64,000 nt of DNA from Linnemannia elongata (Eukaryota > Mortierellomycota > Mortierellomycetes > Mortierellales > Mortierellaceae). Below are positions 1 through 64,000 of the stretch, one piece after another. The translations under genes were made by a program, and so were the position numbers. A model generated the notes under the pieces. The model was not told where the DNA came from, ran no database searches, and saw nothing but the letters and a program-made list of their open reading frames with translations. The stretch's first letter is position 1, and each line of letters opens with the position of its first letter. The stretch spans positions 2,604,001-2,668,000 of the forward strand of contig JAXBDG010000003.1 in NCBI GenBank assembly GCA_036320915.1, read 5' to 3'.

Positions 1-609
1 ACGTCTTCCTCTAATCTCTTGATCGCTCTATTTTGCCTGTACTCATTTCCATTGCCAACACTACTGTCGCTAAACACACCCTGACCAAGTCATCCGTGAG
101 TAAGGTCTTGCCTCCCACCACCACTTCCCGAATGCATCCTATCCTTTTTCTTTTCTTATGCCCGTGCCCTCGTGTTGTTCTGTACTTGCTCGCCCCCCTT
201 TTTATTGTTTTCCTGCACAAGAATTCTTACTTTTGCTTCTTTTTGATCTTCTGTCCCATGGGCCCTTAGACCGGGCTTAGTCTCTCGGTTGCAGTTAGAA
301 TTAATGCTATTGTTTTCAGAAACTAAAACACGGAGTGAGAAAAAGAAAGTGAAAGGGGAGATATATATATATAAAAAAAGGGCAACAGCATCATTGTGCT
401 CGTTTTCCTTCATCACCTCTTCTTTTCTCTTCCAGCTACACCTTTCTTTCTTTCTTTCTTTGACTTCCAACCCAAAAAAAACTCCTCCGCAACAGTCGCT
501 CTCTCGCTTTCCAAACACCCTCTCAACGTCTTTTCTTTCTACACACACACCCCCTTCCTTTATCGCCCCCACTCTCTTCTTCCCACTAATATCCCTTCTC
601 AGTCTCAAG
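1..609. other. upstream region without a recognised gene
   Basis: Bases 1-93 could be the tail of an exon (open frame ending at a GTGAGT donor-like site at 94), but nothing identifiable follows. The rest is pyrimidine-rich leader of the secreted peptide gene. No RNA gene was recognised. Confidence 0.4.
370..376 (+). promoter_or_regulatory. TATA-like box upstream of the secreted peptide gene
   Basis: A TATAAAA string lies at the end of a short AT run (359-376), about 240 bp before the start codon at 610. It is followed by a long pyrimidine-rich stretch (400-600) of the kind seen in fungal 5' untranslated regions. The distance fits a promoter with a longish 5' UTR. Assignment is by sequence only. 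Confidence 0.35.
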
Positions 610-903
610 ATGCCCTTCTCTTCAGCACCAAGTCACTTTCTCATCACTCTAACCCTCACCCTACTCCTCCTCATCACCTTCACTACCACCGCAGCCCCCA
701 CACCATCATCATCCCCCTCCTCCTCCTCCTCCGAACCGCTCGCCCGTCGAGAGAATGGAAGGACAGAGACCACCCGAGAATGCTTCGCAAAGTGCAAGGC
801 CAAGAACGAGGAAAGCTACAATACCTGCTTCGGCCTGACCGGCGACTCTGAATGCGAGAGCATCAAACATACCCTCGACAGTGCTTGTGCCCTGCAGTGT
901 TGA
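610..903 (+). CDS. small secreted cysteine-rich protein
   Basis: Single-exon frame of 97 residues. I chose the ATG at 610 because a strong signal peptide follows directly (hydrophobic core around residues 10-28, small residues TTAAP near 28-32). Then come a Ser/Pro-rich linker (about 33-46) and a dibasic ARR site near residue 50 that a Kex2-type protease could cut. The remaining C-terminal ~47 residues hold all six cysteines, spaced Cx3C-x10-C-x8-C-x10-Cx3C, and end on Cys. Known families with this layout are secreted, disulfide-bonded peptides (effector-like, antimicrobial or surface). I do not recognise the specific family. No enzyme motif is present. The frame is open further upstream, but that sequence looks like UTR. 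Confidence 0.7.
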   Translation: MPFSSAPSHFLITLTLTLLLLITFTTTAAPTPSSSPSSSSSEPLARRENGRTETTRECFAKCKAKNEESYNTCFGLTGDSECESIKHTLDSACALQC

Positions 904-1341
904 TTAGGAGATTTAGAGTGAGACGTGCGGTGCTTTTGAAGTAGTGAGTTTCCAACTCTATAGCTCTCCCTGACACGCACTCATAACAGAACAAAAAAGG
1001 GGCGCACGTCCTTCAAGCTTTGCCCCGACAAAATAAAAGGGACAAAACACAATCTTTGTTCAATTGAACAGGCGAAAGATCAATAGTGTGGTCATTGGAG
1101 AGATATATTTTTTTTTATTCTATTAGCAAAACGAAGGGGGAATATGGGGAGTCATCTTTTTGGATTTCAATAAAAGAGTGGGGGGAAGGGGAATGTTCAA
1201 TGCTTGAATGGGGGAAATGGGGAAGGGATAAAGATACATGATGATGGTGGATGATAAATTGAAAAGGAAGAAAAACAGAGTGCAAATGACTTTGGTATGT
1301 GCAAAAAGAAAAGAGAAAGAAAACGAAAACAAACAAGCATC

Positions 1342-3732
1342 TTACAACTCAGCGTGGAACTTGGTGTACGTCTTCAAGGCGTTCTGGAGGACCTTCTTCT
1401 CACCAATGACGCAGAGGGCTCCATAGTAGAGAGTGCCAGTGAGACCAGCCTTGTTCAACAACTCCAAATCTTCCTCAGCAGTGGTCTTGTCAGAGACATC
1501 ATAGGCATCGGCACGGAGACGGATAACCTGGAGAGTGGCCTCGAGGACGTTCTTGCGGACACGACGAGCGGCATCATCGAGGGGCTTGAGCTCGGGCTTG
1601 GGATGCTCCTCATCATCAGAGTCCTCCTCGTCATCGGCAGCGAGGTCCTCCTCAATGGCACGGCGGAGGAAGATGTCGTTGAAGTACTCGGTGGCGGCAT
1701 CGACGCTCTCCTCGACCTTGGCAAACTGCTCCTTCTCCATAAAGAGAACGTTCAACAACATGAGGAGACGGTCATCGATGGAACCATCGTGCATAATCTC
1801 CATGATGTCACGGGGGAAGTCCTCCTCCTCAGCCTCATTGTCAGAGTCCTCATCCTCATCCTCAGACTCCTCAGCCTCAGCCTCACCAGCCTCGACATCC
1901 TTCTTCTCGTGCTTGTGAGCGTGGGCGTGACCGTGGTCGTGGTCGTGGTCATGGTCGCCATCGCAGCAGCCCTCCTCCTCAAGCTCATCCTCATCGTCCT
2001 CACCGATAAAGATATCCTCAGTCTCCAAGAACCACTTGGTGCGCTCCTCGACCAAGGCGGGGTCACCCAAGATCGACTCGGCAGCCTTCTTGACCATCTC
2101 GATCTGGACGGTAACGGTGTCGTGCTCGTTGTCGACCTCGGCGAATCCGTACTTGGAGAGGAAGATCTTGTTGGGGAAGGGGCCGTAGTGACGGGTGATC
2201 TCCTCGCCCTTCTTGACGTCGTCGTCGAGGACAATGTCGCAGGTGTCGTTGATGTCGTCCTCCCAGTCCTCATCATCCTCGTCATCGTCGTCGCCATCGA
2301 CATCATCGGCAGACTCGGCCTTCTTGGCGGCGGTGCGCTTCTTCTTGTCCTCGTCGGCAGCGAGCTCGGGAGCCTCGTCATCCTCATCCTCATCATCCTC
2401 ATCCTCGTCCTCGTCCATGTGCTCGCAGGAGATGGCGCCGCAAACCTCGCAGACCTCCTCGTGGGTCAAGTAGTCCGAGTTGGGCTCCGAGTTGTGGTTG
2501 ACACTATCGAGTAGAAAAAACGCCACAAATGCATGGTCAATCAGAGCTGTTTTTTTGGAATGTGCAATTCAACAACCAAAGGAACAAAAAAGATCGCAGT
2601 AGGTACAAATATGAGGAACTTACAGGTCAGCGAAGGGGACAAGGGCAGAGATGTGGAAGTTGTCGACATCCATGGCGCGGGAGGAGACGTGCGAGGTCAT
2701 GGTCTTGAAGTCCTCGAATGAGAAGAACTTGGCCTTGATCTCGGCGGAAAAGACCTCGGGGTGCTTCTCAAGGAAAGGAACGATAACAGTGTCATAATCC
2801 TCCTGCATGTCCTTCTATTAAAGTTGGAGTTGAAGTGTAGTGGAAGAAGTGTTAGAAAATTGCACTAAGAACAAACGATGATGCGCGTCATGACGCGTTC
2901 TGGAAACCTCGGAAGGATATGGACCGTTTTAGACTGTTCAGATGAATAAGCTCCATGGAAGAGAAGAGAAAAGTGTAATGTCGTGTGGGCCTGTCCCACA
3001 ACGTCATTTGGCAAAACAACAAACATTACCGCGGTCGATAAAAAAAGCAGCAACAAGCAAACAAACATCCACTCCCACAAACAACAAAGGAGATGTGCTC
3101 TCAAAATAAAGGTAAAAAACTGTCCCCCATAACAACAAAACAACAAAACAGTGAAATGACCAGTTCACAACATCAGAATCCGTCTCCTTCAACGTACCAA
3201 GTCAGTCTCGATATCGCCAAAGACCTCGGACTTCTTCAAGAGCTCGCGAGCATCCTCGGACAAATCGGAGGGCATCTGGGGGCGGGACTCGGCCAAGAGA
3301 GCGAGGTAGGCGGACCAAACAGACTCGGCGCCCTTGGAGTACTCGTACATGCAGGCGAGGGTGAGTCCGGCATAGCCCTCAATGTCCTCCTCCTCCAGCA
3401 AGTTGGCGATTCCGGTCGACTCAACCGACAAGACAATCGACTTGGGGACCTGGATGGCTATTTTGGTTGTATAGAGGACATGGTAGGGCGGGAGACGTGG
3501 TTAGGTACAGGCGAGAGGTGTTATCAGGAATAAGACCCAATCAACGAATGATGCATGGTAGCAGTTTAAAAGAAGGAAGGTAAGAAGTACCTTCATAACC
3601 GGCGTCAAGGTTCTTCTTGGCGTAGATGCCGAGACCGTGCTTGCCCTCGCGAACCTCGATGGCGTCCTTGTCCCATTGGATGTTGTTCTCCTCGGCCCAT
3701 GTGAGGAATGCGTTCAAGGTGTGGTGCTTCAT
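1342..3732 (-). CDS. SET-domain protein-lysine N-methyltransferase (Rubisco-LSMT/RKM type)
   Basis: Four exons on the minus strand: 3732-3591, 3457-3198, 2814-2624, 2503-1342. All have GT-AG borders, the phases add up, and the product is 584 residues. The N-terminus carries the start of a SET domain (GKHGLGIYAKKNLDAGY, residues ~30-46), then a middle insert. The AdoMet-binding FADLVNHNSEPN sits at ~194-205 and spans the exon 3/4 junction. The C-terminal SET signature GEEITRHYGPF is followed by NKIFLSKYGF (~308-317). Enzymes of this family methylate lysines in ribosomal proteins, elongation factors or histones (yeast Rkm1-4, fission yeast Set10/Set11, animal SETD6). The substrate cannot be told from sequence. 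Two unusual inserts split the domain: a nearly pure Asp/Glu run (~226-283) and a Cys-Cys plus His/Asp repeat (~376-397). The acidic runs may favour basic ribosomal substrates (inference). Confidence 0.85.
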
Positions 3733-5090
3733 GGTGATTTATGTATGTGTGTCGGGATGAAAAGGAGGGTTGTGGAATGAAAAGAGAAAAGAAGAAAAGA
3801 AAGGAAAAAGAAGGAAGGATGAAGAAGAAGACAGTTCCTTTTATGAGCGACGACGTGAGATGGTGGCGATCAAAGGGAAAAGAAAAAAAGAAAGAAAAAA
3901 AAAACCTTTTTGACCTTTGTTGTTTGTTCGCACCAGTCGAACAGGCTGCCAGGGCTCTCTTTTTTTTTTTTTGTTGTTGTTGTTGTTGTTGTTTGTTGTT
4001 GTAGTTGTTGTTGTTGCTGTTGTTACTTTGTTACTTTTCCCGTCCCCTCTTTTTTTTTTTTTATCCCGCTCTATCAACCTCCCTCTTGATCTTCTTTTAC
4101 TCCCATTGCCATGTGGATTCAATGTCCCGCCTATCCTCGTATCTCCATGTACGTGCACCCCTTACTCACGCCACGCTCATAAAAAAAAAAAATTTCATAC
4201 ACACGCCCTGGATCACCCCAACACCCTCAACCACCCTCGACGCGACAGAAGAAAAAAAAAACCACCGCTCCATCTTGGTTCCATTTCATTATCCGTTCCT
4301 TCATCACTCTCCCTATCCCTCTTCTCACAGACAGTGATTCTCAAGGTTGCATCTCCGCCTTGCACTTTCTTTTTTTCTTCTTCCCTCCCTTCTTGTCCTA
4401 CTCCCTCCAAACGAGACCTGCTGTACAAAGCTCTCGTCATTTGACAAACGAGCTCCTTCTCTCACACACACACACACGTTTGTTGCCACTTCTATTCTTC
4501 CTTTTGACTGAAAAAACCCACAACAAAAATCGATCATAAATCGTCCCTCTCGCGTTCTCTCTCATGAATTTTTGTTCCTCGCTCCCCGATCAAATAAATA
4601 TCTTGAAGAACAAATGCTCGACCAAGAAAGAACAGGATCAAGAAAAAAAAAAAAAAAAAAAAAAAAGACCCCTTGAAAGTCATAAAAACTCACATTCAAA
4701 CGTTGAAGGGCTTACGCCACGTTGTTTTTTGAACCACCACCTTTTCCTTCTCCTGCCATTGTGTCCTTCTGGTATCACTCTTCCTCTCGGACATTGAAAA
4801 AAAAAAGTTTTTCTCTCTTTGCCTTCTTGCCCTTTCGGTTTACGTGAACAAGTTGACGCGTGCATTAAAAAAAAAAAAAAAAAAAAAAAATGGAAACCAT
4901 GAATGACATTTAGCGGTTTTGGAAAACATTTTGTTTGTTTTGTTTGTTGTTTGTTTGTTTGCTTTGTCTATTCGATCTCCTCTTTCTCTTTAGTGTGATC
5001 CTCCCTCTCGATCATAGACTGTCCGCTCTCCTCCTTCATCATCATTACCTTCACACTTCCTCTCCCTCCGACCATGGCTGACCAAATAGT
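3733..5090. other. spacer with homopolymer and GTT repeats
   Basis: The stretch between the SET gene start and the SRP68 stop. It contains a GTT microsatellite (about 3972-4022), poly-A runs at about 4649-4666 and 4866-4890, and a CA run at about 4463-4476. The many short frames are low-complexity and I see no gene. Confidence 0.6.
3972..4022 (+). repeat. GTT trinucleotide microsatellite
   Basis: An imperfect array of about 16 TTG/GTT units, flanked by T11-T13 runs on both sides (about 3960 and 4050). Confidence 0.85.
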
Positions 5091-7773
5091 CTACTTACGG
5101 CCCCAAATGGATCCAAACCATCCACCTCCCGAAGACTCGCTCTGGGCAGCCTTGGGACGACCAGCCCTCGCAGCTAAAGCATCGTGGTTATAATCCATAT
5201 GGTTGAATGCAATGTCAAAGAACAATGGCTTAGCGGGAATAGGCTGCAGTGCTGGAGGAAAGTCAACCAGATGAGGCACCGTTGGGTTGGCCTTTGAAGT
5301 AATCGATGTTGGGTAAGAATCCAACCGCTTGATCAACGCAGGCTTCACAAAAGAAAAGGAGAAAATGTAAAAAAGAGGTCGTGTTAGTCCGAAGAGCACA
5401 TTGATTTTCAAACACAGATTTGGGTCAACACGAAATCAGGGTTCTCTTTCCGACATGTGCTCATTCACTCTCTCCCTCTCCCTCCACTTCCCCCTCCGCC
5501 TCTCACTGACCTACTTTCTCGCCTCTTATACCCACACACTACATGACATAAACAAACAGATCTTACCTCGTCCAATGACTTCTCGTCCAGACTCATCGAC
5601 AACAACTTGTCCTCAATACCGTCTCCGCTCTCCTGTCCATTCTCGAGATACCAGGCCGCATGCACCTGGCATTTCCGTCCACGAATCTTGCTCTCAATCT
5701 CCTGCAGCTCATTCTCAGTCACGCTGAAGGAGTCGGCACTGGCACCGTGCGACGATGCTGATGACCGTCCAAGTCCGCTGCGGATCTGTGTAGCATACGA
5801 CTGTGCACGGTCAAACAGCGCAATGGCTTCCACATGACGCGACAACTTGGAGTATGCTGTTGCTGTGAAGAAACATCTCCAGGCCTTGTAATACAACAAC
5901 TTGCTCTCGACTTCTGAAGCCAGAATCGTGTCGGCAGCAACACCAGGAAGCTCCTGAATCGCCGTTAAATTCTACCACAGGCGTTATAAACAGAACGACG
6001 AAATCAGTTAATATCAATAACCATATTAAAAATATCCACTCCGCAAAGTTGCCGACTTAATCGATTAATGTACCTGAACAACATTGTCGTAAGCTTTGAC
6101 GAGATTCTGGTAATGCACATCCTCGTTTCTGTCTGTGGTTGCCTCATCTCCCTCCAGCTTGTTGTAGATATCCTTGGCGAGAAGCAAGTTGCGGTCGATG
6201 GCAGTACGGAGGCTGGAGTAGCTGATATATGTTGCAATCATGTTCAAGTCTGCAGTGTTCTGCTCCGACTTTGACGACTTGACCTTTGCTGCCGCAACCT
6301 ATAATTTCATGGAAAAGAAATACAGCGCGTGAGATCTCAGGGAAACTATCTTGGCAATGGGACTGAACTGCAATGATTTGATCCGCACGCATTGAGATCC
6401 TGGTACGTACAGCATCCTCCTTGAGAGCCTTCTTGACATGCTTCTCGACCTCGGCATAAGCCTGCAAGACCTTGTCAAACTGCTCCAGCTTGGCCTCTGA
6501 GGCGGCTCCCTGCAAGTTGCTCAACTCGGCAGCTGTCTCCTGAGCAGCCAAGATGGCAGTGGCCAACTTGGGGTTCTTCAAGGGCAAGACCTTAGATCTC
6601 CACTGAATCGATTCCAGATCCTGTGCCTTCTCCTGACGGGTCTGTGCAATCAGGTGCTCGATCTCGCGCATCAGAACGTCTGATCCAGATCCCTTGTTGG
6701 CAGCAGACATTTTGACGAGCTCCTCAACATTGATAACACCATCCTTGGCCAAACGCAGACGGTATCCACAGAAACGAATGTTGGGGTCGATCTCATCCAT
6801 GGCAGCGTGGCACAATGCCTCCTGATGCGAAGTTCCAGCCAACGACAGTTTATCGTAGATAGCACTAATGAAGACAAATATCATTGGACAAAGTGTCAAA
6901 ATCGGTCAATTCTGATCCACAGCTCTCCCTTGCCTTGAATACCAACATACTAATTCCAATGATGATGTCCATCAGTGATTCCTTACCGAGCAGCTGAAAA
7001 CTTCTCCAAGGCGCCCTGCCACTGCTGAGCCTCAAAGAGGACGTATCCTGACATCAATGCAGAGTAGGCCTGAGCGTCGAGCGTCGATCGGACATCGACC
7101 TTGCCAGCCTTTGTCGAGCAGAGAGCCTCCAGTTCTCCGGCGGTCTTGGCAGCCTTCTTCAATCGGTTCATATAATGTTGCTGCTTACGGGTGTCGTCCA
7201 ATGCCACCGACAATGCCTTGATCTCCATGGCGTATCCCCAGGCACGCTCAGCCTGGAACAGCATCAAGTGCAAGTACCTAATTTTCACAGATCGCGTCAG
7301 AGGTGACATTTTTTCGATTAGTTTTCCAGTTGCAATAAATATCGTGCAGTGTTGCGACCAAAGAAAATCGATCGATCGATCCTGATGTGCAGATATGGAT
7401 ACTAAGAGGAAGTCATACTTTTCATCGGTGATAGTCTCGGCGGTGATGGGGCGGGAGGCAAAGGACTTGTCCTTTCCATGAGTGAATCCGAGGGTTTTTC
7501 TGATCCGGTGAAGTCTTTGGGTGCAGTGGTGTCTATAACGTCCATATTCCTGACGACGCAGTCCGTATGAGTTTCTAGCCTCGCTCGTCAACGACAGAAC
7601 TAGATGGAGGATAGAGGGTGGAGGAGGAGCGGACGATGATGAGTAACTTTAAGTTGGTCGGTCCAGGTTTGGTATGAAAACAAAGTGTCAGAGTGTCCGT
7701 GAGATACCCGAGTGGACGTACTGTCGAGAGTGTAAGGTGCACCCTTGGTGGCGCTTGACTGATCCACTTGCAT
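5091..7773 (-). CDS. SRP68: signal recognition particle subunit SRP68
   Basis: Seven exons on the minus strand: 7773-7722, 7599-7419, 7277-6987, 6864-6411, 6298-6074, 5971-5567, 5342-5091. All junctions are GT-AG with matching phases, giving 619 residues, close to the usual ~600-630 of SRP68. The N-terminal RNA-binding part shows the arginine-rich YRHHCTQRLHRIRKTLGF. A TPR-like helical body follows (ERAWGYAMEIK, then ALFDRAQSYATQIR). The C-terminus has the family-typical PPALQPIPAKPLFFDIAFNH, followed by a Gly/Trp tail. SRP68 pairs with SRP72 and binds SRP RNA, serving co-translational targeting to the ER. The first exon is only 52 bp, and its start is inferred from splice phase and resemblance to the family. 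It is divergent from the V-ATPase gene, with ~300 bp between starts. Confidence 0.92.
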
Positions 7774-8074
7774 TATATTTGTTCGACGTGACCTATAAAA
7801 AAGATGTCGAAGTAAGAACGATGATGCAGGGATTAACCTTCAGGTCAGTCTCCTCTGTCTTCTTTAAGGTGTGCTTATTGTTGAGTATTGCTTTGCTCCT
7901 TGGTTGTGTCCTCTGGCTGCTGCTGCTTCTGTGTGTGTACCTTTTGGGTGAGTGTCGATGTGAGAGAATAAAAAAGACGCGAGTGAGTGTGGATGATGAA
8001 AGAACTCTTCTCTCTTGCTCTCAACTTTTCGTTGGTTGAACGTTCCTTGGAGTCCCCACCCCAGATCGAAAAAA

Positions 8075-8861
8075 ATGACATTCAGGTAGGCTGAATCATC
8101 GCACCTACTATCAGAACACTTATTGAATTGGATCGTGGCACTGAAAGAAGCATGCAAGTGTGCGATCAGTAGAATTGGGCAGGGAAAGTCGACCGTGCCA
8201 AAGATAGCTTAGGACCGGCAGCGGTTATTACCCTCTCCCTCTTGGCATCGTTCATCTTCATCGCTTCCACTCCCCCGTCATCATCCCCCTCGCTTTTTTT
8301 TACTCCTTACACCCTTCCCCCCCTTTCTCCTCCCTCTTTCCTGCCCCCCCTTGCTTCCTCTCCTCCACAAGAGGAGTTGAACTTCACGTCCCCTTCCCTC
8401 CGTTAACCTACAACTCGCTTTCCACCATTCAACGCATCACCAACCTCTTCCAGCACTCAGGCGGTGAATATGTCGCCCTTGACTCGCTCCAGCGCAAGCA
8501 AAGCACCTCCAGCCAATCGCCGGTAGACGACCTCGCCTCTTCCACCTCGGCCTCTGCTTCCGCTGGCGCCGGTGCTCTTACCCCTGGAATACTCACTAGC
8601 CGTCTGAGGAGCCCCTCTCGCAACCAAAGCAACAACAACAGTACATATTCCAACCTCAACAACAACAACAATGACAACCATACCGACGATTCCGATCCCA
8701 ACCCATTCATCCTTGTCGACCATCCTGCTGCCTATTCCGCCCCTGACTTTCCATCTTCCTCATCTTCTGCAAACAATCGTCAAAGACGATTCGATCCCTT
8801 TGAACACCAGGAAGACATCCGACAACTCTACCGCAACACAACCCTCAATCGACCTCGCAGC
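8075..8861 (+). CDS. probable N-terminal extension of V-ATPase subunit a (spliced)
   Basis: The frame of the V-ATPase a-subunit start at 8862 stays open upstream to 8208 but contains no ATG. A long pyrimidine tract ends in CACAAG at 8371, a good acceptor. A donor GTAGGC at 8086 lies 11 bases after an ATG at 8075. Joining 8075-8085 to 8372 keeps the reading frame and adds 167 residues before the usual first Met. The added part begins GVELHVPFPPLTYNSL, contains Ser/Asn-rich disordered sequence and ends in an Arg-rich segment (RPRSMTEST). Codon use looks coding rather than UTR-like. Family members normally begin at the Met at 8862, so this could be an alternative isoform or only UTR. A cDNA would settle it. 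Confidence 0.5.
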
Positions 8862-11800
8862 ATGACCGAATCTACCCTCTTCCGCTCGGAGGAAATGTCG
8901 CTCATTCAGCTGTACATTTCTGCCGAAGTTGCTCAGCCCACCGTAGCTGAGCTGGGAGAGCTTGGTCTTGTCCAGTTTCGCGACGTATGTTACCACTTTT
9001 TTGTCACACCTTGCAGGTTGTCGCTTTGGCCTCGCGTGTCCTCTTTTCACTGGCTAATGCTGTTTTTCTGTTTGAATGGTTCTACAATAGCTCAACCCTG
9101 ATGTGAACGCCTTCCAGCGTGCCTTCGTGAATGAGATTCGACGCTTCGACGAGATGGAGCGTCAACTCCGTAAGTGGTCCCCCCCCTTCTTTTTGTGTGA
9201 ATTAGAATAGGTCAATGGAATTGCCTGGCGATCGGATTGAATGCCAGACTGGAGATATACTTGTTCTTTTGGCACTGACCTACCCATTCTACCGGTCGTC
9301 TTGCAATTAGGTTTCTTTACAACGCAAATTGAAAAGGTTGGCATTCATGTCCGCCCCTCGATGCCCTCTTCACACCTGTCCCGCACTCGCTCACGCCAGG
9401 AACTGGATGACCTAGAGGCGCGTATATCTGAACACGAGAACCGCTTGCTCCAGATGAATAACTCGCACGAAACCATGCAGCGTCGGTACCTTGAACTAAC
9501 CGAGCTCAAGCATGTACTCCGCGAGACGTCCGACTTTTTCCAAGAGGTAATAGATCCTGCTCTGAAATTGAACCGTGACAAAATCAAAAATTGCATTACT
9601 CCCATCCGATAGCTTACTCAACCGTCACGGACCCTACTCTTCCTTACTATTCAACCTTAGGCCTCCTCCCACCAAGAGGACATCCGCCACTCGTTTGATG
9701 AACCAGAGGCACCCTTGTTGGACCGCGATCTGGAAACTGGAAGCGCAGGAAACCAGAACGTCGGAATGAACCTGGGCAATGTCACTGGTGTGATCCCTCG
9801 CAGCAAGATGCAGACCTTTGAACGCATCCTCTGGAGATCACTCCGCGGCAACTTGTACATGAACACCGCAGTGATAGACGAGCCCGTGATCGATCCCTCG
9901 ACAGACACCGTCATCGAGAAGAACGTCTTTATTATCTTTGCCCATGGACGCGAGATCATGGCCAAGATCAAAAAGATTGCAGAGTCTCTCGGCGCGACCC
10001 TCTACCCAATCGATTCAGACCCCGAGCGCCGGAGGGATGCTCTGCATGAAGTGGAGCGCCACATTGACGAGTTCAACTCTGTCCTTATCAACACCACACA
10101 AACGCGTCGCCTGGAGCTCACCAGGATCGCGGAGAACTTGACGTCGTGGATGACGATTGTCAAGAAGGAGAAGGCGACCTACCACACCATGAACCACTTC
10201 AACTATGACATCAACCGCAAGTGTCTGATTGCAGAGGGATGGTGCCCGACCAACGAGATCAACACTATTCAGGCAGCTCTTCGGGAAGTCACCCAGCGGT
10301 CTGGATCTATGGTCCCTTCGATCTTAAACGAATTGAAGACACATAAGGAGCCTCCCACCTACCACAAGACCAACAAGTTTACATCTGGTTTCCAGGGCAT
10401 CGTCGATGCCTATGGTATGGCCAAGTATCGTGAGGTCAACCCTGGTCTCTTTACCATCATTTCATTCCCCTTCTTGTTCGCCGTCATGTTTGGTGACGTT
10501 GGTCACGGTATCCTGGTTCTTCTCGCCGGATTGTATCTTTGTCTCAACGAACGCAAGCTCGCCAGTGTCGACGGTGAGGTAAGCACATACCAGCCTTAAC
10601 ACTGAGCTGTAATTGGTAGCGAAATGGATAATACTTATGTTTGCTAACGTGAACGCCACTTGCTTGCGATGATAGATGTTCCAAATGGTGTTTGGGGGTC
10701 GATACATTGTGTTGCTGATGGGAGCGTTCTCGGTCTTTACAGGAATGATGTACAACGACATCTTTTCGCGCGCGTTGCCCTGGTTCACGTCCGGTTGGCA
10801 CTTTAACGTTCCTGAAGACTATGACGGCAAGACAGTGTTGGTTGCCGAGCCCACTGGTCACATCTACCCCTTTGGAATCGATTATGCATGGCATGGAACG
10901 GAAAACTATCTGCTGTTCACAAACTCGTACAAGATGAAGATGTCTGTTATCCTTGGAGTCATCCACATGTCATTCGGTATTTGCATGGTCTTCTTTAACG
11001 CCAAGTTCTACCGCAAGCCCATTGACGTGATTGGAGGATTTATCCCCCAGATGTTGTTCATGCAGTCATTGTTTGGATACTTGGTCCTTATGATCGTCTA
11101 CAAGTGGACGGTTGACTGGTTCGAAACTGACGCTGCTGGCCACGCCATCCGCAACTCGCCCCCTAGTTTGCTCAATACCATGATTTACATGTTCTTGAGC
11201 CCCGGATCTGTCAACGAAGCCGACAAACTGTACCGTGGACAGGTATGTCTTCTGGATATTAGGAGGGAATGTTTCTGTTTATCCTTCTTTTTTGTTTGTA
11301 CTGCAGAGTTCTAACAATAAGTTTCCTTTATGATCCCACAAATAGGGATTTATTCAAGGATTTCTGGTGTTGCTCGCTTTCGTTTGCATCCCATGGATGC
11401 TGTTCCTCAAGCCCTACTATCTCAAGTACGAACACGGAAAGGCTCGCGCAATGGGATACCACCAACCCTCAGAACACAATGTCCGCGTCAGTACCGACAG
11501 CGATCACACTGACGACGCCGGAGGAGCAGTTGTGGCAGAGGACCACGGGGAGTCTTCAGAGCACGAGTTTGAGTTCTCGGAAGAACTGATTCACCAGGTC
11601 ATTCACACGATTGATTTCTGCTTGGGCTGTATTTCCAATACGGCGTCATATCTGCGTCTGTGGGCACTGTCGTTGGCCCATGCACAGCTATCGGAGGTGT
11701 TGTGGAGCATGACGTTGGGGATGGCGTGGGGCTTTACGGGCGCGGTGGGGGCGTTCATGACGATTGTGATGTTTACTATGTGGTTCTCGTTGACGATCTT

Positions 11801-12062
11801 TATTCTTGTCGGCATGGAGGGTCTCTCTGCCTTCTTGCACGCCCTCCGTCTCCACTGGGTTGAGTTCAACAACAAATTCTACATCGTAAGGCAGCCTTGT
11901 GTTTGTCTTTTGTTTGTTGCGTTCACTGTGTGAGTGGTTTGTGTTACTGTTGTTGGTCACTAACATATTTTTTTTTTCGTGTGCTTGCTGTGTGAATAGG
12001 GCACTGGATATGCGTTTGAGCCATTCTCGTTTGCAACGATGTTGGCCGAGAAAGATCCCTAA
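8862..12062 (+). CDS. VPH1: vacuolar H+-ATPase V0 subunit a
   Basis: Seven exons from the conserved start: 8862-8984, 9091-9169, 9311-9546, 9661-10578, 10676-11242, 11346-11885, 12000-12062. Phases are consistent and the product is 841 residues, the normal Vph1 length. The cytosolic half begins SEEMSLIQLYISAEVAQPTV and EIRRFDEMERQLRFF, with coiled coils around 80-150. The membrane half starts at FLFAVMFGDVGHGI and carries ASYLRLWALSLAHAQLSEVL near the C-terminus, including the Arg essential for proton translocation. The gene ends FEPFSFATMLAEKDP. The protein couples the V1 motor to proton flow through V0 in vacuole, Golgi or endosome membranes. Whether it corresponds to Vph1 or the Golgi isoform Stv1 cannot be decided here. 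It may be longer at the N-terminus (separate entry, 8075-8861). Confidence 0.95.
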
Positions 12063-14692
12063 GCCTTTGACAGGAATTGGATACAACACAAGAGATAGAC
12101 AAGAGACAAACGCTTTTTTTTTTGAATACACTAGCACAAAAAATTGTCATTTACTTTTTTTTTCATTCGGGCTGCAATGAGATTCTGAAATAAGAAAATT
12201 CATTCACATTCCTGATGCACAGCGTTTTTTTTTTTCCTTCATTGATCTGCCTGCACCCGGACTGCCGTCATCTTTTTTCAATTCCTTCGCGTATCAAAAC
12301 CAATTTGGAAAGTGGTCAATCTCATACTTTCCTATCTTTTGCCTCAAGGCACTGATCGATCCGTTTGTACCGCAATTTTTTTTTTTTTTTTTTTTTTCTT
12401 GTCTTCCTTGGTTATTTTTTTTTTGGTTTTTGGTTTTGTTTGTGTTGGTGTTGTATAAGAGATGTTGACGCATCTAATGCAGCACCCTGGATGGACTTCC
12501 TAGGGACTGCTCAGAGAGCCTTCAGTTCATTCTCGCTAACTTGAACCGATGGAATCATTTCGGCATGATCAAACAACGGATGATTAGCAGCTGAGGATAA
12601 TTCGGGTGAATTATACATATTTAATATATGATTCACTGCCGACTAACTTGAAGAAACCTATTCGGCTGCAAGAGCGCCCGAGTATTTATTGGAGGAAGGT
12701 GACTGTTAAAGAATGAGTGTTAGGGAAACGGGGAGAAGGAAGACCCTGTACAACTGGCGTGTAAGAGTGGATGTCCAAATTGAGATCGAAGGGAAGGCTC
12801 ACGCGAAAAAAGGAAGGTTGGATCAACTTTTTTATTTATGGGAGGCATAAAAATGAATCGGAAGTGCAATTTATCAACAGTTTCAATCCCAGTCATGGAT
12901 CAAAACGTTAAAATGTGACGGTTTTATTTTCTTTCGCACATCAATTCAAAAAAGAAATAAGAAATAAGAAAAAGAAAAAAAAATGTTGTTATTGTGCAGC
13001 ATTGCGGTCTTGATCTGCTGGCTCTACTGCAATTCAAGGAGAGTCACCGACCGGCGCGGATAAGTCAGGTTTTCGATTGGAGTGATTGTTGATGAAACCG
13101 ATGGGTGTAGCGACGAGTCGGTAGCGAGGGGGTGGTTTTGAGAGGCTAGGACAGGGACCGACGCGTCGATAAAGGAATAAATGGATACTAGGGGAGTTGC
13201 GAAACGCTGGACCTTTTTCAATATTTGAGGGAATGACAAATCATCTTGATGTGGGACGTCTCTGGGAGATCTGCGCGTCTACTTGGATCTCGTGTGTAAT
13301 GGCCATAGTGAAGCGCCAGTATTAATCTAAAATATCAATGGTGGAGAAGGGGTCTATTTCGGACGATTCATAAAAAACTGGGAGGAAAGGAGGATTGTCG
13401 ACCAAAAATCCGAGTTTCGCCTGCGACAATACACAAGGATGCGATTAGTTCGATTGTGGTGAACGTTGATGTTCCAGATGTCAATGAGGAGAAGGTAGGG
13501 GGCAGAGTTGCAGACGACAAGGGGTAGACCTACGGATCGGAGAAAAGCCGGACGGTTGGGTCGTAAAGAGGTTCTCGTTGAGGGCCTGAGGCGGTTTGAT
13601 CAGTCCTGAAGTGGAGGATTCATTGTGGGACTCTTGTGGGGATTGGAAATCTGAGAACCATAATGTGAACCACGGACGATAGACGATTTTCAGTGGACAA
13701 GTGTCCCGGAGGATGAGAGGCGAGGAGGGGCGAGGATAGCATTGCGACGGAAGACAGGACGACGAAGGCGATGAAAAATTTCCGCCACTGTTCACGGATT
13801 CAGGATGGTGAATGTGAATGAACAATAAAAGCTCTGCAAAGAAAACAGAAGGGGTATGATGTTGTCGAGAACGATAGAATAAAAAAACTCCCTCTCTTGC
13901 GCTCTCCGCGCCGAGGAGCCGAAGGAATCCATTGTTCTTAATGCTACACGATGGATATAGATATTCACTGTAAGTTCAGCTACTCCGCGAAGGAGCAGAA
14001 GGATGTAATGCAGGTGAAGGAGTTGGGAAGAAAAGGTAGGCGCACGACCAGGATGAGAAAAGAGCGTCGACCAGGATGGGGATAGTGAGCGTCGACTGAC
14101 TTGGAAGATATAGCAGTTATGTGGAGAGAGGTTGTTGTAGATTGAGTAGAAATGCAAATGGCTGGGAAGAAAAAAAATGAGGGATGATGTGCGTGTATAT
14201 ATTATAATGAATTGTCTCAAGGATCACCTTGTCGTTGAGAGGAAAGGATAAAGTTCCAGCTGGGCGTCCCATCCCCCCGCCGCGAAGGGTGAGAGGGCAG
14301 CTGGAGACGGATTAGATGAGAGAGCAGTGATGAACGGGTGAAGGGTGAGAGGGATGAAGAAAAAATGAAAAGGGGAATAGATGGTTAGCAGGTAATATAG
14401 AAGATCAAGAGAACAAAAGGACAAAGGAAGTGTGCAAATATGTGTCTGCTTTTGTTTGTGGAAACAATAAGAGCCATTGGTATTAATCCACAGGTCTTCC
14501 ATGTATCGATTATTGTGGACAAGGCTGGCACTATGGCATAACTCCCAGTTCAACTCCACCTTGGGAAAAACGACCCCCGCATCATTGTCCACAAGCACCA
14601 ATTCCACAATGGATCCAAGTAGTGAACTTTGCTTTATATATACATTTTTTATGGGACCTTCCAATCTCTACCATAAAAAAAGCGAAGCCATG
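12063..14692. other. 2.6-kb gap between convergent genes
   Basis: Holds the 3' ends of the V-ATPase and coiled-coil genes, T-runs (12379-12398 and nearby) and AT-rich sequence. The minus strand has several 70-146-codon open frames (13024-13239, 13481-13825, 13792-14220, 14224-14664). None shows a family I recognise, and I could not join them with convincing splice sites. They may be a decayed gene or chance frames. Confidence 0.5.
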
Positions 14693-16036
14693 CTACTCGA
14701 ACTCAGCCTCGAAAGCAGCAGCCTGCGACTTCAACGCCTCAATCTGTCCTCTCAAATCCCTCAGATCCGAATCCTGCTCTTCAATAACATGTCGCAAATT
14801 CTCGATATCGTGCTCATAGTTATCCTTCTGTCCCCTGCACTCAGTCAAGTCCTGTTCCTGCTGCCATGACACAATTTCGAGACGAGACACCTTGTCCTCC
14901 TTGTCTTGAGGTCGTGGTGCGACTGGAGGGAAGGAAGAGGACAAGGCTTCGAGGGCAGGGTCTAGGGCCTTTTGGATCCTGCTGGTTGTCCATTGATACT
15001 TTGCATGGATCGGTTCTGACTGTGGTACCTGTGGTACCTGTGGTGGGCTGGCGGTGGGATTGGAAGGGAGGACTTGGTATTCAGGGATTGATTCTTGACC
15101 GGGGACATCCATAACCACCACCGCTGGCACAGAGACAATCTCGGCTTCTTGACCCTGTTGCTTAATATCTGGGATAAACACCGCCAGTCCTTCATCGTCC
15201 ACCATCCCGTGCGTCCTGTACTGACCTTGCTCAACCACTACGACATCCTCATCGTCAAGGTCGACTGGTCCATGTCCGATCAGAAGGTTTGCAAACGTCT
15301 TCAACCACTGCGTCGTCGTCTTCTTCACTCCTCTTATCCGGCCATCGCTGTTGTAGTTACTGGTCGTAGGAGACGTGACAACATCGGGCTCGGCCAAAGT
15401 GTCTGCTGTCATCACTGCCGCCACAGCCTCAGACATGTCTTCTGCTTCTTCCTCGTCAGCTTTCAACAACCTCTCCACTTCCAACAAGCGTTCCTCCTTC
15501 TCGTCCTGTAATAGTCCTTTCTGTTCGTGTGGTGGCGACAGTAATGGTGAAGGCTGTTGTTTCTGCTTCTGTTGCTGTTGTCGAATTAACGAATCCTGTG
15601 CGGTGGCGGTAGTGACGGTCTGGACACGACTATACCCACCACCCAGCTCCCCTAACCTTTCCTTCCTCCCACTCAAAACATCCTCTTCACTCCCTACCAC
15701 AATCACAGGCGTCACCTTTCTTTCACCTTCCTTGGAAGAAGACAACATGGAATCCTGCAGGAAAACAATGAACGACAATAGCCCGACAAGGAAGACAAAC
15801 TGCCCAAAGTACGAACGACGGAATCGGGTGCCGATGGTTGAAGGGGGTGTGGCAAGGAGACCTTGTAGTCCGACAAAGGGACCTGAAGGCGTGTTGGTCG
15901 ATGAAGAGTGATGTTGTTGGTAATGGGGGGATCCGTTGTTGTTGTGGTTACGACCGACCATGATGCTCCCTTCGGTGGTGGATGGGTATTCGAGCGTGTC
16001 GCGGAGGACGCCTGGACCGACAAGTGTGTTACCCAT
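14693..16036 (-). CDS. type II membrane protein with C-terminal coiled coil, unknown function
   Basis: Intronless, 447 residues from the ATG at 16036 (MGNTLVGPG). The frame stays open further upstream, but that part looks like leader. The first ~70 residues are polar (Asn/His/Ser), followed by RFRR and one membrane helix (~76-95, YFGQFVFLVGLLSFIVFL). This predicts a cytosolic N-terminus and a long lumenal or external part. The middle is disordered (Gln/Lys and Glu-rich runs, repeated VPQVPQ). The last ~50 residues form heptads (ENLRHVIEEQDSDLRDLRGQIEAL is partly visible from ~405 on). I do not recognise a family. The layout resembles Golgi-type tethers, but that is only analogy. Confidence 0.65.
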   Translation of the reverse strand: MGNTLVGPGVLRDTLEYPSTTEGSIMVGRNHNNNGSPHYQQHHSSSTNTPSGPFVGLQGLLATPPSTIGTRFRRSYFGQFVFLVGLLSFIVFLQDSMLSSSKEGERKVTPVIVVGSEEDVLSGRKERLGELGGGYSRVQTVTTATAQDSLIRQQQQKQKQQPSPLLSPPHEQKGLLQDEKEERLLEVERLLKADEEEAEDMSEAVAAVMTADTLAEPDVVTSPTTSNYNSDGRIRGVKKTTTQWLKTFANLLIGHGPVDLDDEDVVVVEQGQYRTHGMVDDEGLAVFIPDIKQQGQEAEIVSVPAVVVMDVPGQESIPEYQVLPSNPTASPPQVPQVPQSEPIHAKYQWTTSRIQKALDPALEALSSSFPPVAPRPQDKEDKVSRLEIVSWQQEQDLTECRGQKDNYEHDIENLRHVIEEQDSDLRDLRGQIEALKSQAAAFEAEFE

Positions 16037-17899
16037 GGATGAGATGTATGTGGTGATGTAGTTGTTGTTGCTTCTCAGGCCGGTTGATTGTTTGTCTGAT
16101 AAAGTTGAGTGAAAAAGTGAGTGGGAGAGAAATGAGAGGTGATTGAAGTTGAGAGAAATGAAAGAAAGAGAGGGAGAGGACGTAAGTCGGTCAAGGAGAG
16201 AGTGAGAGAGAGAGGAATGATGAGGATAGTGGCGAACAAGGCACGAGAGGGGGAGACAGGAAGATGGATAGAAAGGGCATATGTGCATGTATGTGCGTGT
16301 GTGTGTGCGATGAATGGATGGGCTGGTTGGTACGAAATGGACGATTGTTGGGAGGAATGAGAATAGCTTTCTCACTCTATCCTTCTCTCCAACCATTATC
16401 CTACTACTGCATACTTGGACACCTACCCAAACAAGCAACAATCAAAAAGGAGGAATGAAGGAAACGAGAAAAGGGGGATCGAGGGAACATCTCTTTTTTT
16501 ATGCCTTGCCCTGAAGGGTAGGGAGCAGACCACATTTCTAGGAAAGCAACCATTTAGAGGGTTCACCACATTTTCATTTAACCACTTGTGCCTTATACAG
16601 TTCGCATCGCGTCCTAGATGCTGGCTTGTAGCAAGGCCATCTAGGGGCCTTTGTTCGTGACCAATTGGAGCGAGTGTGCGGGTGTGTGTGGGTGAGATAA
16701 AGGGATAGAGAGATAGAGAGTTGGAGAGATAAAAGAGAAAAAGAGATAAAGAGATAAAGGCAGGTAGAGAGAGAGAGAGAGAGAGCGAAAGATTACCTTT
16801 TTTCGTACTTTGAAACTTTCAAAGACCTTTTGTTGTCTCTTTGTCTCACTCTCTTTCCTCCCACCTTCCCCTCTCAGTGCACAGACCACTGATTGGTTTC
16901 CCCCGCTTCTCTTTCTCGTCTTGAACTTATTTTCGTTTTTCACGTAACATCTCTATATCAATTTTTCAAGAACGTTTCCATTCTCTCTACACATACAAAG
17001 ATAACCAACCAATGAAGGAACATGCGCTTGCAAAGTTTGTAAACCGAGTATCAACCATGATACAACGGGCGACTAGTGCTCGACTCTTTCTTGAATGCAA
17101 AGAAGTGAATGTGTGGGATGTTGGAGGATGATGATGCGATCGATCGTTACTTGCTTCCTTTAGTACCAAAAAGCGAAATAAAAAACCAAAAACAGGGCAA
17201 GAAAAATCATTTCGCCCAAGAAGTCACACAAGACAATAAATGGGCTAGTGCTGTAGTGCGCACACGAACACCTTTTTCTCTTTCCTAAGACTCTTGTGGC
17301 GTTTAGATCCCCATTCAACAAGACCATGAGGTTGGGCGGCGAAAAGGCATTTTTCCTTTTTCCTTTTGCTCAAACCCCTCGTCTGTATATGGATGGCAAA
17401 CATGCAGGAAAAGGGAGGAAGCATGGACACTATGCCCTAAATAGGACAAGGGTAGGGCGTTTCTTGTGGTGTGGGGGAAATGATATCATGTAAAAGACCT
17501 AAATAACCACGGGCTAGGACAAGAAAAAAAAAAAGGAGCGGTAAAAAGAGGTCTAACGGGCGGCTTACAACACGCAACCCTTTCACACACGAATATGCAA
17601 ACAAAGAGGTACGAGAGGGTTAGTGGTGAACAATAGGTTACTTGCTCGGAGAACTCGACATGGTTACTCTGATCAAACAAATATTCGAAGTAGTCAATCA
17701 ACCAAACAAAAAAATAGCTGACATGGTCATAATGAGAGAGGGTTCTGAACTTTTTGTGTACGCATATTATTAAGTACATTGAGTGTTAGCTACAAGTGTA
17801 AAGTCAAAAGTAAAATAAAGAAACAAAAGACTAGATAGAAAAGTATGTACAGCAGTCAATTCGTCTTCGTGTCAATGCAAACATTGTAGATTAGACTTT
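16037..17899. other. spacer between two minus-strand genes
   Basis: Contains GA/CT-rich stretches (about 16140-16260 and 16700-16800, with a GA dinucleotide run near 16768-16785). These are likely promoter of the coiled-coil gene and 3' flank of the sugar transporter. No gene recognised. Confidence 0.6.
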
Positions 17900-19689
17900 C
17901 TAGAACTCAGTCTTCTCGCCAGGGACGTGCTCGACCTCGGTCTTCTCGCCAGGGACCTGTCCCATATTATCGGTTCCATGAGGAGGGACAGTCGAGTCGT
18001 GAGGGTGAACAAGATCGTCCGAGTTTTTGCCATTGTCATCCAACTGGCTGTGGCGAGACTGCTCCTGGTTCAACTTCAATTCCTCAATATCACGATCCAG
18101 ATGTGAGATGGGTTGGGAGTGAGTCTTCCAAGCAGGGATATCCGAGTTAAACAACTCGTCCATTTCTTCCAGAGTACGGCCCTTGGTCTCAGGGAACATG
18201 AAGAAGACATGGACGGTCATGGCCACACAAAAGGCGGCAAAGATGAAGTAGGTCCGGTACTGGATGGACTCGAGCAGTGGGGGAACAGCATAGGCGAGCG
18301 CAAAGTTAAATGCCCAATTGGAGGCGGTCGAGAGCGAGACAGCCTTGGAACGGATACGCATGGGGTAGATCTCGGCGGGGTAGGTCCAAGAGACGGGACC
18401 CCAGGAGATGGCAAAGGAGCAGACAAAGAGGTAAGAGCAGGCAATGACAGCATGTGAGGCAGGATCGTTGCCTTGAATCGCCCAGGTGGTTGTTTGATTG
18501 TCGGAGATAATGGGACTACCGAACCTGCCCATCAAACCACCGATCAAGAACAGCCAGAGAGCCATGAATGTCGAACCGATCAAGAGAACAGGGCGACGAC
18601 CCCAGCGGTCGATAAAGAGAATCGCAGGAATGGTCATGAGGACGTTGAGGACATACTGGATCGAGGAGGCCTGGAGGGTGGCGTTTTGACCTTTGATACC
18701 AGCGCCCTGGAAGATAAAGACGATGTAGTACATGGCGACGTTCATGCCCGTGAGCTGAGACCAGGACTGGAGAGACATTCCAAGGAAGACGCGACGGACA
18801 GCGGGCTTGCGGAAAAGTTCCATGTAAGATCGGGCTGCGAGGGTGCGGTCAAAGTTGACGGCGTCCTCAATTTCCTTGTACTCGGCCTGGACAGCAGGAT
18901 CGTTCTTGTCACCATTAGCACGGAGGTTTGCTAGGACCTCAAGAGCCTCATCCCAACGACCTTTGTCAGCCAACCAACGCGGGGAGTAAGGGAAGAAAAA
19001 GGTACCAGCCAGAAGGATAAAACCGGGAACGACTTGGATACCCCAAGGGATACGGAAGGCAGCATTGGAATCGATAAACGAACACCCATACTGGATGAAG
19101 TATTGGATCAAAATGCCCCAAGTAATAGCCCACTGCTGGAGAGAGACAATACGACCACGAATATTCTTGGGCGCAATCTCGGCCTGGTAGATAGGAACCA
19201 TCATGGAAGCAAGACCGACAGCAACACCGTTGATGACACGACCGACGACGAGCATGCCGACGTTGACAGAGGCGCATTGGATGATGGAACCGACGATCCA
19301 GATGGATGCTGCGAGCATGATGGTACGTTTGCGAGAGATATTGTCGCCGAGGGGTCCTGCCAGAAGGGCACCAAAAAAGGAGCCTGCGGCCATGGCGGCG
19401 ACGATACCACCCTGGAGGGAGGACGAAGGGTGGTTGAAGTAGTTTTGGTAGCGCTCTGTGCCGACCACTCCGGACATTGACGAGATGTCAAATCCGAAGA
19501 GCATTCTATATTACATAGGTTGATAGTAGGAAAGAGGGACATGGTGGTTAGATTAGGTGATATAGGTGATGTGATAATCGAGCATGCATGGATGACGATG
19601 AGGAGAGAAAAGAAGAGAGCTTACCCGCCAATGGTGGCGAACGCACCAAGGAAGTAGACATTACTCAGAAGGGAGTATTTTTTGGCCAT
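17900..19689 (-). CDS. MFS sugar (hexose) transporter
   Basis: Two exons on the minus strand, 19689-19625 and 19505-17900, 556 residues. It is a sugar porter with 12 membrane spans. Family signatures visible are GGMLFGFDISSMSG at the first helix, GDNISRKRTI in loop 2-3, GRVINGVAVGLASMMVPIYQ, PYSPRWLADKGRWDEAL before the central loop, DRWGRRPVLL, and the PETKGRTLEE end signature. It would bring hexoses across the plasma membrane. The exact substrate cannot be read from sequence. The C-terminal cytosolic tail is long and acidic and ends with two near-identical VPGEKTE units. The 65-bp first exon encodes the N-terminal end up to TIGG. A pyrimidine/purine-biased promoter lies at 19690-19930. Confidence 0.93.
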
Positions 19690-22600
19690 GTTGTACGGAT
19701 GGTGTCCTTTTAAGTGGTGTGATGTGAGTGTAAAAGAAAAGGGAAAGAAAAGGTAAGGGGGGAGGGAAGGGAGAAGGCGGGTAGTAAACTGTAAGGGGAA
19801 GAGAAAGAGAAAGAAAAGGAGTGAAGGAAGGGTTGAAGAGAAAAGGAAGAGGGAGAGCTTAGGGACCTTTATATCTTTTTTTTAAAGGTGATGCAGAGGA
19901 GGATTGATCCCTTGGGCGAAGGGGAGAAGAAGAGAGAGGAGAGATACTAGTGGATGACGGGATGTGGTGGGGGTGGTGGTGGGTGTGCCTTTTTTTTTTT
20001 GCTAGTGCAAGGACTACTTGCTGCAAGTACTTGGACTGAACACCACTGTCCATTTGTTCATTTGTTCATTCATTCTCACTTAATCATCCCCGCATTGGTC
20101 TCATTCGCTCGTTGTCCACAGCAACGCACTTGCTTATTGTCCTTCGTCTTGGTCCCTTCCTTCACTAGCCCAACTCTATTTCCTCTTATTCACTTTTCTA
20201 TTCAACATTCGACTCTACTGCAGGACACTCTTTGTGTACGGTGTTGCTGTCGTTGTTGTTATTGTCGTTGTAGTTATTGTCGTTGTAGTTATTGCCGTTG
20301 TTGTCGTTATTCCTTGTCTTTGTTTGTTTGCTTGCTTTCGGTTGTTTGTTTATGTGTCCATCGGTCGTCGTGCATGGACCTACCCCAAAAGAGGTCAACA
20401 GCGAATGTGTTTGTCAGACCAACGTCATTTTCAACAAAACCCTATTCACCTTTCCCAATGCTCTTATTATTCACATCGCCATCCTTGATCACCGAGGGAA
20501 GGACTAGAGAAAGGACAGGGAAAGGAAACAAATGGACAGGTACTGGGAATGCTTCTACTCCACACTCCACACTTCTCTTCACCAACGAACCATTGAACCA
20601 CTGACCGTTTGATATTTGTTGGGTACATCTCCTATCGTTGCATAAAACGATGATCCCAATCCAAGTCGAACCAGACCCCACCTTTCTCTTGCCTTCTTTA
20701 ACCACCCCCTTTCTTCACCCCTTGTGAGAAACCTCATCCTAACAGGCCAAGGTTGTAATACAACTACAACAATGACAAAATGAACCCAGGTGGCACCTGA
20801 CAACTTGGATCCTTTTTTGTGGTGTCGAATCATCCTCAGCAACATTATCTGCAACTGTCAACAACAACAACAAGATGATAGGCTGAACCGCACTGCCATA
20901 GGACCAATATTGTCCGGTACCAACAAAGTAAACAAAGTCGATAAGAGCCTTTCTTTGCCTTCTCTCTCTCTGTTTATTTTTTCATTCTCTATCTCGGCCT
21001 TTTCTCTCTCAACCTTTTCTTTTCTGTTACCTTGACGCTAACCAGACGACCAATGCTCCGTTGTGGGTGAACAAAAGAGAAATTAGAACCCGTGCCCAGG
21101 GTCAATTTTACCCTTATTTTTTCATGCGTTCATTCGTCCGTTCTTTGGTTGGTTGGTTGGTCAGTCCAAGGGGAACGCACGTCAACAAAACTAAAACCAA
21201 CCGACACCTCGTTGTTGGGCTAATGCATCTTTGTTACATCCCACATCCCACCACCACCACCACCACCACTACCTACCTCAAGGACTATCCGTTGCTGCAC
21301 AAAACTAACGAAACCCCCCTCCCCACCCAATGCCTCGTCACTTCTCACTTCAGGTTATTTCTTGACGTCCGTTCTTTTCTTTCCTCCCTTATCTCGATCT
21401 GAAGGAAAAGTACCAAAGAACGCGCACAGTGATAAATGTCAACATTGCTATCAGTTTTTATCTTCAATGGGTTCACACCTTATCTTGTTGGTGGTGGTCG
21501 TTCAGTAGACTAAAACGCTTCGTAAGAGGGATGAAAAAGGGTAAAAATAAATAACAGCGCGCCAAAAAGGGTGACTCTTACTATATCCTTTGCCTGCTAT
21601 TCCTTTGGATGTAACTAGGGAAAACACAAAGAGGCGCTGGATCACATCCCTCTTCAACTAGTGTGCTTCATCCCCATAACCCTCTCTCCATCTCTGACCC
21701 GAGCGCCATTTTGCTCTTTTCATCCTCCTACCATCCTGGGAAAAAAAATAAGCATTGTTCTCCACTGTGGAGTTGTGAGCACCTCATCTCAGACCCCTAC
21801 GATCTCATATCGACACGACAAAAAATAAACCTCATCTCTCTTGGGGGAGGGGGGAGGGGCAGGTCTTCTTCCGAGAGAATAGGGAGACGACAAAGGTCAT
21901 TTTTGTTGGAGCAAAAGAAGCACTGATTGGTTGGACCTGTCAATTTGCCCTCCTATGGAAGGTGCATCAGATGAATGAACGCGTGCAATGAGCACCCCTT
22001 GTCTCTTTCTTACCTTGTTCCTCTTGACAGTGCTCTTCTTTGCCATTTCATTTTTTACTCAACCCTGCGAGGGGGTCAATGCTTTCTTGGATGCTGTCCG
22101 GACGTACTGGTCCGTTTGTCGCGTTATGCGTATGAGAGCACAGATACATGCTACAACCCCACCCTTGTTTCTTGTTTCTTTTTTTGTCGGCTCTTGTGTG
22201 AGAAAAAGGTGTGGAACACATGCAATGAGACAGGACTGGTAACTTCGACTTTCTATTCCACGATTGTAATAGTGGCACAGGGCACCGATTCTTGCATTGC
22301 GCAGATACTGGTATTCAGTTGACAGCTTGAGGTTTACCAAAGTGGATACAAAACGTTGAGGTAGGTGCATGTTTCTGCGTGCATTGACAGCCGCACCTTT
22401 CCTTCCTGGCACAAATAAGGAGTTATCATGCTTGTCTGCTACCATTGCTGCCTCTTCATACTCACACCCTCCTTTTATCATCCTTAGTCCCTTCATATGA
22501 CTCAATGCTATCTCCTCACCTCTACTTTTTGCATCGTTGTCGAAGTGCAAAGCATTGACCTTAATGCCAGATACCGTCCTCGATTCTTCCGTTGCCTTTT

Positions 22601-23582
22601 CCTTTCGACTCACACGCTTGGCCATGGTACTCTCCAGGGAGTAGGCTTTGTGCCTTCAACCTTTTCCTTTTCAAGGGGGGTAGAGAAGTAGTGAGACATC
22701 GATACCTTGGTTATCTATCTCCTAGAGAACAGGTTGAGTTCAGAACAAGCGCTTTAGTTCTTGAAGTTGTAAACAAACTGAGAAAATAATGAATTATCTC
22801 CGCACTCATGCGTTTCAGAGCATGGTAGGGTAGGGGGCTGGTGGATTGCCATATGATACATACCATAGCACCACGCCAAAGCTGAGCCTAGCGTCGCCTA
22901 GCTTACAGTCACGTTTTAAGAACTCCTTCTTTTCTTATAAGTCTATAAAAGCGTGATGAACCAGGTGGTAGTGAAGATACACTCGCGATATATGAAGAGT
23001 CACTTTCGACCCTAGAGAAGGAGAGAGAGAGAGAGTCAGAGAGAGAAAGTGGGATCAATTGAGTCTGCAGGATGTCATAGTCAATGCCGTGGAGGTATTT
23101 GCACTTTGAGAACAGCCTAGAATACAGAGTCAGACCAAAAGGAGAGAGTAGATAAAACAAAGACGCGCTCTATCTCCTCCTCCTCCTTACGTTGCTGTCA
23201 ATTGTCAATTGCAGAGTGACACATCCAACCAGCGGTCGATTGCCACGATTTTCTTTTTTCGGACAATGCACAACAATCAGAGGAGCGTTCTTACATATGT
23301 CAGAGCCCACTCTCTCTCTTGCTCTAGGAACGCCTAGAGTCACAAGTCTTGGCACTCCTCCTCCTCCTCCTTTCTTTTCTATTTCTTTACCTTTTGACAC
23401 CACACCTTCCTTTCTCTTTACTTCTCCCTTTCACTTTTACTTTCACTTTCTCATTCGCATAGCCCTCACTTGCACTCGCTCATTCTCTTTCTCTCACACT
23501 TACTCATTCACTCTTTAGTTCACTCTCATTACCTCTCTTCTTCTTCTTCTCCTCTTATTTCCACTTCGCCCCCTCTACAACA
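19690..23582. other. 3.9-kb gene-poor region
   Basis: Divergent promoters of the sugar transporter and of the gene at 23583 lie at the two ends. In between are a 15-bp tandem repeat at about 20255-20320, CA/CCA repeats near 21250, and T-rich leaders. The longest plausible frame (minus 22625-22059, 188 codons, beginning MAKRVSRKEKA) resembles nothing I know. I see no supported gene. Confidence 0.5.
20255..20315 (+). repeat. 15-bp imperfect tandem repeat
   Basis: About three to four units of GTTATTGTCGTTGTA in tandem, inside a GTT-rich stretch. Confidence 0.7.
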
Positions 23583-25490
23583 ATGGCCTCGATTCTCTTT
23601 GACGACATCACATTCCCTCGAGAACTCTACGACCCAGACACTTTCGAGTTCGTCGCCCCTGTCTCAACCCTCCTCACCTTCACTCCCCATATCATTTCTC
23701 AACTCGCAAAGACCTCAGAGGAAGAACAGGAACCAATTCCCCTCCCTAACCTCACCCCTTCTCCTACCGCCGGTAACCCAGAGACGACTAATGCTTCTTC
23801 CTCCTCGTCGTCGTCGTCCGCAGAATCCAAGTCGTCATCTGGAGGCATGTTTTCGTCCTTCAAGAGCTTTGCTACCAGTCAAGGAACACAACGGATCCTC
23901 GATAATGGACTCTACTTTGCAGGACGATACATGGAGGGTTCTGCGTCAGCTCGACGGTCGTCTTATGAGGACGACAACTACCGTTACGAGACCCGCTCTC
24001 GACAGTCTACCTCTTCTTGGTTTGGATCATCGTCTTCGAACCGTTACGAATACCGGGACCAGGAACGTCAGCGATTGAGGGATATGGAGGATAAGTTGAG
24101 ACAAATGGAGAGGGATATGCGGCAGCAGTCGGCGATGGCAAGGTCGGAGGTTGATGCCCAACGACGGGAGAGGGTTCAATTGGAACAGGAGCTGGAATCT
24201 CAGAAGCAGAAGGTTGCCAAGTTGGAGAAGGAAGTGGAGCAACAGCAGAAGGAGCAGGAGGCTAACAAGAAGAAGCAGCATGAGGAGGAGAAGAAAAAGA
24301 AGAAGCAGGAGGAGGAAGCAGCAGCGGAGAAGAAGAAGAAAGAAGCCAAAGAGGACAAGAAGGATAAAAAGGACAAGGACAAGGACAAGGAAGAGTCATC
24401 GTCTCAGGCCGTTACAACAACAGACAACGGAGCGGATGCGGCGAATATGGTGCTGATGGCGACTGTGGGCGTGGCTTCATTGGTGATGTCGCTTTACGCT
24501 GCCCACAAGGCGTCGTCAACCTACTCGGTAGTCCGGTTTCACGACCAGCTGGAGCTCTTGATTGAACAGTGTGAGGGAGTCATCCAGTCGACTGAGGCCT
24601 GGATGAGCGAGCAGTTCTTGGAGGTCCCGGATCAGATTCGACAGGATCTCAAGATGCTCAAGGAGTTGATCGAGACTATCCAGCGACTGGACCCTCGTTC
24701 TGAGAAAAAGGTACGTGTGTGAGCCGTGAGAACGAGCACAAAAAAAAAAGAGTAGCATTGTGCATTGCTTTCTTTATGCGCTTTTGTTTGTTGATTGTGT
24801 GGTCTGCTCTCAAAATGGGTCACATGCCAAAACGATGCGCATAAACAGAGCGTATACATTTTTTTTTCTTATGCCGTCAACTTGACTTACTAACCTTTCT
24901 GTTACTCTTCCTGAAAATTTTAATGATAGGCGGAGACGGTGGCATGGTCAATGTCGGCAGTGGGATCAATCGGCGCTGTCGGAGGAGCTGTGCTAGGCAG
25001 TATGACGGCAATGGCGAGTGGCGGAACTTTAGTCGTCGGCTGTGCGCTCTACGGGATCATCAACCGAGCACGGTTCACAGGACCCGAGTACAACGCTGCA
25101 AAGTCCATGATGGAAGTGAGGGCGGTCCAGATTTTAAAGTCCTTGGGCGTCAACCCCAACGCCTCAGCAGCAGCACCCAGCAGCAGCGGTCGAGGAGGGC
25201 GATCGGCGTCGTTGATCCATGAGAGCAGACTTGAGAGACTGAAAATCGAGTTTGAGAGAAGAGAGGGGTTGGAGATGGGCGATGCGAATGAGATTGATGG
25301 ACTGGCCGTCGAGGAGGCGCTTTTGGAGTCGTCCTTTTCTGCGCCCTTTGTGTCCCAGAAGGCAATGGCGACAGGGAGGTCTCGGCAGCAGAGTGGTGCT
25401 AAAGCGGCTGCAGCTGCGGCGGTTCTGGAGGACACGAAGCCTACGCTGTCGATGAAGAGTGAGCCGAAACGTGTCTCCCTCCACGCTTAA
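23583..25490 (+). CDS. coiled-coil protein with two hydrophobic segments, unknown function
   Basis: Two exons, 23583-24710 and 24930-25490, joined at GAGAAAAAG|GTACGT...GATAG|GCGGAG. The product is 562 residues. A folded N-terminus (ASILFDDITFPRELYDP) is followed by a Ser-rich linker. A long Glu/Lys/Gln coiled coil spans ~155-275. A hydrophobic stretch (NMVLMATVGVASLVMSLYAA, ~287-306) comes next, then a helical domain (HDQLELLIEQCEGVIQ, ~320-376). Exon 2 opens with a Gly/Ala-rich hydrophobic hairpin (SAVGSIGAVGGAVLGSMTAM). The C-terminus is Ala-rich and basic. The pattern suggests a membrane-associated scaffold, possibly on an organelle. I do not recognise the family. The ATG follows a typical pyrimidine leader with CAACA just before it. 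Confidence 0.8.
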
Positions 25491-26780
25491 CGCAAGTGTA
25501 TCAGTTAACGTGTCCATTCCACATCATGACACACCATATACCCCCCCTTCCGCACAAATCATCATTAATAAATTCTTTCTTGCTTTGCTTTACGATACCA
25601 CCATTTTCCTCTGTGCACATTTCCTACACTAAAGAATTAGATGAATCTTCGTAGCAGCAAAGGGAAGACGTTGGTGCTACTATATTGAAGGCGAGAAAGA
25701 AATGGGACGTAGGAGAATGTCGAGGAAAAGCAGAGATCCAAGGTCGCCTTTATAGCCTTCCAAGGTTATATCAAGCATTGCGTATTGGCGATCATTTTCA
25801 CGCCTTTATTTATTAGGTATCTGTGGGTGGGCTGAAAGGGGGCGAATGAATTGAAGCGAAATCGGCCTTGAAAGGGTGTGTACTTTTGTTCCCACGCGTT
25901 GGGATATCAGTGGGTTCTGGTCAGCAATGCAGCCCTCGTTCACAAAGCAGAACGAGCACAAGGCAAGGATAAGATGGTGGAGTATAGAAAAAAACCAAAA
26001 CAGAACGCTTGAAAAACCAAAGGGACGGAGAAAAAGAGAAATTCGGCTGCTGTTAGCTGTTCGCATGTCTCCCCTTGAACGTTGGGAAGATATGATCAAA
26101 CGGTTATTCAGTCTCAGCGGTGCCTGGATGGAACTTTGTCTGTCTCACTGAAGACCTACTCTATTTGATCCATACTGCCCCCCCCCCCCCCTCCCCACCC
26201 TGACAATATTGGAGTACTGACGTGGCCTGTTTTTCTTTTGTTCTGCGTCTGCATGGCCTTGACTAGCACATCAACGCCGCTGCTCTGTGCCCAAGACCAT
26301 ACTGACCAAAAAAGAATTGAGGAACTTGGCGAAGGCATAAGGAGTTCTTTCTTCTCTCTCCTTTTTGTTCTTTTTCCTCTCTGTCCTCTCTTCCTCGGCT
26401 CATTCCTTCTACTGCCACCCTCCTGCACTCCACCTAACCCATTTCGCCACCCACTTCCACCCTTCAAGTCGACATTCACCAACCCATCACTCATCGATTT
26501 CTCCTCCCACCTCAATCTCCTCAGCACTTAAATCACAACCCGCTCAACTGTCCTAAAATAACAACAACACCCAAAAGTTCTCTTTGGTCCTGACAGGTAA
26601 CACCTACCACCATTTAGGACAAACAACTGACGTGTGTGCTCGGTGAGATATGTTTATCTTTGGAGCTAATTACCTATTTACCAAAACTTAAGTACCCTTG
26701 GGAGTGCACCAAATACAAACTCTCAGGCATAACAAAGAGCCTTCCTTCCTTCCATAGAGCCCTAAAACACACTAATTGCG
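25491..26780. other. upstream region of NACHT-WD40 copy 1
   Basis: Contains a C13-type run (about 26179-26192) and, near 26115, a segment (AGCGGTGCCTGGATGGA...) that also occurs upstream of the other two NACHT-WD40 copies (about 31800 and 58365). This shows that promoter-side sequence was duplicated with the genes. No gene recognised. Confidence 0.55.
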
Positions 26781-29700
26781 ATGGCCGACTTTCCTTCCGT
26801 GCACACAGCAATCAGTGGAGAGCTTCCAGGGTTAAGCACACCGACAACATCATTGTCTCTCGAGGCCAGTTTTCAACAATATGCACAACTCCAGGATTCA
26901 CCCTCAGTCGAAGACATGCTGCACAGGCTGAGGCGACTGAGGATCGAGGAGTACACCCATGACGTTTTCATTGCCCCTATGGCCAAACCTAACCTACAGG
27001 CTCCGGGTAACATGTTGTTCTCCCTCATGGACAAGGTCGAGGAGTTCCTGGCAGGCGACGGTCAAGTTATGCTGATTATGGGTGACTCTGGAGCCGGCAA
27101 ATCGACATTCAATCGACACCTGGAGCACCGGCTCTGGCAAGACTATCAGCCTGGAGGACGCATCCCACTCTTCATCAACTTACCAGCTCTCGACCGACCG
27201 GAAAAGGAACTGGTTGTAGAACAGTTGAAGACGGCAGACTTTACAGAGGGGCATATCTGGGATCTAAAACAGCATCATCAGCGTCACCAGCTCTTACTAA
27301 TCTGTGATGGCTATGATGAGAGCCAGCTCACCTCCAACTTGCACACCACCAACCTCTTCAATCGACCTGGGCAGTGGGACGTCAAGCTGCTCGTTACCTG
27401 CCGCACTCAGTATCTCGGTTCTGACTATCGCGATCGCTTTGCACCCAAGGCGACTGACCAATACCACCGCACTGCCAACGACCTCTTTCAGGAAGCTATC
27501 ATCGCCCCCTTCTCCAAAGAACAGATTGAGTTGTATGTCGAACGGTTCGTCCCACTCATGCCACGGACTTGGGTCAAGAAGGACTACATGAAAATGTTGG
27601 CAGCTATCCCCAACCTCATGGACCTGGTCAGAAATCCCTTTCTGTTGACTCTTGCTCTGGAGGCTCTTCCCAATGTTGTCCAGGGCAGGAGCAATCTCTC
27701 GAGGCTCAAGATCACCCGTGTTGGGCTCTACGACACATTCGTCCATAACTGGTTGGAGGCCAACAAGCGCCGCCTGCAGGACCAGACGCTGAAGGACAAA
27801 CGCCAAGCATTTGAGGATCTTCTAGTGGACGGGTTTGTGCAGAGCGGGATTGACTTTCAGAAAGATTTGGCGGAGGCGATCTTTCAGGAGCAGGACGGCC
27901 GACCTATCGTCGAATATTCCAACAGGCGTGAGAAGTCGTCGTGGAAAGCTCGCTTCTTTGGTTCTGAGCCTGAGAGGTATCTGCTCAGAGATGCCAGTTT
28001 GCTGAGTCGCACCGGCAACCAGTACCGCTTCATCCACCGATCTGTCTTGGAGTACTTTTTGTCTCGCGCCGTTTGGGACACCGCCATGGATGGTAACGAG
28101 TGTGCTCCGCATGTTTATTCAGAAGCTACTGGTGTATCTCTGCCTATCACCGATCATCCACTGTCCAAGAAAAGTCTTCTCCCAGAGCCGTCAGTCATCC
28201 AGTTTCTCGCCGAGCGCGTCCAAGTGCAGCCTATCTTCAAGCAGTACCTTCTCGCGTTCATTGAGCTTTCCAAGTCGGATCCTCAGGCTAGCATAGCTGC
28301 CGCCAATGCTATCACGATCCTGGTGAGAGCTGGGATACACTTCAACGGAGCTGACCTTCGAAAGATTCGCATCCCTGGAGCTGATCTCACAGCTGGGCAA
28401 TTCGACTCGGCGCAGTTGCAGGATTCCGACCTGACGGGAGTCAACTTCCTCAAGACTTGGATCCGACAGGCGGACTTCACCAGAGCCCGGATGGAAGAGA
28501 CACGGTTTGGAGAGCTGCCAAGTCTGCAGGAAGAGGGGGCAGTACTGACATGTGCATTTTCCACAGATGGAAGGTCTTTTGCAACGGGTCTTCTTAATGG
28601 TAACATTAGTATCTACGACACTACCGCATGGACAAGGATTCGGCTACTTCATAGTCGCAAACGGGATGTTCGGAGCCTTGCCTACTCAATCGCCGGCCTT
28701 CAAATGGTCTCCGGTCACGACGACGGCACGACGCGACTGTGGGACAGTGAGACGGACGCGACTGATCGTATTCTGAAGGAACATTCCAAGGAGGTGAGAG
28801 CTGTTGCGTTTTCACCCTCAGGCATGCAGTTCGCCTCAGCCAGCAAGGACATGTCAGTGAATCTATGGGACACCCGAACAAGAAACGTCATTTTTGTCAT
28901 AAAACATTCTGACTATGTCACCGGGATCGCCTATTCACCAGATGGGAACAACATTGTGTCCAGCAGCGAAGATGGAAAGATCCGAATGTTCGACACGCAG
29001 ACGGGACAACTTGTGTTGAGTTCGGGAGGGAGCGGCGAGGGTTACTGTTGCCTTGGGTATTCTCCTAACGGACAGTTGATCGTCTCGGGAGATGCAACCG
29101 GCAAGCTGCAACTCTGGGAGGCGACCACCTTGATACCGAGGATCAAATGGACGGGACATTCTGGAGCAGTGACAAGCATCGAGTTTTCGCCGAACGGGCA
29201 ATGGATTGTGTCTGGCAGTGACGACACAACAGTCAAGTTGTGGGATGGATATGCAGCCACGCTTGTCTCTATATTTACAGGTCACACCAATGGTATCACC
29301 AGTGTTGCATTTTCCCCAGACGGCTCACTCATTGCTTCAGGAAGCTGGGATAATACTGTACGGCTCTGGGAGGTGAACTCGGTTGGATTTGGTCTCGACA
29401 TGGAGAGCGCCTTCGACTCTCAGCCAAGTGTAGCCTATTCTCCTGATGGACGGTTTCTCATATCTGGCAGTCGTGGTGGAGCTGTACAGCAACATGATGC
29501 GGAGAGTGGCGAGATTGATCTTGTTATTTGCAGCCAAGAATTCGCAGCCAATTCTGTCGCTTATTCATCGGACGGTCGTCGGATTGCCGTGGGTGATTTA
29601 GGAGGTGACGTCACGTTGTGGAGCGCTCACACCGGCGCCCTTGAGAACACTCTTCGCGGCCATACTGAGGATGTGAGAGCAGTTGCGTTCTCACCATGTG

Positions 29701-30620
29701 GTAAATGGATTGCTTCCAGCAGTGATGACCGGACGGTGCGACTCTGGGATGCTCGATCAGGCACGTCTATTCAGGTCATCTCCGGTCGCCACATCTATTC
29801 TGTTCAATGTTTGTCGTTTTCGTCCAGCGGTGCTGAGATTGCATTTGGAGACACCTATGGAACGGTGCAAATCTGGGATGTGACAGCCGGGAAGTGCAAG
29901 ATGGAGTGGTTTGGGGGTGGAGGCGCCTTTGAAATCTGCTTTGTGAGGTACTTACCAAGGAGTCATCAGGCTGTTTCCTGCCACGGTGACACAGGTGCTC
30001 GTTTGTGGGATGAAAAGGGCCGACAGTTCCGAGTCATTTTGCAGCATAGTAGCATTGTCATCCATCACTTGGCATTCTCGAGTTGCGGTCAATGGGTAGC
30101 ATGTGTTCAAGTTGACACGGTTTACCTGTGGAGAAGCCCTCAGGAGGAGCGACCGCAGGACTGGGAGTACGTGCTGGCCTTCGACGGTTGCTCAGGGAGG
30201 ATTCAGGAGATTGTCTGGAGGCCCAACAAGTTGGAATTTGCTACCGCTGATGAGGGTGGATCCACTCGTGTATGGAGGGTTGTGGAGGAGTCCGGCAGGG
30301 TGCGGGTCCAGCTAGTATGGGGCTCTGGAAGAATTGCTCTTGTTGCCTCAGGATCGCTCCTTGACGATACCATTGGTCTTGGCGCGTTCAACCGGAACTT
30401 GCTGAAGAAGCTTGTTGTTGACGAAGGAGGCTTCTTTCAATCGGATGATGACAGCTCAAGAAGCTTCCAAGTCGGAGGTGAAGTTGAGGAGCTCCAATGT
30501 CTCCACTCCGACTATGAGAGCGAAGGTTCGTATTCGTCGGCCAGTTCTCGTGGTCGCTCACCATTGCTGGTTCCGGTGGAGCCTGATAGCGATTATTACT
30601 TCTCGGACAACGAGCAATAG
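26781..30620 (+). CDS. NACHT-pentapeptide-WD40 NOD-like receptor, copy 1
   Basis: Intronless, 1279 residues. After a ~75-residue N-terminus without a known effector domain comes a NACHT-type P-loop ATPase: Walker A GDSGAGKST at 101-109, Walker B LLLICDGYDE at 171-180, and sensor LLVTCRTQYL near 205. A helical region follows (FIHRSVLEYFLSR), then pentapeptide-like repeats (~520-575: NGADL, PGADL, QDSDL, RQADF). A WD40 array occupies ~588-1170, with many SPDG...SGS...LWD units. The acidic tail ends SDYYFSDNEQ. In fungi such proteins are thought to act as NLR-type sensors of non-self in which WD40 repeats recognise and NACHT oligomerises. The ligand here is unknown. The stretch 27564-28448 matches copy 2 base for base as far as I can compare by eye. 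Its N-terminal ~45 residues differ from copies 2 and 3. Confidence 0.9.
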   Translation: MADFPSVHTAISGELPGLSTPTTSLSLEASFQQYAQLQDSPSVEDMLHRLRRLRIEEYTHDVFIAPMAKPNLQAPGNMLFSLMDKVEEFLAGDGQVMLIMGDSGAGKSTFNRHLEHRLWQDYQPGGRIPLFINLPALDRPEKELVVEQLKTADFTEGHIWDLKQHHQRHQLLLICDGYDESQLTSNLHTTNLFNRPGQWDVKLLVTCRTQYLGSDYRDRFAPKATDQYHRTANDLFQEAIIAPFSKEQIELYVERFVPLMPRTWVKKDYMKMLAAIPNLMDLVRNPFLLTLALEALPNVVQGRSNLSRLKITRVGLYDTFVHNWLEANKRRLQDQTLKDKRQAFEDLLVDGFVQSGIDFQKDLAEAIFQEQDGRPIVEYSNRREKSSWKARFFGSEPERYLLRDASLLSRTGNQYRFIHRSVLEYFLSRAVWDTAMDGNECAPHVYSEATGVSLPITDHPLSKKSLLPEPSVIQFLAERVQVQPIFKQYLLAFIELSKSDPQASIAAANAITILVRAGIHFNGADLRKIRIPGADLTAGQFDSAQLQDSDLTGVNFLKTWIRQADFTRARMEETRFGELPSLQEEGAVLTCAFSTDGRSFATGLLNGNISIYDTTAWTRIRLLHSRKRDVRSLAYSIAGLQMVSGHDDGTTRLWDSETDATDRILKEHSKEVRAVAFSPSGMQFASASKDMSVNLWDTRTRNVIFVIKHSDYVTGIAYSPDGNNIVSSSEDGKIRMFDTQTGQLVLSSGGSGEGYCCLGYSPNGQLIVSGDATGKLQLWEATTLIPRIKWTGHSGAVTSIEFSPNGQWIVSGSDDTTVKLWDGYAATLVSIFTGHTNGITSVAFSPDGSLIASGSWDNTVRLWEVNSVGFGLDMESAFDSQPSVAYSPDGRFLISGSRGGAVQQHDAESGEIDLVICSQEFAANSVAYSSDGRRIAVGDLGGDVTLWSAHTGALENTLRGHTEDVRAVAFSPCGKWIASSSDDRTVRLWDARSGTSIQVISGRHIYSVQCLSFSSSGAEIAFGDTYGTVQIWDVTAGKCKMEWFGGGGAFEICFVRYLPRSHQAVSCHGDTGARLWDEKGRQFRVILQHSSIVIHHLAFSSCGQWVACVQVDTVYLWRSPQEERPQDWEYVLAFDGCSGRIQEIVWRPNKLEFATADEGGSTRVWRVVEESGRVRVQLVWGSGRIALVASGSLLDDTIGLGAFNRNLLKKLVVDEGGFFQSDDDSSRSFQVGGEVEELQCLHSDYESEGSYSSASSRGRSPLLVPVEPDSDYYFSDNEQ
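27564..28448 (+). repeat. gene-conversion-like identical tract (donor or recipient, copy 1)
   Basis: 885 bp that appear identical to 33581-34465 (constant offset 6017), bordered by ordinary paralogue divergence on both sides. It covers the end of the NACHT region through most of the pentapeptide repeats. Confidence 0.8.
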
Positions 30621-30760
30621 AATAAAAATAGGACGAACGTTCATTACTTTTATCAGCGAGGTGAACTGATCTATCTACACCTGCACTGATAACTTTTGGA
30701 GACTGAGGGAAACTTTCATAGGCAGTGCTGAGTCCAATGTTTTATTACCCTCCCGGATTT

Positions 30761-31690
30761 TTATGGTCCTGCCTTAGGTACACCAAAGACCAAAAGATCT
30801 AGTTGTGTCAAGCTTGGCATCAATGGGTATCCCAGATCCTAATTATTTCAATGCAAGAAAAAAGCAAAAACGACTGTATGTCAGTGACTGCAAGGAACAC
30901 ACGCCCAATTGAATAACTTGCCTTACACTTTTACTCACCATGCATTCCTCGAGGATCTCGTACACAATGCACGTGTTTAATCGAACTAGCTCCACTGACA
31001 ACGTCATACTGGATGCAGATCCCATCTTACTTTTGGTGGTAGCAGCTGCAGTCAGCCCTGGTCTCCCTCCAGATCCTGCCGCTCCCAAACCTCCCTGCTG
31101 GCCGGGAACCAAATACAGCTCCAATGTCGTGATCAGCTGTCCCAGAAACTCAATCGTCCCATGATACGAAGTATATAGCCCCGCAGCTGTCGAAAACGCC
31201 AATTCTGGAACCGGCCTCTGCCTCGGAATCTCCTGCGAGTCCAATAAAGAGCTGCCGCCCGGGCTACCAGGAACACTGCCACCGCGAGAAAATGATGGTT
31301 GCCGTCCCGAGAGTGAAAAGGGTATCCGTGAAACAGTCGCAGAGTCAGTGAAGGGGGTGGGTGGTTAGGGACAACATGGGACGAGGACAAGGTTGTGGAT
31401 TGTTTGGTAGATGAAGCAGCAGTCAGTTGAGAAGAGGGGTATTGCGACTAGTTGGAGGTCTCCTGTGATAGCATTTGTTCCTGACGAGGGTGTTAGTGAT
31501 GGTGATGATGATGGTGAATGTCCAAGGTGTAGAGAATCGGTGTGGACACCAGCTATCCTGGCCCTCCTGGCAGACCTCTTTCTCCTCCCGCTACTTGAGA
31601 CGACCCTGAGTCTTTAGGCTTCAGTTCTTAAAGAGACGATTGTGGACTGGAAAAAAAAAGTGGTAGTGGCGACCCTGCTACGGTAGCCTT
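30761..31690 (-). pseudogene. remnant of adaptor mu-subunit longin-like gene (copy 1)
   Basis: Homologous to the mu-like gene at 36953-38221. It keeps an exon-3-like part (30838-30761, GYPLMPSLTQLDLLVFGVPK) and an exon-2-like part from the donor at 30937 upward (ELAFSTAAGLYTSYHGTIEF, VRLNTCIVYEILEECM). The frame is broken: a TAA replaces TTA after LVPCCP (31367-31365), and frame-shifting gaps and loss of similarity follow near 31600-31690. Exon 1 is missing. It lies convergent to NACHT-WD40 copy 1, in the same relative position as behind copies 2 and 3. Confidence 0.75.
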
Positions 31691-32746
31691 GCTTTATTTG
31701 AACGGCAATTAACGACCTGATGAATCCTCGACATGATAATCTTCACGTACGAAAAAGGGTACATATATACGGAAGGGGAGTATTCTTCATGCTTTTGAAT
31801 CAGCGGGTGCCTGACTGGATTGAACTTTGTCTCTGAAACAGGCATTAAGCTGGCCTGTGCTTGCAGTCATCATCAGGGTCGACTACATCGTTCCAGCGAT
31901 ATATCTTTCAGAGCGCATGCATGCACTCTTCATGATCGTACCATGGCTATGTACAGACAGGTACTACTTCGCTCTTGCTCTTTGTGCACCCATGCTCTTG
32001 GTCACGTTGAACCAGAAAAATATTGGCAAAGGTCGGAGTCAAGCGCATGCTTGTATTTTTTTCCTTTCTTCCTCTTCTCTGTCACCTCATTCCATCTCCT
32101 GCCATCACTCACCCTTCCCTTCCATCATCTCGCCGCTCTCATCTCCTTCTTTTTCCTCGACATCCACCAACTCAATACCACGTTCACTCCTGTAGTCCTC
32201 TCAGCAGTACTACTAGAACAATAGCGCACACCCCTCCAGACCAAACAACGAACTACTTCCTAACAACAAAGACACGCCAAGAACAACGTGGGAAATACAC
32301 ACCACGCTTCCTTGAGGTATGTGTTTTATTGGATAACAGGGCTGAATGTTCAGACGAAGAGACAACCATAAACTGCAAGAAACTAACCAGCTACGTGATC
32401 AACATAGACGTCCTTACCCAATCCAGCCAGAGAGGCCGTTCTCAGATACAACAACCAGTTCTTCGCCAAATATAAGACTATGTAATTAAGAACTGGCACA
32501 AGAGCTCCCTTCCCACCTTACATGTCCCGACCTTTGCTGATATTCCTTGCCTCGGAACTAGACTGCCTATCACTCATCCAGACCCATCGACAAGCCCTAC
32601 TCCAATTCACCCTTCAACCCCAGACCAAAGGAATTCCCTCAGCCAGTCTTCGGTACATGTGAGCGAGCGCCTATATCCGCAAAAAGTGTTTATGATAGTC
32701 GATCCTGACAATTAACAATCTTCCTATAGTTACTAATAGGTACACT
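31691..32746. other. upstream region of NACHT-WD40 copy 2
   Basis: Similar to 58370-59330 upstream of copy 3 over most of its length (for example the pyrimidine-rich stretch followed by CATCCACCAACTCA at about 32161 and 58731). It ends in TACTAATAG just before the start codon, a branch-point/acceptor-like string, so a 5' UTR intron is possible. No gene recognised. Confidence 0.55.
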
Positions 32747-35700
32747 ATGTCGTCCCCACCTCTTCAAGGCAACCAACCGCTACAACCCGAAGGCAGCATG
32801 TCGTCTCCCTGTAAAGCACAGGAAGCAGCAGACAACCTGGAGCTGACAAATGACGGCAAGCGCTGTCTTTCGCAACTGGATCGTCCAGCAAAATTTGGAC
32901 GTGTCACAGCCGAGGCGGACGTTCCTGCTTCTACTGAATATGCGCTGCTTAGACTGAAGACGAACAGACTTATCGAGTACAAGCAGCCTGTCTACATCTC
33001 CCCAATGGCCAAGCCCAACCTAAAAGCACCAGACAACAGCGTCCTTCCTCTTATGGACATGATCGAGGGCTTTCTGGCGGACGACAGTCAAGTAATGCTG
33101 GTTCTGGGTGATTCAGGAGCAGGAAAATCGACTTTCAACCGACATCTGGAAAACAAACGCTGGATGAACTACGAGGCTGGGGGTTGTATCCCGCTCTTCA
33201 TCAACCTCCCAGCTCTCAAACAACCAAATGAGGATCTTATTGCAAAGCAATTGAGGACCGTCGGCTTCTTGGAGGAACAAATATGGTATCTCAGACTACA
33301 CCGCCAGCTCCTGTTGATCTGCGACGGCTACGACGAAAGCCAACTCACCTCGAACATACATACAACCAATTTTCTCAATCGACCTGGGCATTGGGACGTC
33401 AAGTTGCTCGTTACCTGCCGCACTCAGTACCTCGGTCCGGACTATCGTGATCGCTTCGCACCCAAGGCAACCGGACAGTATCACCGCACTGCCAACGACC
33501 TCTTCCGGGAAGCCGTCATCGCTCCCTTCTCCAAGGAACAGATCGAGATGTATGTCGAACAGTTCGTCCCACTCATACCGCGGACTTGGGTCAAGAAGGA
33601 CTACATGAAAATGTTGGCAGCTATCCCCAACCTCATGGACCTGGTCAGAAATCCCTTTCTGTTGACTCTTGCTCTGGAGGCTCTTCCCAATGTTGTCCAG
33701 GGCAGGAGCAATCTCTCGAGGCTCAAGATCACCCGTGTTGGGCTCTACGACACATTCGTCCATAACTGGTTGGAGGCCAACAAGCGCCGCCTGCAGGACC
33801 AGACGCTGAAGGACAAACGCCAAGCATTTGAGGATCTTCTAGTGGACGGGTTTGTGCAGAGCGGGATTGACTTTCAGAAAGATTTGGCGGAGGCGATCTT
33901 TCAGGAGCAGGACGGCCGACCTATCGTCGAATATTCCAACAGGCGTGAGAAGTCGTCGTGGAAAGCTCGCTTCTTTGGTTCTGAGCCTGAGAGGTATCTG
34001 CTCAGAGATGCCAGTTTGCTGAGTCGCACCGGCAACCAGTACCGCTTCATCCACCGATCTGTCTTGGAGTACTTTTTGTCTCGCGCCGTTTGGGACACCG
34101 CCATGGATGGTAACGAGTGTGCTCCGCATGTTTATTCAGAAGCTACTGGTGTATCTCTGCCTATCACCGATCATCCACTGTCCAAGAAAAGTCTTCTCCC
34201 AGAGCCGTCAGTCATCCAGTTTCTCGCCGAGCGCGTCCAAGTGCAGCCTATCTTCAAGCAGTACCTTCTCGCGTTCATTGAGCTTTCCAAGTCGGATCCT
34301 CAGGCTAGCATAGCTGCCGCCAATGCTATCACGATCCTGGTGAGAGCTGGGATACACTTCAACGGAGCTGACCTTCGAAAGATTCGCATCCCTGGAGCTG
34401 ATCTCACAGCTGGGCAATTCGACTCGGCGCAGTTGCAGGATTCCGACCTGACGGGAGTCAACTTCACCAAGGCTTGGATCCGACAGGCGGACTTCACCAG
34501 AGCCCGGATGGAGGAGACACGGTTTGGAGAGCTGCGGAGTTTGCAGGAAGAGAGGGCGATACTGTCATGTGCATTTTCCCCAGATGGGAAGTCTTTTGCT
34601 GTGGGTCTAAAGATTGGCGGAATCACAATCTATGACACAACCACCTGGACAAAGATTCGGCTACTTCGTAGTCATGAATCGGATGTTCAAAGCCTCGCCT
34701 ACTCAAACATTTCAACAACCGGCCTTCCACTTCTCTCCAGCGGTCCCTACGGTACGGTGCGACTGTGGGACGGTAGGACAGACGCGACTGATATTGTTCT
34801 GAAGGGACATTCCCACCAGGTGAGCGCTATTGTGTTCTCGCCCTCTGGCAAGCAATTCGCATCAGCCAGCCGTGAAGGGTTAGTGAACCTGTGGGATGCT
34901 CAAACCGGAACCGTCACCATTGTTACAAAAGACCCTTCCAAATCAGTCACCAGCCTCGCCTTTTCGCATGAAAGGCCCAACATTGTGTCCACCAGCCTCG
35001 CCTATTCGCCTGACGGGAGCAACATTGTGTCCAGCAGCGAAGATGGAAAGATCCGAGTATTCGACACACTGACGGGACAACTTGTGCTGAGTTCTGGAAC
35101 GAGTGACTTTGGTTACTGTTGCCTTGGGTATTCTCCTGACGGGCACTCGATCGTTTCGGGTAATGCCGCCGGCAAACTGCAACTCTGGGAGGCGACCACC
35201 ATAATGCCGAGAATCAAATGGACTGGACATTCTAGAGCGACGACAAGCGTCCAGTTTTCGCCAAACGGGCAATGGATTGTGTCTGGCAGTGACGATAAAT
35301 TGGTCAAGTTGTGGGATGGGTGTGCAGGCACACTTATCTCTGTATTCGCAGGTCACTCCAACGGCGTCACCAGTGTTATATTTTCCCCGGACGGTTCACT
35401 CATTGCTTCGGCGGGTTTGGATCGGACTGTGCGACTCTGGGAGGTTAACTCGGCTGGGTTTGGTCTCGACATAGATGGCGCCTTCGATCCCAAGACAAGT
35501 GCGGCGTATTCTCCTGACGGGAGGTTTCTCATCTCAGGCAGTCGCACTGGAGTGATGCAGCAGTATGGCGCGGATAATGGAGAAGTTGGGCTTGTTGTTC
35601 GCCGCGAAGGGTTCCAGTTCAACTCGGTCGTGTACTCGTCGGATGGTCATCAAATTTGCGTTGGTGGTTCGGGAGGTGATGTCACTCTGTGGAGCGCTCA

Positions 35701-36796
35701 TACCGGCGCCCTTGAGAACACTATTCACGGCCATACTGGGGATGTGAGAGCAGTTGCGTTCTCGCCATGTGGCCGATGGATTGCTTCGAGCGGTGATGAC
35801 CGGACGGTGCGACTTTGGGATGCTCGATCACGCACCTCTATTCGGGTCCTCTCCGAGAGCTACGTCTATATCGTTCGATCTTTATCGTTTTCGTCCAGCG
35901 GTACAGAGATTGCATTTGGAGGCAAATATGGAACGGTTCAAGTCTGGGATGTGACGACCGGGAATTGCAAGATGGAAATCTGGGGAAACATCTCTCGGAA
36001 CTGCTTTGTGAGGTATGTACCGAGGAGTTTTCGCGTCATTTCCTGTCACAATGAAACGGGTGCTCAATTGTGGGATGAAAAGGTACGACGTCCCCGAGTC
36101 ATTTTGCAGCACAATCGTATTGTCATCCAGCACTTTGCATTCTCGAGTTGTGGTCGATGGATAGCAAGTGTTCATGACGACACGGTTCACCTGTGGAGAA
36201 GCCCTCAGGAGGAGAGACCACAGGACTGGCAGTATGTGCTGGCCGTCGAGGGATGCGTAGGGGTGATTGGGGAGGTTGTCTGGAGGCCTAGCAAGTTGGA
36301 ATTTGCCACCGCCGACGAGGGTGGATCCACTCGTGTGTGGAGGGTTGTGGAGAGGCTCGACAAGGTACTAGTCCAGATGATGTGGGGTTCTGGAGGAAGT
36401 GTTCTTGTTGCCTCGGGATCGCTCCTTGACAATGCCATTGGTCTTGACACGATCAACCAGAATCTGCTGGAGCAGCCCGTTGTGAGGCGTGCAGTTGGTG
36501 TTAACAGGTTCGACGGGAACCTGCTGGAGCAGCCCCTTGTAGACGGTCCGTTCATACGTGTACCGAGCATTGAGTCATTCATATTTTCATCGAACGACGA
36601 TGCATTCTTATTTTCAACGAACGACGAAATCGTAAGACGATTCCAAGTCGAAGACGATGTTGAAAATCTTCAATTTCTCCCGTCCGACCATGAGAGCGAG
36701 AGTTCGTTTTCGTCAACCAGTTCTCGTGGTCGCTCTCCATTGCAGGTTCTGATGGAACCTGACAGCGATTATTACTTCTCAGACGACGAGCAATAG
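32747..36796 (+). CDS. NACHT-pentapeptide-WD40 NOD-like receptor, copy 2
   Basis: Intronless, 1349 residues, intact. The N-terminus (MSSPPLQGNQPLQPEG) is shared with copy 3, not with copy 1. Walker A GDSGAGKST is at ~121-129, Walker B LLLICDGYDE at ~188-197, then the NACHT helical region, pentapeptide-like repeats and a WD40 array from ~605 to ~1200. It is 70 residues longer than copy 1, partly through a 42-bp in-frame tandem duplication in the WD40 array (34949-35032, SLAFS.../SLAYS...). Short repeats in the tail also contribute (NLLEQPVV/NLLEQPLV and FIFSSNDD/FLFSTNDE). The tail ends SDYYFSDDEQ. The role is presumed NLR-type sensing. The intact frame suggests it is functional. The segment 33581-34465 is shared with copy 1. 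Confidence 0.9.
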   Translation: MSSPPLQGNQPLQPEGSMSSPCKAQEAADNLELTNDGKRCLSQLDRPAKFGRVTAEADVPASTEYALLRLKTNRLIEYKQPVYISPMAKPNLKAPDNSVLPLMDMIEGFLADDSQVMLVLGDSGAGKSTFNRHLENKRWMNYEAGGCIPLFINLPALKQPNEDLIAKQLRTVGFLEEQIWYLRLHRQLLLICDGYDESQLTSNIHTTNFLNRPGHWDVKLLVTCRTQYLGPDYRDRFAPKATGQYHRTANDLFREAVIAPFSKEQIEMYVEQFVPLIPRTWVKKDYMKMLAAIPNLMDLVRNPFLLTLALEALPNVVQGRSNLSRLKITRVGLYDTFVHNWLEANKRRLQDQTLKDKRQAFEDLLVDGFVQSGIDFQKDLAEAIFQEQDGRPIVEYSNRREKSSWKARFFGSEPERYLLRDASLLSRTGNQYRFIHRSVLEYFLSRAVWDTAMDGNECAPHVYSEATGVSLPITDHPLSKKSLLPEPSVIQFLAERVQVQPIFKQYLLAFIELSKSDPQASIAAANAITILVRAGIHFNGADLRKIRIPGADLTAGQFDSAQLQDSDLTGVNFTKAWIRQADFTRARMEETRFGELRSLQEERAILSCAFSPDGKSFAVGLKIGGITIYDTTTWTKIRLLRSHESDVQSLAYSNISTTGLPLLSSGPYGTVRLWDGRTDATDIVLKGHSHQVSAIVFSPSGKQFASASREGLVNLWDAQTGTVTIVTKDPSKSVTSLAFSHERPNIVSTSLAYSPDGSNIVSSSEDGKIRVFDTLTGQLVLSSGTSDFGYCCLGYSPDGHSIVSGNAAGKLQLWEATTIMPRIKWTGHSRATTSVQFSPNGQWIVSGSDDKLVKLWDGCAGTLISVFAGHSNGVTSVIFSPDGSLIASAGLDRTVRLWEVNSAGFGLDIDGAFDPKTSAAYSPDGRFLISGSRTGVMQQYGADNGEVGLVVRREGFQFNSVVYSSDGHQICVGGSGGDVTLWSAHTGALENTIHGHTGDVRAVAFSPCGRWIASSGDDRTVRLWDARSRTSIRVLSESYVYIVRSLSFSSSGTEIAFGGKYGTVQVWDVTTGNCKMEIWGNISRNCFVRYVPRSFRVISCHNETGAQLWDEKVRRPRVILQHNRIVIQHFAFSSCGRWIASVHDDTVHLWRSPQEERPQDWQYVLAVEGCVGVIGEVVWRPSKLEFATADEGGSTRVWRVVERLDKVLVQMMWGSGGSVLVASGSLLDNAIGLDTINQNLLEQPVVRRAVGVNRFDGNLLEQPLVDGPFIRVPSIESFIFSSNDDAFLFSTNDEIVRRFQVEDDVENLQFLPSDHESESSFSSTSSRGRSPLQVLMEPDSDYYFSDDEQ
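33581..34465 (+). repeat. gene-conversion-like identical tract (copy 2)
   Basis: Partner of 27564-28448. The first differences outside are A/G at 27563/33580 and C/A at 28449/34466. Confidence 0.8.
34949..35032 (+). repeat. 42-bp tandem duplication inside the WD40 array
   Basis: Two 42-bp units encoding TSLAFSHERPNIVS and TSLAYSPDGSNIVS. Copies 1 and 3 have one unit at this place. Confidence 0.8.
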
Positions 36797-36952
36797 AATA
36801 AATAGGATGGGCATTCATTTTTTAGCCTGTAAGGTGTACTAATCTTTCTACACTCACTAGTGCGACAATGACAATTCTTGGAAACTGAGGCAAACCTTAA
36901 TAGGTGGTTTCAAGGCTAATGGTTTATTAGTCTTCCAACTTTTTTATGATGC

Positions 36953-38221
36953 CTATTTAGGCACACCAAACACCAGCAGATCCAGCTGTGTCAAGCTTGG
37001 CATCAATGGGTATCCCAGACCCTAATTATTTCAATGCAAGAAAAAATACAACAACGATTATATGTCAGCGGCTACAAGTAACACAGCTAGTATAATTGAA
37101 TAATTGGCCTTACACTTTTACTCACCATGCACTCCTCGAGGATTTCGTACACAATGCCCGTGTTCAATCGAACTAGCTCCATTGACAACGTCGTATTGGA
37201 TCCAGATCCCGCCTTACTCTTGGTGGTAGCAGCTGCGGTCGGCCCTGATCTCCCTCCTGATCCTGCTGTTCCCAAAGTTCCCTGTTGGCTGGGAACCAAA
37301 TACCGCTCTAACGCCGTGATCAGCTGTCCAATAAACTCAATCGTCCCATGATACGAAGTATGTAGCCCCGCAGCTGTCGAAAACGCCAATTCTGGAACCG
37401 GCCTCTGCCTCGGAATCTCCTGCGAGTCCAATAACGAGCTACCGCCCGGGCTACCAGGAACACTGCCACCGCGAGACAATGATGGTTGCCGTTGTCCAGG
37501 GAGCGAAAAGGGTATTCGGGTAACAGTCGCTGAGGCGATAGAGGGGGTTGGTGGTAAGGGACAACAGGCGACGAGGACGAGGTCGTGGATTGTTTGGTAG
37601 ATGAAGCAGCAGTCAGTTGAGAAGAGGGGTATTGCGACTGGTTGGAGGTCTCCTATGATAGCATTTGTTCCTGACGAGGGTTTTAGTGATGGTGATGACG
37701 ATGGTGAGTGTCCGAGGTGTGGAGAATCGGCGCGGATACCAGCCATTCCAGATCCCGACCGTCCTCCTCCTCCATTTCCGCCAGTTCCAGTTGTACCTCG
37801 ACCCTTTGTCCCTCCTGTGGACGAGTGCGGGCTTGAAGAAGGTGGTGGTGGCGACCTTGTTGCACTCGGCGAGCGTAAACCCTGTTGGTCGCGTGGGTGC
37901 TGAGCGGTTGAGGTCGTCCAGCGGAGTTCATTCTGAAAGAGGTCCAGGAACTTTGCCCACACTGCCTGGATATCTGTCACTCCTCCTCCATTCTCCTGTG
38001 AGGCTCCAATAGGCAAGACTAATTATCCAGAGACCAAAAAGTAATGTATCATGTTAGGGTGGTGAAGTATAGATTGCCTTGAGTGACAATGTGGGCCCAG
38101 GGCTGCTATTGCTGTTGCTGACTTGTGTTGCAGCGTGTGTGCTTACATGAGCCTTACATGACTTTGAGATGAACAGGTCCTGGGTGCGGATGGATCCGAT
38201 GCAAAAGTGTTGTAGACGCAT
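36953..38221 (-). CDS. adaptor-complex mu-subunit longin-like protein, short form
   Basis: Three exons on the minus strand: 38221-38158 (MRLQHFCIGSIRTQDLFISK), 38018-37126 and 37021-36953. Splice phases match and the product is 341 residues. The order of elements is that of the N-terminal longin domain of clathrin-adaptor medium subunits. A first strand is followed by a helix (VWAKFLDLFQNELRW). The core strands read CCFIYQTIHDLVLVACCPL, and the last helices read TIEFIGQLITALERYL and VRLNTGIVYEILEECMGLGYPL. A ~90-residue Ser/Gly/Pro insert splits it. The C-terminal mu-homology (cargo-binding) domain is absent: the frame stops at GVPK, just where the receptor gene's 3' flank begins. So it is either a longin-only protein or a gene truncated by the arrival of the receptor. 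Which AP complex it belongs to is unclear. Confidence 0.65.
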
Positions 38222-38597
38222 GCTTGTTTTCTTCTTTGCTCGCCAACAGTATCCTGCAGCCTTGGTCCCAGTAGTCTTTAAGGTCTTGGGGGTCGCCTCT
38301 CTGTTGAGAAGGAGTTGTCTGTGTGAAAGAAGTGTTCTTTTTCCTTGACGCACCTGCGCGCCCTTTTCTTCTGGGTGCGAAAAAGCAGTCAAAAAAAACG
38401 TGTCCTCCGAAGTGTGAGAACGAGACGAGAGCACAAAAAACTCTACTCACTCGCCCATCTGCCGCCTTTCATCTTTTCTTTCTTCTCGTCTGACAGCCCT
38501 CATCATCCCTACGCCAGCAAGGACACAAGCAAGGAACTATCGACAAGCAAGAACAAGGACAACAGAAACATACATACCCCTACCATCACAATCATAG

Positions 38598-39810
38598 ATG
38601 CCTGTAAGACCATCATCGCCTTGTTTTCTTGCAGGAGCTAGGAAGCCACCACGTACGCCAATAACGGGCGAGGTCCACACACACACAAAAGAAAGAGGAC
38701 AGATAGGATCATAGGGCTGGTGCCAAGAAACTATTGCGCAGAAAGATACCCATTGCCGGCAAGGATCGCAGAAATGCAAGGATGTACATATGCACCATTG
38801 GACCGCCGTTGTTTCAAATAACACACCTACGACGACGGCGTCAATTGACAACAGCCGCGGACATTTCTTTCAACAGAAAGAAAGCTTGGAAGGAAAAGGA
38901 ACTAGTTTCTTTGCAGGATGTTCGTCATATGCAAGACGCTTCCCGCCACCCGCAGACATGAGCTAACCCATTTCTGACCTCTTTTCCAACATTTGTTATC
39001 TACGCCCTCTCAAAAAGATCAATTACGTGCTATTAGTCAGCAGACAGGGCAAGACCCGACTGGCGAAATGGTTCACGACCCTGAGTCCCAAGGAAAAATC
39101 AAAGATCGTCAAGGATGTCACGCAACTCGTCCTTGCACGGCGGACAAAAATGTGCAACTTTCTCGAGTACAAAGGTAACTTTTTGACATTGGTGCGGCTT
39201 GGATGCGACTTCCTTTTATTTTCGAAGCCTTTTGCTGACTATGGTTTTACTTGTCCAATTGACCTGTTTTACGCTGCTATTGCTGCCGGTTTATAGACAC
39301 CAAGGTCATCTATCGAAGGTACACCTCAGGAAACGAGGAATTCGGCAGGAACATAATTGAGACAGGAGATATCCTGTCACCTTTGACGCCAACGCTAACT
39401 TTGAACCTTTGGCTTCGTTCTTTGTAGATACGCGAGTTTGTACTTTATCACAGGAGTGAGCCCAGAGGACAATGAACTGCTCACACTGGAGATCATTCAC
39501 CGCTACGTCGAAGTCCTGGACCGGTATTTCGGAAACGTAAGAGACAACTCTGTTGGTATATGCTGTCGTCGCGGGAGAACACCACAATACAAGACCTCAC
39601 CGACTCATAAATTCGTCTCTTTATACCACTATGACCTACTAGGTGTCGGAATTGGATCTGATTTTCAATTTTGAACGGGCGTATTACATACTGGACGAAC
39701 TGCTTCTTGCCGGCGAGATGCAAGAGTCGAGCAAGACTGCCCCTCTCAAGGCCATTCAAGACCACGATGCCATAGAAATGGAAGAGGCCAACGAGGAAAA
39801 GAACAAATAA
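38598..39810 (+). CDS. APS1: AP-1 clathrin adaptor sigma subunit
   Basis: Five exons: 38598-38603, 39018-39174, 39297-39318, 39428-39536, 39643-39810. The product is 153 residues. The body is unmistakable: [66 protein letters not shown], and [20 protein letters not shown]. It is the small subunit of the AP-1 complex that sorts cargo between trans-Golgi and endosomes. The start is a 6-bp exon (ATGCCT) followed by GTAAGA, which fits the phase and gives MPINYVLL. This needs a 414-bp intron and is the least certain part. Exon 3 is only 22 bp. The gene is head-to-head with the mu-like gene, 376 bp apart. Confidence 0.9.
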
Positions 39811-40574
39811 CAAAAATAAAAAACATGCAGGAAAAAACCAATGTTATAACAGTGAAAACACGGGTTATGAACAAACATGGAAGACGCATGAACGGATCTG
39901 TGGAGATTCCTCTTTTCTTGGTAATGTCGTATTAGGCGGTACAGAGGGACAATCGGTAGACAGTAGGGCGTAGCTAAAAAGTCGATAAGGATGCCAACGC
40001 GTTTCTTCTTTCGCTTTAGCGGGTATATTCATATGACTTCCGTTGTGTACTCACATCAGGTTGAAACCTCTGCGTCGTCGTCGTCATCGTCATCGGGCTC
40101 TATTGAGTCTTGTTTTGATGCCAGATCGCAATTGGCACTACTGCCATGTTTTTGCGATTATATCTCCACTCTATTCCTAGAAAGCGGCGTGTCTTTTTTA
40201 TTCTATGTAGATTTTCTTAGGAGGGATACAAATTGGTCTGTCTACAGAGCATTAGAATGTCACCCTTCTTTTTCCTGATTCTACAGCTCACAAGCTTGGC
40301 ACTGCAAGGGAACTTGTCTGGTAATATTCTCTATTTCTTGTGGCTGAAGCCAAGCCATAGGGGCGGCGCGGCAGCCAGGCAGCGGAAAGATGGCCAGGGC
40401 AACAGGACGTGGAGAAGAATGACTGGAAATTTCAGAAAAGCAATCATGCTTGACGAAAAGGTATAAAAAGAGTGCTTTCCCCCCTTTGAAGACGACAACA
40501 TCTAACGATTCCATCTTTATCCACAAACAACAGAAAATAACCAAGCTACCATACAACCAAGCAACTAAGACGAT
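39811..40574. other. spacer before the alpha/beta hydrolase
   Basis: APS1 3' flank and hydrolase promoter. The open frame at 39991-40278 is not supported by anything I recognise. Confidence 0.5.
40462..40468 (+). promoter_or_regulatory. TATA box of the alpha/beta hydrolase gene
   Basis: TATAAAA 107 bp before the ATG at 40575, followed by a pyrimidine stretch and an adenine-rich leader. Confidence 0.5.
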
Positions 40575-42083
40575 ATGCAGATCAAGTTTCTACTGCCCCC
40601 TGTCCTCCTCAGTTTGACCGCCGCGACACTTTGTTCAGCGGTCGCGGTCGACCACGACCCTCTTGCGGTAACACGACGACTCAAACCCATTGTGGGCAAT
40701 GTGACGACCCCCGATGGAACCGTCCTTTCCTACCGACTCTTTAATCATACTCAGCCTGCCTATGCCAATGCCACCCCTGTCATCTTTGTAAGTTCGCGCC
40801 ATGGTGTCTCTGTTAGCTTTGTGATTGGTGGTGTGAACTGCAAGGACACTATTTCTTAACCCTGGCATTCTTTACATGTGGTGTTGCGTGTTGTTGTTGC
40901 TGCTTATTTCATTTTAGGTTGGCGGAACGTAAGTGTGTCTCAGAGTCCCATAGTCATGGCGCTTGTGTCTCTGTCTGAGAGCAAACATAGATAAATCAGG
41001 TTCTCTGCACGCCCGCCTCATGTTACTCACACGTTCTCCCTTTTTCACAAATAGTGGACAAGTGCAAACTGACTGGGACACCGTCATCCCGCACTTTACC
41101 AAGAAGCACCCAGGTATGCGCCTTCTACCCACATGCCCTTTATCTCCCTCCTAACTGGTCCAACCACCACTCCGCTCGCGTTGTCAAACAAACCACTCAC
41201 TCACGCTATTCCCCTCCCACCCTCTTATCCCCTTTATCACCCATGTAGTCCTGGCGTTCGATAACAGAGGAATTGGCTTGTCAACTGTCACGAACGACAC
41301 TCTTGTCACCCGGCAGAACATGGGCAACGATATCCATGAGCTCACCAAGCACTTTGGATGGACCCACATCAACCTCGTCGGTATCTCTATGGGTGCCATT
41401 GTTTCCAACACCTTGTATGTTCATTTTCGCTTACCTTTCCACTTCAATTGCGCCGTTTTTTTTTTTACATGAACACGTATAAGCACGGCCGATTCACGTC
41501 CCAGTATTTAACTTCTTTTTTACGCATCTTTCCTTTTCTCTATTAACCAATTAGTATGGCAAGCAATTTCACTGATGTCCAAGTAGACCACCTAGTCTTG
41601 ATCGCAGGAGCCTACAAAGACTCTTCAACCGGTCCTCTAGTCCAAGAAATCGGTCGCTGGCTCAACAGCTTCTCTACCATCCCACCTCCTTCTGGGGAAT
41701 GGAAAGCCTTCATCCACAAACTCATGCTCGCCTGCCTCACACCCGACTTTATCAACACTCACCCGTCCGAGATCCGTCAATTCCTGCGACAAGTGGATCA
41801 GGCAAAGGGAAGAACGTATGAAAAGTTTATGGTTCAGGCGGGGGCGATGGGGGTGTATGATTTGTCAGAGGCATTGAAGGGGTATGAGGGCAGGGGGGTG
41901 AAGACGATGGTGATGCATGGGAAGTTGGATGCGGGAATGCCAGTGGAGGTTGGGAGAGCTATGAGTGAATTGATTGGTGGAGGGGTTAGGTATATGGAGT
42001 ACCCCGATGGGGGGCATGTGTTGTATGAGACCAATCCTGAGAGTGTTGATGCTATCGCTGACTTTCTCGATGGCGAGGAGTAA
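40575..42083 (+). CDS. secreted or lumenal alpha/beta hydrolase
   Basis: Five exons: 40575-40787, 40918-40928 (11 bp), 41055-41113, 41249-41414, 41555-42083. The product is 325 residues. A signal peptide is clear (MQIKFLLPPVLLSLTAATLCSA). The alpha/beta-hydrolase core shows the oxyanion-side VGGT, the FDNRGIGLS strand-turn, the nucleophile elbow GISMG (Ser ~141), the acid in MVMHGKLDAG (Asp ~275) and the catalytic His in YPDGGHVLY (~304). It probably cleaves an ester or amide bond. The substrate is not predictable from sequence. The micro-exon of 11 bp is required to keep the frame and to encode the conserved glycine pair. Confidence 0.9.
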
Positions 42084-42549
42084 GCGAGAGAAAGAGAGAG
42101 AGAGAGAGGAGATAGTGGACCAATGTAAACTGTGGAAAAGCAGACGTGCTGAAATTACATAACGACAAGGCGCGTTCCACAAGCCAATTTGTGTCCAGAA
42201 AGCAATATTGTAAAACACACATCAAGCAAAAAAAAAAATATGGTGCGATCGGATTGAAGTGAACAAAGCGGAAAGTATATTTTTTTGTGCGGGTACATAA
42301 TGTATAGTACAGTACAAGGAGATGGAGCTAGTGTATGGGATTAGCAAATGGTGCTGAGAAGTGTGTGGGTGTGTCGTAACGATTGGATTCGTTGAGGAGT
42401 TTTTTGATCCGACATTTAGCGTTCTTTTTTTTTTGAGTGTGTGCATGCAGGAGTAAATGCATGCGGAATGGAAGAGTATGCAAGGAACAAGGAAGGGAGG
42501 AAGGTAGATAGGCAGAGGTGGGAGCAAGAAAAAAAAAGTTCCTGTTCGT
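42084..42549. other. short convergent intergenic region
   Basis: 3' flanks of the hydrolase and the polyphosphatase, with a GA run at 42088-42110. No gene. Confidence 0.7.
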
Positions 42550-43719
42550 TCAATCCTCGTTAGGATCGAGTCCAAGGTCAGGGCAATTGACAGAGTACAC
42601 CTGCCCAGTCTCGACTACATACGCCGACAGCTTGCGTCCATAGACACAACCGCTATCCAACCCAATCGACCACTTCTTGACATTCAAGGACCGACCAGCA
42701 TCATGACCATAGACCATCAAGAAGTCGGGCTCTCCTTGCTTGACCCGCTTGGAATGGAAGTCGTTAAACAGTTGCGCCCATCCCTCACCCTTCTTCTTCT
42801 TGCGCGAGGGGGTCCCGTCCTTGAGGATGTTGCGGACATTGACCAACACCCAAGGCAGCTGCTTGCTCATGTTGTCGCTCGGATCGATACCCGCATGGAC
42901 GACATGGATAGGGATCTTCTTGACAGAGAGCTCCTTGGGGACAGTCAGGATGAGAGGGCAGGAGAGGAGGTACTGGTACTGCTCCGTGGACATCTTCTTG
43001 GCAATCTTGTGATGATCAGAGTTCTCTTCCAGATCAGAAGGGATGTCCTTCTTCTTGCTGTCAAGGAACCCCTTCCACCTGAGGACTTTATCATCATGGT
43101 TACCTCGCACACATCGAGCCTGGATCTCTCTAGCCTTGTCGATTACCTCCAAGGACTGGGGGCCCTTGGCAACCAGATCGCCTGCAAGGATGACTTCGTC
43201 CTGTTTGGCATCGAAATCGACCTGCTTCAGGAATCCATTCAAACCGGCCAGAGATCCATGGACATCTCCGATAATCATGGTTCGACGGGCCTTCTGGCCG
43301 GGTTGGAGACTACCGGGTGCGGGGGCATAGGGCTTCTCGTAGGTGTAGTGGGCATAGGGATCCGAAGGGAGGGATTTAGGAGGGGTGTCGGGTTGTTTGG
43401 CGGCCTTGCTGATCACCACCACTGCAGCCTCAGGTTCATCCTCTTCCTCTTCCTCTTCTTCGTCTTCGGGTTGTTGTTGGTCGTTGTCGTCGCCAATCTC
43501 GGCTGCCTTGAAACCTGCCGCTGGTGGTCCGTTGGCAAAGAATCCAGGCAGAGGGGGATCAAGCGATGCAGAGGCGGAGGCTGAAACAGCAAGGTCGGCG
43601 CTACGTTTGGAGAAGCGGTGGGAGGGAGCACTGTCGATACCAGGGATGGCAAGAGTCGAGAATGTGACTAGAAGGACGAGACCCAGTTTCCGGGCGTGAT
43701 CGAAGGATATGATCAGCAT
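42550..43719 (-). CDS. PPN2: calcineurin-like metallophosphatase, PPN2-type endopolyphosphatase
   Basis: Intronless, 389 residues. A hydrophobic N-terminal signal/anchor (about 11-30) puts the enzyme in or through the endomembrane system. An acidic linker (Glu run at ~86-96) follows. The metallophosphoesterase motifs are in order: GDVHG (151-155), GDLVAKGPQS (180-189), GNHDD (206-210), VVHAG (273-277) and YGHDAGRSL (337-345). The VAKGP in place of the PPP-phosphatase VDRG/VDKGP, together with the anchor, matches yeast Ppn2 (YNL217W), a vacuolar polyphosphatase. The role is thus probably cleavage of polyphosphate chains in the vacuole. Other shewanella-like phosphatase family members are the alternative. 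Confidence 0.8.
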   Translation of the reverse strand: MLIISFDHARKLGLVLLVTFSTLAIPGIDSAPSHRFSKRSADLAVSASASASLDPPLPGFFANGPPAAGFKAAEIGDDNDQQQPEDEEEEEEEDEPEAAVVVISKAAKQPDTPPKSLPSDPYAHYTYEKPYAPAPGSLQPGQKARRTMIIGDVHGSLAGLNGFLKQVDFDAKQDEVILAGDLVAKGPQSLEVIDKAREIQARCVRGNHDDKVLRWKGFLDSKKKDIPSDLEENSDHHKIAKKMSTEQYQYLLSCPLILTVPKELSVKKIPIHVVHAGIDPSDNMSKQLPWVLVNVRNILKDGTPSRKKKKGEGWAQLFNDFHSKRVKQGEPDFLMVYGHDAGRSLNVKKWSIGLDSGCVYGRKLSAYVVETGQVYSVNCPDLGLDPNED

Positions 43720-45374
43720 CGTTGGTTATAAAGGTGGACAGGTGTGGTTGCTTTGGTAACAGAGAGTGAGGGGGAGAAGGATGCAAAGAAGACAAGAAAG
43801 AAAGAAAAAAGAAGGAAAGGAAAAGAGGAGAAAGGTACGGGAAGAAGAAGTAGAACGGAAAGAAAGGGAAGTGAAGGAATGACTGCTGTAAGGAAACGTT
43901 ATGATTTGAACAGTAACAACTTATGGATATATTGCGATGCTCTGATAGGATGATGGGATAGAAAGGGAAATACAAGTAGAAGTAGAAGGGGACTATGTAG
44001 GAGTAACGGATCAGGAGGAGATGGTAGGAAGGGATCTGAACACGACCAGCGGGCTCAAACTAGTGGATGAGTGGTAGAAAAGTGAGAGCGAACAAGGGAG
44101 GGAGGGAGGGAGTAACGAATGGAGAGGAGGAGGAGGAGGACGAGGAGGATGAGGATGAGGAAAAGAAGAAAGAAGAGAAGAAGGAGGATTCCGTTCTCGA
44201 AGACAAAAATGATAAATAGGAAACCTTTCTCAAAGAAAAAGGTGGCTAGCCAGTTAGCTTACTAGGTAGAACACAGTTGATTCACATATGGCTGTAATGA
44301 CGAAAAGGGCACACGACCAAGTCGTTGTTTATGGTTGCTTGGATCGCTCGTGCGGTTATACAATAAACAAATGGAACGACGAAACGGCTGGGAATCGCAT
44401 CTTTCTTTCTTTCTTCATACCGTAAATTGAACAAGGACCGTCGGGTTGTTTGAGAATAAATTATTTGCAGCTGAACCGTAATGTCTGGCAAATTGCAATC
44501 AAACAGGAACGCGGCAAGTTCCCTTTCTTGCCTTTTTGTTCCTCGATCGCCATTGTTATCATTATTTTATCCTCGGTTATTCCATAGCCATGGATGAGAT
44601 CGAATCCAAGGACAACTAGAGATATGCAAACAAGACAAAAGGGACATGTAGTTGCTGTTATTGTTGTTGTTGTTGTTGTTGTCGTGTGACCACAGCTATG
44701 ACCAGCGAAGAGCCTGCAATTGTTTACCAGGCAATTGAGAAAGGACAATGATCAGGAAGATGACCGACTTGTTGGGTTACCATACAATGGGAGTATATCC
44801 TGTCAGGAGCCAACTTATGTTAAGTGGCGTATGCACATACCAATGATAGTCTGGACGTGTCTCCTACACCAAGCGATGCGATGCCATATGCAATCCAGAT
44901 CCCCGATTCAGAGCATTATCTGCAACAGCTTTTTTTTCTTTTTCTTTCTTTGCTTCTCTCTCCCTTCACTTCCCTTCGTTGAGTGAGTTCAGGAACGAGA
45001 CCTGATTGGTCTTGTCGCTGCATCATTTTCGTCGCGCTTCCTTCCCTTCTTTCCTTCCTTCCTTCCTTCTCCCTTGTCTCCTTTCCTTCCAATCAATTGA
45101 CCGTCACAACTACACCCTTGCCCAACGAGAGTTCTTTGAAGTTCTGTCGTTTAAGAGCTTCTGCTGACATCATCACACTCTCTCTCTTTAAACCATCTCG
45201 ACCACTCTTCTCACTCTGAAACGACAACAAACCCTGTCTTCTTATTAACCAAAGGACGGCAGCGATACAACGACAACAACCCAGGAGCATCATCAAACAA
45301 GGAGATTCCACCACTCACTCACCCACTAGCACACTCACTCATTCCAACACTCACGACAAGGACAGCCTGACAAC
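43720..45374. other. 1.65-kb divergent promoter region
   Basis: Between the PPN2-like and UBC7 starts. Strongly purine-rich on the plus strand at 43760-43870 and 44095-44180 (GGGA/GAG repeats), a GTT repeat at about 44650-44682, and TTCC repeats at 45050-45068. No gene seen. Confidence 0.6.
44095..44180 (+). repeat. purine-rich GGGA/GAG repeat tract
   Basis: Short tandem GGGA units followed by GAG/GAT units, almost pure purine on the plus strand. Confidence 0.75.
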
Positions 45375-46370
45375 ATGCACAAATCCATGGGTCCCACCGC
45401 CCTCAGGAGACTGATGACCGAGTACCGCGAACTCACCCTTCACGCCCCCGAGGGTATTACCGCTGGTAAATACTCATCTCACGCCCATCATGACACGTCC
45501 CAGGGGTTGAAGGGCTAATAAGGGGCTTGTCATATCACAGCACAACCCTGTACTAATCGCCACCTTCGTCTATGACCCTTTATCTTATTCTAGGCCCTAC
45601 AACAGAGGAAAACTTTTTTGAGTGGGAAGCCCTCATCGAGTACGCTACTCTTTTATTTATCACATCAGCAACATCTGGAAAATGACCTAGAAGAGTGAAC
45701 AGGAAGAATTAACACTAGTCTGATAACGGTCATGATTCAATAGGGGACCTCAGGATACGCCATACGAGGGAGGCATCTTCCCCGCTACATTGACCTTCCC
45801 CAAGGACTACCCCCTCTCGCCTCCCGTCATGAAGTTCACTTGCGAGATGTTCCACCCTAACAGTACGTCTCCTTACCCCAGGAAGAACTTGTTGGCGTGT
45901 TCAAACGAAAGGAAGAAGGACCACGGTTCAGGAGATTATGTCGTTGTAACTCACCTCTTCGATGATTTATTTACTTCAATTACAATTTTGAAATAGTCTA
46001 CCAGGATGGCACGGTCTGTATTTCGATCCTTCACGCTCCAGGAGATGACCCTAACATGTACGAATCTAGTTCGGAGCGCTGGAGTCCTGTTCAGAGTGTC
46101 GAAAAGATCCTCCTCTCGGTCTTGAGCATGCTGGCCGAGCCCAATGACGAAAGTGGCGCCAACATCGAAGCATGCGTAAGTATTCCTTACAAGGCCGGAT
46201 TAGATTGAACTGATTTGCTCTTCCTGTTGTATATGTGATTGTCAATGCTAACATGTGTCTCTGGTGATTTTTTTTTTACGATATCGTGGTTGTAGAAAGT
46301 TTGGCGTTCAGACAGGAAGCACTTTGATGAGATTGTGCGGAGCACTGTCAGGAAAACCTTGGGCTTGTAA
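45375..46370 (+). CDS. UBC7: ubiquitin-conjugating enzyme E2, UBC7/UBE2G2 type
   Basis: Five exons of 91, 46, 119, 179 and 75 bp: 45375-45465, 45594-45639, 45744-45862, 45997-46175, 46296-46370. The product is 169 residues. The UBC fold is complete: HPN (83-85), catalytic Cys in DGTVCISIL (Cys93), and the long acidic loop typical of the UBC7 group ([11 protein letters not shown]...[13 protein letters not shown]). The C-terminal helix is [13 protein letters not shown]. In yeast, Ubc7 works with Cue1 and Hrd1/Doa10 on the ER membrane in ER-associated degradation. It is the first of three tandem UBC7-like genes, and the only one with a catalytic cysteine. Confidence 0.95.
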
Positions 46371-47235
46371 AAACGTCTGCAACAAAACAACCAACATCAG
46401 GATACAACCTAACGGAGGGTCGGGACTCTTTTTTCCGATAATAAATGACCGAGCGCTTTTACAGTAAACCACTATGTCGCTTTCTTGCATGTGGGAACGG
46501 GTCTACGTAGGGTGGACATACCCTGCCCTGTTGTGGAATACGAAGGCGAGGAAGTGTAGGGAGGGATAAATGACACATATATATACGGTAGATGAATGTG
46601 CTTTTGCTGGGTGGAGAAAGGCCCACGAATCGACGGCGCATGCTCCTGCCGCAACTCCAATTGGACCAAATCGAACAAAGAAAAAGAAGCAAAATACCGA
46701 ACTCCAACACATTCGGCGGCAGGCATGGAAGAAGGGTTTGTTTTGATGGGTGGGTGGGGAGGTCATGTCATCAAGAACAATGACAACCGTGCGAGCCCTT
46801 CCCCCTTGCCCTCCGTGTCAACACTGCATGTTTGTTGTACTGTACTGTGCCCCTATCACTGTCCCTTTCACCTGAAAGAGTGATAGAGGGATAGTACAGC
46901 ACACGTCAAAATGATCTGAAGGGAAGCAAAAAAAAAGGAAGAAGCCTTGATGTTGACAGGGAGGAGAGAGGGGGAAGGGAGGACATTCTTCGTTACGCTG
47001 AGTGAGTGTCAACTCTTCGATATCTTTTATTTTTCTCCTAGTTGTTCTCGTCCTTGCTCCTTCCTTTCTTTTCCTTCCTTCTCTCGTTCTTTTCCCACTC
47101 CTCTCCTTTCATCTTTTTCATTGTCAACACCACCCTCTCGCCCTTTCAACATCCCCACAGAAGACTTCTACGCCCCTCGGACGACGCAGCACATCCCGCC
47201 CCAACCTACTACCAAAACACACAGAAACACACGAA
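46371..47235. other. spacer between UBC7 and its first variant
   Basis: 3' flank of UBC7 and a pyrimidine-rich leader (47030-47160) of the next gene. No other gene seen. Confidence 0.6.
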
Positions 47236-48505
47236 ATGGATACACCCAGGGAATCAAAGTCGTCGAAGCGGATCAAGGCTGAGTACGCTGAGCTCAAACT
47301 CCATCCTCACAACGGCATCCATGCCGGTAAGTTTGGCAGGACGTCTTCGAGCACGATATCCTCTCTCTCTCTCTCTCTGGTGAGGCGCTCTGACAATTAG
47401 GCCTGAACCCGGCGCTAACTAAGTGAGAGACTTGACTTTTTTCATTTCATAGGGCCGACTAACGAGAGTAACGTCTATGAGTGGAACGTCAACATCAAGT
47501 AAGGCCAACTCTCTTCTTCCGCTTTCTTTATGCTAGATTGGTTGTTGAAGAGCTCGGCGACTCTTCTTCCTTTTCATACCTCAAAAGCAGCCGTGAGAAA
47601 CAACTAAAGACGGCGGTCGCCCGCTTTGTCCACCCTCCAACAAATCGATTTCTTGTCCTCCTCCACAAACAATGTCAGTGCTCTCACTAATACATTCTTG
47701 CCCTTTTCATCGTGCTCCCTCTTCAATTTTTTTTACATTCGACAGTGGACCTCCCGGAACGGCATATGAAGGAGCAGTTCTGCCAGGAACCTTGACCTTC
47801 CCCAAGGACTATCCACTCCTCCCACCCAAGGTCAGACTTGTCGGCCAGGTCTTTCACCCCAATGGTAACATTCAGTAATCAGATCATAGGATGAAATGAA
47901 CTTGAGCGGAGAGGGGCGGAAGGAAAAAAAGGGAGTAGTGCAGATCATACAAAGCCCTACATCGAGAAAAAAAAAGGAACTGGTGACAACCAAGAAAAAA
48001 AAGGAAGCAAACAGTGCATAACACGAGGCTAGCGTGCATTCACTAACCACATCCCCTTTTGTCCTCTATTTTTCTCACTTTCTTTGCTTGCTTTTTGTCG
48101 CGACTTAACCACTTGAATGAACACTTACTCTGTGCTCTTAGTCGCGCCGGATGGAACGGTCGAGATCCCGATTCTGCATGTGACGGGTGACGACCCCAGC
48201 CGCCACGACTCGACACAGGAGAGGTGGAGCCCTGTCCAGAGTGTTGAGAAGATCCTGCTCGCGGTCCGTGGGATGTTTGTACATCCCTTTGATGAGAATA
48301 TTGCCAACCCGCAAGCTGATGTATGTGTCTTTTACGTGCTTTTTTTTGGAGTGCATTTATGCTTCAATACCATGGCAATTTTTCTCATTTCTAACGACTG
48401 TTTTCGTTTGGTTGTTTGCCTTACTTGTAGGAATTGTTGAAGGCGGACAAGAACAAGTTTGAGGAGACGGTCAAGCGATCGGTCAGTATGGTTGCTGCAT
48501 TGTAA
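47236..48505 (+). CDS. UBC7-derived E2 variant lacking the catalytic Cys (Glu in its place), variant A
   Basis: Five exons of exactly the same lengths as UBC7 (91/46/119/179/75 bp): 47236-47326, 47453-47498, 47746-47864, 48142-48320, 48431-48505. The product is 169 residues with no disrupting changes. The UBC fold markers remain: [18 protein letters not shown] (HPN at 83-85), and the acidic loop TGDDPSRHD...[13 protein letters not shown]. The position of Cys93 reads Glu (DGTVEIPIL), so it cannot form a ubiquitin thioester. It is a UEV-like protein that arose by tandem duplication. Known UEVs such as Mms2/UEV1 and Tsg101 act as E2 partners or ubiquitin binders. By analogy this one may modulate Ubc7 or its E3s, or bind ubiquitin (inference). 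Confidence 0.85.
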
Positions 48506-49204
48506 ATATATCCTCTCTTGGCAGCGATGGAGACCAACGCTCTCACGACTCTTCTTCGTAGCGAAGTGACCTTTCGTATCTTTTCAAGGAGAATAAAATC
48601 AAGGCTAGCGTCCAACAATGAGACAAACAAGGTTGGTGAAGGTGCAGCACCTTCATATTCATGAAGTCATTTGTGTCTTGCATTCAAGTTGTGGGTCAAC
48701 CAAGGAAGTATCACCCGGGTATCCATCCTCGGGTCAACCGAGGAAGCATTTATGCATGCCAGCCAAGCAACCATGCGTCACTGCACCCTCTCCTCAGGTA
48801 CATGGAGGCTGCTCTATTTCATGCCATGTCCAAACAAAACAGCCAGTTAGTAGGATAAAATAGCCTGCATGGTTTTTTTTATGTTGACCATGGTTCATCA
48901 TATCATGTGGATACATCTGCACTGTTAACCTTCCTTAGCGCCCATCGTTGCGTGGGTCAAGCAGCGTAAGGGGCGAGTGATCCATCCCTGTGCTACCATG
49001 GGCCTCTCAACATCTGTCACTTTTTTTTAGGAGTGTTTGGTTTAAAAGGTAGAAACGGGCCCTGAGCACTTTTTCCGTTTTCTTCTTCTTCTTCTTTCCT
49101 CTCCCTATACTTCAACAAACAATCAACTGCAACATCTCCACAACAACAAACCATCAACCAACCAACTCACCCAACACCCGCCCAACAAGGAAGACACGAA
49201 CAAA
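48506..49204. other. spacer between the E2 variants
   Basis: Contains a direct repeat of GGGTCAACC(A/G)AGGAAG at 48693 and 48731 and a pyrimidine-rich leader at 49070-49110. No gene seen. Confidence 0.6.
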
Positions 49205-50467
49205 ATGGATAACACCCCAGCCTACCAGAAGCTAGTCGCCGAGTTCCGTGAGCTGTCCCAACACGCTCCCCAGGGCGTCGCTGCCGGTAAACGCCAACAC
49301 CATAGTCGAGTGCAGGAGAGTTCGACACGAAGACCAGTGACAAGTCGAGAAGGGAGAAACGACTCATTGCTAACTTTTGTCATTGTCTTGACTTTCTGAA
49401 TGTAGGACCCATTAGCGAGGACAACTACTTTGAATGGGAGGCCGTCATCGAGTAAAGAGAACATTCCCATCCCCCTACACTCAACACACCAACTCCGCTA
49501 CCATACCCCACTTCATCTTGCGACCCTGCGCAAACGCTCACGAAAAAATGCCAGCGACCTCCCCTACATGCCCCCCTGCTTTTCCCACCTCTGCTTATGG
49601 CTCACGATGCTTTCTGTCGAAAGCACAAGCAGAAAAAAAAATACTCACACGCCCAATTGGTCCTCTAACTCCTCCTTTTCTACACGTTTGCTTATGGGAA
49701 ATTTGCGCTGCGAATAATAATAGGGGTCCTGAGGGTACGCCATACGAAGGAGGCATCTTCCCAGCTGTCCTGAGCTTCCCCCAGAACTACCCTGATGCCC
49801 CACCTTCCGTCAAGTTCAGCGGCCAGATGTTCCACCCCAACAGTAAGTCTTTTATTTTGAATACGGGACAGGTGCACGAAGATGACCGATTCTACTGTGT
49901 TTGGGAGTTTTTAAGCGAGTAGGAAGCAAAAGTACGAAAAGACCTCCTTACCTTATGCCCAGTGAGGTAGAGGAGGAGAAGCGCTGAGAGCACAAGGACA
50001 GAGAGGCGCTTGGCGAATGAAAGGCATTAGATGTCAGAAAACAAAACTTGTCAAAAGGCTTCTTTTCTAACCTTGTCATAATTCCCATCTTCGCATGATA
50101 GTCGACCAGGAAGGCAAGATGCAGATCCCGTTATTGCAGGCAGGAAAAGACGCGTGGTCGTCGACTGATGGTGTCGAGAAGGTCCTTAAGGAGGTTTCCT
50201 ATATCTTGACCCACCCCAACCTCGCCATTGCCGTCAACAAAGAAGCATCCGTACGGTCTTTGTTCTTCATATCTTGTTGCATTGTTTCTTCTGATGCTTT
50301 AATGTCAATGAGATCTTATGTGCCAAGAGAAGGGTTGAAATGAACTAACCATTTACTCTGCACGTTCTTTATTTTTGTGATTTTGTCGTTAGAATGTCTG
50401 GTCGACTGATAGAAAGCAATTCGATGCAGTGGTTCGCACCACTGTCAGGAACAACTTAGAGACGTAA
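49205..50467 (+). CDS. UBC7-derived E2 variant lacking the catalytic Cys (Gln in its place), variant B
   Basis: Five exons: 49205-49286, 49406-49451, 49724-49842, 50102-50250, 50393-50467. These are 82/46/119/149/75 bp, the same intron positions and phases as UBC7, and the product is 156 residues. FPQNYPDAPPSV and MFHPN (HPN 80-82) are kept. The catalytic position is Gln (EGKMQIPLL, residue 90), and the acidic UBC7 loop is shortened by 10 residues (QAGKDAWSSTDGVEKVL). The last exon stays close to UBC7 (VWSTDRKQFDAVVRTTVR). Loss of both the cysteine and most of the loop sets it apart from variant A, so the two have probably taken different roles. The open frame and clean splice sites argue against a pseudogene. 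Confidence 0.82.
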
Positions 50468-51444
50468 AAACTCAACAAGCAGCAATAGTTGACACTAATT
50501 TGTATATACCGCAGAATAACTAAGTAGAGTACGCCTCTCTGTCTCTCTTTCATCCGACAAAAATAACATGGGTATTTCTCCCGCTTTTCCTTTATGCATT
50601 CTGGCTGCAACATGAATTGGTCCAGTTAACCTGTGCAAGAGTTTTTTTGTCGTTTGGTGTCGGCTTGGAAACAAGGCATACACCTTGAGTTCACAAGTAC
50701 GTGCGTATTTGTTGTCATTATGATCTACATTCGATTGAGAGAGAGCTCTTTGAGGTGTGAAAGGCGCTTTTCAGCGTTTTTATTCGACAAAAAGCGAGCA
50801 GGCACACATTTGTAAAAGAACGAAAGTTTGAAGAGTAAAGAAAAAGATAAACGAGAAGTAGAAAGAAAAAGGAAAAAAAAATGAGGTGGGGAAAAAAAAG
50901 ATGTACACACTTCCTTATCGCACGCATTATCGTGTCGGATCGCAATTGACACTAAGAAAATAAAGTAGAGGCTTTTTACACCTCCACCTTACTTCCCACG
51001 TTCACATTCGACCATCAGGTTCAAAGGGTATTTCTCACCGAGATCTTCAGGCAGCGCCAGTGTTAAAGGGAATAACACAAAAAAAAAAAAAGCTGGGAAA
51101 ACCCAAAATATTTTGCAGTCTGTCTTTTGTAAGAACCATACTCTCCCGCAAACCTCATTTTCATCCAACTCACAGAAGTGAGATGGATAAAAGAGAGCAT
51201 GCGACGGCAGGAAAAGACAAGATAAAGAAAATAAGATGGATACTTCTTTTTGAACGTTGGAAGATCAAGGACCCCTGGTGTTGTTCTTAGTTTTTTTTCC
51301 CCCTCCTCAGAAAAACAAATCGTGACAATGAAAACAGAAAACAAAAAAGCAAAAAGAAAAAGAAACGATGAAGGCGCATTCATCGGGGTGTCGGACAGAC
51401 GGACGGAAAGTCAAAGGCGGAAAAGAGACGAGGGAGGATGTCGC
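50468..51444. other. spacer between convergent genes
   Basis: A-rich sequence and 3' flanks. The short frames have no recognisable content. Confidence 0.6.
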
Positions 51445-52792
<1,348 letters not shown>

Positions 52793-54957
52793 TTGTTCTG
52801 GTGGGGATTGATAAGGGGTTGGGTTGGTTGGGTAGAGTGTTTGAGGAACTGTGTGCGAAGGGTAAGGAAGAGGGAGAAGAGAAAAGAAGAAAAAAACCGA
52901 AAGAGAGAACGATAACGAACAACGTTTTATACCCATCGCGATTATGAGCAAGAAGGGAAGACGCATGTTCGATCCGATAAAATATTCTCACGTTCTGCTG
53001 CTGGTTACAACACACACAAAATGGATTGGATCCTCAACGAACGGAAAAACAAACAGAAGAGTCATCATTGCATGAGGGGAGGAAGGGGACGATAGCACTT
53101 CGGAAGGGGAAATAGAGAACAGTGCTCTGTTCTTGTTGAGATGGACAGTCGCCGCTTTCTTTTCTTTTCCTTCTCTTTTGATCCGGGATCGCTCATCTGC
53201 ATTAACGCACCCGACAAAAGAGGGAGTCATATCCAACGCCTGCTCTCTCTCTTTCATAGCCCTCTCTCTCGCTCACTCTTCACAGTTACACCCCCTTCGT
53301 CCATGTTTCATCACTTCCGGGTCCAATAAGTCCTAGATCTCCTTTGCCACTGGTCACAATGCGATCTGCTCCTTTCTCCTCAAGGCGGGCAGCATCGACT
53401 ACTCTTCGCTGCATAATGCGAGCTCAATGACATGTATTCGAAAGATAATTCACAGGGAGTGTGTCAGCACTCTAATCGAATTTTGGTTTTCTCGTTTCCT
53501 CTCACACATGGCAGAAAGATGAAAGAGCTGATCAATGCGTGTGAGCAGACACGCTCTACGCGTCTTTCACCACCTCCCTTCAAACTCTGCAAGCTTGCCA
53601 TCTGTCTTTTTTTTTTTACGCTACGGCGATGGTGTAGTTGTCTCAGTACCCTTTGATCTCTTTTGGCGTCGTTCAATCGCGATATGCAAGTTCTTGGGGA
53701 AAACCAAAGCCTTAATTGCTGGGGGAGAAGGGGAAGAGAGAAGGGGCGGCTCTGATCTGTGTCTACCGCAATTCCAATCCCCGACACAACAGACAGAAGA
53801 GAAAAGGGCGCATCAATCAAGCAACCAAGGCAGTTGACTAACAGTCGCCAGCCCGCGAACGCAGAAAGACCGAATGGGACCCTCGGAAGGGGCAGGCGTC
53901 GTTCTTCTTTTTCAAAGTCGCGCTCGACTTCCCTTGCATCTTTTCTCTCCCCGAACATGGCCGAGACCCATCTTCCTTCAAAAAAAAAAAAATGGCGGGC
54001 TTGGAAAAATAATGTAACTGTGCGTTGAGCATGCGATGGGATCTCGTACGGTGATAATTTTTTAAAATGACTGCTTCTCAAGAACGATCAACAAACAAAC
54101 AAAAAGTGCCAAAAGCATCGCTTGCCTCTTGCTTCTTTCTTTTCTTCTTTACCCTCTTCCCCCTCAACTTTCCCACCACCACCATTCCTTTCCCCTCTTT
54201 CACTCTATTTGCACTGTCAATGCTCCGATAAATCGTAAGTTCATACACCCCCCAATCCTATGGATACACATTCCATCGCTCCTTTTCTATATCTTACCCA
54301 CATTCCCACTCCTTCCTTTCAAATCCGCGCACGATGAAACACAGCTGGCACCAGTCAAAGGCGTTAACCAGTGATGACAAAAACAACAGAACTGTCAATA
54401 CGCAGAGAGTTCCTGACGCGACCCTTCACAAACATTTATTCATTTCTTTGGATACTTGTTTTTTAATCATGTTCTCCGAGATTTGTTTGACGTATCTCTT
54501 TGATCGTCAACTTCTCGACACCGCGTATAACCTCTTTGAGGAAGAAAAGTCTTTGAGCTGTTCCTAACCGCTTTTTGTTTTTTCTTTCTATCTCTCTTTT
54601 CTCAGGTTGCTGTAGGTTCTTATTGGTTGATCAAGTGTCTTTGTTTATGTTTGAATGGATATGATGAATAAAAAACGTTTTTCACAAAAAGTACCAGACC
54701 CCTTCTTTGGCCGTTATGTTTTGACGTGTTCAGGTTGAGCGTTCCCAATGAGTGTTGTTTTCCAATCAGTCTATCTGGCTGGCCTTTTTCTCTTGCAGAA
54801 TTTAGATGTAGTAATATGTGCCAGTGGGGAAGGCTATTTCCTGTAAAGCAAGGAAATAAACGTTATGTTGCCTTCGCCACTGATCACTGATTGCTGATCC
54901 CTCTCTTTTCGTTCCTGAAGTAAACCTTCAACGCCTCTTCGCCCCTCTCCACATTAC
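52793..54957. other. THI4 upstream region and gene-poor sequence
   Basis: THI4 promoter followed by about 2 kb without a recognised gene. The minus frame 54081-53464 (205 codons) is basic and low in known motifs. The 54334-54567 frame is short. Neither is supported by splice structure or family resemblance. Confidence 0.5.
52925..52931 (-). promoter_or_regulatory. TATA box of THI4
   Basis: TATAAAA on the minus strand, 133 bp before the THI4 start codon. Confidence 0.45.
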
Positions 54958-55266
54958 TTGCCTTTGCAATTGCTCGCTCATCTGTTGCCGAATGTTGGAC
55001 TGATCACCTCCCTCGATTTTCTTCTCTGTCACATCGTCTCTTATGACGACGACGATAACCCCGATAACCTTCCAGACTTAGAGACGGGCATCTTTTGGTG
55101 GGGCCTCAAGACGTCCAGTGTTCAACAATTCAATCGTCCGGGACTCAGTGTATACAACTCTTGGTCGCAACTTGATAATGCTCCTCGGACTTTTACCGAG
55201 TCCTTGCCGCTGTCTGAGCTCGAACGCACGATATATGGAGATGAACCGCGAAAAGATAAAATGTAA
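54958..55266 (+). CDS. possible small or fragmentary protein of unknown family
   Basis: A 102-codon frame. Its second half reads like real protein: DLETGIFWWGLKTSSVQQF, SVYNSWSQLD, and LPLSELERTIYGDE. No family is recognised. The first ~40 residues are hydrophobic and less convincing. It could be a small gene, an exon of a decayed gene, or chance. Confidence 0.3.
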   Translation: MPLQLLAHLLPNVGLITSLDFLLCHIVSYDDDDNPDNLPDLETGIFWWGLKTSSVQQFNRPGLSVYNSWSQLDNAPRTFTESLPLSELERTIYGDEPRKDKM

Positions 55267-56237
55267 AATAATAAAAAACATTCATACCTCTTTGCGAGAA
55301 CTGTTGAGTACAACATCGATAATTCTTTTTCTCTTTGGTGCATTTTCTTGCAATATCATGAAGGGTGGTCGATACACTTCATTGTTAACTGTGTTATTGG
55401 GGTTGGTCTATTTTTTCTTGCAGAGCAAAACAAAAGTGGCGAAGTAAGTCTAGCCTTTGGGTCCATTCGCCAATAGAGGGTGAAGATGGATTCTTAGTCT
55501 GTCACTCCACCATTCACACAAATTAAGCATCTCCGGGTGTTTTTTTTTCAGGGGCTCATCAAACTCTTTTCGACAGATCAAACAACCAAGCAAACAAAAC
55601 AAACTAGCACCTTAACTGACCGTCTTTTTAAGCCGTGCAGATTCATCTCGGCAAGCCTTTGGTCCTTACTTTTTCTTAAGCAATTGGACGAAGACGGAAC
55701 ATGGAAGCGGCATTTTTTTTTTTTATTTGGAAAGTCCCTTGTTTACCATTTTGGAACGCGATCTAGACACCTTGTCGTACTTTCTGCTTTATACCACACC
55801 AATATTACCTATGGACTGCTTTGCCGTTACCATTGCTTGCCCTCCATGAAGATCTGTAGAAGAAAGGTTGTGCATGCTTCTCAAAACGTGTTTCCAGGAA
55901 CGGAAAGCAATAGGGAATAAAATACGATGGCAACAGTTCGTTACAGACGTGAAGGGTGCATGCATAGGACTAAAGACGTTATGTCTTCGCCTTATGCTCC
56001 TCTCGCCATCGTGCCGTTCTCTGTCTGTCTTCCTCATATTCCTCTTCTTTATACCCCATTCCATCATACCTTTCTCTTTCTCTTTCACTTTCTCTTCCTC
56101 TGTCTCTCTTTTTCACTTCTAACCCTCATTGTACCTACCGATTGCATCCTTTTTTTTACATTCGCTAATTTTTCGATTCCTCCTCAGTTTCCTCTATTGT
56201 TGTCTTCACCCTATCCTTCTCTCTCGCCTTACCCAGC
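55267..56237. other. spacer without recognised gene
   Basis: AT-rich sequence, then a pyrimidine-rich leader (56000-56230) of the pseudogene that follows. Confidence 0.5.
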
Positions 56238-57109
56238 ATGAGCTCCATTGCCTCAATGCCAGTGCTGCCAGACGATTACAGCGAAAGCCAATATAACGTC
56301 GGGACCCTAGACGCCATCGGCGCAACCATCTTCTGATTCGGAGTCTTTCGATGGATCCTCCTTGTCGCGCTAGCAGACGACATCAACATCTTCTTCAGTC
56401 AACCAAACCCAAACCGGCGCGGATCATCAAAACAAGCAGCACTCCTCCAGGTCGCCCTCTCCCTCTCATCCCCCATCTACACGATCGTCCAAGCCGCCAA
56501 CTGTCGAGACCATCTCATGAAACTCAACATCACCACCGTGGTGTTCATGTTCATTTATGGGCACATTTTCAGCAGGGCCAAGGACCGTCTCGAAATTGAG
56601 CTCCTAGGGCACGATTGTATGATAACTTTCCGGACATCATTGTTGTCGCTGCCGAGGCAGTTGCGATTCCCGAAGGTGGGTCGTGGCGGATGTTTGGGAT
56701 TGTGGTCGTGGCCTTGTTCTGTTTGTTGATACTGAGCAGCAAGTACATATCGGAGGGTGAGTTGTATGTGATGATTGGATCGTCCGCTCTCATGTTCACG
56801 GTTGTCTACCCTACCTTTTTGGCGATCTTTGTCACAATCCTCGTCAAAGATCATGGCCAATGGATCCCAAGGCCCTCGACGGTGGTGGAGTATGTTATGC
56901 TCGTCACCAGGTGCGTTGCTGGATTTGGTGGTATCGATGTTTTGGGAGCCACTGTTGGCAAGATTTATCGCCGCGTTGACCCGGAAGTTGAGGAATGTCC
57001 TGATGTCGAGCCGGGATTTAATTGGCATAGTGTTAGGGTCGATCCTGATTTTTTTACTGAGGTCTATAGCAAGGTCAATGGCTTTGAAAACAACTTGTTG
57101 GTGCTGTAG
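56238..57109 (+). pseudogene. decayed multi-pass membrane protein, unknown family (copy 1)
   Basis: From the ATG at 56238 (MSSIASMPVLPDDYSESQ) the frame is protein-like but meets TGA at 56334 (IF-stop-FG, probably a former Trp). It continues in frame through ADDINIFFSQPNPNRR and MLV/FMFIYGHIFSRAKDR, and then needs a shift of frame near 56612 to go on with YDNFPDIIVVAAEA. Several membrane helices follow (MFGIVVVALFCLLIL, VVYPTFLAIFVTILV), then EYVMLVTRCVAGFGGIDVLG and CPDVEPGFNWHSV. The end is at 57109. The family is unknown to me. One stop and one frameshift in a conserved-looking frame mark it as a pseudogene, unless sequencing errors are to blame. Confidence 0.65.
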
Positions 57110-57574
57110 TTATGTAAACTGTCTATACTCAAATCGTAACTGTTCCTTTTACGACATGAGAAGAAATGAAGTGTTTTTTTACACGAACCTGGCGGGTCAC
57201 GAGTGTAAAACACAAAAGCAAGCACCACCACAGTAGGAGAGAACGCAGTGTTTATCATTTTTTCACACCGCTATTTTGCAATGTTGACTGTTTTGACTTG
57301 TAATGGATCTTTGGTCAAACGGCAATTGGAAGAAAACATACGCCCGCCGATTTTTATGTCAATTCCTCCTATCTACCCCAATCTTCATCTCGCATCCTTT
57401 TATCACTTAAACTTCATCCTATTCTCTATTACATTTTTCTTATCCATCACTACTCTCACGCACATTTCTCTCGTTCAACCTCATTATCACTCGGCCCCTA
57501 TATTTTCTACTTCCTCGCCCTGCTTCCATCTTTCCCAATAACGAAACGACAGTCAGCTTAATAACCCACCCGCC

Positions 57575-57856
57575 ATGGACCCACCGCTCCGCCACCAGAC
57601 TCTCAACGCACAATCCAATATCATTTACCTGGTCACACTGGCGGTACTCATCACCGTGTTCGTCCATGACAACGGCGTATGGATCCCTAAACCGAAGTCC
57701 ACGGTGGAGTACATTATGCTGGTCACTAGGGGCATAGCCGGGTTCGGCGGTGTTAATGTTTTGGCGGTGATTGTAAGCTCGGATTACCAGCTGGTTGTCA
57801 AGGATGCCAAAGTGTGTCCAGATGTGGAGCCTGCTTTCAATTGGTATAGTATTTGA
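57575..57856 (+). pseudogene. truncated second copy of the same membrane protein
   Basis: A 93-codon frame that matches the C-terminal third of the 56238-57109 copy: LVTLAVLITVFVHDNGVWIP against FLAIFVTILVKDHGQWIP, EYIMLVTRGIAGFGGVNVLA, and CPDVEPAFNWYSI. The N-terminal part is lost (replaced by MDPPLRHQTLNAQ). It may still be expressed as a short protein, but it looks like a fragment from tandem duplication. Confidence 0.6.
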
Positions 57857-59290
57857 TTGGGTGGGTTCTTTGGTCAAGGCGAGGGCGAGATAGAATTTGA
57901 CATGTCATAGTCTCTCCTCCCTTACGGACTCACTCACTCTTCATTCGTCTTTGTCGCTATGGCCTGTTCTTGATGCCTTCCTTCCTGCGTTTGCATATAG
58001 TAAACAACCTTCACCATATGAACACCTGCCTTTGAATATTTTACGATGCTGCTTAGAAAATCTAGAAGTCAACAGATCCAGTTAGCCGCCAGGTGCGGCA
58101 CCATCTATATTAAATGACTTAGATTATTATGATAGCGAACTAAGTGTGCAACGCATTATACGCAAACATATTGGATGACATGTTTCTTACCATTGCACAC
58201 CTCCAGAAGGACCTAGGACAAAGCTGTTCATTGTGTAGAGTGCTTTTAGGTTTGAACTATTTGGCAAACGAAAAGGCGACAAGTTGTTGGCTGCACCTGT
58301 TCTTTCTTGACGTGACGTTTGCACGCACGAAAGATATACGTAGATTTTCATCCCCTCAGATTTCAGCGGTGCCTGGATAGATCATTGTCTATCCCTCTGA
58401 CGAGATGCTGTTCGATGAACAATACACTGGCCCTCGTTCCTCTCCCTGGCATGTGCTCGTAGTCATTTTCTGAGTCGACTATACCGTCCCTGCGATATAA
58501 TATTCAGAGCGCATGCATGTGCTCCAAATGATCCTACCATGGACAGATAAGTTGCTTCTTCGCAGTTGTTCCTTTTGCACTAAAGCCCTAGGTCACGAGA
58601 AAATATTGGCGAAGGTGCATGGTTGTATTTCTCTCCTTTCTACCCTCTTCTCTTTCAGTTCATTCCATCTCCTGCCATCACCCACCTTTCCTTTCCGTCA
58701 TCTCGCCACCCCATTCCTTTCTTCCTCCTCGACATCCACCAACTCATCATCTCTTTCAATTCCTGTATTCCTCCCAGAAGTGCTACCCGAACGATAGCGC
58801 AGACCCACAAGACCAAACAACGAAATATTACTAAAACAACACACAACAACGTAAAAAAAGCATACCTGGCTTCCTTGCAGTACAACTCGCTGCTATTTTT
58901 TTTTGGATAAACAACAGGACCGAACATTCAGAAGGCGAGACAACTGTTAAGTGCAAGAAATTAACCAACTGCGTGATCAACATGGACGTCCTTTCCCAAT
59001 TCAGACAGAGAGACAGCTCTCGGATACAGCAAGCACCTCTTCGCCAAGTAAGTAACAATACCATGTAAATAAGGCCTGGCACAAGATCTCCACCTTGCAT
59101 GTTTCGAGCTTTTACTGATATCTCTTTCCTTGCAACTAGACTTCCTATCACTCATTCGAGTCCCGTCCACAAATCCTACTCTATTCACCCTCCAGCTCCA
59201 GGTAAAAGGAACTCCTACAACCATTCTTCGGTACGTTCGAGCCAGCACCTACAGGCGCAAAGAGTCTCCTACGGTAGTCGCTCCTGACAA
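57857..59290. other. spacer and duplicated upstream region of NACHT-WD40 copy 3
   Basis: From about 58365 on, the sequence parallels 31800-32740 upstream of copy 2. No gene of its own is seen. Confidence 0.55.
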
Positions 59291-62200
59291 ATGGTATATC
59301 TTCCTATGATCACTAACAGGTACTCCATATCGTCCCCACCTCCTCAAGGCGACCAACCGCTACAACCCGGAGGCAGCATGTCGTCTCCATCTGCAGCACA
59401 GGAGGCAGCAGACAGCTATGAGCTGACTGACGACGGCAAGCGCAGTCTCTCGCAGCTTGACAGCCCAGCAAAATTCGGATGTGTCACAGTCGAGAGAGAT
59501 GATCCTGCTTTCATCGAAGATGCGCTGCTAAGATTGAAGACAAACAGACTTCTCGAGTACAACCAACCTGTTTACATTGCACCGATGGCCAAGCCTAACC
59601 TACAAGCATCAGCCAACAGCACGCTTCCTCTCATGGACAAGGTCGGCGCATTCCTAGCAGGCAACGGTCAGGTCATGCTGATTCTGGGCGACTCTGGAGC
59701 CGGCAAGTCAACTTTCAATCGATATCTGGAGCACCACCTGTGGACGAACTACGAGGCTGGAGACCGCATCCCGCTCTTCATCAACCTCCCAGCCCTCAAA
59801 CAACCCGATGAGGATCTTGTTGCAAAGCGACTGAGGACCATCGACTTTTCGGAGGAACAAATTTGGGATCTCAAACAACACCGCCAGCTCCTTTTGATCT
59901 GCGACGGCTACGACGAAAGCCAACTCACCGTCAACCTTCACACCACCAACCTCTTCAATCGACCTGGGCAGTGGGACGTCAAGTTGCTCGTTACTTGCCG
60001 CACCCAGTACCTCGGACCAGACTATCGCGATCGCTTCGCACCCAAGGCAACCGGCCAATATCACCGCACTGCCAACAATCTCTTTCAAGAAGCCATCATC
60101 GCCCCCTTCTCCAAAGAACAGATCGAGCTGTATGTCGAAAAGTTTGTCCCACTCATACCACGGACTTGGGTCAAGAAGGACTACATGGACAAGTTGACAA
60201 CCATCCCCAACCTCATGGACCTAGTGAGGAACCCATTTCTGTTGACTCTTGCTCTGGAGGCTCTTCCAAGTGTTGTCGAGGGTAGAAGCGATCTCTCGAG
60301 GCTCAAGATCACCCGCGCCGAGCTCTACGACAGATTCGTTGACCATTGGTTGGAGTCCAACAAGCGCCGCCTGCAAGAACAGACGCTCAGGGATAACAAA
60401 CATGAGGCGCTGGAGGATCTTCTTGCGGATGGGTTTGTGTATAATGGAATTGTCTTTCAGAAGGATCTGGCCGAGGCGAACTTTCAGGAGCAGGACGGCC
60501 GACCTATCGTTGAATACTCCAACAAACGGGAAAAATCGTCGTGGAAAGCTCGCTTCTTTAGTCCTGAACCTGAGAGATCCCTGCTCAGAGATGCCAGTTT
60601 GCTGAGTCGCACCGGCAATCAGTACCGCTTCATCCACCGATCTGTCTTAGAGTACTTTTTGTCTCGCACCGTTTGGGACACTGCCATGGATGATAATGAG
60701 TTTGCTCCGCATGTGTATGCAGATTCTACTGGTCTCTCTCTTCCTGTTGCCGATCATCCACTGTCCAGGAGAAGCCTTGTCCCGGAGCCGTCGATCATCC
60801 AGTTTCTCGCCGAGCGTGTCCAAAAGCAGCCCATCTTCAAGCAGTACCTTCTCGCGCTCATTGAGCTTTCCAAGTCGGATCCTCAGGCTAGCATGGCCGC
60901 AGCCAACGCCATCACGATCCTGGTGAGAGCGGGTGCACGCTTTAATGGAGCTGATCTTCGAGGCATCCGCATCCCAGGAGCCAATCTCACAGCTGGGCAA
61001 TTCGACTCGGCGCAGTTGCAGGATTCCGATCTAACAGGAGTCAACTTTACCAAGGCTTGGATTCGACAGGCGGACTTCACCAGAGCACGGATGGAGGAGA
61101 CACGGTTTAGAGAGCTGTCGGTTTGCAGGAAGAGAGGGCGGTACTGTCATGTGCATTTTCCCCAGATGGAAGTTCTTTTGCAACGGGTCTGATGAACGGC
61201 AACATCAGTATCTACGACACAACCACCTGGACAAGGATTCGGCTACGTCATGGTCACGAACTGGGAACTCAGAGCCTCACCTATTCAACAACCGGCCTTC
61301 GACTTCTCTCCGGCGGTTTCTGCGGTACGATGCGACTGTGGGACGGCGAGACAGGAGCGACTGATCGTGTTCTGAAGGGGCATTCCCAGGAGGTGAGCGC
61401 TGTTGCGTTTTCGCCCTCAGGCATACAGTTCGCCTCAGCCAGTGCGGACATGTCAATATGCCTATGGGACTCTCGAACAAGAACCGTCACCTTTGTCATA
61501 AACCATTTTGACGAGGTCACAGGGATCGCCTATTCACCAAACGGGAACAACATTGCATCTTGCTGCCTGGATGGAATAGTCCGAGCATTTGACACGCAGA
61601 CGGGCTTACTTGTTCTGAGCTCGAAAGGAAGCGACGCACGTCACTGCTGCCTTGGGTATTCCCCTAACGGACAGTCGATCGTCTCGGGCGATGCTGCCGG
61701 CAAGCTTCAGCTCTGGGAGGCGACCACCATGACCCCGAGGGTCAACTGGACAGGACATTCTGGAATAGTGACAAGCGTCCAGTTTTCGCCAAACGGGCAA
61801 TGGATCGTGTCTGGCAGTGATGACAAAATGATCAAGTTGTGGGATGGATATGCAGGAACACTTGTCTCTGTGCTCAGAGGTCACACCGACGGCATCACCA
61901 GTGTGACTTTTTCTCCGGACGGTTCACTCATAGCTTCAGCTGGTTCAGATCAGACAGTACGGCTCTGGGAGGTGAACTCGATTGGATTTGATCTCGACTT
62001 GGAGGGCGGTTTCGACTCCAAGCCAAGTGTAGCCTATTCTCCTGATGGACGGTTTCTCATCTCGGGCAGTCACAGTGGAGCTATACAGCAACATGACGCG
62101 GAGAGTGGCGACATTGGTCTTGTTATTCACCGCCAAGGCTTCCAAGCTAATTCTGTCGTTTATTCGTCGGACGGTCGTCAGATTGCGATGGGTGGTTCAG

Positions 62201-63168
62201 GAGGCGATGTCACGTTGTGGAGCGCTCACACCGGCGCCCTTGAGAATACTCTTCGCGGCCATGCTGGAGATGTGATAGCAGTTGCGTTCTCACCACGCGG
62301 CCAATGGATTGCTTCCAGCAGTTATGACTGGACGGTGCGACTTTGGGATGCTCGATCAGGCACGACTATTCAGGTCTTGTCTGACCTCATGATCGTTATA
62401 TCTTTGTCGATTTCGTCCAGTGGTACTGAGATTGCACTTGCAGGCAGGTTTGGAGAGTTGCATTTCTGGGATGTAACGACCGGGGAGTGCAAGTCGGAAG
62501 AAAACAAGTGGTACGCCTTAGGGCACTGCTCTGTGAAGTATTTACCAAGGAGTCTTTGTGCTGTTTCCTGCTGCGATGGAACAGCTCGTCAGTGGGAAGA
62601 AAATGGCCGACATTCCCGAATCATTTTGCAGCACAGGCGTATTGTCATCGACCACTTTGCATTCTCGAGTTGCGGTCAATGGATAGCAAGTGTTCAAGGT
62701 GACACGGTTCACCTGTGGAGAAGCCCTCTGGAGGAGAGACCACAGGACTGGAAGTATGTGCTGGCCGTCAAGGGATGCTTAAGGAGGATCGGGGGGATTG
62801 TCTGGAGGCCTAACAAGTTGGAATTTGCCACCGCCGATAAGGGCGGATCCATTCGTGTGTGGAGGGTTGTGGGGGAGTCCGGCAGAGTGCGGGTCCAGAT
62901 GGTGTGGGGTATTGGAGGAAATGGAGGAAACGCCCTTGTTGTCTGGGGATCGATTCTTAACGATGCCTTTGGTCTCAATACGTTCAACCGAAACCTGCTG
63001 GAGCAGCCCGTTATCGACGACGGATTCTTTTTTTCATCGGACAAGGAAAAGCTCCGACGTCTCCATTACGGCTATGAGAGCGATAGTTCGCTTTCGTCAA
63101 CCAAGTGTCGTGGTCGCTCTCCGTCTCGGCGCATATCTGGTTCCTACGAATCGGAAAGCAGTTATTAG
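59291..63168 (+). pseudogene. NACHT-pentapeptide-WD40 receptor, copy 3, broken
   Basis: Collinear with copy 2 but with several lesions. The ATG used in copy 2 reads ATA here (59328-59330), so translation would have to start at an upstream in-frame ATG (59291 or 59306) or a later one. A single base is missing near 61120 (copy 2 CTGCGGAGTTTGCAG, here CTGTCGGTTTGCAG). This separates the NACHT-pentapeptide half (59291-61192) from the WD40 half (61123-63168). A TAC-to-TAG change ends the protein about eight residues early (SSY-stop). Walker A GDSGAGKST and Walker B LLLICDGYDE are intact, and the WD40 half is an open 681 codons. The two halves might also be made separately. A sequencing error at the deletion is possible. 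Confidence 0.75.
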
Positions 63169-63349
63169 TTCTTGGACGACGAGTAAAAGAATAAATGGAA
63201 CTAGCGTTCATTACTTTTACCAGCGGTGTAAACTAATCTTTCTGCACCCTCTAATGCCACACCGACAGTTCTTGGAGACCGAGGCAAACCTTCAAAGGCG
63301 ATGTTAAGTCCAATGTTTTAACAGTCTTCATACTTTTTCATGATGCTTT

Positions 63350-63710
63350 CTTGAGTACACCAAAGACCAACAGATCCAGTTATGCCAAGCTTGGCATCAA
63401 TGCATATCCCAAACCCTAATGGTTTCAATGCAAGAAAGAAGCGACCACGATTGTATGTCAGCGAATACAAGAAATACAACTAGTGCAGCTGAATAATTTG
63501 CCTTATATTTTTACTCGCCAAGAACTCCTCGAGGATCTCGAACACAACCCCCATGTTCAATTGAACCAACTCCGCTGACAACTTCGTATTTGATGCAGAT
63601 GTGGTAGTTGCGGTCAGTCCTGGTTTCCTTCCAGATTTTGCTGCTCCCAAACTTCCCTGCTGGCTGGGAACCAAATACCGCTCTAATGCCGGGATCTGGG
63701 GAATAGTTGA
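63350..63710 (-). pseudogene. short remnant of the mu-adaptin longin-like gene (copy 3)
   Basis: Matches the 3' part of the gene at 36953-38221: ALERYLVPSQQGSLG, VQLNMGVVFEILEEFL and the exon-3-like GLGYALMPSLA, where a stop (TAA) now interrupts. Similarity ends abruptly near 63697 within the former exon 2. Confidence 0.7.
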
Positions 63711-64000
63711 AATGATAAGTGTAGTATTTGCGAAAATTGAGACTTCCCCCAAAATGGGCGGAGGGAAGAGGGACCGTGCCAGAGTACTATGTTTGCTACG
63801 ATATTTCCTTCTTTGTTCCTCCCATGGCCCGTTCGAAAGGATTATGCAAATCGTTTAGGACCATATTTGCCATGACGTGAATACCAAAGATAAACTGAAA
63901 AAACAGTGTTTTCATTAGGAAGAAATGATTGGCGATTTGAGCGTAGGATTTGTGCGATGTTTAGTATTTATGATGTTTGAGCTGAAACAAAATGATTGGC
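63711..64000. other. window end, no recognised gene
   Basis: AT-rich unique sequence beyond the breakpoint of the duplicated unit. Confidence 0.5.

Follow-up and report, generated by a model that had tools for sequence, protein, structure and literature searches.

Candidate pseudo-E2s of the UBC7 branch: two Cys-less paralogues in Linnemannia elongata that keep opposite faces of the E2 fold

The window, by which we mean the whole 64,000-nucleotide stretch of Linnemannia elongata DNA that was analysed, carries at 45375-50467 one normal UBC7 and, in tandem with it, two paralogues that we call A and B. Sequence comparison supports the view that A and B are intact, retained UBC7 paralogues that lack the catalytic Cys. 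What is new in this analysis is the complementary retention of E2 faces by the two proteins, in regions that were chosen post hoc. Because the Cys has been lost, both paralogues are kept in related fungi, and different docking halves are preserved, A and B are probably non-catalytic regulators, each with a different half of the Ubc7 docking surface.

All three genes lie on the forward strand. The active form, UBC7 (169 aa), spans 45375..46370 (exons 45375-45465, 45594-45639, 45744-45862, 45997-46175 and 46296-46370), matches Pfam UQ_con with E=4.8e-49, and has its catalytic Cys codon, TGT, read from the sequence at 46017-46019. Pseudo-E2 A (169 aa) occupies 47236..48505 (exons 47236-47326, 47453-47498, 47746-47864, 48142-48320 and 48431-48505), and the sequence and alignment place GAG, for Glu, at the catalytic position (48162..48164). 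Pseudo-E2 B (156 aa) follows at 49205..50467 (exons 49205-49286, 49406-49451, 49724-49842, 50102-50250 and 50393-50467), with a shortened loop and, by the same two lines of evidence, CAG, for Gln, at 50122..50124. The original prediction of adjacent genes with common intron positions and phases, open frames, good splice sites, an HPN motif throughout, and Glu or Gln in place of the Cys is borne out: exon lengths are 91/46/119/179/75 in UBC7 and in A and 82/46/119/149/75 in B, introns fall at identical places in phases 1, 2, 1 and 0, GT-AG borders 12/12 introns, the frames are open, and HPN is present in 3/3 window genes. Pairwise identities are 83/169 for UBC7 and A, 81/156 for UBC7 and B, and 57/156 for A and B. 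A genome search with A as query gave 16 exon matches, none outside the triplet above 49% identity, which is consistent with other E2s.

The same prediction had proposed looking for both variants in related fungi, where an absence of orthologues, together with neutral dN/dS, would have spoken for young pseudogenes, and orthologues are present in Mortierellaceae. Counting the window, there are seven A and seven B sequences, with 12 orthologue clusters beyond it (P0028-P0033 for A, n=6; P0001-P0006 for B, n=6), which rules out a private pseudogene or an assembly artefact. A is found in Linnemannia exigua, gamsii, schmuckeri and zychae and B in Linnemannia elongata, gamsii and zychae, so that five Linnemannia species have one or both; Haplosporangium gracile has both, and two Mortierella isolates have one each. 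Most of these proteins are named "Ubiquitin-conjugating enzyme E2 G2" or similar in the databases. The catalytic position is Glu in 7/7 A sequences and, in B, Gln in 6/7 and Arg in 1/7 (P0004). Among the other retrieved rows, Cys is present in 210/215, and the remaining five are fragments or misaligned (P0018, P0024, P0025 and P0145 have a gap, and P0027 has Ala in a 101-residue fragment). No Cys-less UBC7 was seen outside Mortierellaceae among the 226 proteins compared, drawn from all 27 of 27 homologues in the B search, the best 120 of 160 in the A search and the best 120 of 1587 in the search with an A+B profile; of the 12 clusters known for A and B, 11 stand at the head of these last 120. 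Twelve pattern matches in viral contigs included no relative, and RNA families gave no match at gathering thresholds. The predicted loss of 10 residues from the loop of B stands for the window gene and does not generalize: in its six orthologues, each of 160-163 aa, the acidic loop has 4-7 residues more than in window B, and the length of this loop thus varies between species.

Judged from their nearest relatives and shared gene structure, A and B belong to the Ubc7/UBE2G2 branch by descent. Both have the UBC/E2 fold by Pfam UQ_con (cut-off 27), with 122.5 bits and E=1.3e-35 over profile positions 1-139/140 for A and 129.4 bits and E=9.5e-38 over 2-138/140 for B, and neither has the catalytic Cys89 of an active Ubc7/UBE2G2. 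Beyond the orthologues, the informatively named best matches listed for A and B are E2 G2, UBC7 or ubiquitin-conjugating enzymes. A sequence search of the PDB with A and B returned Ubc7/UBE2G2 best; a structure search, using predicted models of orthologues, placed Ubc7/UBE2G2 at the top, tied with Ubc15 and, for B, also with UBE2G1. UBE2V is not among the best 50-60 PDB matches listed by sequence or structure, a list too short to be informative. In a tree of 39 of the 148 proteins, from which P0033 (H. gracile A, first exons missing) was left out, placing A and B beside Mortierellaceae UBC7 is allowed, short of proof (p-AU 0.51), and a joint A+B clade is neither rejected nor demonstrated (p-AU 0.54). 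Pro91 is common to A and B (14/14) and His129 is also shared; 4 of 24 rare states are shared against 2.07 expected (sd 1.37), which is not significant. The Cys may thus have been lost once or twice.

The two paralogues differ in the face that they keep. With front and back regions picked after inspection of the residue table, and a residue counted as kept when the group's residue is found in at least 5% of 210 UBC7s (a threshold varied over 2-10%, in a test whose front region also takes in 60-69), A keeps the RING/acceptor face and has lost much of the backside, and B keeps 16/17 conserved backside positions and has lost most of the RING/acceptor face; P0033 was excluded from the A counts before position 42. 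In A alone, the contrast of backside and front is not significant (Fisher p 0.21). Over 14 backside contacts from the literature, A keeps 7 and B 10, a weaker contrast than with the post hoc regions; the contacts missing from B are Tyr13, position 18, position 25 and Gly164, and A still has G23, E31 and V53. His94 and the long acidic loop, both Ubc7/UBE2G2 traits, are largely present in A (H94 7/7, D98 6/7, D99 6/7) and gone from B. B has also lost the RING contacts, for which we took F62, S94, P95 and A96 to be the corresponding residues of UbcH5b, and the donor-ubiquitin helix face. Of the donor-face residues in alpha-2, 2/3 are lost in A. Gene conversion was considered as the source of the UBC7-like backside of B and rejected, since synonymous sites there have diverged (exon 2 pS 0.74, 16 codons). 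In the original prediction, A and B formed a single kind of module; because the faces that they keep are opposite, two different jobs are likelier than one.

Retention under constraint is likewise supported by sequence. That A and B are relaxed, slowly decaying duplicates of little function is improbable, and would fit their evolving much faster than UBC7 (66% and 78% identity to L. zychae for A and B, 98% or 166/169 for UBC7), the H. gracile A record (P0033), which is short at 126 aa and altered, with HPK instead of HPN and Pro for Leu93, and the change of Gln to Arg and drift in loop length in B. Against decay, frames are open and splice sites intact despite about 50% protein identity to UBC7, dS of 1.1-2.2 and dN of 0.36-0.41, when 3-4% of random base changes would create a stop; in one frame of B that runs through intron 2 into exon 3, a second record (P0025) keeps 37/39 exon residues versus 35/97 in the intron frame, a comparison of one exon only; and the B and A locus tags are consecutive in L. 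zychae. Catalysis through Glu or Gln in place of Cys, or through another nucleophile, is very improbable: it has the conserved Glu of A in its favor and nothing else, the Gln or Arg of B is unable to form a thioester, and B has lost His94 and the donor face.

We favor, at somewhat less than an even chance, a reading in which A and B are specialised pseudo-E2s of the UBC7/ERAD branch that tune Ubc7, with RINGs or acceptor ubiquitin as the docking partner of A and Cue1 as that of B. An intron-bearing UBC7 would have been tandemly duplicated in the Linnemannia lineage to give A and B, which would have been retained as folded, non-catalytic E2 paralogues. A retains its RING-binding loops, His94 and the greater part of the acidic loop for acceptor ubiquitin; with its thioester Cys lost and with changes on the backside, by which Cue1 or gp78 hold Ubc7, it would most likely dock on the RINGs of ERAD ligases, on acceptor ubiquitin or on both, without donor ubiquitin. 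B, with most of the backside retained, would most likely occupy the U7BR helix of a Cue1-like protein. The genome has six CUE matches, and at one of these loci (L009) lies the gene of a Cue1-like protein whose E2-binding helix, gp78-like and U7BR-like, was identified by eye across an intron; a G2BR-type pattern scan over the six CUE loci gave no match because this helix is interrupted by the intron. Cue1 is described as shielding Ubc7 from degradation (PMC7432864, PMC8699718). Together, A and B would tune the amount of active Ubc7 at ER ligases, most simply through competition. Starting from the genes, their cross-species kin, the Cys loss, the predicted fold, the opposite faces and the Cue1-like gene, we infer the binding, the competition and the effect on ERAD. 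An unlikely alternative for A is a UEV-like co-activator: on dimeric E3/Cue1 platforms it would join charged Ubc7 and contribute the acceptor-ubiquitin side, as Mms2 does for Ubc13, the heterodimer building chains or shifting linkage. The acceptor features kept in A, the loss of its Cys and donor-face residues, and the gathering of several E2 active sites in UBE2G2 chain building on gp78, as described in PMC6624479, fit such a role; the altered loop of L. zychae A and the absence from B of all three acceptor features tested do not. We give a similarly small chance to both proteins having left ERAD to become E2-fold adaptors of another pathway, their divergence reflecting new partners. The very long tree stems of A and B, the appearance of Pro91 and His129 in both, and a B front that was rebuilt and afterwards frozen point that way, and the recognisable, opposite half of the known Ubc7 interfaces that each retains argues against it.

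Pseudo-E2s that tune Ubc7 would have partial counterparts among known proteins. A and B are like Ubc7/UBE2G2, the ERAD K48 E2, in sequence, fold and the introns common to the adjoining UBC7, and unlike it in the missing Cys and the changed backside of A or RING/acceptor face of B. The term UEV-type module, used in the original prediction, suits them as a works-like analogy, since Mms2/UBE2V and Tsg101 share the E2 fold without catalytic Cys (found in A and B with predicted models of orthologues), and not as a family assignment, since their nearest kin by sequence, among the matches listed, are UBC7s. UBE2V has lost the HPN motif that the window genes retain. COP10, a plant Cys-less E2 variant outside the Mms2 and Tsg101 families, is UBE2D-like, whereas A and B are UBC7-like. 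UEVs are described as E2-like proteins without catalysis that are able to bind ubiquitin (PMC7765195). In the laboratory, the Cys has been replaced in Ubc7 C89S (PMC7667886) and, by Glu, in UbcH5b C85E (PDB 9gls); these are engineered single changes, whereas A and B are natural, conserved and carry many further changes. No Cys-less Ubc7 paralogue appears in titles or abstract openings among the open-licence literature matches listed, which is a weak negative.

To our knowledge, inactive E2s are known from few families. If our preferred reading is true, a conserved ERAD-branch pair shows that pseudo-E2s can regulate ER quality control. A bolder and more doubtful version is that the ERAD E2 has been split in three, into active Ubc7, a "front-only" A for RING and acceptor ubiquitin and a "back-only" B for Cue1, which would make a dedicated, heritable rheostat of ER quality control and give the UBC7 branch its first UEV-like module. 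Our hypothesis of pseudo-E2 regulation can be put to a direct test with purified yeast ERAD parts. Because they keep opposite faces, A and B may serve as natural separation-of-function probes of RING binding, Cue1/gp78 backside binding and acceptor positioning in Ubc7 chain building.

The three genes lie side by side on the forward strand, with the active UBC7 (45375-46370) followed by its two Cys-less paralogues, A (47236-48505) and B (49205-50467). Intron positions and phases (1/2/1/0) are common to all three, GT-AG borders are present at 12 of 12 introns, and the codon at the catalytic position is TGT for UBC7, GAG (Glu) for A and CAG (Gln) for B. A and B are 49% and 52% identical to the window UBC7, respectively, and 37% identical to each other. 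The assembly comprises 51 Mb in 32 contigs, with the window taken from contig 23. Among the matches listed, the proteins closest to the triplet come from Linnemannia and its relatives in the Mortierellaceae; the window UBC7 is identical to its counterparts from L. zychae and Actinomortierella wolfii at 166 and 143 of 169 residues.

Loss of the catalytic Cys is not confined to this genome. B has six orthologue clusters (P0001-P0006; 15 member sequences, 76-94% identity) and A, among the matches listed, also has six (P0028-P0033; 15 member sequences, 66-93%), after which the matches listed are UBC7-like proteins at about 50%. The databases name these orthologues E2 G2 enzymes, E2/RWD-like or hypothetical proteins. 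The L. zychae locus tags of B and A are consecutive, and because its B, A and UBC7 records all lie on a contig of size 126831, we infer that this is one contig, as for the H. gracile A and B records (size 85400). Across 229 rows, made up of 226 retrieved proteins plus the window triplet, the catalytic position is Glu in all seven A sequences and Gln in six of seven B sequences, the other having Arg; Cys occupies it in 210 of the remaining 215, the exceptions being four gaps and an Ala in a 101-residue fragment poorly aligned in this stretch. Two residues further on, position 91 (UBE2G2 numbering) is Pro in all 14 A and B sequences and Ser in 208 of the 211 other rows with a letter there, which may reflect descent from one dead ancestor or convergence brought about by Cys loss. 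The B loop after the dead site (50122-50160) is Gln/Gly/Ala-rich and its length varies from species to species; in the window it is 4-7 residues shorter than in the six others.

In a 39-row tree, A and B each form one clade (support 100/100) with long stems (2.36 and 2.31) and short tips (0-0.22 in 12 of 13, the exception being L. zychae A at 0.69), a pattern that resembles a burst of change with constraint thereafter. Relative to UBC7, synonymous divergence is high: dS and dN are 2.22 and 0.41 for A and 1.10 and 0.36 for B. Calculated exon by exon, it argues against recent gene conversion. A single open frame runs through B intron 2 and exon 3, and in a second record, P0025, 37 of 39 exon residues are kept and only 35 of 97 intron-frame residues. 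Counting against constraint, comparison of the window with L. zychae shows far faster divergence in A and B (66% and 78% identity, respectively) than in UBC7 (98%). Counting against A being a real, constrained gene, the H. gracile A record (P0033) has 126 residues, lacks the N-terminal part, and carries HPK in place of HPN and Pro for Leu93 near the active site; it may be a mis-annotation or lineage-specific decay.

The two paralogues appear to have preserved opposite faces of the enzyme. We compared 90 positions (UBE2G2 numbering), each common to at least 80% of 210 UBC7s, scoring a residue as kept if present in at least 5% of them; A keeps 61 and B 53, and the sets differ. Of the 17 positions on the three backside strands, 9 survive in A and 16 in B; of the 26 in the front region 95-128 (acidic loop, second RING loop and alpha 2), 19 survive in A and 8 in B. 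Positions lost in one paralogue only divide 8:1 (A:B) in the back and 1:12 in the front (Fisher p 2.4e-4), regions that were named only after the residue table had been inspected. The back-front difference is significant within B (p 3.7e-5) but not within A (p 0.21) when each is taken by itself. In a circular-shift control at 27 settings, 1 to 5 of 82-107 shifts, the true position included, equalled or exceeded the observed value. The rebuilt B front is frozen, with 15 of 16 residues within 101-116 identical in all seven B sequences.

A partly independent test comes from the contacts named for the S. pombe Ubc7-U7BR structure in PMC6688661. K14, E38, L40, R160 and L163 are kept in B and lost in A, and Y13 and position 18 show the reverse; over all 14 contacts A keeps 7 and B 10, a weaker contrast than the region counts. 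According to the same paper, the conserved E2BR lysine reaches E38 in man, Asp38 being the budding yeast counterpart. On the front, E108, which forms a salt bridge to the gp78 RING (PMC7765195), is retained by A and missing from B. Both have Ser111, and His94, Asp98 and Asp99 each occur in at least six of seven A rows and in none of B. A also keeps, and B has lost, the positions that match the UbcH5b RING residues F62, P95 and A96.

Among 20 open frames scanned in the window, the closest neighbours that clearly belong to a family are not ERAD components: a metallophosphatase to the left of the triplet and, to the right, a Thi4 thiazole synthase gene (51880-52966, reverse strand) convergent with B. 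Large WD40-repeat frames lie on the forward strand to the left (26781-30620 and 32747-36796) and right (59291-63168); ahead of the last one lies a NACHT domain carrying pentapeptide repeats (59291-61192), which gives it an NLR-like architecture. Further away are pieces of SRP68 (6144-6899, reverse), the V-ATPase 116 kDa subunit (9715-11314, forward) and a sugar transporter (17900-19504, reverse).

Cys-less E2s are already known as a kind; none belonging to the UBC7 branch turned up among the matches listed in the open-licence literature. In yeast, Cue1 acts through the backside of Ubc7 to recruit, stabilise and activate it, and the RINGs of Hrd1 and Doa10 make use of the enzyme (PMC7432864 and PMC7667886). 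The same genome carries a Cue1-like gene (L009, G000:C30:396551-399658) with a U7BR-like helix, identical to human gp78 G2BR at 13 of 27 residues and to AUP1 at 10 of 24. If A works as a front-only protein, it could meet RINGs and acceptor ubiquitin without bringing a donor, and B, if back-only, could fill Cue1 without reaching a RING. We propose that the simplest consequence would be competition, which would determine how much working Ubc7 is available. A bolder alternative is that a Ubc7-A pair might act like Ubc13-Mms2.
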